Part shown: positions 1 through 49,180 of the stretch, piece after piece
Layout: each line of letters begins with the position of its first letter
Numbering within the stretch: the stretch's first letter is position 1
Source of the DNA: Bacillota bacterium
GTDB taxonomy: Bacteria; Bacillota; Sulfobacillia; JAUYEF01
NCBI GenBank assembly: GCA_030691635.1
Contig: JAUYEF010000134.1
Coordinates: 1 to 49,180 of the forward strand
Reading direction: 5' to 3'
Length of the DNA stretch: 49,180 nt
Made by a program: the position numbers and the translations under genes
Notes under the pieces: model-generated
What the model was told of the DNA's origin: nothing
Database searches by the model: none
Seen by the model: the letters and a program-made list of their open reading frames with translations, nothing else

Positions 1-202
1 TTCCAAAGAAGCCCTGGGGTCTCATCGCGATAGACACGAGCACATCGGAAAAGGCCTGATCGGCCGGCAGGGCTTCAAGAGTCTTCTTGCGCGCCCTGAA
101 GTGGCTGGCCTGGCCGTCCTGCTTGAGACTCCGCTTTCCAACTTCGAAGCCAACAAGATGAACCTCGACGCTCTTCGCGCGCTGAGGGGATGCCAGGAAT
201 GA
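1..202 (+). CDS. nfo: Deoxyribonuclease IV (endonuclease IV), 3' end only
   Basis: The frame starting at base 2 is open from the window edge to TGA at 200-202 and is absent from the ORF track because its start lies outside. It reads SKEALGSHRDRHEHIGKGLI and continues to a C-terminal helix ending in RGCQE. The D-R-H-E-H-I-G-K-G segment is the conserved metal-binding end of AP endonuclease IV, a zinc TIM-barrel enzyme that cuts DNA 5' of abasic sites in base-excision repair; its Asp, His and Glu residues are visible. The following LLETP is also typical of the family. About 66 residues of a protein usually 270-300 long are present. Its stop overlaps the ATG of the next gene (ATGA at 199-202), suggesting translational coupling. 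Confidence 0.9.
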   Translation, partial: SKEALGSHRDRHEHIGKGLIGRQGFKSLLARPEVAGLAVLLETPLSNFEANKMNLDALRALRGCQE

Positions 203-1491
203 GCGAGCTGGACGCATTCGCCGGCGGGAGTGAGGCCATCCTGGAATCCACCTCTGCCTCGGGCACGCGGGTGCTGTGCGAGCTGGTCCCGGGCGCCAGG
301 TCGGTCGCCATCGGGGTGTGGTTTAGGACGGGCTCCAGGGACGACCCGGATGACAGGAGCGGAGTCTCGCATTTCATCGAGCACCTGCTCTTCAAAGGCA
401 CAACCGGCCGGACCGCCAGGATGATATCAGAGGAATTCGACCTGATGGGCGGGAATCTCAACGCCTTCACCGCGAAGGACCATATGTGCATCTACGCGCG
501 GGTCCTTGATGACGACTTCGAGCGGGCATCTGACGTGCTTGTGGACATGGTAACGTCGAGCCGCTTTTCGCCTGACGATGTCGAACTCGAGAGAAACGTG
601 ATCCTGGACGAGATAGCCACGTACGAAGACACTCCGGACGAGCTTGTGTTCGACCTGCTGGAGGGCCTCATCTGGCATTCGGACAGGATAGGCAGGCCCA
701 TCCTCGGCTCGGAGGACTCGGTGTCCAGTATCACCCGCGATGACGTGACCGCTTTCTTCGGAGAATACTTCGGCGCCTCCAACCTGGCGATAGTGACCGC
801 GGGAAGCGCGTCTCTCGACAGAGCCAGCCGGTGCCTGGGTGAGCCGCTTGCGTCGCTTGGTGCACGGAAACCGGCGCCTGTGAGGGGTCCGGCGCGGGTC
901 GGGGGAGGCGTCGACGTACGGGCCAAGCAGGTCGAACAGGCCCATTTCTGCATCGGGGTCGTTGGTCTCCCGGCACACGATGACCGCCAGTACGCGCTGC
1001 TGGTCCTCAACAGCATCCTGGGGGGCGGCCCGAGCTCCAGGCTCTTCCAGAAGGTCAGGGAAGAGAGAGGGCTCGCCTATTCCATCTACAGCTTTCAGTC
1101 TTCTTACCATGACACCGGGCTGCTGGGCGTCTACGCAGCCACGAGCCCTCAGGCGGCGAGCACGGTGCGACAGATCATAGAGGAAGAGATCGTCAGGCTG
1201 CGCGCTCAGACCTGCGCCGCCGACGAGATCAACCGGGCGAAGAGCCAGATGAAACGGTCGCTGGTCCTGGGCCTTGAGAGCATGTCATCCAGGATGATGC
1301 GGATAGGCCGCTCGGAGCTGGTGTACGGGCGGGTGGTCGGCCTGCCGGAGGTGCTGTCGAGACTGGCGGCGGTCAGAGCGGAGGACGTGAGGAGCCTGGC
1401 ATGTGAGGTCTGGGCGCCGGGTAGGGTATCGACCGCCGCGATCGGTCCAGATGCAGGCGAGATCAGGACCGCTTTGGGGGTGGCTTTCTAG
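199..1491 (+). CDS. M16 family zinc peptidase (insulinase/processing-peptidase type)
   Basis: This is a peptidase of the M16B type, like the small soluble YmxG/MlpA enzymes of Bacillus. The inverted zinc motif HxxEH is present as HFIEHLLFKG near residue 58, with the downstream zinc glutamate in the NVILDEIATYEDTPDE stretch. The C-terminal half carries the conserved FQKVREERGLAYSI segment that completes the active site in M16 halves. Length, about 430 residues, is normal. The ORF track starts at 190, but ATG 199 overlaps the nfo stop as ATGA and sits about nine bases after GAGGGG, so I prefer it. The stop overlaps the GTG of the next gene by one base. The substrate cannot be deduced; processing or degradation of small peptides is the family role. 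Confidence 0.88.
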   Translation: MSELDAFAGGSEAILESTSASGTRVLCELVPGARSVAIGVWFRTGSRDDPDDRSGVSHFIEHLLFKGTTGRTARMISEEFDLMGGNLNAFTAKDHMCIYARVLDDDFERASDVLVDMVTSSRFSPDDVELERNVILDEIATYEDTPDELVFDLLEGLIWHSDRIGRPILGSEDSVSSITRDDVTAFFGEYFGASNLAIVTAGSASLDRASRCLGEPLASLGARKPAPVRGPARVGGGVDVRAKQVEQAHFCIGVVGLPAHDDRQYALLVLNSILGGGPSSRLFQKVREERGLAYSIYSFQSSYHDTGLLGVYAATSPQAASTVRQIIEEEIVRLRAQTCAADEINRAKSQMKRSLVLGLESMSSRMMRIGRSELVYGRVVGLPEVLSRLAAVRAEDVRSLACEVWAPGRVSTAAIGPDAGEIRTALGVAF

Positions 1492-1910
1492 TGGAGCGCG
1501 AGCGTTCTTTCGAGGTCCCGGGCGCTGCCGCTCCCGTTGCAGGCGCTGCCGGGCAGGACAAGCTCGAAACGATTTTCAGGCTGCAGGCGCTTTTTGACGA
1601 TGAGCTCGCCAGGTGCCGGGGCCTCGATTTCGCAGATCGTGGGCTATGGGTACAGCGGGAAATGACCGCTATGATGGTTGAAGCCTGTGAGGTGTTATCA
1701 GAGGTCAATTACAAGTGGTGGAAAGACCCAAGAGAGATCTCGCGGGAGAAAGTGCTTGACGAGATGGCGGACATCCTTCACTTCTTCACAGCGGCCTGTC
1801 TCAGGATGGGGTTCACCGCTTCCGACCTCTTTTCCGCGTATTGCGCCAAGAACAGGGAGAACTTCCGACGGCAACACGGCGAGTCCGAACGCCAGGGCTA
1901 CAAGAGCTGA
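1491..1910 (+). CDS. All-alpha NTP pyrophosphatase, dimeric dUTPase (dUTPase_2)/MazG-like
   Basis: The 139-residue protein carries the all-alpha NTP-PPase pattern: an acidic helix VEACEVLSE, a basic/aromatic segment NYKWWKD, then DEMADILHFF. The paired ExxE and ExxD motifs would hold Mg2+ for hydrolysis of dUTP or a related NTP. The LHFF ending resembles dimeric dUTPases more than classical MazG. The first 25 residues are low complexity (Ala/Pro/Gly) and may be a tail or a wrong start; the GTG start overlaps the previous stop by one base and follows GGGGG. Linkage to endonuclease IV fits a role in keeping uracil out of DNA, which is inference. dUTP versus another nucleotide cannot be decided from sequence. 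Confidence 0.75.
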   Translation: MERERSFEVPGAAAPVAGAAGQDKLETIFRLQALFDDELARCRGLDFADRGLWVQREMTAMMVEACEVLSEVNYKWWKDPREISREKVLDEMADILHFFTAACLRMGFTASDLFSAYCAKNRENFRRQHGESERQGYKS

Positions 1911-2031
1911 GGCCGGCGAGAACAAAGGCCCGCATGCCAGAACGCTGTCCCAGGCCGGCGGAGAAAGCTCATATTCGCGCGCATTTCCACATATCTAGTC
2001 ACTGACTTCTGGGATATGGGGGGTCGCGCAA
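1911..2031. other. Intergenic spacer, no assigned element
   Basis: About 120 bases between the dUTPase-like gene and the small membrane-protein gene. I see no convincing sigma-A promoter or terminator. A GGGGGG run at about 2018-2023 probably serves as the ribosome binding site for ATG 2032. Confidence 0.4.
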
Positions 2032-2346
2032 ATGTCATTTTTCTTGGGCGTCGTTCTCCTTGGGTTTTCGGCTCTCTCGGTGCGCCGGCGAGTGAGAAAC
2101 CGGGTCAAGGTGTATGAAGAGCGTACAGGCGAGGATGTGCCGCAGACGCCGTCGCCGGCGAGCCGCGCCATCATGGAGCTCGGCGGCCTGGCGGGCGGGA
2201 TCTACATCGCCATCACCGCTCTGATGAGCTTCCTGCAACTCAGCCTGCCGGACAAAGTCTCCGTGTTGGGAGTCCAGATCGGTCCCATCGCTCTGCTGGC
2301 TCTGCTGATAGCGATCATCCAGCCTTATTTCGCAAGACGAAGGTAG
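2032..2346 (+). CDS. Small membrane protein of unknown function
   Basis: A 104-residue protein that I do not recognise. Residues 1-16 form a first hydrophobic segment followed by a strongly basic stretch (RRRVRNRVKV). Hydrophobic segments at roughly 48-70 and 80-98 are separated by a short polar loop, and the protein ends in ARRR. The positive-inside pattern suggests two or three transmembrane helices. A purine-rich GGGGGG lies eight to nine bases before the ATG. It is not overlapped by a better ORF and codon use resembles the neighbours, so I take it as real. It precedes a stress-type protein, but there is no evidence for a joint function. Confidence 0.6.
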   Translation: MSFFLGVVLLGFSALSVRRRVRNRVKVYEERTGEDVPQTPSPASRAIMELGGLAGGIYIAITALMSFLQLSLPDKVSVLGVQIGPIALLALLIAIIQPYFARRR

Positions 2347-2434
2347 AGACTGCACGGTTTGCCCATCGAATAAGCCTTCTTGCGCACGAGGATACTATGT
2401 AGCGCAATATCAAACGAGGAGGCATGACAACTCG

Positions 2435-2908
2435 ATGGGAAAGACAGTACTCGGCGTTTTCAAGTCCAGAGACAAAGCAGAGGAAGCCTGCAAGGAAATA
2501 CGCGAACGCGGTTTCCGCGATAGTGAGATCAACCTTGTGGCCAAGGGTGATGGCGGCAAGGGCGATACCGGCAGAGGCATGGTCAACCAGGGCGCTACCA
2601 CAGGCGCGACCATCGGCGGCGCCGCAGGCCTGCTTGCCAGCGCAGGTGCCCTCGCGATACCGGGCATTGGACCCATCGTAGCTGCCGGGCCGATAGCCGC
2701 CACCCTTTCGGGCGCGGCGACCGGCGGTGTGGCCGGTGGGCTCATCGATTGGGGCATTCCCGAGGAACGCGGCAAGTATTATGAGGGCAAGCTCAAGGAA
2801 GGGAATGTCCTCGCCGTGATCAAGACCGGCGACGACAAAGCTTCCCAGGCAGAGGACATTCTCAAGAAGAACGGCGCTTTCGACGTCGAGAGCCACGAGA
2901 CAGAGTAG
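2435..2908 (+). CDS. General stress protein 17M-like, glycine-zipper domain protein
   Basis: The 157-residue protein opens with a compact alpha/beta unit (KTVLGVFKSRDKAEEACKEI) like the GSP17M/YflT N-terminal domain. A long Gly/Ala-rich hydrophobic stretch follows (about 50-110; ATTGATIGGAAGLL, AGPIAATLSG), with a final amphipathic segment that includes EERGKYYEGKLKEGNVLAVI. The Gly-rich middle could form membrane-associated glycine-zipper helices. In Bacillus such proteins belong to the general stress response, but no sigma-B-type promoter is evident here. GAGGAGG sits 11 bases before ATG 2435. A strong terminator follows, so this appears to end its transcription unit. Function beyond stress association is unknown. 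Confidence 0.7.
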   Translation: MGKTVLGVFKSRDKAEEACKEIRERGFRDSEINLVAKGDGGKGDTGRGMVNQGATTGATIGGAAGLLASAGALAIPGIGPIVAAGPIAATLSGAATGGVAGGLIDWGIPEERGKYYEGKLKEGNVLAVIKTGDDKASQAEDILKKNGAFDVESHETE

Positions 2909-2930
2909 TCCTGCAGAACACTCGCCAAAA

Positions 2931-2961
2931 GAGGAGGCGGCATATCGCCGCCTCCTTGTCT
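2931..2961 (+). terminator. Rho-independent terminator after the stress-protein gene
   Basis: AGGAGGCGGC at 2932-2941 pairs with GCCGCCTCCT at 2947-2956, giving a 10-bp GC-rich stem with loop ATATC, followed by TTGTCTTTCC. It lies 22 bases after the stop codon. This separates the stress gene from the lysine/DAP operon. Confidence 0.85.
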
Positions 2962-3002
2962 TTCCTGGTTCCTCACCGTGTGCCGCCGCTCATCATATTA
3001 TA

Positions 3003-3197
3003 GGCTAGAGTGCTGGTCGGACCAGATTTGGGACAAAAGGCCCGGCGGGTAAGCCGGACCCGGTTGCGCGGCATTGAGACGTTCGGGCAAAATAACGCCG
3101 TAAGAACCAGCTACGATACCGGTTCCAGCATGCGCATTTTGGAGAACCGGCGCCATCCTTTCCGGACATGCCGACGATGGAATACGGGGGTCACAGG
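3003..3197 (+). promoter_or_regulatory. Structured, unassigned leader upstream of asd
   Basis: About 195 non-coding bases precede asd, just after an AT-rich CATATTATAG at 2995-3003 that could be a weak -10. Several inverted repeats are visible: CTGGT/ACCAG near 3013-3025, CCGGC/GCCGG at about 3042-3057, and CCGGTTC/GAACCGG at about 3119-3150 with an 18-base loop. Such a leader before an aspartate-pathway operon is where one expects a lysine riboswitch or T-box. I could not match the L-box, SAM, T-box or c-di-AMP consensus cores. Regulation is therefore only a possibility. Confidence 0.35.
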
Positions 3198-4214
3198 ATG
3201 AAACCCACACGAGTTGCGATACTTGGCGCCACGGGCCTGGTCGGGCAGAGAGTCATAGACATACTTGCTGAGAGACACTTTCCGCTCGCTGAAATCCGTC
3301 TTCTTGCCACGTCAAGATCCGCCGGAACCGAAATGCTCGCCGGTGGGCGGAAGGTGACTGTGGAGGAAGTGAGCGACGAGTCGTTCTCGGGCCTTGACCT
3401 CTGTTTCTTCGCCGCGTCAGCAGGGGCCTCCAGGCACTACGCTCCCCTGGCCGTACGGCAGGGCGCAGTGGTCATCGATAAGTCGAGTGCTTTCAGAATG
3501 GACGCAGATGTGCCACTTGTTGTCCCAGAAGTGAACAGCCACCATCTCGGCGCGCACAAGGGCATTGTGTGCTCCCCCAACTGCTCCACCATCCAGCTGG
3601 TCGTGGCGCTCAAGCCTCTCGACGTCGCGTTTGGACTCCGTCGAGTGCTGGCGGCCACCTACCAGTCGGTTTCCGGCACGGGAAGGGACGCCGTCGATGA
3701 GCTTATAGCACAATCACGCGACATCCTGGACGGGAAGCGCGCCAGACCGGAAGTCTACCCACGGCAGATAGCTTTCAACGTCATCCCTCAGATCGACGAG
3801 TTTTCTGGCGGCTATACCAGCGAAGAGTGGAAAATGGTCAATGAAACACGCAAGATACTGGACAGGCCGGACCTGGGGATCAGCGCCACATGCGTGAGAG
3901 TACCCGTTCTTGTGGGCCACTGTGAAGCTGTGCTCGTGGAGACCGAGAGGCCGGCGTCGCCGGAGGAAATCGCGGACGTCCTTTCAGCGTCGCCTTCGAT
4001 CAAGGTTGTCAGAGACGAGGCGGATTATCCTGTGCCGCTGGATTCGGCCGGCAGCGACCATGTGCTGGTGGGGCGCATCAGACGCGATGTCTCCGGCAAA
4101 AACGCCTTCTGGCTATGGATAGTGGCTGATAACCTGCGGAAGGGCGCGGCCACAAACGCGGTGCAGATCGCAGAAGCTCTTGGAAAACTCGGCCTGCTTG
4201 GTGGAATCGCATGA
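3198..4214 (+). CDS. asd: Aspartate-semialdehyde dehydrogenase
   Basis: This NADPH-dependent enzyme converts aspartyl-4-phosphate to aspartate 4-semialdehyde, the branch point to lysine/DAP, threonine and methionine. The Rossmann motif ILGATGLVGQ is at residues 8-17. The catalytic cysteine lies in CSPNCSTIQLVVALKPL (Cys129) and the active-site histidine in VPVLVGHCEAV. The 338-residue length is normal. The ORF track begins at 3168, but ATG 3198 after CGGGGGTCACAGG gives the canonical start MKPTRVAILGATG, so the first ten codons are dropped. The stop overlaps the dapG ATG (ATGA at 4211-4214). Together with dapG and dapA it forms the aspartate-to-dihydrodipicolinate segment. Confidence 0.96.
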   Translation: MKPTRVAILGATGLVGQRVIDILAERHFPLAEIRLLATSRSAGTEMLAGGRKVTVEEVSDESFSGLDLCFFAASAGASRHYAPLAVRQGAVVIDKSSAFRMDADVPLVVPEVNSHHLGAHKGIVCSPNCSTIQLVVALKPLDVAFGLRRVLAATYQSVSGTGRDAVDELIAQSRDILDGKRARPEVYPRQIAFNVIPQIDEFSGGYTSEEWKMVNETRKILDRPDLGISATCVRVPVLVGHCEAVLVETERPASPEEIADVLSASPSIKVVRDEADYPVPLDSAGSDHVLVGRIRRDVSGKNAFWLWIVADNLRKGAATNAVQIAEALGKLGLLGGIA

Positions 4215-5455
4215 AGGTTGTCGTGCAGAAATTCGGAGGCACGTCGGTGGCGACAGAGGATGCGCGGCAGAGGCTCGTCGCAAGAGTGAAACACGCGATG
4301 TCGGAAGGGCTCCTGGTGGTGATCGTGGTCTCAGCCATGGGCCGGGGAGGGGAGCCCTACGCGACGGATACCCTGATCGAACTCGCCAGGAAAGCCCACC
4401 CGGAGCCGGACCCGCGCGAACTTGACCTGCTCATGTCATGCGGCGAGATCATTTCGACAGTCGTCGTCTCGGGAACCCTCAGAGCCTCGGGCATTGACTC
4501 GGTGGCGATGACAGGCGCCCAGGCAGGCATCTTCACAGACGGCGCCTTCGGCAACTCGCGGATAATCCGCGTGGACCCCAAGAGGATCATGGAGGAGCTG
4601 GACCGGCACAGGACGCCTGTTGTCGCCGGGTTCCAGGGGACCACCGAAACCGGAGAGACCACGACCCTCGGACGGGGCGGCAGCGACATAACCGCCGTGG
4701 CCCTGGGAGCGTCTCTGGGGGCCTTGAGCGTCGAGATCTTCACAGACGTGGACGGCATCAAGACCGCGGACCCACGAGTCGTGCCGCACGCCAGGACGAT
4801 AGACAGGATGAGCTACGACGAGATCTCCCAGATGGCCCATGAGGGGGCTAAAGTCATACACCCCAGGGCGGTGGAAATTGCCATGAGGCACAACGTGCCT
4901 TTGAGGATACGTTCCACGTTCGATGACGCCCCCGGGACGCTGGTTTCAAGGACCCAGGGGGCTCTCGCCTGGCCGGAGTCCAGACACTACCAGGTCGTCA
5001 CAGGGATCACGCATGTCACCGACTTGTGCCTGGTCTCTCTGTTGAACGGGACCGGCGCGGCACCCCCGATAACGTCTGTCTTCCGCAAGCTCGCGGAAGG
5101 TGGAGTCAGCATCGACATGATTTCGGTCAGCCAGAGCGACTGCTCGTTTGTCATCAAGGAAGACGTGTCAGACCGGACCAACCGCATACTGAAGAGCCTT
5201 GGCCTGGGTGTCGACTTGAAACGGCACTGTGCCAAGGTGTCCATCGTGGGGTCCGGGATGCGCGGTGTGCCGGGCGTGATGGCGAACGTCGCGGAGGCCT
5301 TGCACGACGCCGGTGTCGGCATCCTGCAGACGTCAGACTCGCATGTTACGATATCCTGCCTTATCAGCCACGACAACCTCCATAAAGCCGCTCAGGCGCT
5401 GCACAGCAGGTTTGGCCTTGATGAGGCATCTCAGCAAAGGGGGAATCAGTCATGA
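4211..5455 (+). CDS. dapG: Aspartate kinase (DapG type)
   Basis: The enzyme phosphorylates aspartate in the first step of the pathway. The kinase signature VVQKFGGTSVA is at the N terminus, and the GRGGSDITAVALGASLGA and FTDVDGIKTADPR stretches bind ATP and aspartate. Two ACT domains occupy the C-terminal third, with FRKLAEGGVSIDMISVSQ and VSIVGSGMRGVPGVMANV. The 414-residue length fits the class with tandem regulatory ACT domains. Position directly after asd and before dapA matches B. subtilis dapG, whose product is feedback-inhibited by meso-DAP; the effector here is inferred. It is coupled on both sides by ATGA overlaps. Confidence 0.94.
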   Translation: MKVVVQKFGGTSVATEDARQRLVARVKHAMSEGLLVVIVVSAMGRGGEPYATDTLIELARKAHPEPDPRELDLLMSCGEIISTVVVSGTLRASGIDSVAMTGAQAGIFTDGAFGNSRIIRVDPKRIMEELDRHRTPVVAGFQGTTETGETTTLGRGGSDITAVALGASLGALSVEIFTDVDGIKTADPRVVPHARTIDRMSYDEISQMAHEGAKVIHPRAVEIAMRHNVPLRIRSTFDDAPGTLVSRTQGALAWPESRHYQVVTGITHVTDLCLVSLLNGTGAAPPITSVFRKLAEGGVSIDMISVSQSDCSFVIKEDVSDRTNRILKSLGLGVDLKRHCAKVSIVGSGMRGVPGVMANVAEALHDAGVGILQTSDSHVTISCLISHDNLHKAAQALHSRFGLDEASQQRGNQS

Positions 5456-6342
5456 GACCCGTGCCATGGGGAAGGCTCATCACCGCCATGGTCACACCCT
5501 TCGACCGTGATCTCAACGTTGACTACGTTCGCGCCGAAAAGCTTGCCCGCATGCTCGTATCGACGGGAAGCGATGCAGTCCTGGTCACCGGCACCACCGG
5601 AGAATCCCCGACGCTACAGCCTGCCGAGAGGGTGAGGCTGCTTGAGACCGTGCTGCAGGCCGTCGGCGACAGTTCGACAGTCATAGCCGGCACCGGCACA
5701 TACTCGACCAGCGACAGCATCGAGCTGACCAGGGAGGCCGAGAGAGCGGGCGCCCACGGCATAATGCTCGTCACTCCGTACTACAACAAGCCGCCGCAGG
5801 CGGGGATGATCGACCATTTCACGAGGATCGCCGGAGAGACGGCCCTTCCGGTGCTGCTGTATAACGTTCCATCGCGCACCGGGGCCAACATGCTGCCCAA
5901 GACGGTGGAGAGGCTTGCCGCCGTGCCCAATATCGTGGCCGTCAAAGAAGCAAGCGGCAGCACAGACCAGGTTACAGAGGTGCTCAGGAGGGTCCCGGAG
6001 GGCTTCCGCGTATACAGTGGAGACGACAGCATGACGCTCCCGATAATGTCGCTGGGCGGGTACGGCATCGTGAGCGTCGCTTCGCACGTCGCCGGCCTCC
6101 AGATAAAGCGCATGCTGGAACTCTATGTGGCCGGCGACACAGCCGGCGCCGCGACGGCTCACAGGGACCTGTTCCCGCTCTTCAAGGCGCTGTTCATAAC
6201 GGCGAACCCGATACCGGTCAAAGTCGCGCTCCGTCTTTTGGGTATGGATGTCGGACCCACCAGGCCACCCCTCTCGGCCATGACCGCTGAGGAGTCCTCC
6301 ATCCTGACACAGGCGATGCAAGCGCTGGGTCTGCTGGCATAG
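5452..6342 (+). CDS. dapA: 4-hydroxy-tetrahydrodipicolinate synthase
   Basis: A Schiff-base TIM-barrel aldolase that condenses pyruvate with aspartate semialdehyde, the committed step to DAP and lysine. Visible landmarks are the substrate loop TGTTGESPTL (residues 46-55), the catalytic tyrosine in YNVPSRTG, and the Schiff-base lysine in VAVKEASGS (Lys165). The 296-residue length is standard. The ATG overlaps the dapG stop, so asd, dapG and dapA would be translated as a coupled set. DAP feeds peptidoglycan, and in spore formers also the dipicolinate pathway; no dipicolinate synthase gene is in the window. Confidence 0.96.
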   Translation: MRPVPWGRLITAMVTPFDRDLNVDYVRAEKLARMLVSTGSDAVLVTGTTGESPTLQPAERVRLLETVLQAVGDSSTVIAGTGTYSTSDSIELTREAERAGAHGIMLVTPYYNKPPQAGMIDHFTRIAGETALPVLLYNVPSRTGANMLPKTVERLAAVPNIVAVKEASGSTDQVTEVLRRVPEGFRVYSGDDSMTLPIMSLGGYGIVSVASHVAGLQIKRMLELYVAGDTAGAATAHRDLFPLFKALFITANPIPVKVALRLLGMDVGPTRPPLSAMTAEESSILTQAMQALGLLA

Positions 6343-6388
6343 AACGAACAGGAGTCCAGGACTCAGAAGGGGCCACCGAGTAGGGCGT

Positions 6389-6418
6389 TTGCAGCGGACC
6401 AGGCCCTACGGGTATAAT
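6389..6418 (+). promoter_or_regulatory. Probable sigma-A promoter of rnjB
   Basis: TTGCAG at 6389-6394 and a consensus TATAAT at 6413-6418 are separated by 18 bases, giving a predicted start near 6425. It lies in the 143-base gap after dapA, so rnjB would have its own transcript. Confidence 0.65.
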
Positions 6419-6430
6419 TATCAGGTAAAA

Positions 6431-6456
6431 TGCCGGGCCGGTCTCCGGCCCGGGCA
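6431..6456 (+). promoter_or_regulatory. 5'-terminal hairpin of the rnjB transcript
   Basis: TGCC plus GGGCCGG at 6431-6441 pairs with CCGGCCC plus GGCA at 6445-6456. This gives 11 base pairs around loop TCT, with one bulged G at 6452. It begins about six bases after the predicted transcription start. No U-run follows, so a terminator reading is unlikely. A structured 5' end would be expected to hinder 5'-to-3' exonuclease entry, which is notable in front of an RNase J gene. Confidence 0.55.
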
Positions 6457-6485
6457 CCATAAGTTAGGAGAGATAGTAAGTAAAC

Positions 6486-8147
6486 ATGGCACGCAATGGT
6501 AGAGGTCTATCCGTCATACCCCTCGGCGGCCTCGGCGAGATCGGCAAGAACATGACACTGATCGAGTATGGCGATGACATCATCGTCGTCGACGCAGGGC
6601 TCGCCTTCCCGAACGAAGACATGCTCGGCGTCGACGTCGTCATACCCGACACCACCTACCTGCAGGAGAACAAGGACAGGGTGAGGGCGATCGCGCTCAC
6701 CCACGGCCACGAAGACCACATAGGCGCCCTCCCGTTCATCCTCAAAGACCTGGATGTGCCCGTGTACGGGACCAGGCTGACACTTGGGCTCGTGGAGGAC
6801 AAGCTGCTCGAGTTCGAGCACATAGAGATGGATGCGAGGATCGTCCCGGTCAGAGGCCAAGCCAAGGTCGGGCCTTTCGAGATCGAGTTCTTCCGGGTAA
6901 ACCACAGCATCCCCGACAGCGCGGGCCTCGGGATCAAGACACCGGACGGCCTGATCGTCCACACAGGTGACTTCAAGTTCGACCAGACACCGGTGGACGG
7001 TGAGGTGGCCGACTTCCACAAGCTCGCCGAGTTCGGTGACGCGGGCACACTGCTCCTGATGTCGGACAGCACCAATGCGGAAAGGCCAGGGGTCACGCCA
7101 TCGGAACGGGTGGTCGGGGCAGAGTTCGATAAGATATTCGCGTCGGCGAAGGGTCGCCTTCTGGTCGCGAGCTTCGCGTCTCACCTGCACCGCATCCAGC
7201 AAGTGCTTGACGCCGCCAAGAACCACGGCCGCAAGTGCACTTTTGTCGGGCGCAGCCTCGAGAACACGGTGAGTGTGGCGATGGACTACGGCTACCTCAA
7301 TGTTCCCGAGGGCACTCTCACCACGCTGGACCACCTGAACCGCCTGCCGGACAACAAAGCTGTGATCATGACGACCGGGAGCCAGGGCGAGCCCATGTCG
7401 GCGCTCACACGGATCTCGGTGAACGAGCACCGGCGGGTCGAGATCCGCCAGGGGGACACTGTGATACTCGCCGCGACTCCAGTGCCGGGCAACGAGAAAC
7501 TGGTGCACAGGACCATCGACAACCTCTTCCGCAGGGGCGCCACGGTCGTATACGGTCCGGAGTCTGGGGTCCACGTGTCGGGCCACGGCAGCATCGAAGA
7601 GCTGAAACTGATGTACAACCTGGTGCGCCCGAAGTACTTCATGCCCATACACGGTGAGTTCAGACACCTTGTCCACCACGCCAAACTGGCCGGTGACCTC
7701 GGGCTCTCGACGGACAACATACTCGTCGGCGAGAACGGGACGGCGTTCAGGTTCGGGAAGAAGGGCGTGACAAGAGAGACAGTGCCCAGCGGGTACGTGC
7801 TTGTCGACGGCACAAGCGTCGGCGATGTCGGCAACACTGTCCTCCGGGACCGCAGGCAGATCGCGCAGGACGGGATGCTCGTCGTGGTCATCGCGGTGGA
7901 CAAGGAAACCGGTGATCTGGTGGCGGGGCCTGAGGTCATGTCGAGGGGCTTCGTGTTCGTGAAAGAGGCTGATGAACTCATGGAAGAGGTCAAGCAGAAG
8001 ACGCTTTCTGCGCTGGACCGGTGCCGGTCGAAGAACATCAACGACTGGGCCGGGATAAAGTCGCAGATCAGAGAAACCGTGAGCCGCCATATCCACGAGA
8101 AAATACGGCGTAAACCCGTGGTAATGCCTTTCGTCCAGGAGATATAG
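6486..8147 (+). CDS. rnjB: Ribonuclease J
   Basis: A metallo-beta-lactamase/beta-CASP ribonuclease with 5'-to-3' exo- and endonuclease activity in mRNA decay and rRNA maturation. Zinc ligands are in LTHGHEDHIGALP (His73, His75, Asp77, His78), HTGDFKFD and SDSTNAERPG, and the beta-CASP end motif is HVSGHGS. The 553 residues match full-length RNase J, including its C-terminal domain. Position between dapA and tepA corresponds to B. subtilis rnjB (ymfA), hence the symbol; a second paralogue outside the window cannot be excluded. The nearest Shine-Dalgarno, AGGAGA, is about 14 bases before the ATG, longer than usual. It has its own promoter and 5' hairpin. Confidence 0.95.
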   Translation: MARNGRGLSVIPLGGLGEIGKNMTLIEYGDDIIVVDAGLAFPNEDMLGVDVVIPDTTYLQENKDRVRAIALTHGHEDHIGALPFILKDLDVPVYGTRLTLGLVEDKLLEFEHIEMDARIVPVRGQAKVGPFEIEFFRVNHSIPDSAGLGIKTPDGLIVHTGDFKFDQTPVDGEVADFHKLAEFGDAGTLLLMSDSTNAERPGVTPSERVVGAEFDKIFASAKGRLLVASFASHLHRIQQVLDAAKNHGRKCTFVGRSLENTVSVAMDYGYLNVPEGTLTTLDHLNRLPDNKAVIMTTGSQGEPMSALTRISVNEHRRVEIRQGDTVILAATPVPGNEKLVHRTIDNLFRRGATVVYGPESGVHVSGHGSIEELKLMYNLVRPKYFMPIHGEFRHLVHHAKLAGDLGLSTDNILVGENGTAFRFGKKGVTRETVPSGYVLVDGTSVGDVGNTVLRDRRQIAQDGMLVVVIAVDKETGDLVAGPEVMSRGFVFVKEADELMEEVKQKTLSALDRCRSKNINDWAGIKSQIRETVSRHIHEKIRRKPVVMPFVQEI

Positions 8148-8179
8148 CAGAATCCGGCGCACTCGCTAAGCAAATACTA

Positions 8180-8202
8180 GCCTTGTTCTCACACAACAAG
8201 GC
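8180..8202 (+). promoter_or_regulatory. Hairpin abutting the tepA ribosome binding site
   Basis: GCCTTGTT at 8180-8187 pairs perfectly with AACAAGGC at 8195-8202 around the loop CTCACAC. The 3' arm runs into AGGTGA, the likely Shine-Dalgarno for TTG 8214, or lies just before GTG 8205. No T-run follows, so translational modulation or RNA processing between rnjB and tepA is likelier than termination. Confidence 0.45.
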
Positions 8203-8204
8203 AG

Positions 8205-9245
8205 GTGAATGCTTTGGAAATACCTCCGAACCAGCCTGTCTTGCCAGGCGAGCCGCACTTTCCTGTGCGCGAGCCGGGGCATCCCGCGGCTGAGCCCGCC
8301 CCCCACCGCACCGCGGGTGACAACAGGAGGAGGAAGAGGACCCCAGCCGACGTCGAGACAGTGGAGGCCCTGGGGACTACCGAGGTTCCGAAGTCCAACA
8401 GCAGCGTGCATGTACTGCCGATCATCGGCCAGATAGAGGGTCACCTAACGCTTCCGTCGCAGAACAAGACGACGAAGTACGAGCACGTGATACCTCAGCT
8501 CGTTGCGGTAGAGCAGAACCCGGAGATCAGCGGGCTCCTGGTCATCCTCAATACTGTCGGCGGCGACGTTGAGGCCGGCCTTGCGATCGCGGAAATGGTC
8601 GCCAGCCTTTCGAAGCCCACGGTCTCACTCGTCCTGGGTGGGGGCCACAGCATCGGCGTGCCGGTCGCCGTCGCGACCGACTTCTCCTTCATCACCCCTA
8701 CCGCAACCATGACGATACACCCCATACGCCTGTCAGGCCTTGTCATAGGCGTCCCGCAGACTTACGAGTACCTGGACAAGATGCAGGACCGGGTCGTCAA
8801 GTTCGTCTGCGGGCACTCGAACATCACCGTCGCACGGTACAGGGAGCTGATGTTCAGGCAGGGTGAGCTGGCACGGGACATAGGGACTGTGCTTGTGGGC
8901 AAGGACGCCGTCAAAGAAGGCATCATTGAGAAGGTCGGCGGGCTCGGTGAGGCGCTTTTCAAGCTCGGCCAGCTGGCCGAGGAAGGCAGGAAGGCCAAAC
9001 GCAGGGGCAGGAAGAAGGTCGCCTCTCTCGGCAAGATGTCTGCCCCGCTCATCGAGCCCGACGCAATCCCGTGCGAGGCGCCCGCTCCCGAGCCCGTGGA
9101 GATCCCACCGGAAAGTGGCGACGAATATACGGAGGAGCCGGCAGAGCCTGAGGTCCCGCCTGACGACCCATCGCAGGCTGAGGATGAGGAAGCCTGTCTG
9201 ATGCGGCGCGACGAAGGCCCGCGGAGCGAGAGGAGGCGACGTTAG
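8205..9245 (+). CDS. tepA: ClpP-family protease TepA (translocation-enhancing protein)
   Basis: A ClpP/crotonase-fold serine protease whose gene lies between rnjB and spoIIIE in B. subtilis. The core spans about residues 65-275. [16 protein letters not shown] corresponds to the oxyanion strand, [13 protein letters not shown] holds the nucleophilic serine, and [12 protein letters not shown] the histidine. Unlike typical ClpP it has an N-terminal arm of about 60 polar, proline-rich residues and a C-terminal tail of about 70 residues, first basic ([10 protein letters not shown]) then very acidic and proline-rich. The start could be GTG 8205 or TTG 8214, the latter with AGGTGA five bases upstream. 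YlzJ begins immediately after the stop. The physiological substrate is not known from sequence. Confidence 0.9.
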
Positions 9246-9455
9246 GTGCTTTACACCGTCATGCCGCTCGAGCTCGTGCTGGAGGACAGGCAGGCCGTCC
9301 AGGGCGCCCTTTTCGAGATGACCTACCTCGGGCGCCGGGTGGTCTCGAGAGTGGGCCCCGCCGGGCAGATGGAGGTCGTGCGCCTCCTGTCCACAGATCC
9401 TCAGGACTACCTGGACCCACGCCTGTGCCCCGGAGCAGTCATGTACAAGGAATAG
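9246..9455 (+). CDS. ylzJ: YlzJ-like protein
   Basis: A 69-residue protein starting at GTG directly after the tepA stop. MLYTVMPLELVLED at the N terminus, the central VVSRVGPAGQMEVVRLLSTDPQDYLDPRLCPG and the LCPG ending match the short YlzJ family, always found next to tepA in Bacillota. The family has no established function. Translation is probably coupled to tepA, since GGAGGCGAC near the tepA stop serves as its ribosome binding site. It is followed by a terminator-like hairpin, so rnjB-tepA-ylzJ may be one unit. Confidence 0.85.
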   Translation: MLYTVMPLELVLEDRQAVQGALFEMTYLGRRVVSRVGPAGQMEVVRLLSTDPQDYLDPRLCPGAVMYKE

Positions 9456-9486
9456 AAAACGCTCGTGTTCTGGTCTCTGGCGATCT

Positions 9487-9516
9487 GGAGAGCCATCCGG
9501 CTCTCCTTTCAGTTTT
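9487..9516 (+). terminator. Probable rho-independent terminator after ylzJ
   Basis: GGAGAGCC at 9487-9494 pairs with GGCTCTCC at 9499-9506 around a tetraloop ATCC, followed by TTTCAGTTTT. An 8-bp GC-rich stem plus T-rich tail, 31 bases after the ylzJ stop, is a good terminator. Confidence 0.75.
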
Positions 9517-9541
9517 CCGTCCAGAGCGGCATACCAGCTTT

Positions 9542-9550
9542 TGGTATAAT
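9542..9550 (+). promoter_or_regulatory. Extended -10 promoter of uppP
   Basis: TGGTATAAT is a perfect extended -10 element (TGnTATAAT), 22 bases before the uppP ATG. No good -35 hexamer is present at the expected distance, consistent with extended -10 dependence. It lies right after the ylzJ terminator. Confidence 0.65.
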
Positions 9551-9572
9551 CTTAGAGGCAGGGGGTGAGTTC

Positions 9573-10406
9573 ATGAGCATATTGCAGGCAGTGCTGCTCG
9601 GGGCTGTCCAGGGGCTTGCGGAATTCCTCCCAGTATCAAGTTCCGGGCATCTCGTGCTTGCCCAGGCCCTTCTCGGCATCAAGATCCCTGGTATCACGTT
9701 CGAGGTGATGGTGCACTTCGGCACCCTCCTGGCAGTCCTCATGTTCTACTTCCGGGATATCACCCGTATCGCCGGCGCTTTCTTCTCCGAGCTCTTGCGC
9801 CTTTCACCGAAGCGGAAGGGCGTGTGGAGGAATCCTGACTCAAGGCTTGCCCTGCTTGTGGTGGTGGGGACCATCCCGGCCGTCATCGCCGCGCTCGCGT
9901 TTGAGTCAAAGATAGAGCAGGCGTTCAGCTCCGTTATGGTCACCGCCGTGGCATTGCTGCTCACCGGACTCGTGCTCTGGGTGGCGGAGGGCGCGGGGAA
10001 GGGCAGGCGCAAGGAGCGAGATCTCAAGATTGGCGACGCGCTCATGGTGGGTGTCTTTCAGGCCGCATCCCTCGTGCCGGGCCTGTCCAGGTCCGGCCTG
10101 ACGATATCCGCGGGCCTTGGCAGACGGTTCGACCGTGCGCTCGCAACGCGTTTCTCCTTTCTGCTTTCCATCCCGGCCGTCGGAGGCGCCGTCGCCCTCG
10201 ATGTGGCAAGGTTGCTCAAGTCGGGTGCAAGGCCGGAGTGGCTGAGTCTCGGAGCCGGGGCGGCCGCCGCGTTCCTCACAGGCCTCGTGGCCATAAGGCT
10301 TGTGGTCGGTGTCGTGAGAGCCGGCAGGCTCAGGTACTTCGCGGTGTACTGCTGGCTCCTGGGGGCGTCTGCTCTGGCCTACCACCTGAGGCTGCAAGTC
10401 CGGTAA
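9573..10406 (+). CDS. uppP: Undecaprenyl-diphosphate phosphatase (UppP/BacA)
   Basis: An integral membrane phosphatase that recycles undecaprenyl pyrophosphate to the lipid carrier used for peptidoglycan synthesis; overexpression gives bacitracin resistance in several bacteria. Both BacA signatures are present: QGLAEFLPVSSSGHLVL near the N terminus and VPGLSRSGLTIS in the second half, which build the polar active site within the membrane. The 277-residue length is typical. The ORF track starts at 9465, but ATG 9573 (MSILQAVLLGAVQG) follows AGGGGGTGAG and the extended -10 promoter. In Bacillus this gene is not between ylzJ and spoIIIE, so the placement is a lineage-specific insertion into a conserved block. 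Confidence 0.94.
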   Translation: MSILQAVLLGAVQGLAEFLPVSSSGHLVLAQALLGIKIPGITFEVMVHFGTLLAVLMFYFRDITRIAGAFFSELLRLSPKRKGVWRNPDSRLALLVVVGTIPAVIAALAFESKIEQAFSSVMVTAVALLLTGLVLWVAEGAGKGRRKERDLKIGDALMVGVFQAASLVPGLSRSGLTISAGLGRRFDRALATRFSFLLSIPAVGGAVALDVARLLKSGARPEWLSLGAGAAAAFLTGLVAIRLVVGVVRAGRLRYFAVYCWLLGASALAYHLRLQVR

Positions 10407-10486
10407 GGTTCGTCGCAAAGACAGGAGTCCACTCGAGACCTGAAGAAAACCAGTATGCCCAGGCCGTCGACTACGTAGCGGGAGGC

Positions 10487-12619
10487 ATGGCATTGAGTGC
10501 GCTCAAGTACGAACTCTTGGGTCTGTTCCTCGTGGCGCTGGCCGCGCTGCTCGCCCTCGGGTTCGGACAGAACGGGGGAATAGCGGGAGAACTGCTGCTG
10601 AAGCTGGCGCGGCTGTTGTTCGGCGACATGTGGTTTCTGATCGGCGCCGGGCTTTTATCCCTAGGCGTCTATTTCGTGTACCGCCGCGCGCCGCTCAAGA
10701 CCGGCCAGCGGTTTTTCGGCGCATTCCTGGTCGCGCTCGTCATGGTGACGCTCGCCCACGGCACGATGCCCGGATCGAGCTGGGAAAACGCGCTGAGGGG
10801 ATACGGCGGGGGTATAGCCGGCGCTCTTCTCGCCATCGGCCTCGGCCGGATCGTCGGGGTCCCCGGCCGCGCGGTCATCGTGGGCCTGTTCGGGCTGGCG
10901 GGTGTGCTCATGCTGACCGATGTCACGCTGTTCCGCGGCGCCAGGAAGATCATCCAGACGGTCAGGGGCTGGCTCAGCGCGCTGGGAAGGTCCATCCTGG
11001 ACTTCGTCTACCCTGAGTCCGAAAGCGAGACGGAGGAGGAGCTCTCGGCCGACGAAGGCCGACCGGTGGAAAGGCCCGCACGCAGGCGAGAGCCAAAGGC
11101 CGCGCAGGCAGGAACGCCGGCGGCTGAGCCCACGCCCGAGCCTGGGCGCCCGTATGTACAGATGTCCTTTGACTCTTCGGGCATCTTCCAGCTGCCTCCG
11201 CTGTCGCTGCTCGACAGGGGCTCCAAAGTGAAACCGCCCAAGTCTGACCGCGACGTCGCGGAAAAGGCGAAACTCCTCGAGGACACGCTGGAGAGCTTCG
11301 ATGTGCGGGCGAAGGTCGTCGATTTCCGACGTGGCCCCACGGTCACGCGCTACGAAGTGCAGCCTGCGCCGGGCGTGAAAGTCGCGAGCATTGTTAAGCT
11401 GGCGAACGACATCGCGCTGGCGATGGCCTCCGGTGACGTGAGGATTGAGGCGCCCATACCAGGGAAGTCCGCCGTAGGCATTGAGGTGCCGAACCGCGAG
11501 ATATCGATGGTCATGCTCCGGGAGGTGCTCGAGACTCCCGAGTTCCGGTCTGTGCCCTCCGTGCTCGGCGTGGCTCTTGGGAAGGATATCGCGGGCAGGC
11601 CTGTCGTGGGCAGCCTGGAGACGATGGTGCACCTGCTGATAGCAGGGGCGACAGGCTCCGGCAAGAGCGTCTGCATAAACGCCATCATCGCCGGCCTGCT
11701 GTACCGGGCGCGGCCCGACCAGCTGAAGTTCATCATGATAGACCCGAAGGTCGTGGAGCTCTCGATTTACAACGGCATCCCGCACCTCATCTCTCCGGTC
11801 GTGACTGATCCGAACAAAGCGGCGAAGGCGCTGGGATGGGTCATAAAAGAGATGACGCGCAGGTACGAAGCTTTCGCGACCGCGGGCGTGAGAGACATCG
11901 TGAAGTTCAACGATCATGTGGCTATCGCCCTGGGTAAGCCGGGTTACATGGCCCTGCCCTACATCGTGGTCGTGATAGACGAGCTTGCCGACCTGATGGT
12001 GGTGGCTCCGGTCGACGTCGAGGACGCCATCTTCCGGCTGGCTCAGATGGCACGCGCCGCGGGCATCCACCTTGTCGTCGCGACACAACGGCCGTCTGTC
12101 GACGTGATCACGGGCACCATCAAGGCCAACATCCAGTCTCGCATCGCATTTGCGGTGTCGAGCCAGGTCGATTCCCGCACAATCCTCGACTCAGCCGGGG
12201 CGGAGAAGCTGCTGGGCCGAGGGGACATGCTCTTCTTCCCGGTCGGGGCGTCGAAACCCATCAGGGCGCAGGGTGCGTACATCTCGGACGAAGAAATCGA
12301 GGAAATCGTGAAGTTCGTCTCGGCGCAGGCCAAGCCGACGTACGAGGAAGCGATACTGAAGGCAGAGGTCGAGGAGACCGGGGACCGCCGGGACACCGAG
12401 GACGAACTGTTCCCGCAGGCCACAAGGATCATCGTCGAGGCCGGCCAGGCTTCTGTGTCGCTGCTCCAGCGCAGGCTGCCGATAGGCTACACTCGTGCCG
12501 CCAGGCTCATAGACGTGATGGAGCAGCGCGGGTATATCGGGCCCTACGGAGGCTCCAAGCCGCGAGAAGTGTTCCTGACACTCGACGAGTACAACCGGAT
12601 CTTCAACATACCTGTCTGA
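10487..12619 (+). CDS. spoIIIE: DNA translocase SpoIIIE/FtsK
   Basis: A membrane-anchored, ring-forming dsDNA pump that moves chromosome through the division or sporulation septum. Residues about 1-140 contain four hydrophobic helices. A polar Pro/Glu/Arg-rich linker (about 170-230) leads to the RecA-like motor. Walker A is LIAGATGSGKSV, Walker B is IVVVIDELADLM, and the FtsK signature VVATQRPSVDVITGTIKANI follows. The C-terminal winged-helix gamma domain ends with MEQRGYIGPYGGSKPREVFL. The ORF track start at 10238 lies within uppP; ATG 10487 after GCGGGAGGC is chosen, giving 710 residues. Synteny with tepA-ylzJ supports SpoIIIE rather than a second FtsK. Its stop directly abuts the stop of the convergent L,D-transpeptidase. 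Confidence 0.93.
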   Translation: MALSALKYELLGLFLVALAALLALGFGQNGGIAGELLLKLARLLFGDMWFLIGAGLLSLGVYFVYRRAPLKTGQRFFGAFLVALVMVTLAHGTMPGSSWENALRGYGGGIAGALLAIGLGRIVGVPGRAVIVGLFGLAGVLMLTDVTLFRGARKIIQTVRGWLSALGRSILDFVYPESESETEEELSADEGRPVERPARRREPKAAQAGTPAAEPTPEPGRPYVQMSFDSSGIFQLPPLSLLDRGSKVKPPKSDRDVAEKAKLLEDTLESFDVRAKVVDFRRGPTVTRYEVQPAPGVKVASIVKLANDIALAMASGDVRIEAPIPGKSAVGIEVPNREISMVMLREVLETPEFRSVPSVLGVALGKDIAGRPVVGSLETMVHLLIAGATGSGKSVCINAIIAGLLYRARPDQLKFIMIDPKVVELSIYNGIPHLISPVVTDPNKAAKALGWVIKEMTRRYEAFATAGVRDIVKFNDHVAIALGKPGYMALPYIVVVIDELADLMVVAPVDVEDAIFRLAQMARAAGIHLVVATQRPSVDVITGTIKANIQSRIAFAVSSQVDSRTILDSAGAEKLLGRGDMLFFPVGASKPIRAQGAYISDEEIEEIVKFVSAQAKPTYEEAILKAEVEETGDRRDTEDELFPQATRIIVEAGQASVSLLQRRLPIGYTRAARLIDVMEQRGYIGPYGGSKPREVFLTLDEYNRIFNIPV

Positions 12620-13315
12620 TCAGATCCCCAGGAGCGCACGGGTCTCGGACCCGACCACGCCGTCTGGCCTGACTTTCCGAGATGCCTGGAAAGCCATGAC
12701 TGCCTGTTCCGTACGCGAGCCGAACAGCCCGTCAGGGCGGCCTGGGTCAAATCCCAGCTGTGCGAGGCGCTGTTGCAACCGCATCACGTCGGCGCCGACA
12801 GAACCCCGTCGCAACACGGTGCCGCCCGCCGGCGCAGACGGCGAGCCGCCTGGTGGAAGTCCGGGTCCTGATGGTGTCGCGCCGGGCGGGCTACCCGGCG
12901 TGCCCGGCTGAGCGGTGCCGGGATACCTGCCCATGATATGTACCGGTGTCCCTATCGACACGAGGGGGAAGATCAGCTCCACGTTCTGGTTCAGAAGCCT
13001 GATACAGCCGTTGGAGACATACCTGCCGATGGACCACGGGGCGCTGGTGCCATGGATGCCGTAGTTGCCCCACGGCACAGTGAGGCCCATCCACCGGCTT
13101 CCGAGCACCTGCCAGCTGGGGTTTACGATCTTGTTCCTGATGGCCCATGCTCCCACCGGCGTCGGGGTGGTGAATTTGCCCACTCCACATGGAAACGAGT
13201 ACTGCACAGAGCCACCCGAAAGAAAGGACAGCGTTCGAGAGGACACATCTATCTGGATGGTAGCGCCAGGGGACGCCAGCAGCCTTGACCTCACAGCCCA
13301 CACCTCCCGCCACAT
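12620..13315 (-). CDS. L,D-transpeptidase (YkuD) with C-terminal peptidoglycan-binding domain
   Basis: The N-terminal half is a YkuD catalytic domain. HGTSAPWSIGR and SNGCIRLLNQ carry the histidine and the nucleophilic cysteine (Cys104 in ORF numbering); the family consensus is SHGC, with N in place of H here. A Pro/Gly-rich linker (about 135-165) joins a PG_binding_1 domain (DVMRLQQRLAQLGFDP, DGLFGSRTEQAVMAFQ). Such enzymes make 3-3 cross-links or anchor proteins to peptidoglycan. No signal peptide is evident, as in several Bacillus and spore-associated YkuD proteins. The start is uncertain: ATG 13315 follows AGGATGG, but GTG 13294 has a better GGGAGG upstream. It converges on spoIIIE with no spacer. 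Confidence 0.88.
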   Translation of the reverse strand: MWREVWAVRSRLLASPGATIQIDVSSRTLSFLSGGSVQYSFPCGVGKFTTPTPVGAWAIRNKIVNPSWQVLGSRWMGLTVPWGNYGIHGTSAPWSIGRYVSNGCIRLLNQNVELIFPLVSIGTPVHIMGRYPGTAQPGTPGSPPGATPSGPGLPPGGSPSAPAGGTVLRRGSVGADVMRLQQRLAQLGFDPGRPDGLFGSRTEQAVMAFQASRKVRPDGVVGSETRALLGI

Positions 13316-13383
13316 GTTCCATCCTATTCAATGGCGGTAATGCCTGCTCCAACGTGCGCTTGTGAGGTGGAGGCCGGATGGGG

Positions 13384-13560
13384 CTACTGGAGTCTGCCCG
13401 GCCCCTTGATGCGCTCTTTCCACCTGCCGATGCTGTAGTTGTTCATGGCGATCAGCGCGACGCTCAGCACCACGAGCGCCTTGCTGCCGGTAACGATGCT
13501 CCTTACGAGCAGAAACCACGAAAAGAGCAGGAGCGCTATGCCGACCGCGTATGCCACCAT
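13384..13560 (-). CDS. Short two-helix membrane protein, unknown
   Basis: A 58-residue protein (MVAYAVGIALLLFSWFLLVR...) consisting almost entirely of two hydrophobic segments, followed by a basic tail ending in WKERIKGPGRLQ. The ORF track begins at 13650, but ATG 13560 has an excellent GGGGAGGGG eight or so bases upstream, which decides the start. I recognise no family. It is probably co-oriented with the L,D-transpeptidase gene 68 bases downstream. Confidence rests on the ribosome binding site and amino-acid pattern alone. Confidence 0.55.
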   Translation of the reverse strand: MVAYAVGIALLLFSWFLLVRSIVTGSKALVVLSVALIAMNNYSIGRWKERIKGPGRLQ

Positions 13561-13667
13561 GCCGTTCCCCTCCCCGGTCCGGAACGGCTGTATTCTGCCC
13601 GCGGATATTGCGTAAAAATGCATAAGCGCGCTAAAATCATGGGGACGCATCCTTTGGAGGGTGTGAA

Positions 13668-14360
13668 TTGGCCCTGATTGTTTTCGTGGCTTTCGCGCCC
13701 GTCGCGGCGCTGTTGGTGTGGATATACCTTAAGGATGCCTACGAGCCGGAGCCCCGAGTCTTGGTGGCGAAGGTCTCCCTGGCCGGAGGGCTCCTGGTCA
13801 TTGTGGCGGCCGGACTGGAAGCGCTGCTTTCGCTGCTGTTGCCGCCGTCTTTGACCGTGAAGTCGTTCATCACGTCGGGTCTTTCTGAGGAACTGGTGAA
13901 ATTCGGTGGCGCCCTTCTGGTTTTCTACAGGAGCCGCCACTTCAACGAGGAAATCGATGGTATTGTCTATTCCTCGTCCCTCGCGCTCGGTTTCGCCGCC
14001 GTGGAGAACATGCTATACGTGCTGGGCAGCGGCCTTGAAGCGGGTTACGTGAGGGCGCTTCTGCCTGTCCCGGCCCATGCTTTTTTCGGTGTCGTGATGG
14101 GTTACTTCCTGGCCAGGGCCAAGTTCCAGACAGGCCGGGCCAGACATGAGAACCTTACTCGGGCGCTGTTTGTGCCCGCAGCTCTGCATGGTGCCTTCAA
14201 TTTCCTTATGTCCAGCAACATGACGCTGGCCGTTCTTGTGGTGCCGCTGATGGCGGCGCTACTGTGGATCTGCTCGAAGCGGATAGACATCTTGGAGGAG
14301 TCGTCCCCATTCTCGCCCTCCAGGCGAAAAGCGCCTGAGAACAGGGCCACACAAGGGTGA
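13668..14360 (+). CDS. prsW: PrsW family intramembrane metalloprotease
   Basis: A polytopic membrane protein of 230 residues with about six hydrophobic segments. The family motifs are clear: SGLSEELVKFGGALL with the paired glutamates, EEIDGIVYSSSLALGFAAVEN with the third acidic site and an asparagine, a histidine in VPAHAFFGVVMGY, and a second in LHGAFNF. In B. subtilis PrsW performs site-1 cleavage of the anti-sigma factor RsiW; no sigma/anti-sigma pair is near, so the target is unknown. Translation starts at TTG 13668, with GGAGGG seven bases upstream. The next gene begins within a few bases of the stop, so the two are likely cotranscribed. Confidence 0.85.
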   Translation: MALIVFVAFAPVAALLVWIYLKDAYEPEPRVLVAKVSLAGGLLVIVAAGLEALLSLLLPPSLTVKSFITSGLSEELVKFGGALLVFYRSRHFNEEIDGIVYSSSLALGFAAVENMLYVLGSGLEAGYVRALLPVPAHAFFGVVMGYFLARAKFQTGRARHENLTRALFVPAALHGAFNFLMSSNMTLAVLVVPLMAALLWICSKRIDILEESSPFSPSRRKAPENRATQG

Positions 14361-14365
14361 GTCCC

Positions 14366-15913
14366 ATGCCGTTGCGGTCGGGAATGCCCAGGCGGACAGC
14401 ATATGTACGGTTTACTCGTCGCATGCGATTCTTTGTCCTCGTGCCACTGATCTGCCTCGCCCTCAGCTACGCGCCTCGGTCGAGCGCGTCAGGCACCGTG
14501 TTCTGGAGGAACGGCGTCCATGAAGTCCCGGTCCCGGTCGACATGTACCGGCGGTGGGAGTTCTCCGCCGGTTCGATGCCTCTCACTGAACCCGTCACCG
14601 ACGGGTCCTTGCTGTTCTTCGGGGACGATGCCGGCACGCTTTATGCCCTGGACGCCTCGACAGGCGAGTCGAGGTGGGCCTTCGCCACCGACCCGAAGAG
14701 CCCCATACGCATGATGCCGGCCGTCGAAGGGCAAGTGGTCTACTTCGGGACGGTCTCGGGCCAGATCTACGCGCTGTCGGCCGGTTCGGGCGGTCTCGTC
14801 TGGCGGGCGGACGCCGCCGGGTGGGTGACAGGATCTCCCGTGACCTATGGCGGCCACGTGGCCGTGACCTGCTATGACGGTCGGGTGCTGGCGCTCTCCT
14901 GCGCCAACGGCGCGGAGGTGTGGCGCCACAGCACGGGCGGAGAGTTTCTGCGCGCCCCTCTCGTGCTGGCGGGAGACCACATCGTCTACGGTGGACTATC
15001 CGGCAGCGTCGTCTCGCTGGACGCGCGCACCGGCGTCCGGAGGTGGAGCCAGACACTCCCCGGATGGGTTTCGGGCCTGGTTTTCGATGGCCAGGCGCTA
15101 TACGCCTCAGCCGTCGGGCCGCGAACGGGGGGCATCCACAGGCTCGAACTCCAGTCCGGCGAGATCAGGTGGAGACACCAGTCGCCCTCGAACAACTACT
15201 GGTCGAGCCCGGCGGTCGACGGTGACCGGGTATACGCCGGAAACCTGGGCTCCCTTGTCTGCCTCGGCAAGAACTCCGGTGAATGCGCATGGACCTACGG
15301 CCTGCCGCCCGTCACGCTCACCATCGGGCGGACGAAGCGGCAGTTCTACCCGTCAGTCGGGACTCCTTTCGTGGGGCCGTGGGGCGCCGCCGCCCCATGC
15401 TCTTTCGAAGTCAAGACCCCGCACTACCTGGTCCGCGTGACGCCCGATGGTCTCCCTGTGTCGCGGTATGACCTCGGACATGTGCCTTCAGCGACTCTCG
15501 TGACGCACGCCGGAATCGTCTACGTCCCGGGCACTTCGGGTGTCATGCAGGCGCTTTCAGGAGTCACGGTGGCACTCGGCCAGAAGAGAATACCCTTCTC
15601 TACCGCAGGTCCCGTCATCATGGGCGGCAGCACATTGTGCCCGGTACGGATGTTTGCTGAGGAATGCGGCTCACAGGTTTCGTGGGATCCGGTGGAGCGA
15701 AGCGTAACGATTTCGAGAGGCGCCACCACCGTGAAGATGGTCATCGGGTCGGACGTGGTGCTCGTCAATGGCACGACGCGGGTCATTCCTGCGCCAGCCA
15801 TGATACTGCATGACCGCACGTATGTGCCGCTCAGGTTCCTGGCGTCCACGCTGCTGTCGGCCGGGATTTCGTGGGACCAGAGGACTCTCACCGCGACAGT
15901 GGACATGCGCTAG
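14366..15913 (+). CDS. Secreted PQQ-type beta-propeller protein with copper-amine-oxidase-like stalk domain
   Basis: After a basic N terminus and a hydrophobic signal segment (RFFVLVPLICLALSYAP), residues about 50-390 form a BamB-like propeller with repeated blades such as LYALDASTGESRWAF, IYALSAGSGGLVWRAD and VLALSCANGAEVWRH. The last 115 residues form a copper-amine-oxidase N-terminal-like domain (GGSTLCPVRMFAEECGSQVSWD, DRTYVPLRFLASTL), a cell-surface module of Bacillota with no catalytic copper site. The protein is presumably exported and acts in protein-protein or wall contacts. ATG 14366 has GGGTGA five bases upstream; GTG 14357, overlapping the prsW stop, is an alternative. Its function is unknown; the fold is clear. 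Confidence 0.82.
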   Translation: MPLRSGMPRRTAYVRFTRRMRFFVLVPLICLALSYAPRSSASGTVFWRNGVHEVPVPVDMYRRWEFSAGSMPLTEPVTDGSLLFFGDDAGTLYALDASTGESRWAFATDPKSPIRMMPAVEGQVVYFGTVSGQIYALSAGSGGLVWRADAAGWVTGSPVTYGGHVAVTCYDGRVLALSCANGAEVWRHSTGGEFLRAPLVLAGDHIVYGGLSGSVVSLDARTGVRRWSQTLPGWVSGLVFDGQALYASAVGPRTGGIHRLELQSGEIRWRHQSPSNNYWSSPAVDGDRVYAGNLGSLVCLGKNSGECAWTYGLPPVTLTIGRTKRQFYPSVGTPFVGPWGAAAPCSFEVKTPHYLVRVTPDGLPVSRYDLGHVPSATLVTHAGIVYVPGTSGVMQALSGVTVALGQKRIPFSTAGPVIMGGSTLCPVRMFAEECGSQVSWDPVERSVTISRGATTVKMVIGSDVVLVNGTTRVIPAPAMILHDRTYVPLRFLASTLLSAGISWDQRTLTATVDMR

Positions 15914-15986
15914 GAGCAAGGCTCAGGCGATTTCTGGCAAGAAAGGCTGAGGCAAGCGCCTCATCCGGTTCCGTACCAGATCAGAC

Positions 15987-16022
15987 AGGCTGTCCCGCCG
16001 CTTGTGGGACAGCCTCTTCTTT
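15987..16022 (+). terminator. Rho-independent terminator after the propeller gene
   Basis: AGGCTGTCCC at 15987-15996 pairs with GGGACAGCCT at 16006-16015 around a nine-base loop, followed by CTTCTTT. The perfect 10-bp stem is 74 bases after the stop codon. It overlaps the first codons of the ORF-track version of the next gene, arguing for a later start there. Confidence 0.85.
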
Positions 16023-16102
16023 GGGAAGGAATGCCTGCCCGCATGCAAGAAGAAAGCACCACGGTCATGGTGCGAAGATTGCCAGAAACTCAGCTGGAGG
16101 GG

Positions 16103-17704
16103 ATGCCGGTGTTCGACATGCTGATCAAAAACGGTGGCGTCATCGACGGTTCCGGCAAGGCACGACGGGCGGCAGACGTTGCGATCGTTGGGGACAGGAT
16201 TGCGGATGTGGGGGACCTTGGCGCCGCGGGAGCAGCAAAGGTCATCGACGCCCGCGGGCGCGTTGTCAGCCCGGGGTTCATCGACCCCCACTCGCATTCG
16301 GACGCGATCTACCTTGTGAACCCGAAGGCGGAATCGAAGGTGAGACAGGGGGTGACCACGGAGCTCACCGGGCAGTGCGGTCACCAGGCGGCTCCCCTCT
16401 ACGGTGATGCCAGGACGGCAGCGCAGCGTCTGAGCGCGCAGTACGGCATAGATGTGGACTGGCAGAGCTACGGTGAGTTCTGCCGGCGCCTGGAGAAGAC
16501 CGGCCTCGCAATAAACACCGCGCCCCTCTGCGGGCACGGCACGATAAGAGCCGGGGTCATCGGGCACGCAAACCGAGCGCCTGATTCATGCGAGCTGAAG
16601 CGGATGGCCGCGGTGGTAGAGGAATGCATGGAGCAGGGAGCGTTCGGGGTGTCCACGGGTCTCATCTACCCGCCGGGGTCGTTCTCCGAGACACCCGAGA
16701 TCATCGAGATGGCGAAAGCGGCGGCCAGACATGGCGGCCTGTACGCGACCCACCTGAGGAGCGAGCAGGAGCATCTGGTGGAGTCGGTCAACGAAGCCAT
16801 GGAGATCGGCAGAGCCTCCGGCGCGCCCGTCCTCATATCCCACCACAAGGCGGCCGGCAAGCGCAACTGGGGCCTCGTCAACACGACTACCCGGATGATG
16901 GATGAGTACAGGAAGAATGTGGGCCGCATCTACTGCGATGTCTACCCGTACACCGCCGGGAGCACCGGGCTGGGGAGCCTCATCCCCAGCTGGGCCCATG
17001 ACGGCGGCATGGAGAAGCTCCTGGTTAGGCTGAGAGATAAAGCCACGCGGGCCAAGATAAAGGAGCAGATGGAGACCGGCTGCCCCGGCTGGGAGCAGCT
17101 CACGCAGGCCGGCTACGAGAACATCTACATCACGTCGGTGCAGTCGGAGAAGAACCAGGAGATTGTCGGGAAGAACGTCGCCGGCATCGCCGCGGCCCGG
17201 GGAGACGCCGATCCACGGGATACGGTGATGGAACTGCTGCTCGAGGAGAACGGCGCCATCGGGATGGTGCTGTTTTCGATGTGCGAGCAGGACGTGGCCA
17301 CCGTGATCAGATACCCGTTCGCGGCGATAGGCTCCGACGCGAGCGCCCTGGCGCCCACCGGGGTGGTCTCGCGGGGAAAGCCTCACCCGCGCGCATACGG
17401 CACCTGGCCGCGAGTCCTGGGGAAGTACTCTAGAGACGAGAAGCACATCTCGCTCGAAGAGGCCGTGCGGAAGATGACATCGCTGCCTGCGGAGATCATC
17501 GGCCTGGAAGACCGCGGGCTCGTGGCTGCCGGTAAGATGGCGGACCTGGTCATCTTCGACCCAGACACAGTCGGTGACAGAGCCACGTTCGAGAACCCGC
17601 ACGTTTTCCCCGTCGGCATCGACTGGGTAATCGTCAACGGTGTGCCGGTGGTCGAAGAAGGCGTGCAGAGCCAAAGGCTGCCAGGGCGAGTCTTGAGGAA
17701 GTAG
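16103..17704 (+). CDS. N-acyl-D-amino-acid deacylase (D-aminoacylase family amidohydrolase)
   Basis: A zinc amidohydrolase that removes acyl groups from N-acyl-D-amino acids or related D-amino-acid derivatives. FDMLIKNGGVIDGSGKARRA is the family N terminus. Metal residues are in GFIDPHSHSD (HxHxD), the bridging cysteine in TELTGQCGHQAAP, and further ligands in ATHLRSE and LISHHKAAG. GSDASALAPTG supplies the late Asp. The 533 residues match the family. The start is uncertain: 16004 lies inside the terminator, and 16031, 16043 and 16103 are possible. I choose 16103, where the homologous region begins, though GGAGGGG is immediately adjacent. Exact substrate (free D-amino acids, hydantoin products, D-peptides) is not determinable. 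Confidence 0.85.
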   Translation: MPVFDMLIKNGGVIDGSGKARRAADVAIVGDRIADVGDLGAAGAAKVIDARGRVVSPGFIDPHSHSDAIYLVNPKAESKVRQGVTTELTGQCGHQAAPLYGDARTAAQRLSAQYGIDVDWQSYGEFCRRLEKTGLAINTAPLCGHGTIRAGVIGHANRAPDSCELKRMAAVVEECMEQGAFGVSTGLIYPPGSFSETPEIIEMAKAAARHGGLYATHLRSEQEHLVESVNEAMEIGRASGAPVLISHHKAAGKRNWGLVNTTTRMMDEYRKNVGRIYCDVYPYTAGSTGLGSLIPSWAHDGGMEKLLVRLRDKATRAKIKEQMETGCPGWEQLTQAGYENIYITSVQSEKNQEIVGKNVAGIAAARGDADPRDTVMELLLEENGAIGMVLFSMCEQDVATVIRYPFAAIGSDASALAPTGVVSRGKPHPRAYGTWPRVLGKYSRDEKHISLEEAVRKMTSLPAEIIGLEDRGLVAAGKMADLVIFDPDTVGDRATFENPHVFPVGIDWVIVNGVPVVEEGVQSQRLPGRVLRK

Positions 17705-17713
17705 GGGCGCGAT

Positions 17714-18241
17714 GTGACGGCAAAGGGATTGGTGCTGGTCTATACCGGTGACGGGAAGGGAAAGACCACTGCCGCGGTGGGGCTGGGCCTCAGGGCAACC
17801 GGCCACGGCTTGAGAGTCAAAATGCTTCAGTTCATGAAGGGACCGGGCAATGTTTACGGGGAGACTCTCGCCATATCCGGCCACGTCCCGGGGTTCGAGA
17901 TCGAGCAGGTGGGGCGAGACACCTTCGTCAAGAAGGGAAGTCCTGCGCCTGAGGATATTGAGGCGGCCAGGGCCGGGCTGGAGGCTGCGCGGCGGGCTCT
18001 GGACGGGACCTACGATCTGGTGATCCTCGACGAACTCAACGTGGCCATAGACTTCGAGCTGGTCGGCGTAGACGACGTGCTCCACCTGTTGCGTTCGAGG
18101 GCGCCGTGGGTGGACGTCGTCGTGACCGGACGGTACGCTCCAGCGCAGATGATCGAACTGGCCGACATGGTGAGCGAGGTCCGGGAGATCAAGCACCACT
18201 TCAAGAAGGGCGCCGGCGCGCGCAAGGGAATCGAGTACTAA
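17714..18241 (+). CDS. cobO: Cob(I)alamin adenosyltransferase, CobA/CobO type
   Basis: A 175-residue P-loop protein that transfers the adenosyl group of ATP to cob(I)alamin or precursors. The P-loop is YTGDGKGKTTAAVG at the N terminus, the corrin/ATP segment includes LQFMKGPGNVYGE, and Walker B is LVILDELNVAIDFEL. VVVTGRYAPAQMIELADMVSE and the KHHFKKGAGARKGIEY C terminus are hallmarks of the family. Start is GTG 17714, ten bases after the amidohydrolase stop, so the two are probably in one unit. No other cobalamin genes are nearby; some CobA-like proteins occur alone in catabolic clusters needing adenosylcobalamin. Confidence 0.9.
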   Translation: MTAKGLVLVYTGDGKGKTTAAVGLGLRATGHGLRVKMLQFMKGPGNVYGETLAISGHVPGFEIEQVGRDTFVKKGSPAPEDIEAARAGLEAARRALDGTYDLVILDELNVAIDFELVGVDDVLHLLRSRAPWVDVVVTGRYAPAQMIELADMVSEVREIKHHFKKGAGARKGIEY

Positions 18242-18272
18242 CGCCAGTACTGGCACGAAAGGGGAGCATAGC

Positions 18273-19085
18273 ATGAAAAGCGTTCTGCTTCACGAGGTCA
18301 CTCGGAGTGCGTTTGAGGAGTACCTTAAGGAGAACCCAGACCCAATAGCTCTCGTCCCCATCGGGTCCATCGAACAGCACGGCCCGCATCTTCCACTGGG
18401 CACCGACAGCCTCGCGGCGCTGGCCACCTGCACGGAAGTGGCGAAGCGGACAAACTCGTTCGTGGTGCAGGTCTGCCTGCCGGGCTATTCTCCTCATCAC
18501 ATGGCGTTCAAAGGCACGATCACCTTCAGCGATGAAACGCTCACGAACATACTGCTCGACACGTTCCAGAGCCTCAGGGCGCACGGCGTGAAGAAGATCC
18601 TTGTGGTGAACTCACACGGTGGCAACGCCCAGATAATGGCGTACGCAATCAGGATAGGAAAGCGGAAGACAGGAGCCTGTATAGTGTCGCCTGCGGCCGT
18701 CGTGGCGGATCCGAAAGCGGCCGCCCAGAACGCGATCAAGTATCTTGACATGCACAGCGGCACCGGCGAGACAAGCCTGGCGCTGGCGTTGTTCCCGGAG
18801 ATGGTGGAGATGGAGCGAGTCAGGGACTGGAAGCCCACCACGAAGCTTGTGCCCGGCGCCGACGATCTTGCCTGCCCGGACCGCGATGATGTCGCCATGG
18901 CCCTGCAGGTGGTCATGTCGTACATAAACGATACCCACAAGCTAACTTCGTCCGGAGTCTACGGCTACGCACCCCCGCAGAACGCAAACGCGGAACTCGG
19001 GCGCAAGCGGTTCGAAGAGCGCGTGAGTTTCCTCGTCGATTATGTTAACCTATGGAAGACAGTGCCGTCTCCCGAGGAGGTGTGA
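18273..19085 (+). CDS. Creatininase family amidohydrolase
   Basis: The 270-residue protein contains all creatininase-family signatures: ALVPIGSIEQHGPHLPLGTD near residue 30, with the first metal Glu/His/Asp; HHMAFKGTITFS; VVNSHGGNAQ; and HSGTGETSLAL with the late glutamate. Members open cyclic amides (creatinine) or act on N-formyl and other amide bonds, for example in coenzyme F420 or mycofactocin pathways. No mycofactocin or F420 genes are present, so amide hydrolysis in a scavenging pathway is the most that can be said. GGGGAGC precedes the ATG. Its 3' end is followed closely by the M28 peptidase start. Confidence 0.88.
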   Translation: MKSVLLHEVTRSAFEEYLKENPDPIALVPIGSIEQHGPHLPLGTDSLAALATCTEVAKRTNSFVVQVCLPGYSPHHMAFKGTITFSDETLTNILLDTFQSLRAHGVKKILVVNSHGGNAQIMAYAIRIGKRKTGACIVSPAAVVADPKAAAQNAIKYLDMHSGTGETSLALALFPEMVEMERVRDWKPTTKLVPGADDLACPDRDDVAMALQVVMSYINDTHKLTSSGVYGYAPPQNANAELGRKRFEERVSFLVDYVNLWKTVPSPEEV

Positions 19086-19087
19086 TC

Positions 19088-20446
19088 TTGTCAAGACCGG
19101 ATCTGAGTTCGATCGACAAAGCGATCCTGGGCGAGGGCTGGCTCTCGGATGAGCCTTACCGCAACGTGGAAGCCATGTCAGACCTTGGCTCCAGGTTCGG
19201 CGGCACAGAGAGCGAGAAGAAGGCCATCGATTTCCTCTCGGCCAGGATGCGCGAGTACGGCTTCGAGAATGTGCATACCGAAGCTTTCCAGTATGCCGGG
19301 TGGACCAGAGGCACCGTCAGCCTGGAGATCACTTCTCCACAAAAAGCTGCGCTCGATTCCATAAGCCTACCGTACACAGGCACGTCGGACGTTGAGGCAG
19401 AGGTCGTGAACCTTGGATACGGCACGCCCGGAGAGTGGGAGTCCAACAAAGACAGGATCAAGGGCCGGATAGTGCTGGTGGACGCGAAGTCGCCCGTGTA
19501 CTTCAGGCGGGGCATCCACAGGCTTGAGAAGTATGGAAGAGCAGTGTACCATGGAGCGGTGGGGTTCATCTGGATGCGAGACCAGGGTGGTTTTCTTGCA
19601 GAGACGGGTGGGCTGCGGCCGGGCGCCGAGATACCTGGAGTGGGGGTATCAAAAGAGACCGGCGAGCAGATCAAGAGGCTAATGCGGAACGGGCGCGTGA
19701 GAGTGCGCATCCAGACCAAGAACGACCAGCATGAGGCCATCACTGCCAACGTTGTGGGCGACATCCCGGGCCAGGCGCTCGAGGACCACGTGATCGTGAT
19801 CGGGGCGCATTTTGACGGCCATGACATCGCGACGGGTTCGCTGGACGATGCATCGGGCGCCGCCGTCGTGCTTGAGGCAGGGAGGCTGCTCGCGCAGCAC
19901 CGAGGTGCGCTTGCGCGGACTGTCAGGCTGATCTGCTTCCCGGTCGAAGAGATCGGGCTCTACGGTTCGAAGGCGTACGTGAAGGAGCATGCCGGCCATC
20001 TCGGCCAGTTTGACTTCATGTTGAACCTGGACGGGGCAGGCAGGGAGGGGGACAAGGGCATAGCCCTCCAGGACTTCACCGAGCTCATCCCGTTCTTCAA
20101 GGACGTGGCCAGGGACATGAAGTGGCCCATGATAGTCGACAATGCATTCGGGATGCATTCGGATATGTACCCGTTTTCCCTGGCAGGTGTGCCGAGCGGC
20201 AACCTATCGGTGATGGAAGCCGTCAGGACCGGAAGGGACTGGGGGCACACCGCGGCGGACACGATCGACAAGGTGTCCGCCCGTCACCTGCGCGGCGACT
20301 CGATCCTGGTCGCCCGCACGATGCTCAGGGCCGCGGTCTGGGAAGACATGCCGTCAAGGCACAAGACGGATGAGGAAGTGCAGGAGGTCCTGAGACAGAA
20401 CGGGCTTTCGCAGGTATTGAGCCTGAACCGGCCCGTTCCGCGGTGA
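19088..20446 (+). CDS. M28 family aminopeptidase with inserted PA domain
   Basis: A di-zinc aminopeptidase of the M28 family, 452 residues. An N-terminal cap (about 1-75) leads to a PA-type insert (VNLGYGTPGEWESN through SKETGEQIKRLM), which often governs substrate entry. The catalytic core has zinc ligands in GAHFDGHD, SLDDASGAA and CFPVEEIGLYGSKAYV, with a further Asp in MLNLDGAG and the last His in DWGHTAADT. No signal peptide is seen, suggesting cytoplasmic action on imported peptides. The ORF track start at 19052 overlaps the creatininase gene; TTG 19088, with GAGGAGG seven bases before it, is the likely start. Linkage suggests shared amide/peptide breakdown. Confidence 0.88.
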   Translation: MSRPDLSSIDKAILGEGWLSDEPYRNVEAMSDLGSRFGGTESEKKAIDFLSARMREYGFENVHTEAFQYAGWTRGTVSLEITSPQKAALDSISLPYTGTSDVEAEVVNLGYGTPGEWESNKDRIKGRIVLVDAKSPVYFRRGIHRLEKYGRAVYHGAVGFIWMRDQGGFLAETGGLRPGAEIPGVGVSKETGEQIKRLMRNGRVRVRIQTKNDQHEAITANVVGDIPGQALEDHVIVIGAHFDGHDIATGSLDDASGAAVVLEAGRLLAQHRGALARTVRLICFPVEEIGLYGSKAYVKEHAGHLGQFDFMLNLDGAGREGDKGIALQDFTELIPFFKDVARDMKWPMIVDNAFGMHSDMYPFSLAGVPSGNLSVMEAVRTGRDWGHTAADTIDKVSARHLRGDSILVARTMLRAAVWEDMPSRHKTDEEVQEVLRQNGLSQVLSLNRPVPR

Positions 20447-20605
20447 GGTTGCGGTAGGCAGGCGCAATCGAAGCGCCCGGGATGAGGCGACCCGGGGGAA
20501 CTTCTTGAGCGTGTGTACAGCGGTGGCGGCTCCGGCAGGTGTGAGATCTGCTGCAGCAACAGACGCACAACTATTCCAAACCCTATACGTGCCGGAGGTT
20601 TTGTG

Positions 20606-22201
20606 ATGGGTCTCGACCGGATCTCGCTCGGCATATGGGCTTTTGCCGCTTTGCCCCTGGCGGTCCTGCTCGTGGGATTGCTCAGGTTCAGGTGGTCGGC
20701 GCCCAAAGCGGGCGCGGTGGCGTGGATCGCCGCCATGGCCGTGGGCGCCTTTGTCTTTGGCGGGAGCCCTTTCGGTCTATCACTGGCAAATGCCAAAGGC
20801 CTCAGCCTCACGCTCTTCGTCGTGACCATCATATGGACGTCCGTGCTCCTCTACAATGTGGTCGAGCAGTCTGGGGCCGTGAAGACGATATCCCAGAGGA
20901 TGACCCGGCTGGTCGGCGAGCCGCTTTTGCAGTGCTTGTTGCTGGCCTGGTGCCTTTCGGCTTTTATCCAGGGCATCACCGGGTTCGGAGTGCCGGTCGC
21001 GATCGTGGCTCCCCTCATGCTCGCCGTGGGGTTCGAGCCGGTGACGGCGGCCGTCGCGACACTGGTGGGGCACGCCTGGTCGGTCACGTTCGGCTCCATG
21101 GCAGGGCCTTTTTACGCGCTCCAGCTTGTCACCAAGCTGCCGGCCAGAGAATCCGCCTACTGGATCGGGGCGATGCTCTTTGTGCCCACAGTCCTGACAG
21201 GCTTCGCCGTCGCGCACATCTACGGTGGCGTGCGTTCGATGGCACAAGGCGCGCCTGCGGTCATTCTGACCGGTGTCGCGATGGGGCTCACACAATGGGC
21301 ACTGCCTGTCCTCGGGGCGCCTCAGATCGGGTCGGTCGCCGCCGGCCTTGTCGGGACGGTCGTGATCGTGCTCATCTCGCGGCTCGGGCCATACCGTGAA
21401 ACGAGCCGCACTGAGCGGCAGGATGACGGCCAGCGCGACGGCGCGCCGCCCGCGATGGGCCTTCACGTGGCGCTCGCGCCATACTACCTGCTGATCGCGC
21501 TGGCCCTGGCAAGCCAGACGCCGACGCTCAAACAGCTCGGCAAGACCCTCGCGTGGGGCCTCGACTACCCCCAGACCTCCACTGCGCTGGGTTTTGCGGT
21601 GAAGGCCGAGAAATCGTACGCGGCCATAAGCCTCATCTCGCACCCGGCGCCGCTGCTCGTGGCGTCGGTGATCGCCGCAATCGCCGTCTATGCCGGGTCG
21701 AGACACCTGTCGGCATCCTCTGTTCGCAAGGCATGGTCGGTGACGACGGAACAGTGTGTTCCGACAACGGTGAGCATCGCGACGATGGTCATGATGGCGC
21801 TTGTCATGAACGACACGGGAATGACGTCGACGCTGGCCAGGGGAATCGCCCCTGTGGCGGGGAAACTATTCCCCCTGGTATCACCGTACATCGGTGTGCT
21901 GGGCTGTTTCATGACGGGCAGCAACACGAACTCAAATGTGCTGTTCGGCGCGTTCCAGGTGGAGACCGCGCTCGCGCTCGGCGTGAGCACCAGGATCATG
22001 GCTGCGGTCCAGTCGGCGGGTGGCTCGCTGGGAAGTGCGATCGCGCCCGCGAAGGTGCTGATAGGCTCGACCACGGTCGGCCTTTCGGGCCGCGAGGACC
22101 TGGTCATGAGGAAGTCGATCCCTTACTGCATGCTGCTGGTCCTGGTGCTCGGCGTTATCTCGTGGTTCTCCGTATACGTGCTATTCCCACAAGTCATGTG
22201 A
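20606..22201 (+). CDS. LctP-type permease (L-lactate permease family)
   Basis: A 531-residue polytopic protein with about 12-13 hydrophobic helices. Family signatures include QGITGFGVPVAIVAPLM, VGHAWSVTFGSMAGPFYALQ, GCFMTGSNTNSNVLFGAFQ and AGGSLGSAIAPAKVLIGSTT; the last two are characteristic of lactate/glycolate permeases driven by H+ or Na+. The substrate may be lactate, glycolate or another 2-hydroxy acid, and other substrates are possible in this distant member. ATG 20606 has GGAGG seven bases upstream; the ORF track start at 20513 adds a polar 31-residue leader without support. Around it sit peptidase and decarboxylase-pump genes, which fits organic-acid handling. Confidence 0.85.
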   Translation: MGLDRISLGIWAFAALPLAVLLVGLLRFRWSAPKAGAVAWIAAMAVGAFVFGGSPFGLSLANAKGLSLTLFVVTIIWTSVLLYNVVEQSGAVKTISQRMTRLVGEPLLQCLLLAWCLSAFIQGITGFGVPVAIVAPLMLAVGFEPVTAAVATLVGHAWSVTFGSMAGPFYALQLVTKLPARESAYWIGAMLFVPTVLTGFAVAHIYGGVRSMAQGAPAVILTGVAMGLTQWALPVLGAPQIGSVAAGLVGTVVIVLISRLGPYRETSRTERQDDGQRDGAPPAMGLHVALAPYYLLIALALASQTPTLKQLGKTLAWGLDYPQTSTALGFAVKAEKSYAAISLISHPAPLLVASVIAAIAVYAGSRHLSASSVRKAWSVTTEQCVPTTVSIATMVMMALVMNDTGMTSTLARGIAPVAGKLFPLVSPYIGVLGCFMTGSNTNSNVLFGAFQVETALALGVSTRIMAAVQSAGGSLGSAIAPAKVLIGSTTVGLSGREDLVMRKSIPYCMLLVLVLGVISWFSVYVLFPQVM

Positions 22202-22224
22202 GATGCCCGGAGGGTGGCTTTGCG

Positions 22225-23064
22225 ATGAGGGATGGCGGGGTCAGGCTTGTGGCCGTCGATATTGACGGCACACTGCTCGACAAGCATCACATGATCGGCG
22301 AGAGCGCGCGCCTCGCGAAGAAGATCTGCGATACTCGCGGGGTGGCTTTCACGGTCGCGACCGGGCGGGTTTCCACGTCCGCTGAGGTTGTCGCGTGCGA
22401 GCTCGGCATCACGACGCCGCTCATCGCCAACGGCGGCGCGACGATAAAGGTGCCGGGGGGGCCGTACCTGCGTGTGCTCGCGCTACCGGGCGAGGCGGCG
22501 CGCCGCGCGATAATGGCCGCCAGGCGGTACCCGGTGGAGCGGTATGTGTTTACCGGCGAGTGCTACGTGACCGAAACGCTCTGCGAGGAGACCTTGCCGT
22601 ACTCACAAGCACTCGGCATACCGATCCAGGAGGTCAGAGACCTCGTCCAGGCGACCACCGGAGGCGCCATCAGCCTTGTGTTGAGGGCCAACCGGTTCGA
22701 GCCGGGGCACGAGCAACTCGCAGACCGTCTCAAGGCTGAGATCGAGGCTCTGTCGGCGGGGGAATTCCGAGTCGAGAAGACGCTCCCGCACCTGCTGGAA
22801 GTGCTCCACCGCGGCGCGAGCAAGGGAGAGGCGCTCAGGGCCCTCTGTGATATGCTCACGGTGCCTCTGGCATCTTCCATGGCCATCGGGGACGGCTTCG
22901 GCGACATCGACATGATAGACGCGGCAGGCATTGGCGTACTGGTCGCGAATGCACACCCGAGCCTATCCGGCGGTTCGAGGAAGAGAACGCGCGCTTCCCA
23001 CGCGGACGGGGTGCTCGAGGCGGTGCGGGCATTTGTCCTTGGAGAGAGTGGCGCGACCCTGTAG
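22225..23064 (+). CDS. Cof-type HAD phosphatase
   Basis: A HAD-superfamily hydrolase with type IIB (Cof) cap, 279 residues. The catalytic motif is AVDIDGTLLDKHH (motif I Asp nucleophile and general acid Asp), motif II lies in FTVATGRVSTS, the lysine is in HRGASKGEALRAL, and motif IV is MAIGDGFGDIDMIDAAG. The last is slightly changed from the usual GDGxND. The substrate is likely a sugar phosphate or small phosphorylated metabolite. The 503-residue ORF-track entry begins inside the permease gene in a shadow frame; the real gene starts at ATG 22225 after CGGAGGG. It lies 23 bases after the permease stop. Confidence 0.88.
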   Translation: MRDGGVRLVAVDIDGTLLDKHHMIGESARLAKKICDTRGVAFTVATGRVSTSAEVVACELGITTPLIANGGATIKVPGGPYLRVLALPGEAARRAIMAARRYPVERYVFTGECYVTETLCEETLPYSQALGIPIQEVRDLVQATTGGAISLVLRANRFEPGHEQLADRLKAEIEALSAGEFRVEKTLPHLLEVLHRGASKGEALRALCDMLTVPLASSMAIGDGFGDIDMIDAAGIGVLVANAHPSLSGGSRKRTRASHADGVLEAVRAFVLGESGATL

Positions 23065-23138
23065 GACAGCGGCGTGACCCGGTGGAGGCCGCCCGGCTCC
23101 CACGGACCCCTCACGGATACGATAGGAGACAACGACTG

Positions 23139-24242
23139 ATGCTGGATCTGCTGATAGGCAATGTGCTGAGGATCGATCCGGGTTCACTCGTGATGGTGGC
23201 TGTGGGCATTGTGCTGCTCTACCTGGCCATCGTGCGCAGTTACGAGCCCATGCTGCTCATACCCATCGGGTTCGGAGCCATTCTCGCGAACATTCCTGGC
23301 TCCTCTGCAGTGGGAGAGCACGGGTTTCTGACCATCCTCTATGACGCCGGCATAGTCACCGACCTGTTCCCGATCCTGATCTTCATCGGTGTCGGAGCGA
23401 TGATTGACTTCGGGCCGCTGCTCTCGCAGCCGGAGATGTTCATATTCGGAGCGTCTGCACAGTTTGGGATATTCTTCACGATGATCGTGGCCGCTCGGTT
23501 CGGCTTTTCGCTGAGGGAGGCCGCGTCGATCGGAGTCATCGGCGCCGCCGACGGACCGACTTCGATCTACGTGGCGAGCCGTTTCGCGCCCCACCTGCTG
23601 GGCCCGATTTCTGTGGCCGCCTATTCGTACATGAGCATGGTCCCCATCATCCAGCCCCCCGTGATCAGGGCGCTGACCACCAGCCGCGAGCGCAAGATCA
23701 GGGTGCAGTTCGAATCCAGGTCGGTTTCCAAGTTTGCGCGAGTGGCGTTCCCCGTGCTGGTCACGTTGACCGCCGGGATCGTCGCCCCTGAGAGCGTCGC
23801 GCTCGTGGGGGCTCTGATGTTCGGCAACCTGCTCCGAGAGTCGGGAGTCACCCCGATGCTCTCAAAGTCCGCCCAGAACGAACTGGTCGGCCTGGTCACG
23901 CTGCTGCTCGGGATTACGGTGGGCTCATCCATGAAGGCTGAGACTTTCCTCAGGCTCGAGACGCTGCTCGTGCTCGGCATGGGGCTGGTCGCGTTCGCCA
24001 TGGACACCGCAGGCGGCGTGCTGTTCGCTAAACTGCTGAACCTCTTTCTGCCACGGAAGATCAACCCGATGATCGGCGCCTGCGGCATCTCAGCATTTCC
24101 GATGTCTGCCAGGATCGTCCACAAGATGGGACTCGAGGAGGACCCTCACAACTTCCTCCTCATGCAGGCGGTCGGGGCGAACGTGGCAGGCCAGATCGCG
24201 TCCGTGGTCGCCGGCAGCCTTCTTCTGGCTCTCATAAGGTGA
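23139..24242 (+). CDS. Sodium-pumping decarboxylase, beta subunit (OadB/GcdB/MmdB)
   Basis: The membrane subunit of biotin-dependent decarboxylases that use decarboxylation of carboxybiotin to export Na+. The 367-residue protein is almost all hydrophobic and carries the family hallmarks: LIFIGVGAMIDFGPLL, VIGAADGPTSIYVASRFAP with the essential Asp, SYMSMVPIIQPPVIRALTT, and GANVAGQIASVVAG. ATG 23139 follows AGGAG; the earlier ORF-track start has no ribosome site. The carboxyltransferase (alpha) and biotin-carrier genes are missing here and presumably lie elsewhere. The next small ORF looks like the gamma subunit. Substrate (oxaloacetate, methylmalonyl-CoA, glutaconyl-CoA, malonate) cannot be told from beta alone. 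Confidence 0.92.
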   Translation: MLDLLIGNVLRIDPGSLVMVAVGIVLLYLAIVRSYEPMLLIPIGFGAILANIPGSSAVGEHGFLTILYDAGIVTDLFPILIFIGVGAMIDFGPLLSQPEMFIFGASAQFGIFFTMIVAARFGFSLREAASIGVIGAADGPTSIYVASRFAPHLLGPISVAAYSYMSMVPIIQPPVIRALTTSRERKIRVQFESRSVSKFARVAFPVLVTLTAGIVAPESVALVGALMFGNLLRESGVTPMLSKSAQNELVGLVTLLLGITVGSSMKAETFLRLETLLVLGMGLVAFAMDTAGGVLFAKLLNLFLPRKINPMIGACGISAFPMSARIVHKMGLEEDPHNFLLMQAVGANVAGQIASVVAGSLLLALIR

Positions 24243-24256
24243 AAGGAGCGCTTGAG

Positions 24257-24376
24257 TTGGACGTCGCAAGAGAAGCACTTCTCGTGAGTGTTTGGGGCAT
24301 GACAGGCATATTCATTACAATGGCGCTGATCGGGGGGATAACGGTAGTTCTTATGAAGCTGTTCCCCGGGCGGTAG
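24257..24376 (+). CDS. Putative minimal gamma (OadG-like) subunit of the decarboxylase pump
   Basis: A 39-residue ORF too short for the ORF track, starting at TTG 24257 with AAAGGAG eight bases upstream and 14 bases after the beta-subunit stop. It reads MDVAREALLVSVWGMTGIFI then a continuing hydrophobic helix ending in KLFPGR. OadG-type subunits have exactly this form: a short N-terminal stretch, one membrane helix with a W/G-M-x-x-I-F pattern, and a cytoplasmic tail. Here the tail, which in OadG binds the alpha subunit and may carry a zinc site, is almost absent. The call rests on context and helix pattern; a random hydrophobic ORF is the alternative. Confidence 0.6.
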   Translation: MDVAREALLVSVWGMTGIFITMALIGGITVVLMKLFPGR

Positions 24377-24429
24377 CCGAAAGCCCAGGATAAGCCTGTG
24401 CTTAGTCGGATGGCTCGAGGGGGTAGCTC

Positions 24430-27120
24430 ATGGCCGGCCTCTGGCATGCGATGAACTACGAAACGGTCGTATGTGAACTAAGAACAGACGAACAAGACGG
24501 CATCAGCCCCAACGAAGCAAGACGACGGCTCGGCCAATACGGGCCCAACGAACTCTCCGGAAAACGCAAGAAGTCCTCGCTGGCGATGTTCTTCGGCCAG
24601 TTCGAGGACTTTATGGTTCTTGTGCTCCTGGGCGCCACAGCTGTGTCTGCTCTCATGGGCGAGATCGCCGACGCGGTCGCGATAGTGCTCATCGTCGTGC
24701 TCAACGCCTGCCTGGGCTATGTGCAGGAAAGCCGGGCAGAGCGTTCGCTCGAGGCGCTCAAAGAGATGGCTGCACCCGCCGCTCGTGTGATGAGGGCCGG
24801 GATCCTGATGACGGTTCCTGCCCGGGACATTGTGCCGGGGGACATCCTCGTCCTCAGCCAGGGTGATAAGATCGCCGCAGACGCCCGTCTCATATCGAGT
24901 TCGAACCTTGAGGTGAACGAGTCCACGCTCACCGGGGAGTCCTTCCCGGCCCGCAAGAGGTACAGGGCCACCTGCCACGCATCCGCGTCCCTGGGCGACC
25001 GCTCCAACATGGTGTATTCCAGCACCATGGTGACCAAAGGCCTCGGCCACGCCGCCGTCGTGGCGACCGGCATGGAAACGGAAGTCGGGGCGATAGCCAG
25101 TTCCATCTCTGAAGTCGAAACAGGCGACACTCCGCTGCAGCAGCGGCTGGACGCGCTTGGGAAGGTGCTGGTGGCCGGTTGCCTTACGATTTGCGCGGTG
25201 GTCGGCGTCACGGGCGTCATCAGGGGAGAACCTCCTTACCAGATGATTCTCGTGGGCGTGAGCCTGGCGGTGGCGGCCATACCGGAAGGTCTGCCGGCGG
25301 TCGTGACCATCTCTCTCGCGCTCGGCGTGCAACGCATGATCGCGAAGAAGGCGATAGTGCGCAGGCTTCCAGCGGTCGAGACGCTCGGGTGCGCGACGGT
25401 GATCTGCTCTGACAAGACAGGGACCATCACGCGAAATGAGATGACGGTCAGGGCGGTCGTCACACCGGCGGGAGCCTATAATGTCACAGGTTCGGGCTAT
25501 GACACGTACGGCAGGTTCGAGCAGGATTCGCGTCCCGTACAGGTTACCGGCGACCTCCGGGCGGCGCTCCTTGGCGCGGTGATGTGCAACAACGCGTGGG
25601 TGGAGATCGAGCGCCACAACGGGCTCAAGGTGTATGCCCAGGGGGACCCCACGGAGGTGGCGCTGCTGGTCGCGGGGCTCAAGGCGGGGCTTTCCAGGGC
25701 CGCGCTCGAGGAGGTCGAACCGCGGGTCGCGGAGGTGCCATTCGAGTCGGAGCGCAAGTGCATGAGCGTCGTGAACCTCATCGGCGGCCAGTATGTGGCC
25801 TACGTCAAGGGCGCTCCCGATGTGGTCCTGAGCAAGTGCACGAGGGTGCTCAGCGGGGGAAGGGAAGTCCCCTTCGATGAAACCTCAAGGCAGCGCTTCG
25901 GCCAGGCGAATGAGACGATGACCAGGTCCGCGCTCAGGGTGCTGGCCGTTGCGAGGCGCACCGTCGGCAAGCCCTCCGACGATCCGGCTCCAGAGGAAAT
26001 CGAGGCCGACCTGACGTTCCTGGGGCTATTGGGCATGATCGACCCGCCACGACCGGAAGTGGCTCCGGCGGTGGCCAAATGCCACAGGGCAGGGCTGAGA
26101 GTGATGGTGATAACGGGCGATCACCGCAACACGGCGGAGGCTGTCGCCCGCGAGGCGGGAATCCCCGGGGGCAGGCCCCCTTCGCTCTCCGGGCTTGAGA
26201 TCGACTCCATGGAAGACAGAGAGCTGGCGGCCTCTTTGCAGAGCGTGTCGGTGTTCGCCAGGACATCGCCCAAGCACAAGATCAGGATCGTCCGCGCGTT
26301 GCAGCAGAAGGGCCATATCGTTGCCATGACCGGTGACGGCGTCAATGACGCTCCCGCCATAAAAGAAGCGGACATCGGAGTGGCGATGGGGCTCTCCGGG
26401 ACCGACGTCAGCCGTGAGGCAGCGGACATGGTGCTCAGCGACGACAACTTCGCGACCATAGTGGCGGCCATTGAGGAAGGCAGGGGCATCTACGATAACA
26501 TCCGCAAGTTCATCCGGTACCTCCTTTCGTGCAATGTGGGCGAGGTGCTGGTCATGTTCCTCGCGTCAGTGCTCGGCTTGCCGGTGCCGCTGCTGCCGAT
26601 CCAGATGCTGTGGGTGAACCTTGTCACCGATGGCCTTCCGGCCATGGCTCTGGGCGTTGACCCACAGTCGCGCGACCTGATGTCCGACCGGCCCCGGGCG
26701 CCTCGGGAAAGCGTCTTCTCCAGGGGCCTGGGGTTAAGGATAGTGGAGAGGGGAGCGCTGATCGGCCTCGGGAGCCTCTTTGTGTTCATAGCTGCCCTGG
26801 GCAGGGAGGGCGACCTCGTGCGTGCCCGGACGATGGCGTTCGCGACCCTCGTGATGTTCCAGCTGTTCCACGTTTTCGACTGCAGGACGGAGCGAGGCTC
26901 CGTGTTCGACGCTGGGTTCTTCGGAAACCGCGTCCTGGTGCTGGCCGTGCTGTGCTCGGTCGTGATGATGCTGCTGGTTCTGTACGTGCCGGCGCTGTCC
27001 CGCTACTTCCACACAGCCGCGCTGGACGCACCAGAATGGTTGGTGGTGCTGGCGACATCGGGCGTCACGACGGCCGTCCAGGGGGTGTTGTACCTGTTCA
27101 GGCGAAAGTGGTCAGCATAG
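24430..27120 (+). CDS. Calcium-transporting P-type ATPase (P2A)
   Basis: An 896-residue P-type ATPase that would export Ca2+ (or possibly Mn2+) at the cost of ATP. The phosphorylation site is [12 protein letters not shown] (Asp328), the actuator loop is [12 protein letters not shown], and the hinge is [23 protein letters not shown] site-II ligands appear conserved in [11 protein letters not shown] (TM4), [11 protein letters not shown] (TM5) and [15 protein letters not shown] (TM6). The N-terminal domain [19 protein letters not shown] is the usual cation ATPase cap, and the C-terminal four helices are present. ATG 24430 has GAGGGGG six bases upstream. It seems to be its own unit, with about 50 spacer bases before it and 100 after. 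Confidence 0.92.
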
Positions 27121-27226
27121 CTAAGCTTTCGAACAGCGAAGGAAATGGCCTACGCCTGTAGAAGACCAGAGCGAAGTCCCAAAGACGCAGCACGCTGATA
27201 TCAAACACCAAAGAGCAGGAATGATT

Positions 27227-28669
27227 ATGCAACCGACGGAGAGCCGGCACGCCAGGAGCGTTGCTCTGGCGACAATCCTGACGGCGACCTTCCTGACAGC
27301 GCTCAATTCTAGCATGGTCCGTGTCGCGACACCCATGATGCAGGAAACGTTCGGCACCAGCTATAGCTGGCTCACCTGGGTGCAGAACGGCTATACGCTG
27401 GTGTATGCCGTCCTCATGCCCGTCGCCGGGCGGCTCGGCGACATGTACGGCAGGCGGCGGATCTTTCTTTTTGGTGTCTGCGTCTTCACCCTGGGCTCCA
27501 TCCTGTGCACCTTTACCTGGAGTTTCGCCTCATTGATAGTCTTCCGCGCCATACAGGCCATCGGCTCGGGCGCGATTTTCCCGAATGCCGTGATCATGGC
27601 CACCAGCCTCTACTCGCCGGAGGAGAGGGGCAGGATACTCGGGCTTTGGGGCGCCGTGGGATCGGTCGGCTCTGTGATCGGCCCGAGTTTGGGCGGCTTC
27701 CTTGTGGAGTTCCTGGATTGGCGGTCGGTCTTCTATGTCAACATCCCGATAGGTATCCTGGTATTCTTCGCGGCGACCGCGCGCCTCAAGGAATCGGAGC
27801 TCAAGCAGAAACGACCCTTTGACCTGGCCGGGGCTTCCATGTTCGGCCTGACGGTGCTGTCCTTCCTGCTTGCGCTGAATATCGGAAACGATTTCGGGTG
27901 GATGGGATGGCAGGTGTGGTCGCTGGCGGCGGCCGGCTGTCTTCTCACGCTCATCTTTGTGCGCCAGGAGAACCGGTGCACGGACCCGATGATCCACCTC
28001 GACCTCCTCACCAGCAAGGCGTTCCTCGTGGCGGTGGTCTGCGGGATGATACACATGTACGCAGGCCAGACGGTTGGCTTCCTGATGCCGTTGTTCCTTG
28101 TGAACATCCAGGGATACGGGGCGGCGGTGATGGGGCTGATGCTCTTGCCCAGCGCGCTCGTCCGGGTATTCGTCTCGCCTTACAGCGGCTCTCTCTCGGA
28201 CAAGTACGGGGCGCGCCTGCCCGCCGGGCTCGGCATGTGCGCGCTTGTGGTGACTTTTTTGCTGCTCGCCAGGCTGCATCAAACGTCTTCTGCCTGGTAC
28301 ATCGGCGTCTGCCTGCTGCTGAACGGTGCGGGCGGAGGACTCATGCAGTCGCCCGTGTTGAACTCAGTCATAGGCTCGCGCGACTCGAGTGAAAGTGGCG
28401 TGGTCTCGGGCCTGTTCAACATGACCCGGTTCGTCGGCGGCATGATAGGCACAGCTGTCGCGGGCATCCAGGTGGGCGACGAAATGGCCGCGTCCGGCGC
28501 AGTAATGCCGGGCCCCATCTCAGGGTTCTACGAGGCCTTCATGACGGCTTCAGTGCTGGCTGCGATCGGCTTCTTCGTGAGCCGGCGTCTTGCCGACCCC
28601 CACACGCGTGCCATCCCGGCCCCCCGCGCCACCGCGGAGGATGCGAGCGGCGTCACGGGTCGGATATAA
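27227..28669 (+). CDS. MFS transporter, DHA2 (EmrB/QacA) family
   Basis: A 14-helix-type drug:H+ antiporter, about 480 residues. Motif A is GRLGDMYGRRRIF between TM2 and TM3, the TM4 region has FRAIQAIGSGAIFPNA, and motif C lies in GAVGSVGSVIGPSLGGFL, marking an exporter. The second half carries DKYGARLPAGLG, the repeated cytoplasmic loop. Substrates may be drugs, dyes or metabolites. ATG 27221 is immediately adjacent to AGGA; ATG 27227 gives normal spacing and is preferred. The stop codon TAA falls within a TATAAT that may serve the next gene. Confidence 0.88.
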   Translation: MQPTESRHARSVALATILTATFLTALNSSMVRVATPMMQETFGTSYSWLTWVQNGYTLVYAVLMPVAGRLGDMYGRRRIFLFGVCVFTLGSILCTFTWSFASLIVFRAIQAIGSGAIFPNAVIMATSLYSPEERGRILGLWGAVGSVGSVIGPSLGGFLVEFLDWRSVFYVNIPIGILVFFAATARLKESELKQKRPFDLAGASMFGLTVLSFLLALNIGNDFGWMGWQVWSLAAAGCLLTLIFVRQENRCTDPMIHLDLLTSKAFLVAVVCGMIHMYAGQTVGFLMPLFLVNIQGYGAAVMGLMLLPSALVRVFVSPYSGSLSDKYGARLPAGLGMCALVVTFLLLARLHQTSSAWYIGVCLLLNGAGGGLMQSPVLNSVIGSRDSSESGVVSGLFNMTRFVGGMIGTAVAGIQVGDEMAASGAVMPGPISGFYEAFMTASVLAAIGFFVSRRLADPHTRAIPAPRATAEDASGVTGRI

Positions 28670-28670
28670 T
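28665..28670 (+). promoter_or_regulatory. Possible -10 element for hutU overlapping the MFS stop
   Basis: A perfect TATAAT contains the TAA stop of the MFS gene and lies 42 bases before TTG 28712. The -35 region (TGCGAG at 17 bp) is poor, so promoter activity is uncertain. Confidence 0.35.
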
Positions 28671-28711
28671 GAAAGAGGCATGGGAGAACGCTCGCTATGG
28701 AGGTGTCTCGG

Positions 28712-30379
28712 TTGCCAGGTAGTGTGTCCGGCTCAAGACTGGTGTCGGCGCCCCGCGGCACGACGCTGTCCTGCAAGGCGTGGCCGCAGGAAGCGGCCAT
28801 GAGGATGATCATGAACAACCTCGACCCTGAGGTGGCGGAGAAGCCCCAGGAACTCATCGTATACGGCGGCACGGGCAAGGCCGCGCGCAACTGGGAGTGC
28901 TTCGATGCCATCGTTTCTTCCCTTAAGACGCTTGATGACGACGAGACTCTGCTTGTCCAGTCCGGCAAGCCTGTCGGTGTGTTCCGCACCCACGAGCTCG
29001 CGCCACGCGTCCTCATCTCCAACGCGATGCTGGTGCCCGCATGGGCCACCTGGAAGAACTTCTGGGAGCTCGAACAGCGCGGCCTGACCATGTTCGGCCA
29101 GATGACGGCCGGCAGCTGGATCTATATCGGAAGCCAGGGTATCCTGCAGGGAACGTATGAGACTCTCGCGGAGGTCGCAAGACAGCATTTCGGCGGTAGT
29201 CTGGCTGGAAGGCTCGTGCTGACCGCGGGGCTCGGGGGCATGGGCGGCGCCCAGCCCCTGGCAGTGACGATGAACGAGGGAGTCGCGCTTGTGGTTGAGG
29301 TGGACCCAGGGCGGATCCGGCGGCGGCTGGAGACAGGCTACCTGGACGTCGTCGCGGAAAGCCTCGAGCACGGCCTGGCCATGGCGCTGGAGGCGAAGCG
29401 AGAGAAGCGGGCGTTGTCGGTGGCGATTGTCGGGAACGCGTCGGATGTGCATCCGGAGATCGTCCGTCGGTGCATAGTGCCGGATGCCGTGACCGACCAG
29501 ACATCGGCGCATGACGCGCTCGACGGGTATGTCCCAGGACGCATGGGTTACGAGGAAGCCAAAGACCTCAGGCGCAAAGACCGCGACGCCTACCTGGAAG
29601 CCTCCATGAGCAGCATGGCGCGGCACTGCGAGGCCATGGTGGCGATGAAGGACCAGGGAGCGGTGGTGTTCGACTACGGCAACAACCTCCGTGCTCAGGC
29701 ACAGATCGCCGGGTTCTCCAGGGCTTTCGACTACCCTGGGTTCGTGCCGGCCTACATCAGGCCGCTGTTCTGCGAGGGGAAGGGACCCTTCAGGTGGGTC
29801 GCGCTTTCAGGCAACCCGGAAGACATACTGACCACCGACAGGGCTGTGCTCGACCTGTTCCCGCGCAACGAGGCGCTCAGGCGGTGGATAACGCTCGCTG
29901 AGAAGCGTGTGAAGTTCCAGGGTTTGCCCTCCAGGATATGCTGGCTGGGGTACGGCGAGCGCAGGGAATTCGGGCTTGCGATCAACGACCTGGTGCGCTC
30001 GGGAAAACTCAAGGCCCCAATCGTCATCGGCCGTGACCACCTGGACACGGGCTCGGTCGCCTCACCCAACAGGGAAACCGAAGGCATGAGAGACGGGAGC
30101 GACGCCATCGCGGACTGGCCGGTGCTGAACGCCCTGCTGAACACGTCTGCGGGCGCTACATGGGTCTCGGTCCACCACGGCGGAGGGGTCGGCATCGGCT
30201 ACTCGATCCACGCCGGGATGGTGGTGGTCGCCGACGGCACGGATCAGGCCGCATGGAGGCTCGACAGGGTGCTGACCACCGACCCGGGTTCCGGCGTGAT
30301 GAGGCACGCCGATGCTGGGTACCCGCGAGCCGTCGAGTTCGCCAAAGAGTCCGGGATCAAGATACCCATGCTGAAATAG
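28712..30379 (+). CDS. hutU: Urocanate hydratase
   Basis: Urocanase converts urocanate to imidazolone propionate in histidine catabolism, using tightly bound NAD+ as an electrophile. Diagnostic segments are [37 protein letters not shown], the NAD-binding [25 protein letters not shown], and the active-site cysteine in [18 protein letters not shown]. About 555 residues is the family length. ATG 28697 itself forms part of GGAGGTG, a perfect Shine-Dalgarno seven bases before TTG 28712, so TTG is the likely start. Other hut genes (hutH, hutI, hutG) are not in the window. Neighbouring regulator and M20 peptidase may belong to the same amino-acid use locus. Confidence 0.95.
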
Positions 30380-30411
30380 GGATCGTGCCCCTTCACTTGC
30401 TTGACAGGCTG

Positions 30412-30456
30412 CCGCCTCCATCTGTTTTCAAACAGAACTGGAGGCGGTGTGGTTTT
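30412..30456 (+). terminator. Probable terminator between hutU and the regulator gene
   Basis: CCGCCTCCA at 30412-30420 pairs with TGGAGGCGG at 30439-30447. Inside, TCTGTT pairs with AACAGA around TTCA, with two bulged bases (AC), giving a long 15-bp hairpin. It is followed by TGTGGTTTTG. It lies 33 bases after the hutU stop. An attenuator of the regulator gene is an alternative reading. Confidence 0.65.
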
Positions 30457-30522
30457 GTGAAGGAAGAGAATGGTAATTGTAGAACGTATGAGCAGTGAGT
30501 CCCCGCTCTAGGAGGTGCCGCA

Positions 30523-32382
30523 ATGTGCGCGATGGTTGGAGCGATTGTCGGTGAGCGCGAGCTGGCGGAGATCATTACGCAAGTCTCGCACCAGATGGGG
30601 CAGGATGTGCCCTGCGTGGAGACCACGCCTGAGGGGCTTGTAGGAGCTCTCCGGCTCATGGAACCGCACGGAGTCAGGGCGCTGATCAGTTCAGGCAGGC
30701 TGGTCGACCTGTTGAAATCCGCGACGTCCTTGCCTGTCGTGCCGTGCAATCCCAGCTCGTACGATCTCACCCTCGCCATAGCGAGAGCCAGGGCATACTC
30801 AACAAAGATAGCTTTCCTGTACTTCGGTGAACTGCCCATCAACCTTGGGGAAATGGAAGACTGCCTGGGGATCTCCGTCGGGGCGTTCCAGTCCGGCAGA
30901 AACGCCCAGGACGTGAGGAAGGGGCTCGATCAGGTCAGGGCGGACGGGTATGACGTGCTCGTCAGCGGCGGGGCTGTCGCCGCCATGGCCAGGGGCATGG
31001 GGCTTTCCTCTGTGGCGGTCCGGACAGGCAACGCGACCGTCCGGGAATGCATCGATTCCGCCCTTGATGTTGTCCGCACACAGCAGGCTGGAGAAAGGCG
31101 CACCGCGGCGGCGCAGGCGGCGGTCGAATCTGTGGGCGTCGGGCTCATGGTGACCGAGCGTGACGGCACGGTGCTGTTGATGAACTCAAGCGCCCGGGAC
31201 ATTTCGGGCACGGCCGTCGCCTCTCTGGCGCAGGATGTGCTCGGCCCTGGCTTGTGGGACAGGCTTTCGCCGGGTGGGTCGGCAGTGGCGACCGTCGGCA
31301 AAAGCAGGGTGGTCGTGGACGTGCAGGCCGGCCAGAAGGCCCGGGAGTTCCGCACAGTCGCCATGTTTGACCCACCGGTGCTGCGGCGCTACCTGGCGAT
31401 GCTTTCCGAAGAGACGCTCCTGGCCCCGGAACCCAAGCCCAGCGGCGAGATGGTTATGGCCTCTCCGGAGATGCAGAGCCTCTTGGCGCGCGCGCAGGAC
31501 CTGGCGCGAGGTGACGCCAACGTGCTGGTATTCGGAGAGCCCGGAGCGGGCAAGAGGACTGTGGCTTTCGCGCTCCATTCTGAGAGCCGGAGGCAGCGGG
31601 CGCCGTATTGCCAGATCAACTCGATGTTGCCTGACAACACCGTGCTCTTCGACCTTACCGGAACCTCTCGGCCGGAGGGAGAGGCCTCAGTGCTGGAGCG
31701 GGCCAGCGGTGGGACAGTGTACGTCCACGAGTGCTGGAACCTGAGTGTTGAGGCCCAACGGGTGCTGCTCGAAGCCTCAGAGAGGAAGATGCTTCGCAGG
31801 CAGGACGGCTCCAGGATACCATGCGACGTCCGCATCATGCTGGGTTCGTCCCGGCCGCTCCGCGAGCTGGTGGAGAGGGGCGCCTTCCTCCCCGAGCTCT
31901 ACAATGCGGCGGCGTCCCAGGCTTTGAGGGTGTCTCCGCTGCGTGAGCGGCAGGAGGACATACACCCTTTGCTGGAGTCCTTCTTGAAACGTGAGGGAGT
32001 GCTCGATGGGGCGGTCTCGCCATCTCTCAAGCGCAGGCTTTTGGCCTACCAGTGGCCGGGCAACTGCGCGGAGGTCAAGAACCTCGCCGCGCGGCTGGCG
32101 TCTTTCTACCGCACATTCCCGTCGGCCAACAGGGCATCCCTGGAAAGGGTCGCGTTTGATGAGATTGAGGCGGAGATGCCGTCTGTCCTCCCAAGACAGG
32201 AGGGCATGCTGACCTTGAAGCTCGGCACCATGGAATTCCTTGAAGAGCAGATCCTCGAGCAGATGGAGCGCCTCTCTGGTGGCAACAGGTCAGAGATGGC
32301 GCGGAGGCTCGGTGTGAGCAGGACGACGCTATGGAAGAAGATGCTGCACGGAAGACAGGCGGCAGCGGGCGAAGAGGAGTAG
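30523..32382 (+). CDS. PrpR-N/PAS/degenerate AAA+/Fis-HTH transcriptional regulator
   Basis: A 619-residue NtrC-like regulator. Residues about 1-185 resemble PrpR_N, a two-lobed ligand sensor (LPVVPCNPSSYDLTLAIARA, VLVSGGAVAAMARGMGL). A PAS-like domain follows (about 200-300; GVGLMVTERDGTVLLMNSSA). The AAA+ domain (about 310-560) keeps Walker A, GEPGAGKRT near 337. It lacks the GAFTGA loop through a deletion between INSMLPDN and GGTVYVHECW, has His for the Walker B Asp, and changes sensor II from WPGNVREL to WPGNCAEV. The Fis-type HTH is SGGNRSEMARRLGVSRTTLWKK. It probably does not activate sigma-54 polymerase; TyrR-like control of a sigma-A promoter is possible. AGGAGGT precedes the ATG. The hutU and M20 genes flanking it are plausible targets. 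Confidence 0.85.
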   Translation: MCAMVGAIVGERELAEIITQVSHQMGQDVPCVETTPEGLVGALRLMEPHGVRALISSGRLVDLLKSATSLPVVPCNPSSYDLTLAIARARAYSTKIAFLYFGELPINLGEMEDCLGISVGAFQSGRNAQDVRKGLDQVRADGYDVLVSGGAVAAMARGMGLSSVAVRTGNATVRECIDSALDVVRTQQAGERRTAAAQAAVESVGVGLMVTERDGTVLLMNSSARDISGTAVASLAQDVLGPGLWDRLSPGGSAVATVGKSRVVVDVQAGQKAREFRTVAMFDPPVLRRYLAMLSEETLLAPEPKPSGEMVMASPEMQSLLARAQDLARGDANVLVFGEPGAGKRTVAFALHSESRRQRAPYCQINSMLPDNTVLFDLTGTSRPEGEASVLERASGGTVYVHECWNLSVEAQRVLLEASERKMLRRQDGSRIPCDVRIMLGSSRPLRELVERGAFLPELYNAAASQALRVSPLRERQEDIHPLLESFLKREGVLDGAVSPSLKRRLLAYQWPGNCAEVKNLAARLASFYRTFPSANRASLERVAFDEIEAEMPSVLPRQEGMLTLKLGTMEFLEEQILEQMERLSGGNRSEMARRLGVSRTTLWKKMLHGRQAAAGEEE

Positions 32383-32412
32383 TCCCAGACCTGAGGAAAC
32401 GGGGGAGCGACC

Positions 32413-33564
32413 ATGACCCTGGACCATATCCTGGCAGACGAGAGCGTGCTGCGAGGGCTTGACTTCCTTGAATCTCATGAGGAAGATGTGATAGAAGAGA
32501 TCTCACGGATCGCCGCCATACCTTCCCCGAGCTATCACGAGCAGGAGCTTGCGGAGTACTACGCGGGGAGGCTCAGGGAGGTAGGGGTCGAGGATGTCAC
32601 GATCGACTCCGAGCGCAACGCGTATGGCGTCATCCGGGGCACGGACGGGCATCCGGCATTGCTCATGAACGCCCACCTGGATACTGTGTTCCCTCTCGGG
32701 ACAAACCTTACAGTGAGGCGCGAGGGCTCCAGGCTGTTCGCGCCCGGGATCGGCGACGACTCCACCGGACTGGCGGCCGTGCTGTGGGCCGCGAGGGCGG
32801 TCAAGGAATCCGGCGTCAGGCTCCGTGGCGACCTCATAGTGGCGGGCAACAGCTGCGAGGAAGGGCTCGGCGATCTCAGGGGCATGAAAGCGCTGATGCA
32901 GGCTCTGAAGGGCCGCGTGGACATGGTCGTCCCGGTGGAGCCTTCCAGCCTGGGCAGGATCGCCAACCAGGGCGTCGGTTCGAGGCGCTTCCGGATCACG
33001 GCGCGCACGCATGGAGGGCACAGCTGGGGCGCGTTCGGGAATCCCAGCGCGATCCATGTGCTGTGCCAGGTGGTCGCGGATATCTCTTCGATCAAAGTGC
33101 CGAGGGAGCCGAAGACCACGTATAACGTTGGCAAGTTCTCGGGTGGTGTTTCCGTGAACACAATAGCGCCGGAGGCGACCCTGGAACTGGACATGAGGTC
33201 GGTCGACGCCACAGAGCTCGCAAACGTCGAAGAAAAGGTACACTCGATCCTGGCGGCTCGTTCCAGGGAATCCGGGGTGGCGCTGGAGACGGTCCTGGTC
33301 GGAGACCGGCCTCCGGGCACGACGCCCGAGTCGCATCCTCTTATATCGAAGATACGTGAGGTCCACGGTGCGCTCGGCATCAAGTCGTTCCTGCATGCCG
33401 GCAGCACGGATGCGAATGTTCCGATGTGGATGGGCGTTCCCGCCGCCACGGTCGGCGTCACGACAGGCGGGAACGGCCACAGGGTGGACGAGTATATCGA
33501 CTTGGAGCCGCTGGGCAAGGGACTCGCGCAGCTGTTCCTGCTGATGACATACCTACTGTCCTGA
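32413..33564 (+). CDS. M20 family metallopeptidase/deacylase
   Basis: A di-zinc hydrolase of the ArgE/DapE/CPG2 group, 383 residues. Metal ligands are in LLMNAHLDTVFP, FAPGIGDDSTGLA and SCEEGLGDLRGMKA, with the catalytic glutamate in that last segment; the late His is in FLHAGSTDANVPMWMG or GNGHRVDEYIDL. The middle dimerisation domain lies at about 185-290. Substrates of this family include N-acylamino acids and dipeptides; a succinyl-DAP role is unlikely by position. CGGGGGAGCGACC precedes the ATG, 30 bases after the regulator stop, so cotranscription with the regulator is likely. Confidence 0.87.
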   Translation: MTLDHILADESVLRGLDFLESHEEDVIEEISRIAAIPSPSYHEQELAEYYAGRLREVGVEDVTIDSERNAYGVIRGTDGHPALLMNAHLDTVFPLGTNLTVRREGSRLFAPGIGDDSTGLAAVLWAARAVKESGVRLRGDLIVAGNSCEEGLGDLRGMKALMQALKGRVDMVVPVEPSSLGRIANQGVGSRRFRITARTHGGHSWGAFGNPSAIHVLCQVVADISSIKVPREPKTTYNVGKFSGGVSVNTIAPEATLELDMRSVDATELANVEEKVHSILAARSRESGVALETVLVGDRPPGTTPESHPLISKIREVHGALGIKSFLHAGSTDANVPMWMGVPAATVGVTTGGNGHRVDEYIDLEPLGKGLAQLFLLMTYLLS

Positions 33565-33601
33565 TCGGTATGCACGCAGAAGGGTTCCGGGAGGTGCTTT
33601 C

Positions 33602-36289
33602 ATGAGGCGAATCCAGATCTCGCTTGGGGCGATACTCCTGGCGGCCGGGATAGCGGCCGTGCTGGTGCTGACCACAGCGGGGTTGTTCACCAGCTGGCTC
33701 TGGTTCCAAGAGGTTGGCTACGCCGCCGTGTTCCTGAAGATGATCACAGCGCGTCTCGTGCTCGGTGTGGTCGGGGGTCTGCTGTTCGGCGGGTTCTTGC
33801 TCTTGAACCTGCTGTACGCCAACGGGCTCAAACCACGGATGCAGCTTGTCACCGGCGATGTGATAGAACCCCAGGTGGCAACGCCTTTCCGCGTGGGATT
33901 CCTCGCGCTTCTGGCCGGCGCGGCAGCGGCGTGGGTGGCCGGGTTCTCGCTGTCTCTGCAGTGGCTCGTCGTCCAGAGGTTTTTGAACAGCCAGCCGTTT
34001 GGCCTTGCCGACCCGGTCTTCGGCAGGGACGCAGGTTTCTATGTGTTCGAGCTGCCTTTCTACTCCCTGGTCTACCAATATGTGTTCTCGCTGGTAGTGG
34101 TGAGCATCGCAGGTTCTGCGGCAGTGTACCTGCTGTCCGGCGGCCTGCTCTCCCTGGGGCAGGGACGGCTGAGCTTTCACCCCAGAGCCAAAGTCCACCT
34201 CTCGGTGCTGGCCGGCCTGGCTTTCCTCACGCGGGCCGCCGGGTACTTCATCGAGTTGGCCAGGCTGGTCTATTCGCCCAGAGGAGTGGCGTTTGGAGCG
34301 AGCTACACCGATATTCACGCTGAGATACCTGCGCTGAAGACGCTGATCGCGCTCGCGGTTGTCGCGTCTGTGGTGACGATCCTGACGGCGGCCAGGCGAA
34401 GCGCGCGGCCGGCGATCATAGCGTTCGCCGCTCTTGTGGTTGTGTCGCTGCTCCTCCGCCAGGGCTACACGACACTCGTGCAGCAGATATCCGTTGGGCC
34501 TGACGAGATCGCCAAGGAGCGCCCGTACATCGAGCACAACATCAAAGCGACACGGATAGCGTTCGGGCTCGATCGCGTGAGCGAGCGAGACTACCCGGCG
34601 GAGACAGCTCTGAGCCGCGAATCGCTGCAGCAGAACGCCGACACCATACAGAACATCAGGCTGTGGGACTGGCGTCCGTTGAAGCAGACGTACTCACAGT
34701 TGCAGGAGATCAGGCTTTACTACACGTTCAATGACGTGGACCTCGACAGGTACTTTGTGGACGGGAAATACAAGCAGGTCACCCTGGCCGCGCGAGAGAT
34801 GAACCAGGCGAACCTGGCTCAACAGGCCAAGACGTGGGTCAACCAGCATCTCAAGTTCACCCACGGGTACGGCATGGTGATGAGCCCCGCCAACGAAGTC
34901 GGCCCACAGGGCCTTCCACTGTTCTACGTGAAGGACATACCACCGCGGGCGTCCACCGACATCAAGGTCACCAGACCGGAGATCTACTTCGGCGAGCTGA
35001 CGCGCGAGTACGTGATCGTGAACACGCGCGAAGGCGAGTTCGACTATCCTCTCGGCGACGAGAACGCGCAGACACAGTACCAGGGGAAGGCCGGCATCCC
35101 GGTCGGCTCTTTCATGAGACGGATCGCGTTTGCGCTGAAGTTCCGGAACTACGAGATAGCGCTGGCGAGCGCGATTTCCTCCAAGAGCCGGATGATTATG
35201 AATAGGGACCTCATGACCAGGGTCACAGCCATCGCGCCCTTCCTGCGATACGACAGCGACCCGTACCTGGTCGTCGACGACGGCCGGCTCTTCTGGTTCA
35301 TAGACGCCTACACTGTGTCATCCGGGTTTCCTTACTCGGAGCCGTCGCCTCGCGGGTTCAACTACATCCGGAACTCGGTGAAGGTGGTCATAGACGCATA
35401 TGAGGGAGACACGAAGTTCTACCTGTTCGACACCATCGACCCGGTGGTGAAGAGCTACTCGGCCATATTCCCGACGCTCTTCCGGCCGTTCAGCGAGATG
35501 CCGGAAGGTCTGAAGAAGCATATCAGGTACCCCGCCGACCTGTTCGAAGTGCAGGCCGCGATGTACACGACATACCACATGCAGGACCCGGTCGTCTACT
35601 ACAACAAAGAAGACCTCTGGAGCCTGCCGGCTCAGGGCAAGCAGGGCGGGCAGCAGGCCATGGAGTCGTACTACATGATCATGAGGCTGCCCGGCGAGAA
35701 GAACGCGGAATACGTGCTGTTGATGCCCTTCACTCCGTCCAAGAAACAGAACATGATAGCCTGGCTGGCGGCGCGGTCCGACGAGCCGAACTACGGGCAG
35801 CTGGCGCTGTTCAAGTTCCCGAAGGACAAGCTGATCTACGGCCCGTCCCAGGTTGACGCGCGTATAGACCAGGACGCCGAAATATCTCCCAAGCTCACGC
35901 TCTGGGGACAGGCGGGGTCGCAGGTCATCAGGGGCAACATGCTGGTCATCCCGATCAACGGGTCCATACTCTACGTTGAGCCGATGTACCTCCAGTCGGC
36001 GGATACCAAGCTTCCTGAGCTGAAGAGGATAATCGTGGCCTACGGCGACCGGGTGGTCATGGAGGACACGCTCGAGAAGGCGCTCACGGCGATATTCGGG
36101 GCGGCCACGCAGCAGCCGGGGCCCCAGCCGCCGTCGGGCACGGAGACCGTGCAGCAGTTGATCGCGAGAGCGGTCACGCTTTACAACGAAGCACGGCGGG
36201 CGATACAGGCGGGCGACTGGGCGGCGTACGGGAACCTGCAGAGACAGCTCGGGGAAGTGCTGAGCCAGCTCGAGAACAGGTCCCGGTAG
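33602..36289 (+). CDS. UPF0182 family large membrane protein
   Basis: An 895-residue protein of the UPF0182/COG1615 family. The first 300 residues contain about seven hydrophobic helices with the typical WLWFQEVGYAAVFLK near the N terminus. The rest is a large hydrophilic, presumably extracytoplasmic region with family landmarks: SVGPDEIAKERPYIEHNIKA, LTLWGQAGSQVIRGNMLVIP and the C-terminal AGDWAAYGNLQRQLGEVLSQL. No enzymatic function is established for the family. GGGAGGTGC precedes the ATG. It lies between an M20 peptidase and asnS with short spacers, but there is no functional reason to link them. Confidence 0.92.
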   Translation: MRRIQISLGAILLAAGIAAVLVLTTAGLFTSWLWFQEVGYAAVFLKMITARLVLGVVGGLLFGGFLLLNLLYANGLKPRMQLVTGDVIEPQVATPFRVGFLALLAGAAAAWVAGFSLSLQWLVVQRFLNSQPFGLADPVFGRDAGFYVFELPFYSLVYQYVFSLVVVSIAGSAAVYLLSGGLLSLGQGRLSFHPRAKVHLSVLAGLAFLTRAAGYFIELARLVYSPRGVAFGASYTDIHAEIPALKTLIALAVVASVVTILTAARRSARPAIIAFAALVVVSLLLRQGYTTLVQQISVGPDEIAKERPYIEHNIKATRIAFGLDRVSERDYPAETALSRESLQQNADTIQNIRLWDWRPLKQTYSQLQEIRLYYTFNDVDLDRYFVDGKYKQVTLAAREMNQANLAQQAKTWVNQHLKFTHGYGMVMSPANEVGPQGLPLFYVKDIPPRASTDIKVTRPEIYFGELTREYVIVNTREGEFDYPLGDENAQTQYQGKAGIPVGSFMRRIAFALKFRNYEIALASAISSKSRMIMNRDLMTRVTAIAPFLRYDSDPYLVVDDGRLFWFIDAYTVSSGFPYSEPSPRGFNYIRNSVKVVIDAYEGDTKFYLFDTIDPVVKSYSAIFPTLFRPFSEMPEGLKKHIRYPADLFEVQAAMYTTYHMQDPVVYYNKEDLWSLPAQGKQGGQQAMESYYMIMRLPGEKNAEYVLLMPFTPSKKQNMIAWLAARSDEPNYGQLALFKFPKDKLIYGPSQVDARIDQDAEISPKLTLWGQAGSQVIRGNMLVIPINGSILYVEPMYLQSADTKLPELKRIIVAYGDRVVMEDTLEKALTAIFGAATQQPGPQPPSGTETVQQLIARAVTLYNEARRAIQAGDWAAYGNLQRQLGEVLSQLENRSR

Positions 36290-36319
36290 TCTCAACAGCA
36301 TATCGGAGGTGTTTGTGGG

Positions 36320-37615
36320 TTGCAGCACATCAGGATAGAGGACGCAGCAGGGTACGTGGGAGAAGAAGTCGAGATACGCGGCTGGGTGTACAATAAGCGT
36401 TCCTCCGGCAAGGTGCGCTTTCTCATAATACGCGACGGCACCGGCTTCATGCAGTCAGTGGCTGCAGCCGGCGACATGGCGCAAGACGGGTTCGAACTGA
36501 CCGACAGCGTCACTCAGGAATCCTCGGTCATAGCCCATGGCACCGTCCGCGCGGACTCCCGCGCGCCCGGCGGGCATGAACTTCTGCTCACAGGCCTCAA
36601 GCTGGTGGCGCTCGCCGAGGAGTACCCTCTCGCGCTGAAAGAGCACGGCACGGACTTCCTGATGGACCACAGGCACCTCTGGCTCAGGACGCCGAGGCAG
36701 CATGCCATAATGCGGGTGCGGTCAGAGGTCATCCGGGCGATACGCGACTGGCTGGACGACAATGGCTTCATCCTGATCGACACGCCCATACTCACGCCTG
36801 CGGCGTGCGAGGGCACCACCACACTGTTCGAGACGACCTACTTTGAGGAGAAGGCGTACCTGGCCCAGAGCGGCCAGCTGTACAACGAAGCGGACATCGG
36901 CGCGTTCGGTCGCGTGTACTGCTTCGGGCCGACCTTCCGGGCGGAGAAGTCTAAGACCAGACGGCACCTCACGGAATTTTGGATGGTCGAGCCGGAGGCG
37001 GCCTTCTGCGACTTCGAAGAGAACATGGTCATCCAGGAGAACCTGGTGTCCTTCATCGTGTCTAGAGTGCTCGAGCGGCGAACCGCCGAACTCGAGACAA
37101 TCGGCAGGGATATCGAGCCGCTCAAGCGCGTCAAGCCACCTTTCGCGAGGGTCACATACGATGAAGCAATAGACATCATCAACAAGCAGGGCGCGGGCCC
37201 GGTGAGCTGGGGCGACGACTTTGGCGCGCCGCATGAGACCGCCGTTGCGAGAGCTTTCGACAAGCCCGTGTTCGTGATGAAATACCCGGCCGCGATCAAG
37301 GCGTTCTACATGAAGCCGGATGCCGCACGGCCGGAAGTGGTGCTCGGTTCGGACCTGCTGGCGCCTGAAGGATACGGCGAGATCATCGGCGGCGGTGAGC
37401 GCATCGACGAGAAAGAGCTGCTCATACGGCGCATACGAGAGCACAACCTGCCCATGGAAGCGTTCAAGTGGTACATCGACCTCAGGCGTTACGGGGCGGT
37501 CCCGCACAGTGGGTTCGGGCTCGGCATCGAGCGTTCTGTGGCCTGGATCTGCAATCTGGAGCACGTCCGTGAGACGATACCGTTCCCGCGGCTGCTCAAC
37601 AGGATGTACCCTTAG
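36320..37615 (+). CDS. asnS: Asparaginyl-tRNA synthetase
   Basis: A class II aminoacyl-tRNA synthetase that charges tRNA-Asn. The N-terminal OB fold (about 1-105; [23 protein letters not shown]) binds the anticodon. Motif 2 is [24 protein letters not shown] and motif 3 is [12 protein letters not shown] near the C terminus. [10 protein letters not shown] is the usual AsnRS/archaeal-type AspRS loop, and I favour AsnRS from the overall pattern. The 431-residue length is standard. Start is TTG 36320, nine bases after GGAGGT. A hairpin with T-rich tail follows the stop. Confidence 0.92.
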
Positions 37616-37640
37616 CGCGAGATCACGCTCCGAGTCATCA

Positions 37641-37689
37641 AGCCCCCAGGGCCCCAATAGGCTATGTTAGCCGGGTCCGAGGGGGCTTT
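37641..37689 (+). terminator. Terminator-like hairpin after asnS
   Basis: AGCCCCC at 37641-37647 pairs with GGGGGCT at 37681-37687, and an inner GGCTA/TAGCC stem closes a short loop, followed by TTTGTCGTT. The structure overlaps the ORF-track ATG 37664 of the next gene, so that gene more likely starts at TTG 37694. Confidence 0.55.
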
Positions 37690-37693
37690 GTCG

Positions 37694-38860
37694 TTGCGCA
37701 GCAGAGCATATACACGCATCTTCGCCCTGCTGTTCCTCGTGGTGGTGACCGCCGCGCCCCTGCGTCCGGCAAGAGCGGCGAGCTCTTCCGTCGCTTCCCC
37801 CAGGATAACGGCCGACGCAGGCATCCTGATGGACTTCACCACAGGAGTGGTGCTGTTCGAGAAGAAGGCTCACGAGCTTCGCCACCCCGCGAGCCTCACC
37901 AAGATCATGACCGCCATCGTCGTCCTCGAGACATGCGGGCTGCAAGACGTCGTGACGGTCACGACGGAGGCGACGCGCGTCTCCGGCTCGCGGGCCGGCA
38001 TAAGGCCCGGCCAGAAGTTCACCGTCGAAGACATGCTCTACTCGCTGCTGCTGGAGTCGGCCAATGACGTGGCGCTTGCCCTCGCGGTCCATGTGGCCGG
38101 CTCGGTCCCATGGTTTGCCAAGATCATGAACGAGAAGGCCTGGGAGGCAGGCGCGAGGAACACACACTTCTCCAACCCGCACGGGCTCACCGAGCCAGAC
38201 CACCTTGCCACGGCTTACGATCTGGCTCTGCTGGCCCGGCACGCGCTCCGCTACCCGCTTTTCGCCGAAGCGGTGAGAACGCGTGTCGCGGAGATCGACA
38301 GGCTGGACAAGCCAGTGGTGCTGCGTCTCCACAACACCAACAAGCTCTTGCAGCATTTCGAAGGGGCGGATGGCGTGAAGACCGGCACCACAAGCGCCTC
38401 AGGACGATCGCTGGTGGCCTCCGCCACAAGAGACGACCACAAGCTGGTGAGCGTCGTGCTGCACAGCGACTCGCGCTGGGACGATGCTGCCAGGCTGCTG
38501 GACTACGGTTTCGACAGGTTCGTGCTGCTTTTTCCCTACAGGCGCGGCGACATGGTCCAGACAGTGAGGGTCAAGGGCGGCATGGAAAGCAGGGCCACGC
38601 TGGTCGCCGGGGACGACCTTGCGGTCGTCGCGCCTCGCGAGTACGCCTTACGCCTGGAACTGTCCGACCTTCCTCGGACCATCGATGCCCCTTGCCTGAC
38701 CACCAGGCCTGCTTGCCGGCTGGCTGCGTTCCTTGACGGGCGCGAGCTTGCATCCATACCCCTCTACCCAAAGCGCGACGTCAGGCCCCGTACCCTCTGG
38801 CGGATATTCCTCGCTCACGTGCTCTTGCCGCTGTCCAGGCTGCTCTCCGGTGCAGGATAG
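37694..38860 (+). CDS. D-alanyl-D-alanine carboxypeptidase (S11, DacF/DacB-like)
   Basis: A penicillin-binding protein that trims the terminal D-Ala from pentapeptides. The signal peptide is YTRIFALLFLVVVTAAPLRP, preceded by a basic MRSRA. The active-site SxxK is in HPASLTKIMTA (Ser67, Lys70), SxN in LLESANDVALALA, and KTG in GADGVKTGTTSASGRS. The C-terminal PBP5-like domain and a final hydrophobic helix (IFLAHVLLPLSRLLS) suggest membrane anchoring. TTG 37694 after GAGGGGGC is favoured over ATG 37664, which lies within the terminator hairpin. Sporulation versus vegetative role is open. Confidence 0.92.
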   Translation: MRSRAYTRIFALLFLVVVTAAPLRPARAASSSVASPRITADAGILMDFTTGVVLFEKKAHELRHPASLTKIMTAIVVLETCGLQDVVTVTTEATRVSGSRAGIRPGQKFTVEDMLYSLLLESANDVALALAVHVAGSVPWFAKIMNEKAWEAGARNTHFSNPHGLTEPDHLATAYDLALLARHALRYPLFAEAVRTRVAEIDRLDKPVVLRLHNTNKLLQHFEGADGVKTGTTSASGRSLVASATRDDHKLVSVVLHSDSRWDDAARLLDYGFDRFVLLFPYRRGDMVQTVRVKGGMESRATLVAGDDLAVVAPREYALRLELSDLPRTIDAPCLTTRPACRLAAFLDGRELASIPLYPKRDVRPRTLWRIFLAHVLLPLSRLLSGAG

Positions 38861-38956
38861 ACTCGCCGTGTTGCCGAAAAACTAGGGCAGATTGGAGTCC
38901 CGGCCCCGGCGCGCGCTGGTGGCGTCCGGCCGGATGACGGGAGAGTGTCTAGCACC

Positions 38957-41203
38957 ATGCCCAACCTCACCCAGGCGGAACTCCTCCAGGACCTGGAAAG
39001 GCAACAGGGGACGGTTTTCCAGCGCACGATGCTCCAGCTGCTGTCGAGAGGACGGTCGGGGATCCGGCAGGTGGCCTCCAGGCTCGGCGGCGAGATGGAC
39101 GCGCGGCTCGACGCCGCGCTGAAGGCCGCCGGAAGACAGGTCATCGAGATGGTGGTCAGTGCCGGAACGCTGGACGAGGAGTGCGGCGTCGCTCTGCTCT
39201 TGCGCGTCGAGCCGGGGGATCTGGTGGAAAAGGCCTCAGAACTCTGGGAGAGAGGCGATAGGGAAGAGGCGATGTCGATCGTCCGGCGGCTTGGGCCGAC
39301 CGGCGCCGGGACTGGCGCGCTCCAACTCATGCACGCGCGGATTGCGCTCGCCGGCGGGTTTCCTTCTGATGCGCTCGCGCTATACATGGGGGCAGCGGAG
39401 GCCGGTCTAAGCGCGCGCGGCATCATGGAAGGCGTGTCGTTGGCCCTCGAATGCGACCGCCTGGAGGAGGCGGCTGCTGTGCTGAGCCACGCTCCTCTGG
39501 ACGGGACGGGCCGGTTCGACTTGCCCGCTGGGGAAGTGCTGTCTAGAGCTTTGCACCGAGAAAATGGACAAGTATTGCAGGCATGCTGCGGGCGCCTGGC
39601 ACGGCAGGGGCCGGCGCTGCTGGCCTCGTCCATGCTCGCGGCTGTCGAGATAGTGCGTAAGTCCAACACTGACACGATCCGGGACATGCAGCAGCGGATA
39701 GGCGACCTTGGGGGCGCTCTCTCGAAGGCGGCGTCAAGCGCCCAGGACCTGCTGAGCGAGACGCATCCAGTATCCGAGGTGGCCGCCAGCGTGGGTGGGG
39801 CGCTCCGGGAGTTCGAGGAGATTGCGGTGCGGCTGGCACGAGGCCTTGAGGCAGGTCTGCCAGAAGAGCATGAAAGCACAGGCCCGGGCCCGCTGGTCGA
39901 GGCAGTCCTCGCATCGCCCGTCGAAGCCGGCCAGGTGGCCTCGGCGCTGTCGGGAATCAGCGCGGAGGATCTGGCGCAATCGTGCGCAGATGGCCTGCGG
40001 GCGGCGCTGGACCTGGAAACGGCGTCTGTGCTCAAGGGCCCATGGGGTAGGACGGCAGAGGCTCTCACGGAAAGCCTGGCCACGGGGCGCGCGCTCAGAG
40101 ACCTGCTCAGCCGCGCAGCAGATGTGCCCCGGACTGCGTTCCTTGAGCGGGTGTCGACGGACATAAGCTTCATGAGCGCCTACCTGGATGACGCCTCGCT
40201 GAGCCTGGTGATGAGCGAAGGCGGGCAAGAGCGGTATGAGCTTCTCACCGGAGCGCTGGAAGACTCACTCAGGGCGCCCCAGACGCTCGCAAGAGACAGA
40301 CAGGCAGGGTTGTCCGCGGACATCCAGCGCAACCTACCGCGGCTCAGGATCATACGGCCGTGGATCTCACGCGCGCTCCAGAACCTGGTCTCCCTGGCGG
40401 TGAGGCAGGCAAGGCCGGGCGGTCTGGTGTCGCTGAGCGCCCGCTTGCCCGTCCAGGGCGCCGGGGTCGAGATATCGCTGAAAGGCGACGTTATCCGGGT
40501 GCCGCCGGGCCTTCACACACTCCACCAGGTACTCGCACAGCATCGTTGGCGAATGGATCAACCGCGCCAGGCAGGGCCTGTGACGCAGGTCGTCATCCTG
40601 GCGCCTGAGTCATCCGAAGAAGACACGCTGAGAGCCGAGATCGCCGGCTATGACGCGCTTGCAGCGGGCACGAAGCAGGCGCTCCGCGCGGCCGAGGCCC
40701 TGGGCGGCTCGGCAGAGAGCGCAAAGGCAGCCGCGTTCCTGTACGGCAAGGCGCTCGAGATCGAAATTGCAGCCACGCTGCTCCCAGACCTTGAGCGGCA
40801 TGTCCTGCTGCCGCGCGCTCTTTCGTTCAAGAACGACCCACAGGCGTTCTCCGATGCCGCCAGAGCGGCGGCCTCCGCCGTGGGGGGCGCGGAGAGAGAG
40901 GTGTCGAAAAGGGTGGAGCAAATCGTGGACGCCGTCGTGAGGAACAGGGTCCAGAAGGAGACCGGGGACTGGCGGTCGCTCGCCGTGGCGCTTGCCATAT
41001 TCGGACTGGCGGGAAGCGGTCGCGGCGCCGCAGGCAACGATGACCTCTTGAGCGCGCTGTACAGGGCGGAGCAGGTCCGCGACGCGTCCCGGGCGGACAT
41101 CTCGTCCGTGGAGACGGCAAGGTCTCTCTGCCGCTCCGTGCTCTCTGGCCTGTCCGGGATAAAGGCGGAAAGAATGGGGCGGCGCCCGCCCCCAAAAAGC
41201 TAG
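38957..41203 (+). CDS. Unrecognised large protein: helical repeats plus pseudo-histidine-kinase core
   Basis: I do not recognise this 748-residue protein as a family. Residues about 90-200 look like alpha-helical TPR-type repeats (ALQLMHARIALAGGFPSDAL). About 390-550 reads like a histidine-kinase core that has lost its catalytic residues. FLERVSTDISFMSAYLDD aligns with the DHp helix, with Thr where His is expected. ALQNLVSLAVRQARPGG aligns with the N box NLLxNAxxxxPxGG, with Leu for the key Asn. PGLHTLHQVLAQHRW then aligns with GLGLAIVRRIVEAHGG. About 560-720 is another helical domain (FLYGKALEIEIAATLLPDLE). No signal peptide or membrane segment is seen. Start may be ATG 38957 or GTG 38945; the ribosome site (GGAGAG) is weak. 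Its neighbours give no clear clue. Confidence 0.6.
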   Translation: MPNLTQAELLQDLERQQGTVFQRTMLQLLSRGRSGIRQVASRLGGEMDARLDAALKAAGRQVIEMVVSAGTLDEECGVALLLRVEPGDLVEKASELWERGDREEAMSIVRRLGPTGAGTGALQLMHARIALAGGFPSDALALYMGAAEAGLSARGIMEGVSLALECDRLEEAAAVLSHAPLDGTGRFDLPAGEVLSRALHRENGQVLQACCGRLARQGPALLASSMLAAVEIVRKSNTDTIRDMQQRIGDLGGALSKAASSAQDLLSETHPVSEVAASVGGALREFEEIAVRLARGLEAGLPEEHESTGPGPLVEAVLASPVEAGQVASALSGISAEDLAQSCADGLRAALDLETASVLKGPWGRTAEALTESLATGRALRDLLSRAADVPRTAFLERVSTDISFMSAYLDDASLSLVMSEGGQERYELLTGALEDSLRAPQTLARDRQAGLSADIQRNLPRLRIIRPWISRALQNLVSLAVRQARPGGLVSLSARLPVQGAGVEISLKGDVIRVPPGLHTLHQVLAQHRWRMDQPRQAGPVTQVVILAPESSEEDTLRAEIAGYDALAAGTKQALRAAEALGGSAESAKAAAFLYGKALEIEIAATLLPDLERHVLLPRALSFKNDPQAFSDAARAAASAVGGAEREVSKRVEQIVDAVVRNRVQKETGDWRSLAVALAIFGLAGSGRGAAGNDDLLSALYRAEQVRDASRADISSVETARSLCRSVLSGLSGIKAERMGRRPPPKS

Positions 41204-41934
41204 TCCTGAGCGGATCTCAGCAGTTCACCTACTGTAGACGCTTGCAGGCCCCTGGCCCGCAGATCGCTGACGATGCCGGGAATCACCTCCGCTGTGGTGG
41301 CGAACATGTCGGACGCGTGAAACCGGACAATGTCCCCCTGCCTGGCTTTACCGGCAACCCTCCTTCGGATGTAGTCTGCCGTGGTGTTCCGCCAGTCGAA
41401 CGAGTCCAGGCTCCAGGTTATTGTTGAGTACCCCACCTCCAGTGCGGAACGTATCACCCTGTCGTCGTAGTCGCCGTTCGGAGGGCGAAAGAGGGAGGGC
41501 TCGATGCCTGTGAAGCTCTTGAGAATGTCGTGTGTCCTCGCGATTGATTCTCTGACCCTGCTGTCCTCCGCTGCTGAGAGGTTCTCGTGCCAGTAGCCCT
41601 GCGATGCGATCTCGTGCCCTTCCTGGACGATCCTGCGGACAACATCGGGATGCGCCTTGGCATACGGCCCGGCCACGAAGAACGTCGCTTTGGCTCCTGC
41701 GGATGCCAGCGCATCGAGCACTTTACCTGGTGCGGACTCTCCAAACGTCAGGTCGAACGTGAACGCGACTATCTTCCTTGACGTCTCGACTCTCGAGACT
41801 GGCTTCAAGGAAGACGCGGCCATTCTTGCCGTGAACGCTCCGGCACAGATCCTTGCGGCCATGACGAGCAAGACGGCCACAAGGAAGATGAGGATCCTGA
41901 TCCTGGTTGCCCGCGTTATGCCGATGAACACCAA
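41200..41934 (-). CDS. Polysaccharide deacetylase family protein (PdaB-like), metal site altered
   Basis: A CE4/NodB-fold protein of 244 residues with an N-terminal membrane anchor or signal (IRILIFLVAVLLVMAA). Motif 1 is FTFDLTFGE (Asp61) in the place of TFDDGP, as in the PdaB-like sporulation subfamily. Motif 2 reads EIASQGYWHENLS, where family members have SHGYRHxNxS, so the first zinc histidine is Gln112 while His116 is kept. Motif 3 is LFRPPNGDYDD and motif 5 lies in GDIVRFHASD. The enzyme would deacetylate GlcNAc or MurNAc in wall or cortex, but the His-to-Gln change casts doubt on zinc binding. Its stop overlaps the stop side of the upstream orphan gene by four bases. Confidence 0.85.
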   Translation of the reverse strand: MVFIGITRATRIRILIFLVAVLLVMAARICAGAFTARMAASSLKPVSRVETSRKIVAFTFDLTFGESAPGKVLDALASAGAKATFFVAGPYAKAHPDVVRRIVQEGHEIASQGYWHENLSAAEDSRVRESIARTHDILKSFTGIEPSLFRPPNGDYDDRVIRSALEVGYSTITWSLDSFDWRNTTADYIRRRVAGKARQGDIVRFHASDMFATTAEVIPGIVSDLRARGLQASTVGELLRSAQD

Positions 41935-41982
41935 GCGCGAGCCCTCCCGCTCTGCCCAGGCGCGTCTGCGCCCGGTAAATAC

Positions 41983-43281
41983 CTATTCGGCGGCCGGGCG
42001 GGCTATTCTGGAGGTCAAGCTCGAATGCGCCGCGCGGGCGGCGGATTTCCTTTCGAGCCTGTCGAGGCGCTTTCTGAGGTCTTGTTGGAGAGCATGATTC
42101 GTTGGACTGGGGCTTGACGATAACAGCACCGACACGGCGCTCATCGCCCTGCGGCACATCTCCATCGCCTTGGAGTAGTCCTTCTGGCGGTGCTCGGCGT
42201 GCTTGGCAAGCTCGACGAAGCCTCTGACGTCGAGCGGGTTCTGCCCGACGGCTTCGAGCCATGCGGACGCCGCGCCGGCATAGTCCTTCTGCTTCCTCCT
42301 GACCGTGGCGAGCTTCTCCAGAGCGCAAAGCCTGACACCTTGCCCCTGGTCATAGTAGGGGGCCTTGCTATAGCACTCGGCGGACTCGTCGTACATGCCC
42401 TGGCGCTCGAACAGTTTGCCTATGTTGATCAACTCGAGCGCGGTCCGGCCTTCCTTGTGCGGTTCCTTGATGCGCCTGCACATCTGGCCCAGCAGCGCCG
42501 CGAGTGCCAGCACATCGTTCTTATTGTGCTCGACGACCGGGGCGAGCAGAGAAGCGTCCCTCCGCCGGAGGTACTCGAAGAAGATGGACGGGATAAGCGC
42601 TCTGGGGATATCGCTTTCGCGCTCGCATCCGAGGACCGCAGCCTCAAGAGACTGCAGGCTGCAGTCGTAGGCGCCCCGCCACAGGCGCCTCGCCGCATGG
42701 AGCAGGTCGAAATGAAGGGCGTCAGAGAACGGTGGGCGCAGCCGGTTCACCACAAACCTGGTCTCCAGTAGGGGCACGTCGAACGCCTTGCCGTTGAAAC
42801 TCACAAGCCACCGGCGGCCGCGGAACAAGGATTCGAGCTCTCCCAGCATCACCGGCTCATCGTGCGGGTCGGGCATGATGAACTGGGTCAGGATGAAGGA
42901 GTCCTGCGTGAACTCACCCAGGCCCACCAGGAACACGTGAGTGCCTGTCCCTCCGGCAAGCCCGGTCGTCTCAGTGTCGAGGAAAACCGCGGAGCACGGG
43001 TCAAACTCGCTGTGCGCGTCGTCCTGCGCGAGCATGCGGTAGGCGCTGGGATCGGCGAAGCAGTCCTTCAGCGACAGCCGGCCATAAGCGTGGAATGAGG
43101 GGTATTCCTCACGCCTCACGAAGTAGGCTCCCCGTATGCTGGTGCGCCGGGAAAAGCCGAGCCTGGCCAGCCCCTCTGAGTAATCGCTGGCGTTCTGCTC
43201 GCTGGTCCGCATCTTCGGCCCGGCCGCCTGCATCTCGGCGATCATGGCGCGAAGCCTATCCATGGTTTTCTGGTCTTTCAT
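41983..43281 (-). CDS. mrfB: MrfB (YprB)-like DEDD exonuclease with TPR tail
   Basis: A 432-residue protein with an RNase H-fold 3'-5' exonuclease domain. The DEDD residues are in FLDTETTGLAGGTG, SFNGKAFDVPLLE and EHNKNDVLALAALL. A C-terminal TPR region follows (about 290-390; GKLFERQGMYDESAECY, KQKDYAGAASAWLEAVG). In B. subtilis the equivalent MrfB works with MrfA in mitomycin-C repair, a nucleotide-excision-like pathway independent of UvrABC. The ATG overlaps the mrfA stop (ATGA, 43278-43281), which fits an obligatory partnership. About 48 bases separate it from the deacetylase. Confidence 0.9.
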   Translation of the reverse strand: MKDQKTMDRLRAMIAEMQAAGPKMRTSEQNASDYSEGLARLGFSRRTSIRGAYFVRREEYPSFHAYGRLSLKDCFADPSAYRMLAQDDAHSEFDPCSAVFLDTETTGLAGGTGTHVFLVGLGEFTQDSFILTQFIMPDPHDEPVMLGELESLFRGRRWLVSFNGKAFDVPLLETRFVVNRLRPPFSDALHFDLLHAARRLWRGAYDCSLQSLEAAVLGCERESDIPRALIPSIFFEYLRRRDASLLAPVVEHNKNDVLALAALLGQMCRRIKEPHKEGRTALELINIGKLFERQGMYDESAECYSKAPYYDQGQGVRLCALEKLATVRRKQKDYAGAASAWLEAVGQNPLDVRGFVELAKHAEHRQKDYSKAMEMCRRAMSAVSVLLSSSPSPTNHALQQDLRKRLDRLERKSAARAAHSSLTSRIARPAAE

Positions 43282-45551
43282 GGCGCCTCCCGGCCGCAGA
43301 GCCTCTGGAGCGCGACCCTGGTCAGGTTTTTAGCCTGCGGCCCGGCTTCGAGAACGGTTCCCGAGCAGGAGGGGCACCCGCTTTCGCACGAACACGACGA
43401 CACGTGCGAAAGGCATGCCTCCAGCACGGCCTCGAGTATATCGTAGAGTTTCTCGGAGAGCCCTATGCCTCCCGGATAGGCATCATAGACGTATACGGTG
43501 GGAAGGTCGGTGAACGGCGCCTTCACCTGCGGCACGACCCTCAGGTCCCTCGGGTCGGACATCAGGTATACGGGCGCGATGTTCGCCAGCAGGTTCGCCG
43601 TGCCGGCGAGCACCGACTGTGCCTGGTCGTGGGAAAAGCCCCGCGTCACCCTTTCGTCGAAGATCATCCAGCAGCCGGACGTGTGCATCTGCTCCTCCGG
43701 CAGGTGCACTCTGCCCGCGCCGACGTTCTCGTGCGTCCAGAGCTTCACTTTCTTGAATAACGTCACCATGGCCGTCGCCAGAACCTCACCGTAACCCTTG
43801 GAGAACGGCAGGCCTGTTCTCTCGGCCAGCACGTCCAGGACCCTCATGGTGACTGCCAGGTTGGCGTCGGTGTAGTAGTCCACGTCGACGCGGTGCACGT
43901 AGGCCTTCTTCTCCTCATAGTCGAGCCTGTCCACATGGTATTGCCGGCTTTCGTGTATGTAGATGGCCTCTTCGTGAATGAGCATAGGCGCGCTGACCCT
44001 GTCCACCTCTGCGATGACCTTGGGCTCTCCAGTGGTATCCACCACCACGAAGTTCTCCGCGGAAGCGGACCTCAGGCTGATGTCCTCTGCCGGGAAGTCC
44101 TCGGCCGACCAGTACCAGCGCCCGCCGGAGTAATGGAGCACCTTCTCCTCTTCAAGCGCCCTCAGCACATAAGCTGTGTCTTCGATCCCGAACTTGTCGT
44201 CGTCGTCGAACGGTAGCTCGAACGCGGCGCACTTGATGTGATTGAGCAGGATGTGCAGGTTATTGGGGTTGATGAGCGCGTGCTCCGGAGAGCCGGAGAA
44301 GAAGAAATCCGGGTGCGACACTATGTACTGGTCGAGGGGGTTGGAGGACGCCACCAGCACTACCGCCGATTCGCCGGAGCGCCTGCCGGCTCGGCCCGCG
44401 CGCTGCCAGGTGCTGGCGATGGTCCCTGGATATCCTGCCATGACGCAGGCCTCGAGCTGCCCGACGTCGATGCCCAGCTCGAGCGCTTGGGTGGATACAA
44501 CCGCCCTGACCTTCCCGGCACGCAGGTCTTTTTCGATCTGGCGCCTATGCCCCGGGAGGTATCCACCCCTGTAACCGCGGACCTCCCCGTGGTCCTTGAG
44601 GTCCTTCTTGCCGAGCGCGCTCTTCAAGTACGTCACCAGCAGCTCCGTCCGCACCCGGCTGTTCGCGAACACGATTGTCTGGACGTCTCTGCGAAGAAAC
44701 TTCTCGGCGATCCTCTCGGCCTCAAGGAGGCTCGACTTGCGCATGCCGAGCTGCGGATTGACGACGGGAGGGTTGTAGAAGATGAAGTGCTTCTTGCCTC
44801 TCGGCGCGCCGTTCTCGTCGATGACCTCTGTCTTCCTGCCCGTCAGCATGGAGGCGAGTTCGCCCGGGTTCGCTATGGTCGCGGAGCAGCAGACATACTG
44901 GTGTTGTGAGCCATAGAACCTGGTGATCCTCTCGAGGCGCCTCAGCACGTTGGCGAAGTGGCTCCCGAACACGCCCCTGTACTGGTGTATCTCGTCTAAG
45001 ATGATGTACTTGAGGTTCTCGAAGAGTTTGACCCACCTGGTGTGGTGGGGCAGTATGGCCGTGTGCAGCATGTCCGGGTTGGTCACGACGATGTGCCCGG
45101 CCTGCCGTATGGTCCGTCGCACCGACTGGGGCGTGTCGCCGTCGTAGGTGTAGGTCTTGATGTCTTTCCCCGCCGTGGCGACGACCTCCATGAGCTCCGC
45201 CACCTGGTCCTGCGACAGCGCCTTGGTCGGGAAGACGTAAAGCGCGCGCACTGAATCATCTTTGATGATGGCGTCGAGCACGGGCACGTTATAGCAGATG
45301 GTCTTGCCGGATGCCGTCGGAGTGACCACGGCGATGTCGTGGCCTCGCCTGATCATGTCGATGGCTTGTGCCTGGTGGGTATATAGCTGGGTGATGCCGC
45401 GCCGCCCGAGGGCCGACAGGAGGCTTGGGTCGATGCCTTCAGGAAAAGGGGCGTAATCGGCCGCCTTTTCGGGCAGCACGCGCCAGCTGCATATGTTGGG
45501 TCTGGTGTCCGGAGACGACCTAAGGTCATCGAGAACGAGCCTCACGCTCAA
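43278..45551 (-). CDS. mrfA: MrfA (YprA)-like DEAD/DEAH-box helicase with C-terminal Cys4 zinc site
   Basis: A superfamily-2 helicase of about 757 residues. Motif I is TPTASGKTICYN, motif II is IILDEIHQYRG, motif III is CCSATI, and motif VI is QRAGRAGRRSGES. The C-terminal DUF1998 (MZB) domain has four cysteines in SCSCESGCPSCSG, the zinc site needed for MrfA repair activity in B. subtilis. The order mrfA-mrfB with a four-base overlap is as in Bacillus. TTG 45551 has GGGAGG eight bases upstream and matches the expected N terminus; GTG 45596 in the ORF track is possible but would put the LexA-like box inside the gene. Confidence 0.92.
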   Translation of the reverse strand: MSVRLVLDDLRSSPDTRPNICSWRVLPEKAADYAPFPEGIDPSLLSALGRRGITQLYTHQAQAIDMIRRGHDIAVVTPTASGKTICYNVPVLDAIIKDDSVRALYVFPTKALSQDQVAELMEVVATAGKDIKTYTYDGDTPQSVRRTIRQAGHIVVTNPDMLHTAILPHHTRWVKLFENLKYIILDEIHQYRGVFGSHFANVLRRLERITRFYGSQHQYVCCSATIANPGELASMLTGRKTEVIDENGAPRGKKHFIFYNPPVVNPQLGMRKSSLLEAERIAEKFLRRDVQTIVFANSRVRTELLVTYLKSALGKKDLKDHGEVRGYRGGYLPGHRRQIEKDLRAGKVRAVVSTQALELGIDVGQLEACVMAGYPGTIASTWQRAGRAGRRSGESAVVLVASSNPLDQYIVSHPDFFFSGSPEHALINPNNLHILLNHIKCAAFELPFDDDDKFGIEDTAYVLRALEEEKVLHYSGGRWYWSAEDFPAEDISLRSASAENFVVVDTTGEPKVIAEVDRVSAPMLIHEEAIYIHESRQYHVDRLDYEEKKAYVHRVDVDYYTDANLAVTMRVLDVLAERTGLPFSKGYGEVLATAMVTLFKKVKLWTHENVGAGRVHLPEEQMHTSGCWMIFDERVTRGFSHDQAQSVLAGTANLLANIAPVYLMSDPRDLRVVPQVKAPFTDLPTVYVYDAYPGGIGLSEKLYDILEAVLEACLSHVSSCSCESGCPSCSGTVLEAGPQAKNLTRVALQRLCGREAP

Positions 45552-45574
45552 GATGCACGCCTCCCACAGGAGAT

Positions 45575-45586
45575 GAACATTAGTTC
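45575..45586. promoter_or_regulatory. LexA/DinR-like SOS box upstream of mrfA
   Basis: GAACATTAGTTC is a perfect GAAC-N4-GTTC palindrome, the core of the Gram-positive LexA operator. It is 24 bases upstream of the preferred mrfA start and also within the 110-base divergent region shared with the lipoprotein gene. The inner four bases (ATTA) depart from the RNRY preference. Confidence 0.5.
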
Positions 45587-45661
45587 GGCATCCCACGGGA
45601 GCTCTCCTGTCACGGGATAAAAACGGGATGCGGCCTGATACTAACGTGCGGAGGGTGGCAC

Positions 45662-46768
45662 ATGCAGAGACTGGCGTCTAACGTGCATCACGGGCGTCTC
45701 GCGGGCCGGGCGGTCCTGCTCGTCGTGGCGCTTCCAGCATGCCTCACGGTGGCGGCTCTTGCGGGATGTATGCGCGTGGGTCCTTTCCGGAGACCGCTGC
45801 TCACTTCGCGCTTCGAAGTCATGGCCTTTGCCATGGGGCAGGGCGAAAGGGGGCTTCCGGGGTCCGTCGAGAGCCTCAAGGCCCATATCGCCACCATCGA
45901 CACCGTGCTGGACTTCGGTGGGCTGGTCTGCGACGACGGTGCCGTGGAGGCCCAGGCATCACCTGGGCAGCCTGCGACCAGAGACATCACCCGCGATCAC
46001 GGTAAGCGTCTCATGCTGCTGGTGTCGAACGCGTCGCCCGGTGGGCAGGGACGCACCGCAATGTTCGAGAAAGCCCGTGACCGGGCGAGGACCGCGCAAA
46101 GCCTCACGGCGAAGGTCGCTCACGAGGGATACGATGGCCTGCACCTGGGATTCGATAGGATGCCCGCGCGCGTCAAGCCCCTGTACAGCGCGTTCGTCAG
46201 GGACCTCGCCAATGCGCTGCACGCCAAGGGCAAGACGCTCGGTGTCTCCGTCTTCCCGGTGGTGGATATGCCGCCCGGCACCTGGGGGGCCTTTGACTAC
46301 AGTGTCATCGGCAAAGAGGCCGACTACGTCGTCCTCTGCGCGTACGACCGGCACGACCTGGCGACTGGACCGGGCGCAATTTCGCCGGATGCATGGGCCG
46401 AAGCCGGCTTGAGAAAGGCGCTGGCCGAGATCGACCCGGCGAAGGTGCTGCTGGGCATCGGCGTCTATGCATACGACTGGCCCCAGCGCATGGGCATAGA
46501 ACCGCCGGAATACCTGTCCGCACAGCAGGCGCTGCAACGGGCCGCCGCAAATGGCGCAAAGATCACGATCGATGCCGCATCGCAACAGAAGACGTTCAGG
46601 TACCGCCTCGAGGGCACCGACCGGACTGTCTGGGTCCAGGATGCGTACAACGTCAGGTCGAAAATCAACCTGGGAAACAAGTACGGCCTGCGCGGCATCG
46701 CCATCTGGAGGCTTGGGCTCGAGGATGACCTGACGTGGAGCGTCGTATCCAGCATGCATCGCGAGTAA
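45662..46768 (+). CDS. Lipoprotein with GH18-like domain lacking the catalytic signature
   Basis: A 368-residue lipoprotein: the N terminus has a hydrophobic segment ending in a lipobox, TVAALAGCMR. The rest resembles the YaaH/SleL-like or YdhD-type GH18 TIM barrel (KLMLLVSN-like strand, LANALHAKGKTLGVSVFP, YDWPQRMGIEPPEYLSAQQA, GLRGIAIWRLG). The catalytic DGxxxDxE position reads YDGLHLGFDRM, so the acidic residues at the second and third key positions are missing and the Glu is Asp. It may bind glycan without cleaving it, or use a different site. GGAGGGTGGCAC precedes the ATG. The substrate, if any, could be spore cortex or wall peptidoglycan. Confidence 0.75.
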   Translation: MQRLASNVHHGRLAGRAVLLVVALPACLTVAALAGCMRVGPFRRPLLTSRFEVMAFAMGQGERGLPGSVESLKAHIATIDTVLDFGGLVCDDGAVEAQASPGQPATRDITRDHGKRLMLLVSNASPGGQGRTAMFEKARDRARTAQSLTAKVAHEGYDGLHLGFDRMPARVKPLYSAFVRDLANALHAKGKTLGVSVFPVVDMPPGTWGAFDYSVIGKEADYVVLCAYDRHDLATGPGAISPDAWAEAGLRKALAEIDPAKVLLGIGVYAYDWPQRMGIEPPEYLSAQQALQRAAANGAKITIDAASQQKTFRYRLEGTDRTVWVQDAYNVRSKINLGNKYGLRGIAIWRLGLEDDLTWSVVSSMHRE

Positions 46769-47025
46769 TCGCCGCCGAAATGAGGCCGGACCCCGCTTCG
46801 ATCCGCCTTCCCGCGGTAGAATAAACTGGAATCAGGTACTTATGCTGCGTTTTTATGAGGTAGGCTCAGCCAGACCCTCCAGAACCTGAGCACTTTCCCA
46901 CGAAAAGAGACTTCCACCTGTGACTTCCCCGCGACATCCCTTCTAGAATGGACATGTCCGTTCTCATCGAATGGATGCATCCATTCGATGGATGCAGCCA
47001 TTCTCAGAATCAGGGTGATGGTGCC
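46769..47025 (+). promoter_or_regulatory. Intergenic region with tandem palindromes before the amidase gene
   Basis: This 257-base gap holds a run of palindromes at 46945-47003. The first, AGAATGGACATGTCCGTTCT at 46945-46964, has one G/T mismatch. The second is a perfect 26-bp palindrome at 46965-46990 (half-site CATCGAATGGATG). The third, ATGGATGCAGCCAT at 46988-47001, is imperfect. ATGGATGCA also repeats directly with a 17-base period. A weak -10-like TAGAAT is at 46817. The array could be an operator or an mRNA hairpin. Confidence 0.55.
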
Positions 47026-47883
47026 GTGCGTTTTTCCATGAGATCGAGATTCGCTCTGCTGTCGCTGATCGCCATCATGCTTCTACCGCAGATCTGCTCG
47101 GCGGCTGCGCTGAACGGGTATGGAGACCGCGGGACGGCCGTGCGCGACGCGCAGCAGGCGCTGGTGAGGTCAGGCTTCAACCCCGGGCCGGTCGATGGAG
47201 TGTTTGGGCCGAGGACGCTCGCGGCGGTGAAGGCCTTCCAGAAGGGACGCGGTCTTGCCGTGGACGGCGTGGTCGGCCCGGCCACGCTGGCGGCGCTCGG
47301 GACCGTCACGCTGGCCGCCAGGTCGGCACGAGCGCCTCTGGCAGGCAAGACGATCGTCATCGACCCGGGCCACGGGGGGTACAACCCGGGCGCGCTGGGT
47401 GTCGACGGTTCGCGAGAGGAAGACAACGTGCTTGCGATTGGGCTTCACCTGAGAGACCTGCTCACGAACGCCGGTGCGCAAGTGTTGATGACCCGGTCCA
47501 CGGATGTGGAGCCCAGCCTGGCGCAACGTGTATCACTGGCGAACACGAACAAAGCTGCCCTCTATGTTTCGGTCCACAACAACTCGTACAAGGACCCAGC
47601 CGCGTCGGGAGTCATGACGTTCAGCCGGTACGGCGATGCACGCTCGCAGAAGGTGTCGACCGTGATCATGGAAGAACTGAAGAAGTGGACGGGCATGACG
47701 AACAAAGGAGTCGAGCAGGGGAACTACTATGTGCTGAGGAACACGTCGATGCCTGCGGTGATCGCAGAGATCGGCTTCATGACGAACTGGTCTGACGTCC
47801 GCATCCTCAAGACCGCCGTATTCCGTCGCAGCGCGGCAGAGGGCTTGTATTACGGCATTCTTCGATTTCTGACTCAGGGGTAG
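47026..47883 (+). CDS. N-acetylmuramoyl-L-alanine amidase (Amidase_3) with N-terminal peptidoglycan-binding domain
   Basis: A secreted zinc amidase that cuts the MurNAc-L-Ala bond. A signal peptide (RFALLSLIAIMLLPQICSAAA) is followed by PG_binding_1 (AVRDAQQALVRSGFNPGP, FGPRTLAAVKAFQKGRG; about 35-95) and the catalytic Amidase_3 domain. Zinc and catalytic residues are in IVIDPGHGGYNPGALG, REEDNVLAIGL, LYVSVHNNSY and VIAEIGFMTNWSD. The start is GTG 47026, seven bases after AGGGTGA; the ORF-track start at 46948 lies in the palindrome array. Function in wall turnover, daughter-cell separation or germination cannot be distinguished. Confidence 0.92.
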   Translation: MRFSMRSRFALLSLIAIMLLPQICSAAALNGYGDRGTAVRDAQQALVRSGFNPGPVDGVFGPRTLAAVKAFQKGRGLAVDGVVGPATLAALGTVTLAARSARAPLAGKTIVIDPGHGGYNPGALGVDGSREEDNVLAIGLHLRDLLTNAGAQVLMTRSTDVEPSLAQRVSLANTNKAALYVSVHNNSYKDPAASGVMTFSRYGDARSQKVSTVIMEELKKWTGMTNKGVEQGNYYVLRNTSMPAVIAEIGFMTNWSDVRILKTAVFRRSAAEGLYYGILRFLTQG

Positions 47884-47991
47884 CCTGTTTGTGACACAAA
47901 GCGGGCGCGGCGGAAGGATAGAGCAGCGCCGGCCTCAAGTCGCTGCCTGACGTTCGACACGCGAACGCGCGGAGGCAGTCCCGGCTCGGTT

Positions 47992-48020
47992 TTGCCGTAG
48001 GAACTTGGATATCGTATAAT
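47992..48020 (+). promoter_or_regulatory. Strong sigma-A promoter of rimO
   Basis: TTGCCG at 47992-47997 and consensus TATAAT at 48015-48020 are spaced by 17 bases. The predicted start is near 48027. An inverted repeat CGTTCG/CGAACG lies upstream at 47951-47967. Confidence 0.75.
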
Positions 48021-48025
48021 CAATG

Positions 48026-48049
48026 GCGCCGGCGGCTTGTCGCCGGCGC
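48026..48049 (+). promoter_or_regulatory. 5'-terminal hairpin of the rimO transcript
   Basis: GCGCCGGCG at 48026-48034 pairs perfectly with CGCCGGCGC at 48041-48049 around the loop GCTTGT. It would begin at about the first transcribed base. The following AGGCTTTCGCC is not a clear U-run. A second example of this arrangement precedes rnjB. Confidence 0.6.
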
Positions 48050-48112
48050 TAGGCTTTCGCCCTGGTGGGCAGGCATCACGATGACTCTACTGATGGCTCT
48101 TGGGTGATCGCT

Positions 48113-49180
48113 GTGAAGAATGTCGCGATAGTCTCGCTTGGGTGCCCGAAGAACCTGGTGGACTCGGAAAACATGGCAGGCGCGCTGGCCCACGCCGGCT
48201 ACAGCCTCGCCGTGGAAGACGAGGCCGACGTGATCCTCATCAACACCTGCGGGTTCATCGAGCCGGCGAAGCGCGAGGCCCTTTCCGAGATCGTGAAGGC
48301 CATCCGGAGGAAGCAGTCAAACCCTGGCCTGCGCATAGTCGTCACCGGCTGCCTGGCCCAGCGATACCACGATGTGCTGTCAAGGGAGTTCCCGGAGGTC
48401 GACGCGATTGCCGGGGTATTCGCCGAAGAGCGCATCGTGGAGATGCTCAGTCTGGTCGAGCGAGGCGAGCGGCCCGTGTTTGCCGGGGTAGAGGCGGGCG
48501 AGATCAAGCCGCTGCACAGGTTTCTCCTCCGCCCCCGGCACCAGGCGTACCTGAAAATCGCTGAGGGCTGCGACAACCGCTGCGCCTACTGCGCTATCCC
48601 GCTGATAAGGGGTCATGCCAGGAGTCGCGACTTCGAGAGCCTCGTCGAAGAGGCGTCCGCCGTTTCGGAGCTCGGGACCAAGGAGATCGTCATCATCGCG
48701 CAGGACCCCACGCGGTTCGGGCTGGACACGACCGGGAGATACCTGCTGCCGGAACTCGTCTCGCGGGTCGGCGAAATCCCCGGACTTGAATGGATCAGGA
48801 TCATGTACGCGCATCCCGCGCGCGCGGACGTGCTCGTCCAGGCACTGACAGCATCCCGCAAGGTCTGCCGTTACGCGGACGTGCCGGTGCAGCACTCGTC
48901 TCGCGCGGTGCTGAGCCGGATGGGCCGGAGCGGCTGCGGCGACGAGTATCTCGCGTCGCTGGAGAGCATCCGCGCCCGCGTCCCGGGCATTTCCCTCCGG
49001 TCCACCTTCATGGTGGGCTTTCCTGGCGAGACTGAGCGCGACTTTGAAGACCTGCTGGCTTTCATCCGCGAAGCGCATTTCGAGCACGCAGGGGTTTTCA
49101 AGTTCTCACCCGAGGAAGGGACAGCCGCGGAGTCGTTGCCGGAGCGGATCGCGGAGAACGTGGTCGCCGAGAGGCACCGG
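48113..49180 (+). CDS. rimO: Ribosomal protein S12 methylthiotransferase, 3' end outside the window
   Basis: An open frame to the window edge, missing from the ORF track because no stop is reached. The enzyme is a radical-SAM iron-sulfur protein that methylthiolates an aspartate of ribosomal protein S12. It has the N-terminal UPF0004 domain with VSLGCPKNLVDSEN and INTCGFIEPAK, a third Cys in TGCLAQRY, the radical-SAM cluster in GCDNRCAYCAIPLIRGHARSR, and the RimO-diagnostic IAQDPTRFG (MiaB differs there). GTG 48113 has GGGTGA five bases upstream; GTG 48104 is an alternative. The promoter 93 bases upstream makes it the first gene of its unit. 356 codons are visible of an expected 440 or so. 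Confidence 0.93.
   Translation, partial: MKNVAIVSLGCPKNLVDSENMAGALAHAGYSLAVEDEADVILINTCGFIEPAKREALSEIVKAIRRKQSNPGLRIVVTGCLAQRYHDVLSREFPEVDAIAGVFAEERIVEMLSLVERGERPVFAGVEAGEIKPLHRFLLRPRHQAYLKIAEGCDNRCAYCAIPLIRGHARSRDFESLVEEASAVSELGTKEIVIIAQDPTRFGLDTTGRYLLPELVSRVGEIPGLEWIRIMYAHPARADVLVQALTASRKVCRYADVPVQHSSRAVLSRMGRSGCGDEYLASLESIRARVPGISLRSTFMVGFPGETERDFEDLLAFIREAHFEHAGVFKFSPEEGTAAESLPERIAENVVAERHR

Follow-up and report, generated by a model that had tools for sequence, protein, structure and literature searches.

A clade of PrpR_N-type regulators without the GAFTGA motif kept at a hutU-asnS locus in Sulfobacillia

The window, by which we mean the whole stretch of 49,180 nucleotides analysed (contig JAUYEF010000134.1 of a Bacillota bacterium of the class Sulfobacillia), carries a regulator gene between hutU and an M20 peptidase gene, with genes for a UPF0182 membrane protein and an asparaginyl-tRNA synthetase-like protein following (Table 1). 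The proximity of hutU and the M20 gene, pointed out in the initial annotation, is real and is shared by one distant orthologue. No prp genes were seen at the locus. The host genome carries hutH and hutI together on another contig (C51), so the histidine pathway is apparently present, with hutU separate from these two genes. Upstream, a cluster at 16004-24242 holds genes that were named by reading the sequence (D-aminoacylase, creatininase, M28 peptidase, a lactate-permease-like protein, a HAD protein and an OadB-like protein), which suggests a region for amino-acid and peptide breakdown; genome G013 also has M28 and creatininase genes near its own hutU, as in the window.

Table 1. Features of the regulator locus in the window.
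Feature	Position	Strand	Details
hutU, urocanate hydratase, upstream neighbour	28697..30379	+	Urocanase N, middle and C domains
Inverted repeat in the hutU/regulator gap	30412..30447	+	fold -36.9 kcal/mol, z -4.9 vs shuffles; terminator-like match
Upstream element TGTGAAGGAAGAGAAT	30456..30471	+	also present in G035, G014 and G051; may be an operator or an element of the 5' leader
Regulator open reading frame	30523..32382	+	intact, 619 aa; ORF and domain calls
PrpR_N sensor domain	30604..31086	+	residues 28-188; Pfam PF06506, 97.3 bits (cut-off 29.1), E 9.6e-28
Weak PAS-like stretch	31114..31242	+	residues 198-240; PAS_8 16.2 bits vs cut-off 21.8, sub-threshold
Degenerate AAA+ sigma-54-activator domain	31453..31932	+	residues 311-470; PF00158 (Sigma54_activat) 71.9 bits
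Walker A GEPGAGKR	31534..31557	+	Lys kept; alignments
Replacement of the sigma-54-contact loop, TVLFDLTGTSRPEGEASVLERAS	31639..31707	+	no GAFTGA, ~8 residues short; alignments
Walker B VYVHE	31717..31731	+	Asp to His, Glu kept; alignments
Arg-finger segment GAFLPELYNA	31879..31908	+	both Arg absent; alignments
Sensor II YQWPGNCAEVKN	32047..32082	+	Arg to Ala; alignments
Fis-type HTH	32230..32343	+	residues 570-607; HTH_8 36.5 bits
M20 peptidase	32413..33564	+	30 bp downstream of regulator; PF01546 72 bits
UPF0182 membrane protein	33602..36289	+	PF03699 992 bits; synteny
Asparaginyl-tRNA synthetase-like gene (asnS)	36320..37615	+	named by reading sequence; 61-68% identical orthologues in L044-L047

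The initial annotation had described a PrpR-N/PAS regulator with an AAA+ domain; the PrpR_N, Sigma54_activat and HTH_8 domains were found by Pfam, with Sigma54_activat spanning residues 311-461, as was the AAA+ lid, whereas the PAS domain reached only a sub-threshold score. Profile comparison places the PrpR_N domain beside the solved structures 2q5c and 2pju. The GAFTGA loop is the sigma-54 contact of ATP-driven activators. An alignment that set the regulator against five E. coli proteins (NtrC, PspF, PrpR, TyrR and DhaR) and one canonical activator encoded in the host genome showed Walker A intact, as had been noted, and GAFTGA absent. The distance from the Asn of INSMLPDN to GGT is 29 residues in the regulator compared to 37 in L187, a canonical PrpR_N activator, and 36 in PspF, so that the loop deletion amounts to 7-8 residues and not to the 20-25 first estimated. 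GAFTGA is not encoded in any frame of 31600-31740, and independent orthologues also lack it, so a shifted motif, or a sequencing error or frameshift masking it, was rejected. The losses of the Walker B Asp and of the sensor-II Arg (WPGNVREL to WPGNCAEV) reported in the initial annotation were confirmed, and we found two further changes that it had overlooked: FRxDLYxR, which holds both Arg fingers, has become FLPELYNA, and sensor I reads GSS in place of ATN. Of the hallmarks of a sigma-54 activator, the regulator thus has Walker A and lacks GAFTGA, the Walker B DE pair, the Arg fingers and the sensor-II Arg. Its AAA+ fold was nevertheless predicted with pLDDT mostly of 80-90, except at residues ~370-390, where the loop is missing, and its structure matches in the PDB were FlrC, NtrC1, NtrX and VpsR, the best-aligned being activator AAA+ domains. 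The full-length AlphaFold model (pTM 0.41) was poor outside the AAA+ domain and part of the sensor, and leaves the arrangement of the domains unsupported.

Close relatives were absent from a peptide scan of 84,980 genomes. A profile built from the orthologues of G035, G014, G051 and G013 was run against all 154 genomes of the class; these four scored at least 755 bits each, compared to 428 bits for the next match. Three more members, in the genus g27 (G058, G045 and G026), were missed by the profile and found by reading along the locus; they have a short linker in place of the PAS region. Among 399 sampled genomes of the phylum there were no further members, and the best-scoring non-clade matches fetched from that sample all have GAFTGA. 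The window's regulator and its seven divergent orthologues, which come from three other families, form one clade in a FastTree phylogeny calculated without the loop columns (support 0.976), within which the window groups with f15 (0.957) and G013 with g27 (0.984). All eight members have an open reading frame and the Walker A Lys, and all eight lack GAFTGA. In the alignments, the loop reads GAFPSA in G035, GAFPAA in G051 and GTSPSS in G014, and is deleted in the window, in G013 and in the three g27 genomes, where about 15 residues of the loop region are gone. The change in G035 and G051 is of the Thr/Ser to Pro type, which is a preferred minor deviation at position 4 of GAFTGA in a 2011 survey, where minor deviations of any kind were counted in ~110 of some 5000 activator homologues (PMC3162934). 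The g27 members retain both Arg fingers and sensor II, and no relative has lost as many catalytic residues as the window's member. Elsewhere, another PrpR_N activator, in the Bacillota MAG contig JAAZMP010000106 (L109:5882-7747), has lost GAFTGA separately (FGHEGDDLADTEKGGK) and is also altered in its Arg-finger segment; GSFTGA is present in its sister L107. A deviant loop, GMFTGG, also occurs in L030 (G021:C1:3109705-3110574), an activator-like AAA+ protein of 328 aa.

The locus of the regulator is kept in four families, in the order hutU, regulator, [M20], UPF0182, asnS and dacF. The window and G013 share hutU - regulator - M20 - UPF0182 - asnS; in g27 an acyl-CoA dehydrogenase gene stands between hutU and the regulator, and UPF0182 and asnS (with dacF in some cases) follow; in f15 the order is regulator - asnS - dacF. 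The orthologous regulator adjoins hutU in L047 and lies one gene apart from it in L197-L199, and in L044-L047 the asnS orthologue is next to the regulator or close to it. Three genomes of f6 and f40 have the hutU-UPF0182-asnS block without the regulator; in two of them (L201 and L203) a gene read as M20-type lies between hutU and UPF0182, and in the third (L202) no M20-type gene was seen in that interval. The gene block over window positions 28697-38860 is conserved across several families of the class (L044-L047, L197-L203), and hutU is present in 117 of its 154 genomes.

In the gap between hutU and the regulator, the inverted repeat may be a terminator-like hairpin of hutU or a palindromic operator. 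Element TGTGAAGGAAGAGAAT directly follows the repeat; the three f15 genomes share the element, 44-67 bp from the start codon. The pattern TGTGAAGRAAKRGAAY, which was derived from these four genomes themselves, has one perfect match in each of them, always just upstream of the regulator; from its 28 bits we estimate ~3 chance matches across the 154 genomes, and two stray matches were found. As a genome-wide promoter motif TGTGAAGRAAKRGAA was rejected, since its perfect match is unique in each genome, and CTGTTTTCAAACAG was rejected as a repeated operator, having only one copy in the window with 0.7 chance matches expected at two mismatches. A promoter scan of the region found no convincing sigma-70/sigma-A-type promoter. 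A perfect TTGACA hexamer lies at 30401-30406 without a good -10 partner, and the hairpin begins 6 bp after it.

The host genome (3.84 Mb in 451 contigs) was also searched for sigma-54, a check proposed in the initial annotation, and contains one rpoN and two canonical activators, with GAFTGA on C125 and GSFTGA on C323, both lacking a PrpR_N domain and 28-30% identical to the regulator. Loss of sigma-54 from the genome was therefore rejected as the cause of the missing motif, and the loss of GAFTGA is particular to the regulator. An activator with a GAFTGA-type loop was read in every clade genome except that of G013. Across the whole window, 16 candidate -24/-12 sites were found compared to 21.7 expected by chance, which is no excess, and around the regulator the best candidate is TGCCCCTTCACTTGCT, in which the GG is missing.

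The domains of the clade have diverged unequally. Pairs of canonical PrpR_N activators with 24-36% identity in PrpR_N have a mean AAA+ identity of 64% (lowest 49.7%), compared to 35% (highest 41.5%) for clade pairs in the same range. For the HTH the relation is reversed, with 48% identity in the clade and 38% in canonical pairs at equal PrpR_N divergence, and the HTH is the best conserved domain of the clade. Within g27 and f15, the pairs that the Ka/Ks analysis covers, ratios of 0.09-0.29 were obtained for PrpR_N and AAA+ and of 0.03-0.26 for the HTH, values that are rough because several synonymous distances are near saturation; in g27 the lowest ratios fall in the lid and the HTH. Purifying selection keeps the gene in these relatives. 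To judge from these comparisons, selection is no longer maintaining the motor and the loop needed for sigma-54 activation.

The regulator was compared with known systems. PrpR and the Bacillota PrpR_N sigma-54 activators are nearest by sequence and share its domain order and sensor family but keep GAFTGA and the catalytic residues; the PrpR models scored far below their cut-offs (TIGR02329, 194.5 vs 499.2; NF011953, 174.9 vs 703). The initial annotation had likened it to TyrR, the aromatic amino acid regulator of E. coli, which also has a shortened loop without GAFTGA. However, TyrR senses through an ACT domain, has kept Walker B, the Arg fingers and sensor II intact, and carries HTH_50, whereas the regulator scored 125.7 against the TyrR model NF008085 (cut-off 576) and has no ACT match, so membership of that family was not upheld. 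DhaR, which regulates the dihydroxyacetone kinase operon of E. coli, is the nearest functional parallel because it too has lost the Arg fingers (FSRQLYYA) and the sensor-II Arg (WPGNDFEL); it likewise has an activator-type AAA+ domain without GAFTGA, a changed Walker B (LFLEK) and a Fis-type HTH. Unlike the regulator, DhaR senses through GAF and PAS domains and falls outside the clade in the tree; the regulator scored 172.2 against the NCBIfam DhaR model NF008485 (cut-off 551), with no GAF match. VpsR, which is also one of the fold matches, HupR and Caulobacter NtrC are activator homologues that met the same evolutionary fate, with sensor domains other than PrpR_N and at other loci. One mark of the activator-derived, sigma-54-independent class, loss of GAFTGA with the DNA-binding domain kept, is found in the regulator. 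TyrR, DhaR and HupR have lost GAFTGA and are sigma-70 dependent (PMC3162934; for TyrR also PMC1173090), VpsR has been judged probably not sigma-54 dependent (PMC3162934), and Caulobacter NtrC acts at sigma-70 promoters (PMC12421884).

Taken together, these results make it probable that the regulator is a sigma-54-independent, ligand-responsive regulator that derives from PrpR_N-type sigma-54 activators and acts on its own locus. The proposal of the initial annotation that a former sigma-54 activator now works without sigma-54 gains support from the eight-member clade without GAFTGA, kept at one locus in genomes that, G013 apart, have an activator read with a GAFTGA-type loop, the window's own genome also having rpoN, and the long retention next to hutU in several families suggests an ordinary ligand-sensing DNA-binding regulator. 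In such a protein, the PrpR_N domain would bind a small ligand, the AAA+ remnant would serve as a scaffold for oligomerisation or signal transmission, and the Fis-type HTH would bind DNA, so that the regulator could act as a repressor or as a recruiting activator at housekeeping-type promoters of hutU and of regulator-M20-UPF0182-asnS. That the promoter scan yielded no convincing sigma-A-type site in the region counts against this. We infer the ligand, the target genes and the direction of control from the position of the gene; the operator and the dependence on a housekeeping sigma factor are likewise presumed. The description 'ATP-insensitive' probably holds for hydrolysis, which from its catalytic residues is very unlikely in the window's protein, but not necessarily for binding, which the intact Walker A leaves possible; in the g27 relatives, where the Arg fingers and sensor II are kept beside an intact Walker A, nucleotide use may persist. 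A special case of the preferred reading, compatible with it, is that the protein binds ATP without hydrolysing it and that this binding determines its oligomeric state at sigma-A promoters; the AAA+ domain would then be a nucleotide sensor and no longer a motor. The Walker A Lys in all eight members and the confident prediction of the AAA+ fold apart from the loop are in its favour, but with the Walker B Asp, the sensor-II Arg and the Arg fingers gone, nucleotide sensing between subunits would be weakened, and we hold this switch to be doubtful.

Two other explanations depart further from the preferred one. The regulator could still act through sigma-54, either by joining a canonical activator in mixed rings, where it would be the inactive partner, or by competing for that activator's sites as an anti-activator. 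The presence of rpoN and two canonical activators in the genome would allow this, and Caulobacter NtrC mutants without GAFTGA show raised levels of some sigma-54-dependent transcripts (PMC12421884), so a protein without the motif is not necessarily independent of sigma-54. However, -24/-12 promoters are not in excess in the window, the two canonical activators lack PrpR_N and resemble the regulator only at the identity given above, and the AAA+ surface of the clade has strongly diverged, which makes such a role quite unlikely. Slightly less probable still is a decaying former activator that has no present function and is on its way to a pseudogene. The extent of catalytic loss in the window's member and the f6 and f40 genomes that do without the regulator fit such decay, but the frame is open in every member, no domain reaches a Ka/Ks of 0.3 in the testable pairs, the HTH has diverged less than that of canonical activators, and synteny is kept.

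For the origin of the sigma-54-independent regulator, we tentatively propose, with somewhat less than even confidence, that the sigma-54 contact was lost once in a vertically kept PrpR_N lineage, and that the AAA+ motor then decayed to an extent that varies between families while sensor, HTH and locus stayed. The members would form a graded series, from the g27 proteins, which look ATPase-competent with Arg fingers and sensor II intact and the loop deleted, to the window's protein with a dead motor. Because motor loss is seen at different stages among the eight members, all at a single chromosomal site, the order of events is testable. The loss of GAFTGA in activator homologues is a fate already known; three things look new, namely that the sensor is PrpR_N, that the hutU-asnS locus is fixed and that the motor has decayed by degrees. 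No description of a PrpR_N branch without GAFTGA was apparent in the literature searched, where one paper mentions both PrpR_N and GAFTGA. Automatic annotation labels the regulator and its orthologues sigma-54 activators, with PF00158 above its cut-off, which the clade members almost surely are not, as far as their sequences tell. A PrpR_N branch is thereby added to the sigma-54-independent activator homologues and, if the proposed course is true, it would offer a stepwise view of the path from a sigma-54 activator to a simple regulator that is switched by a ligand and controls histidine breakdown and asnS.
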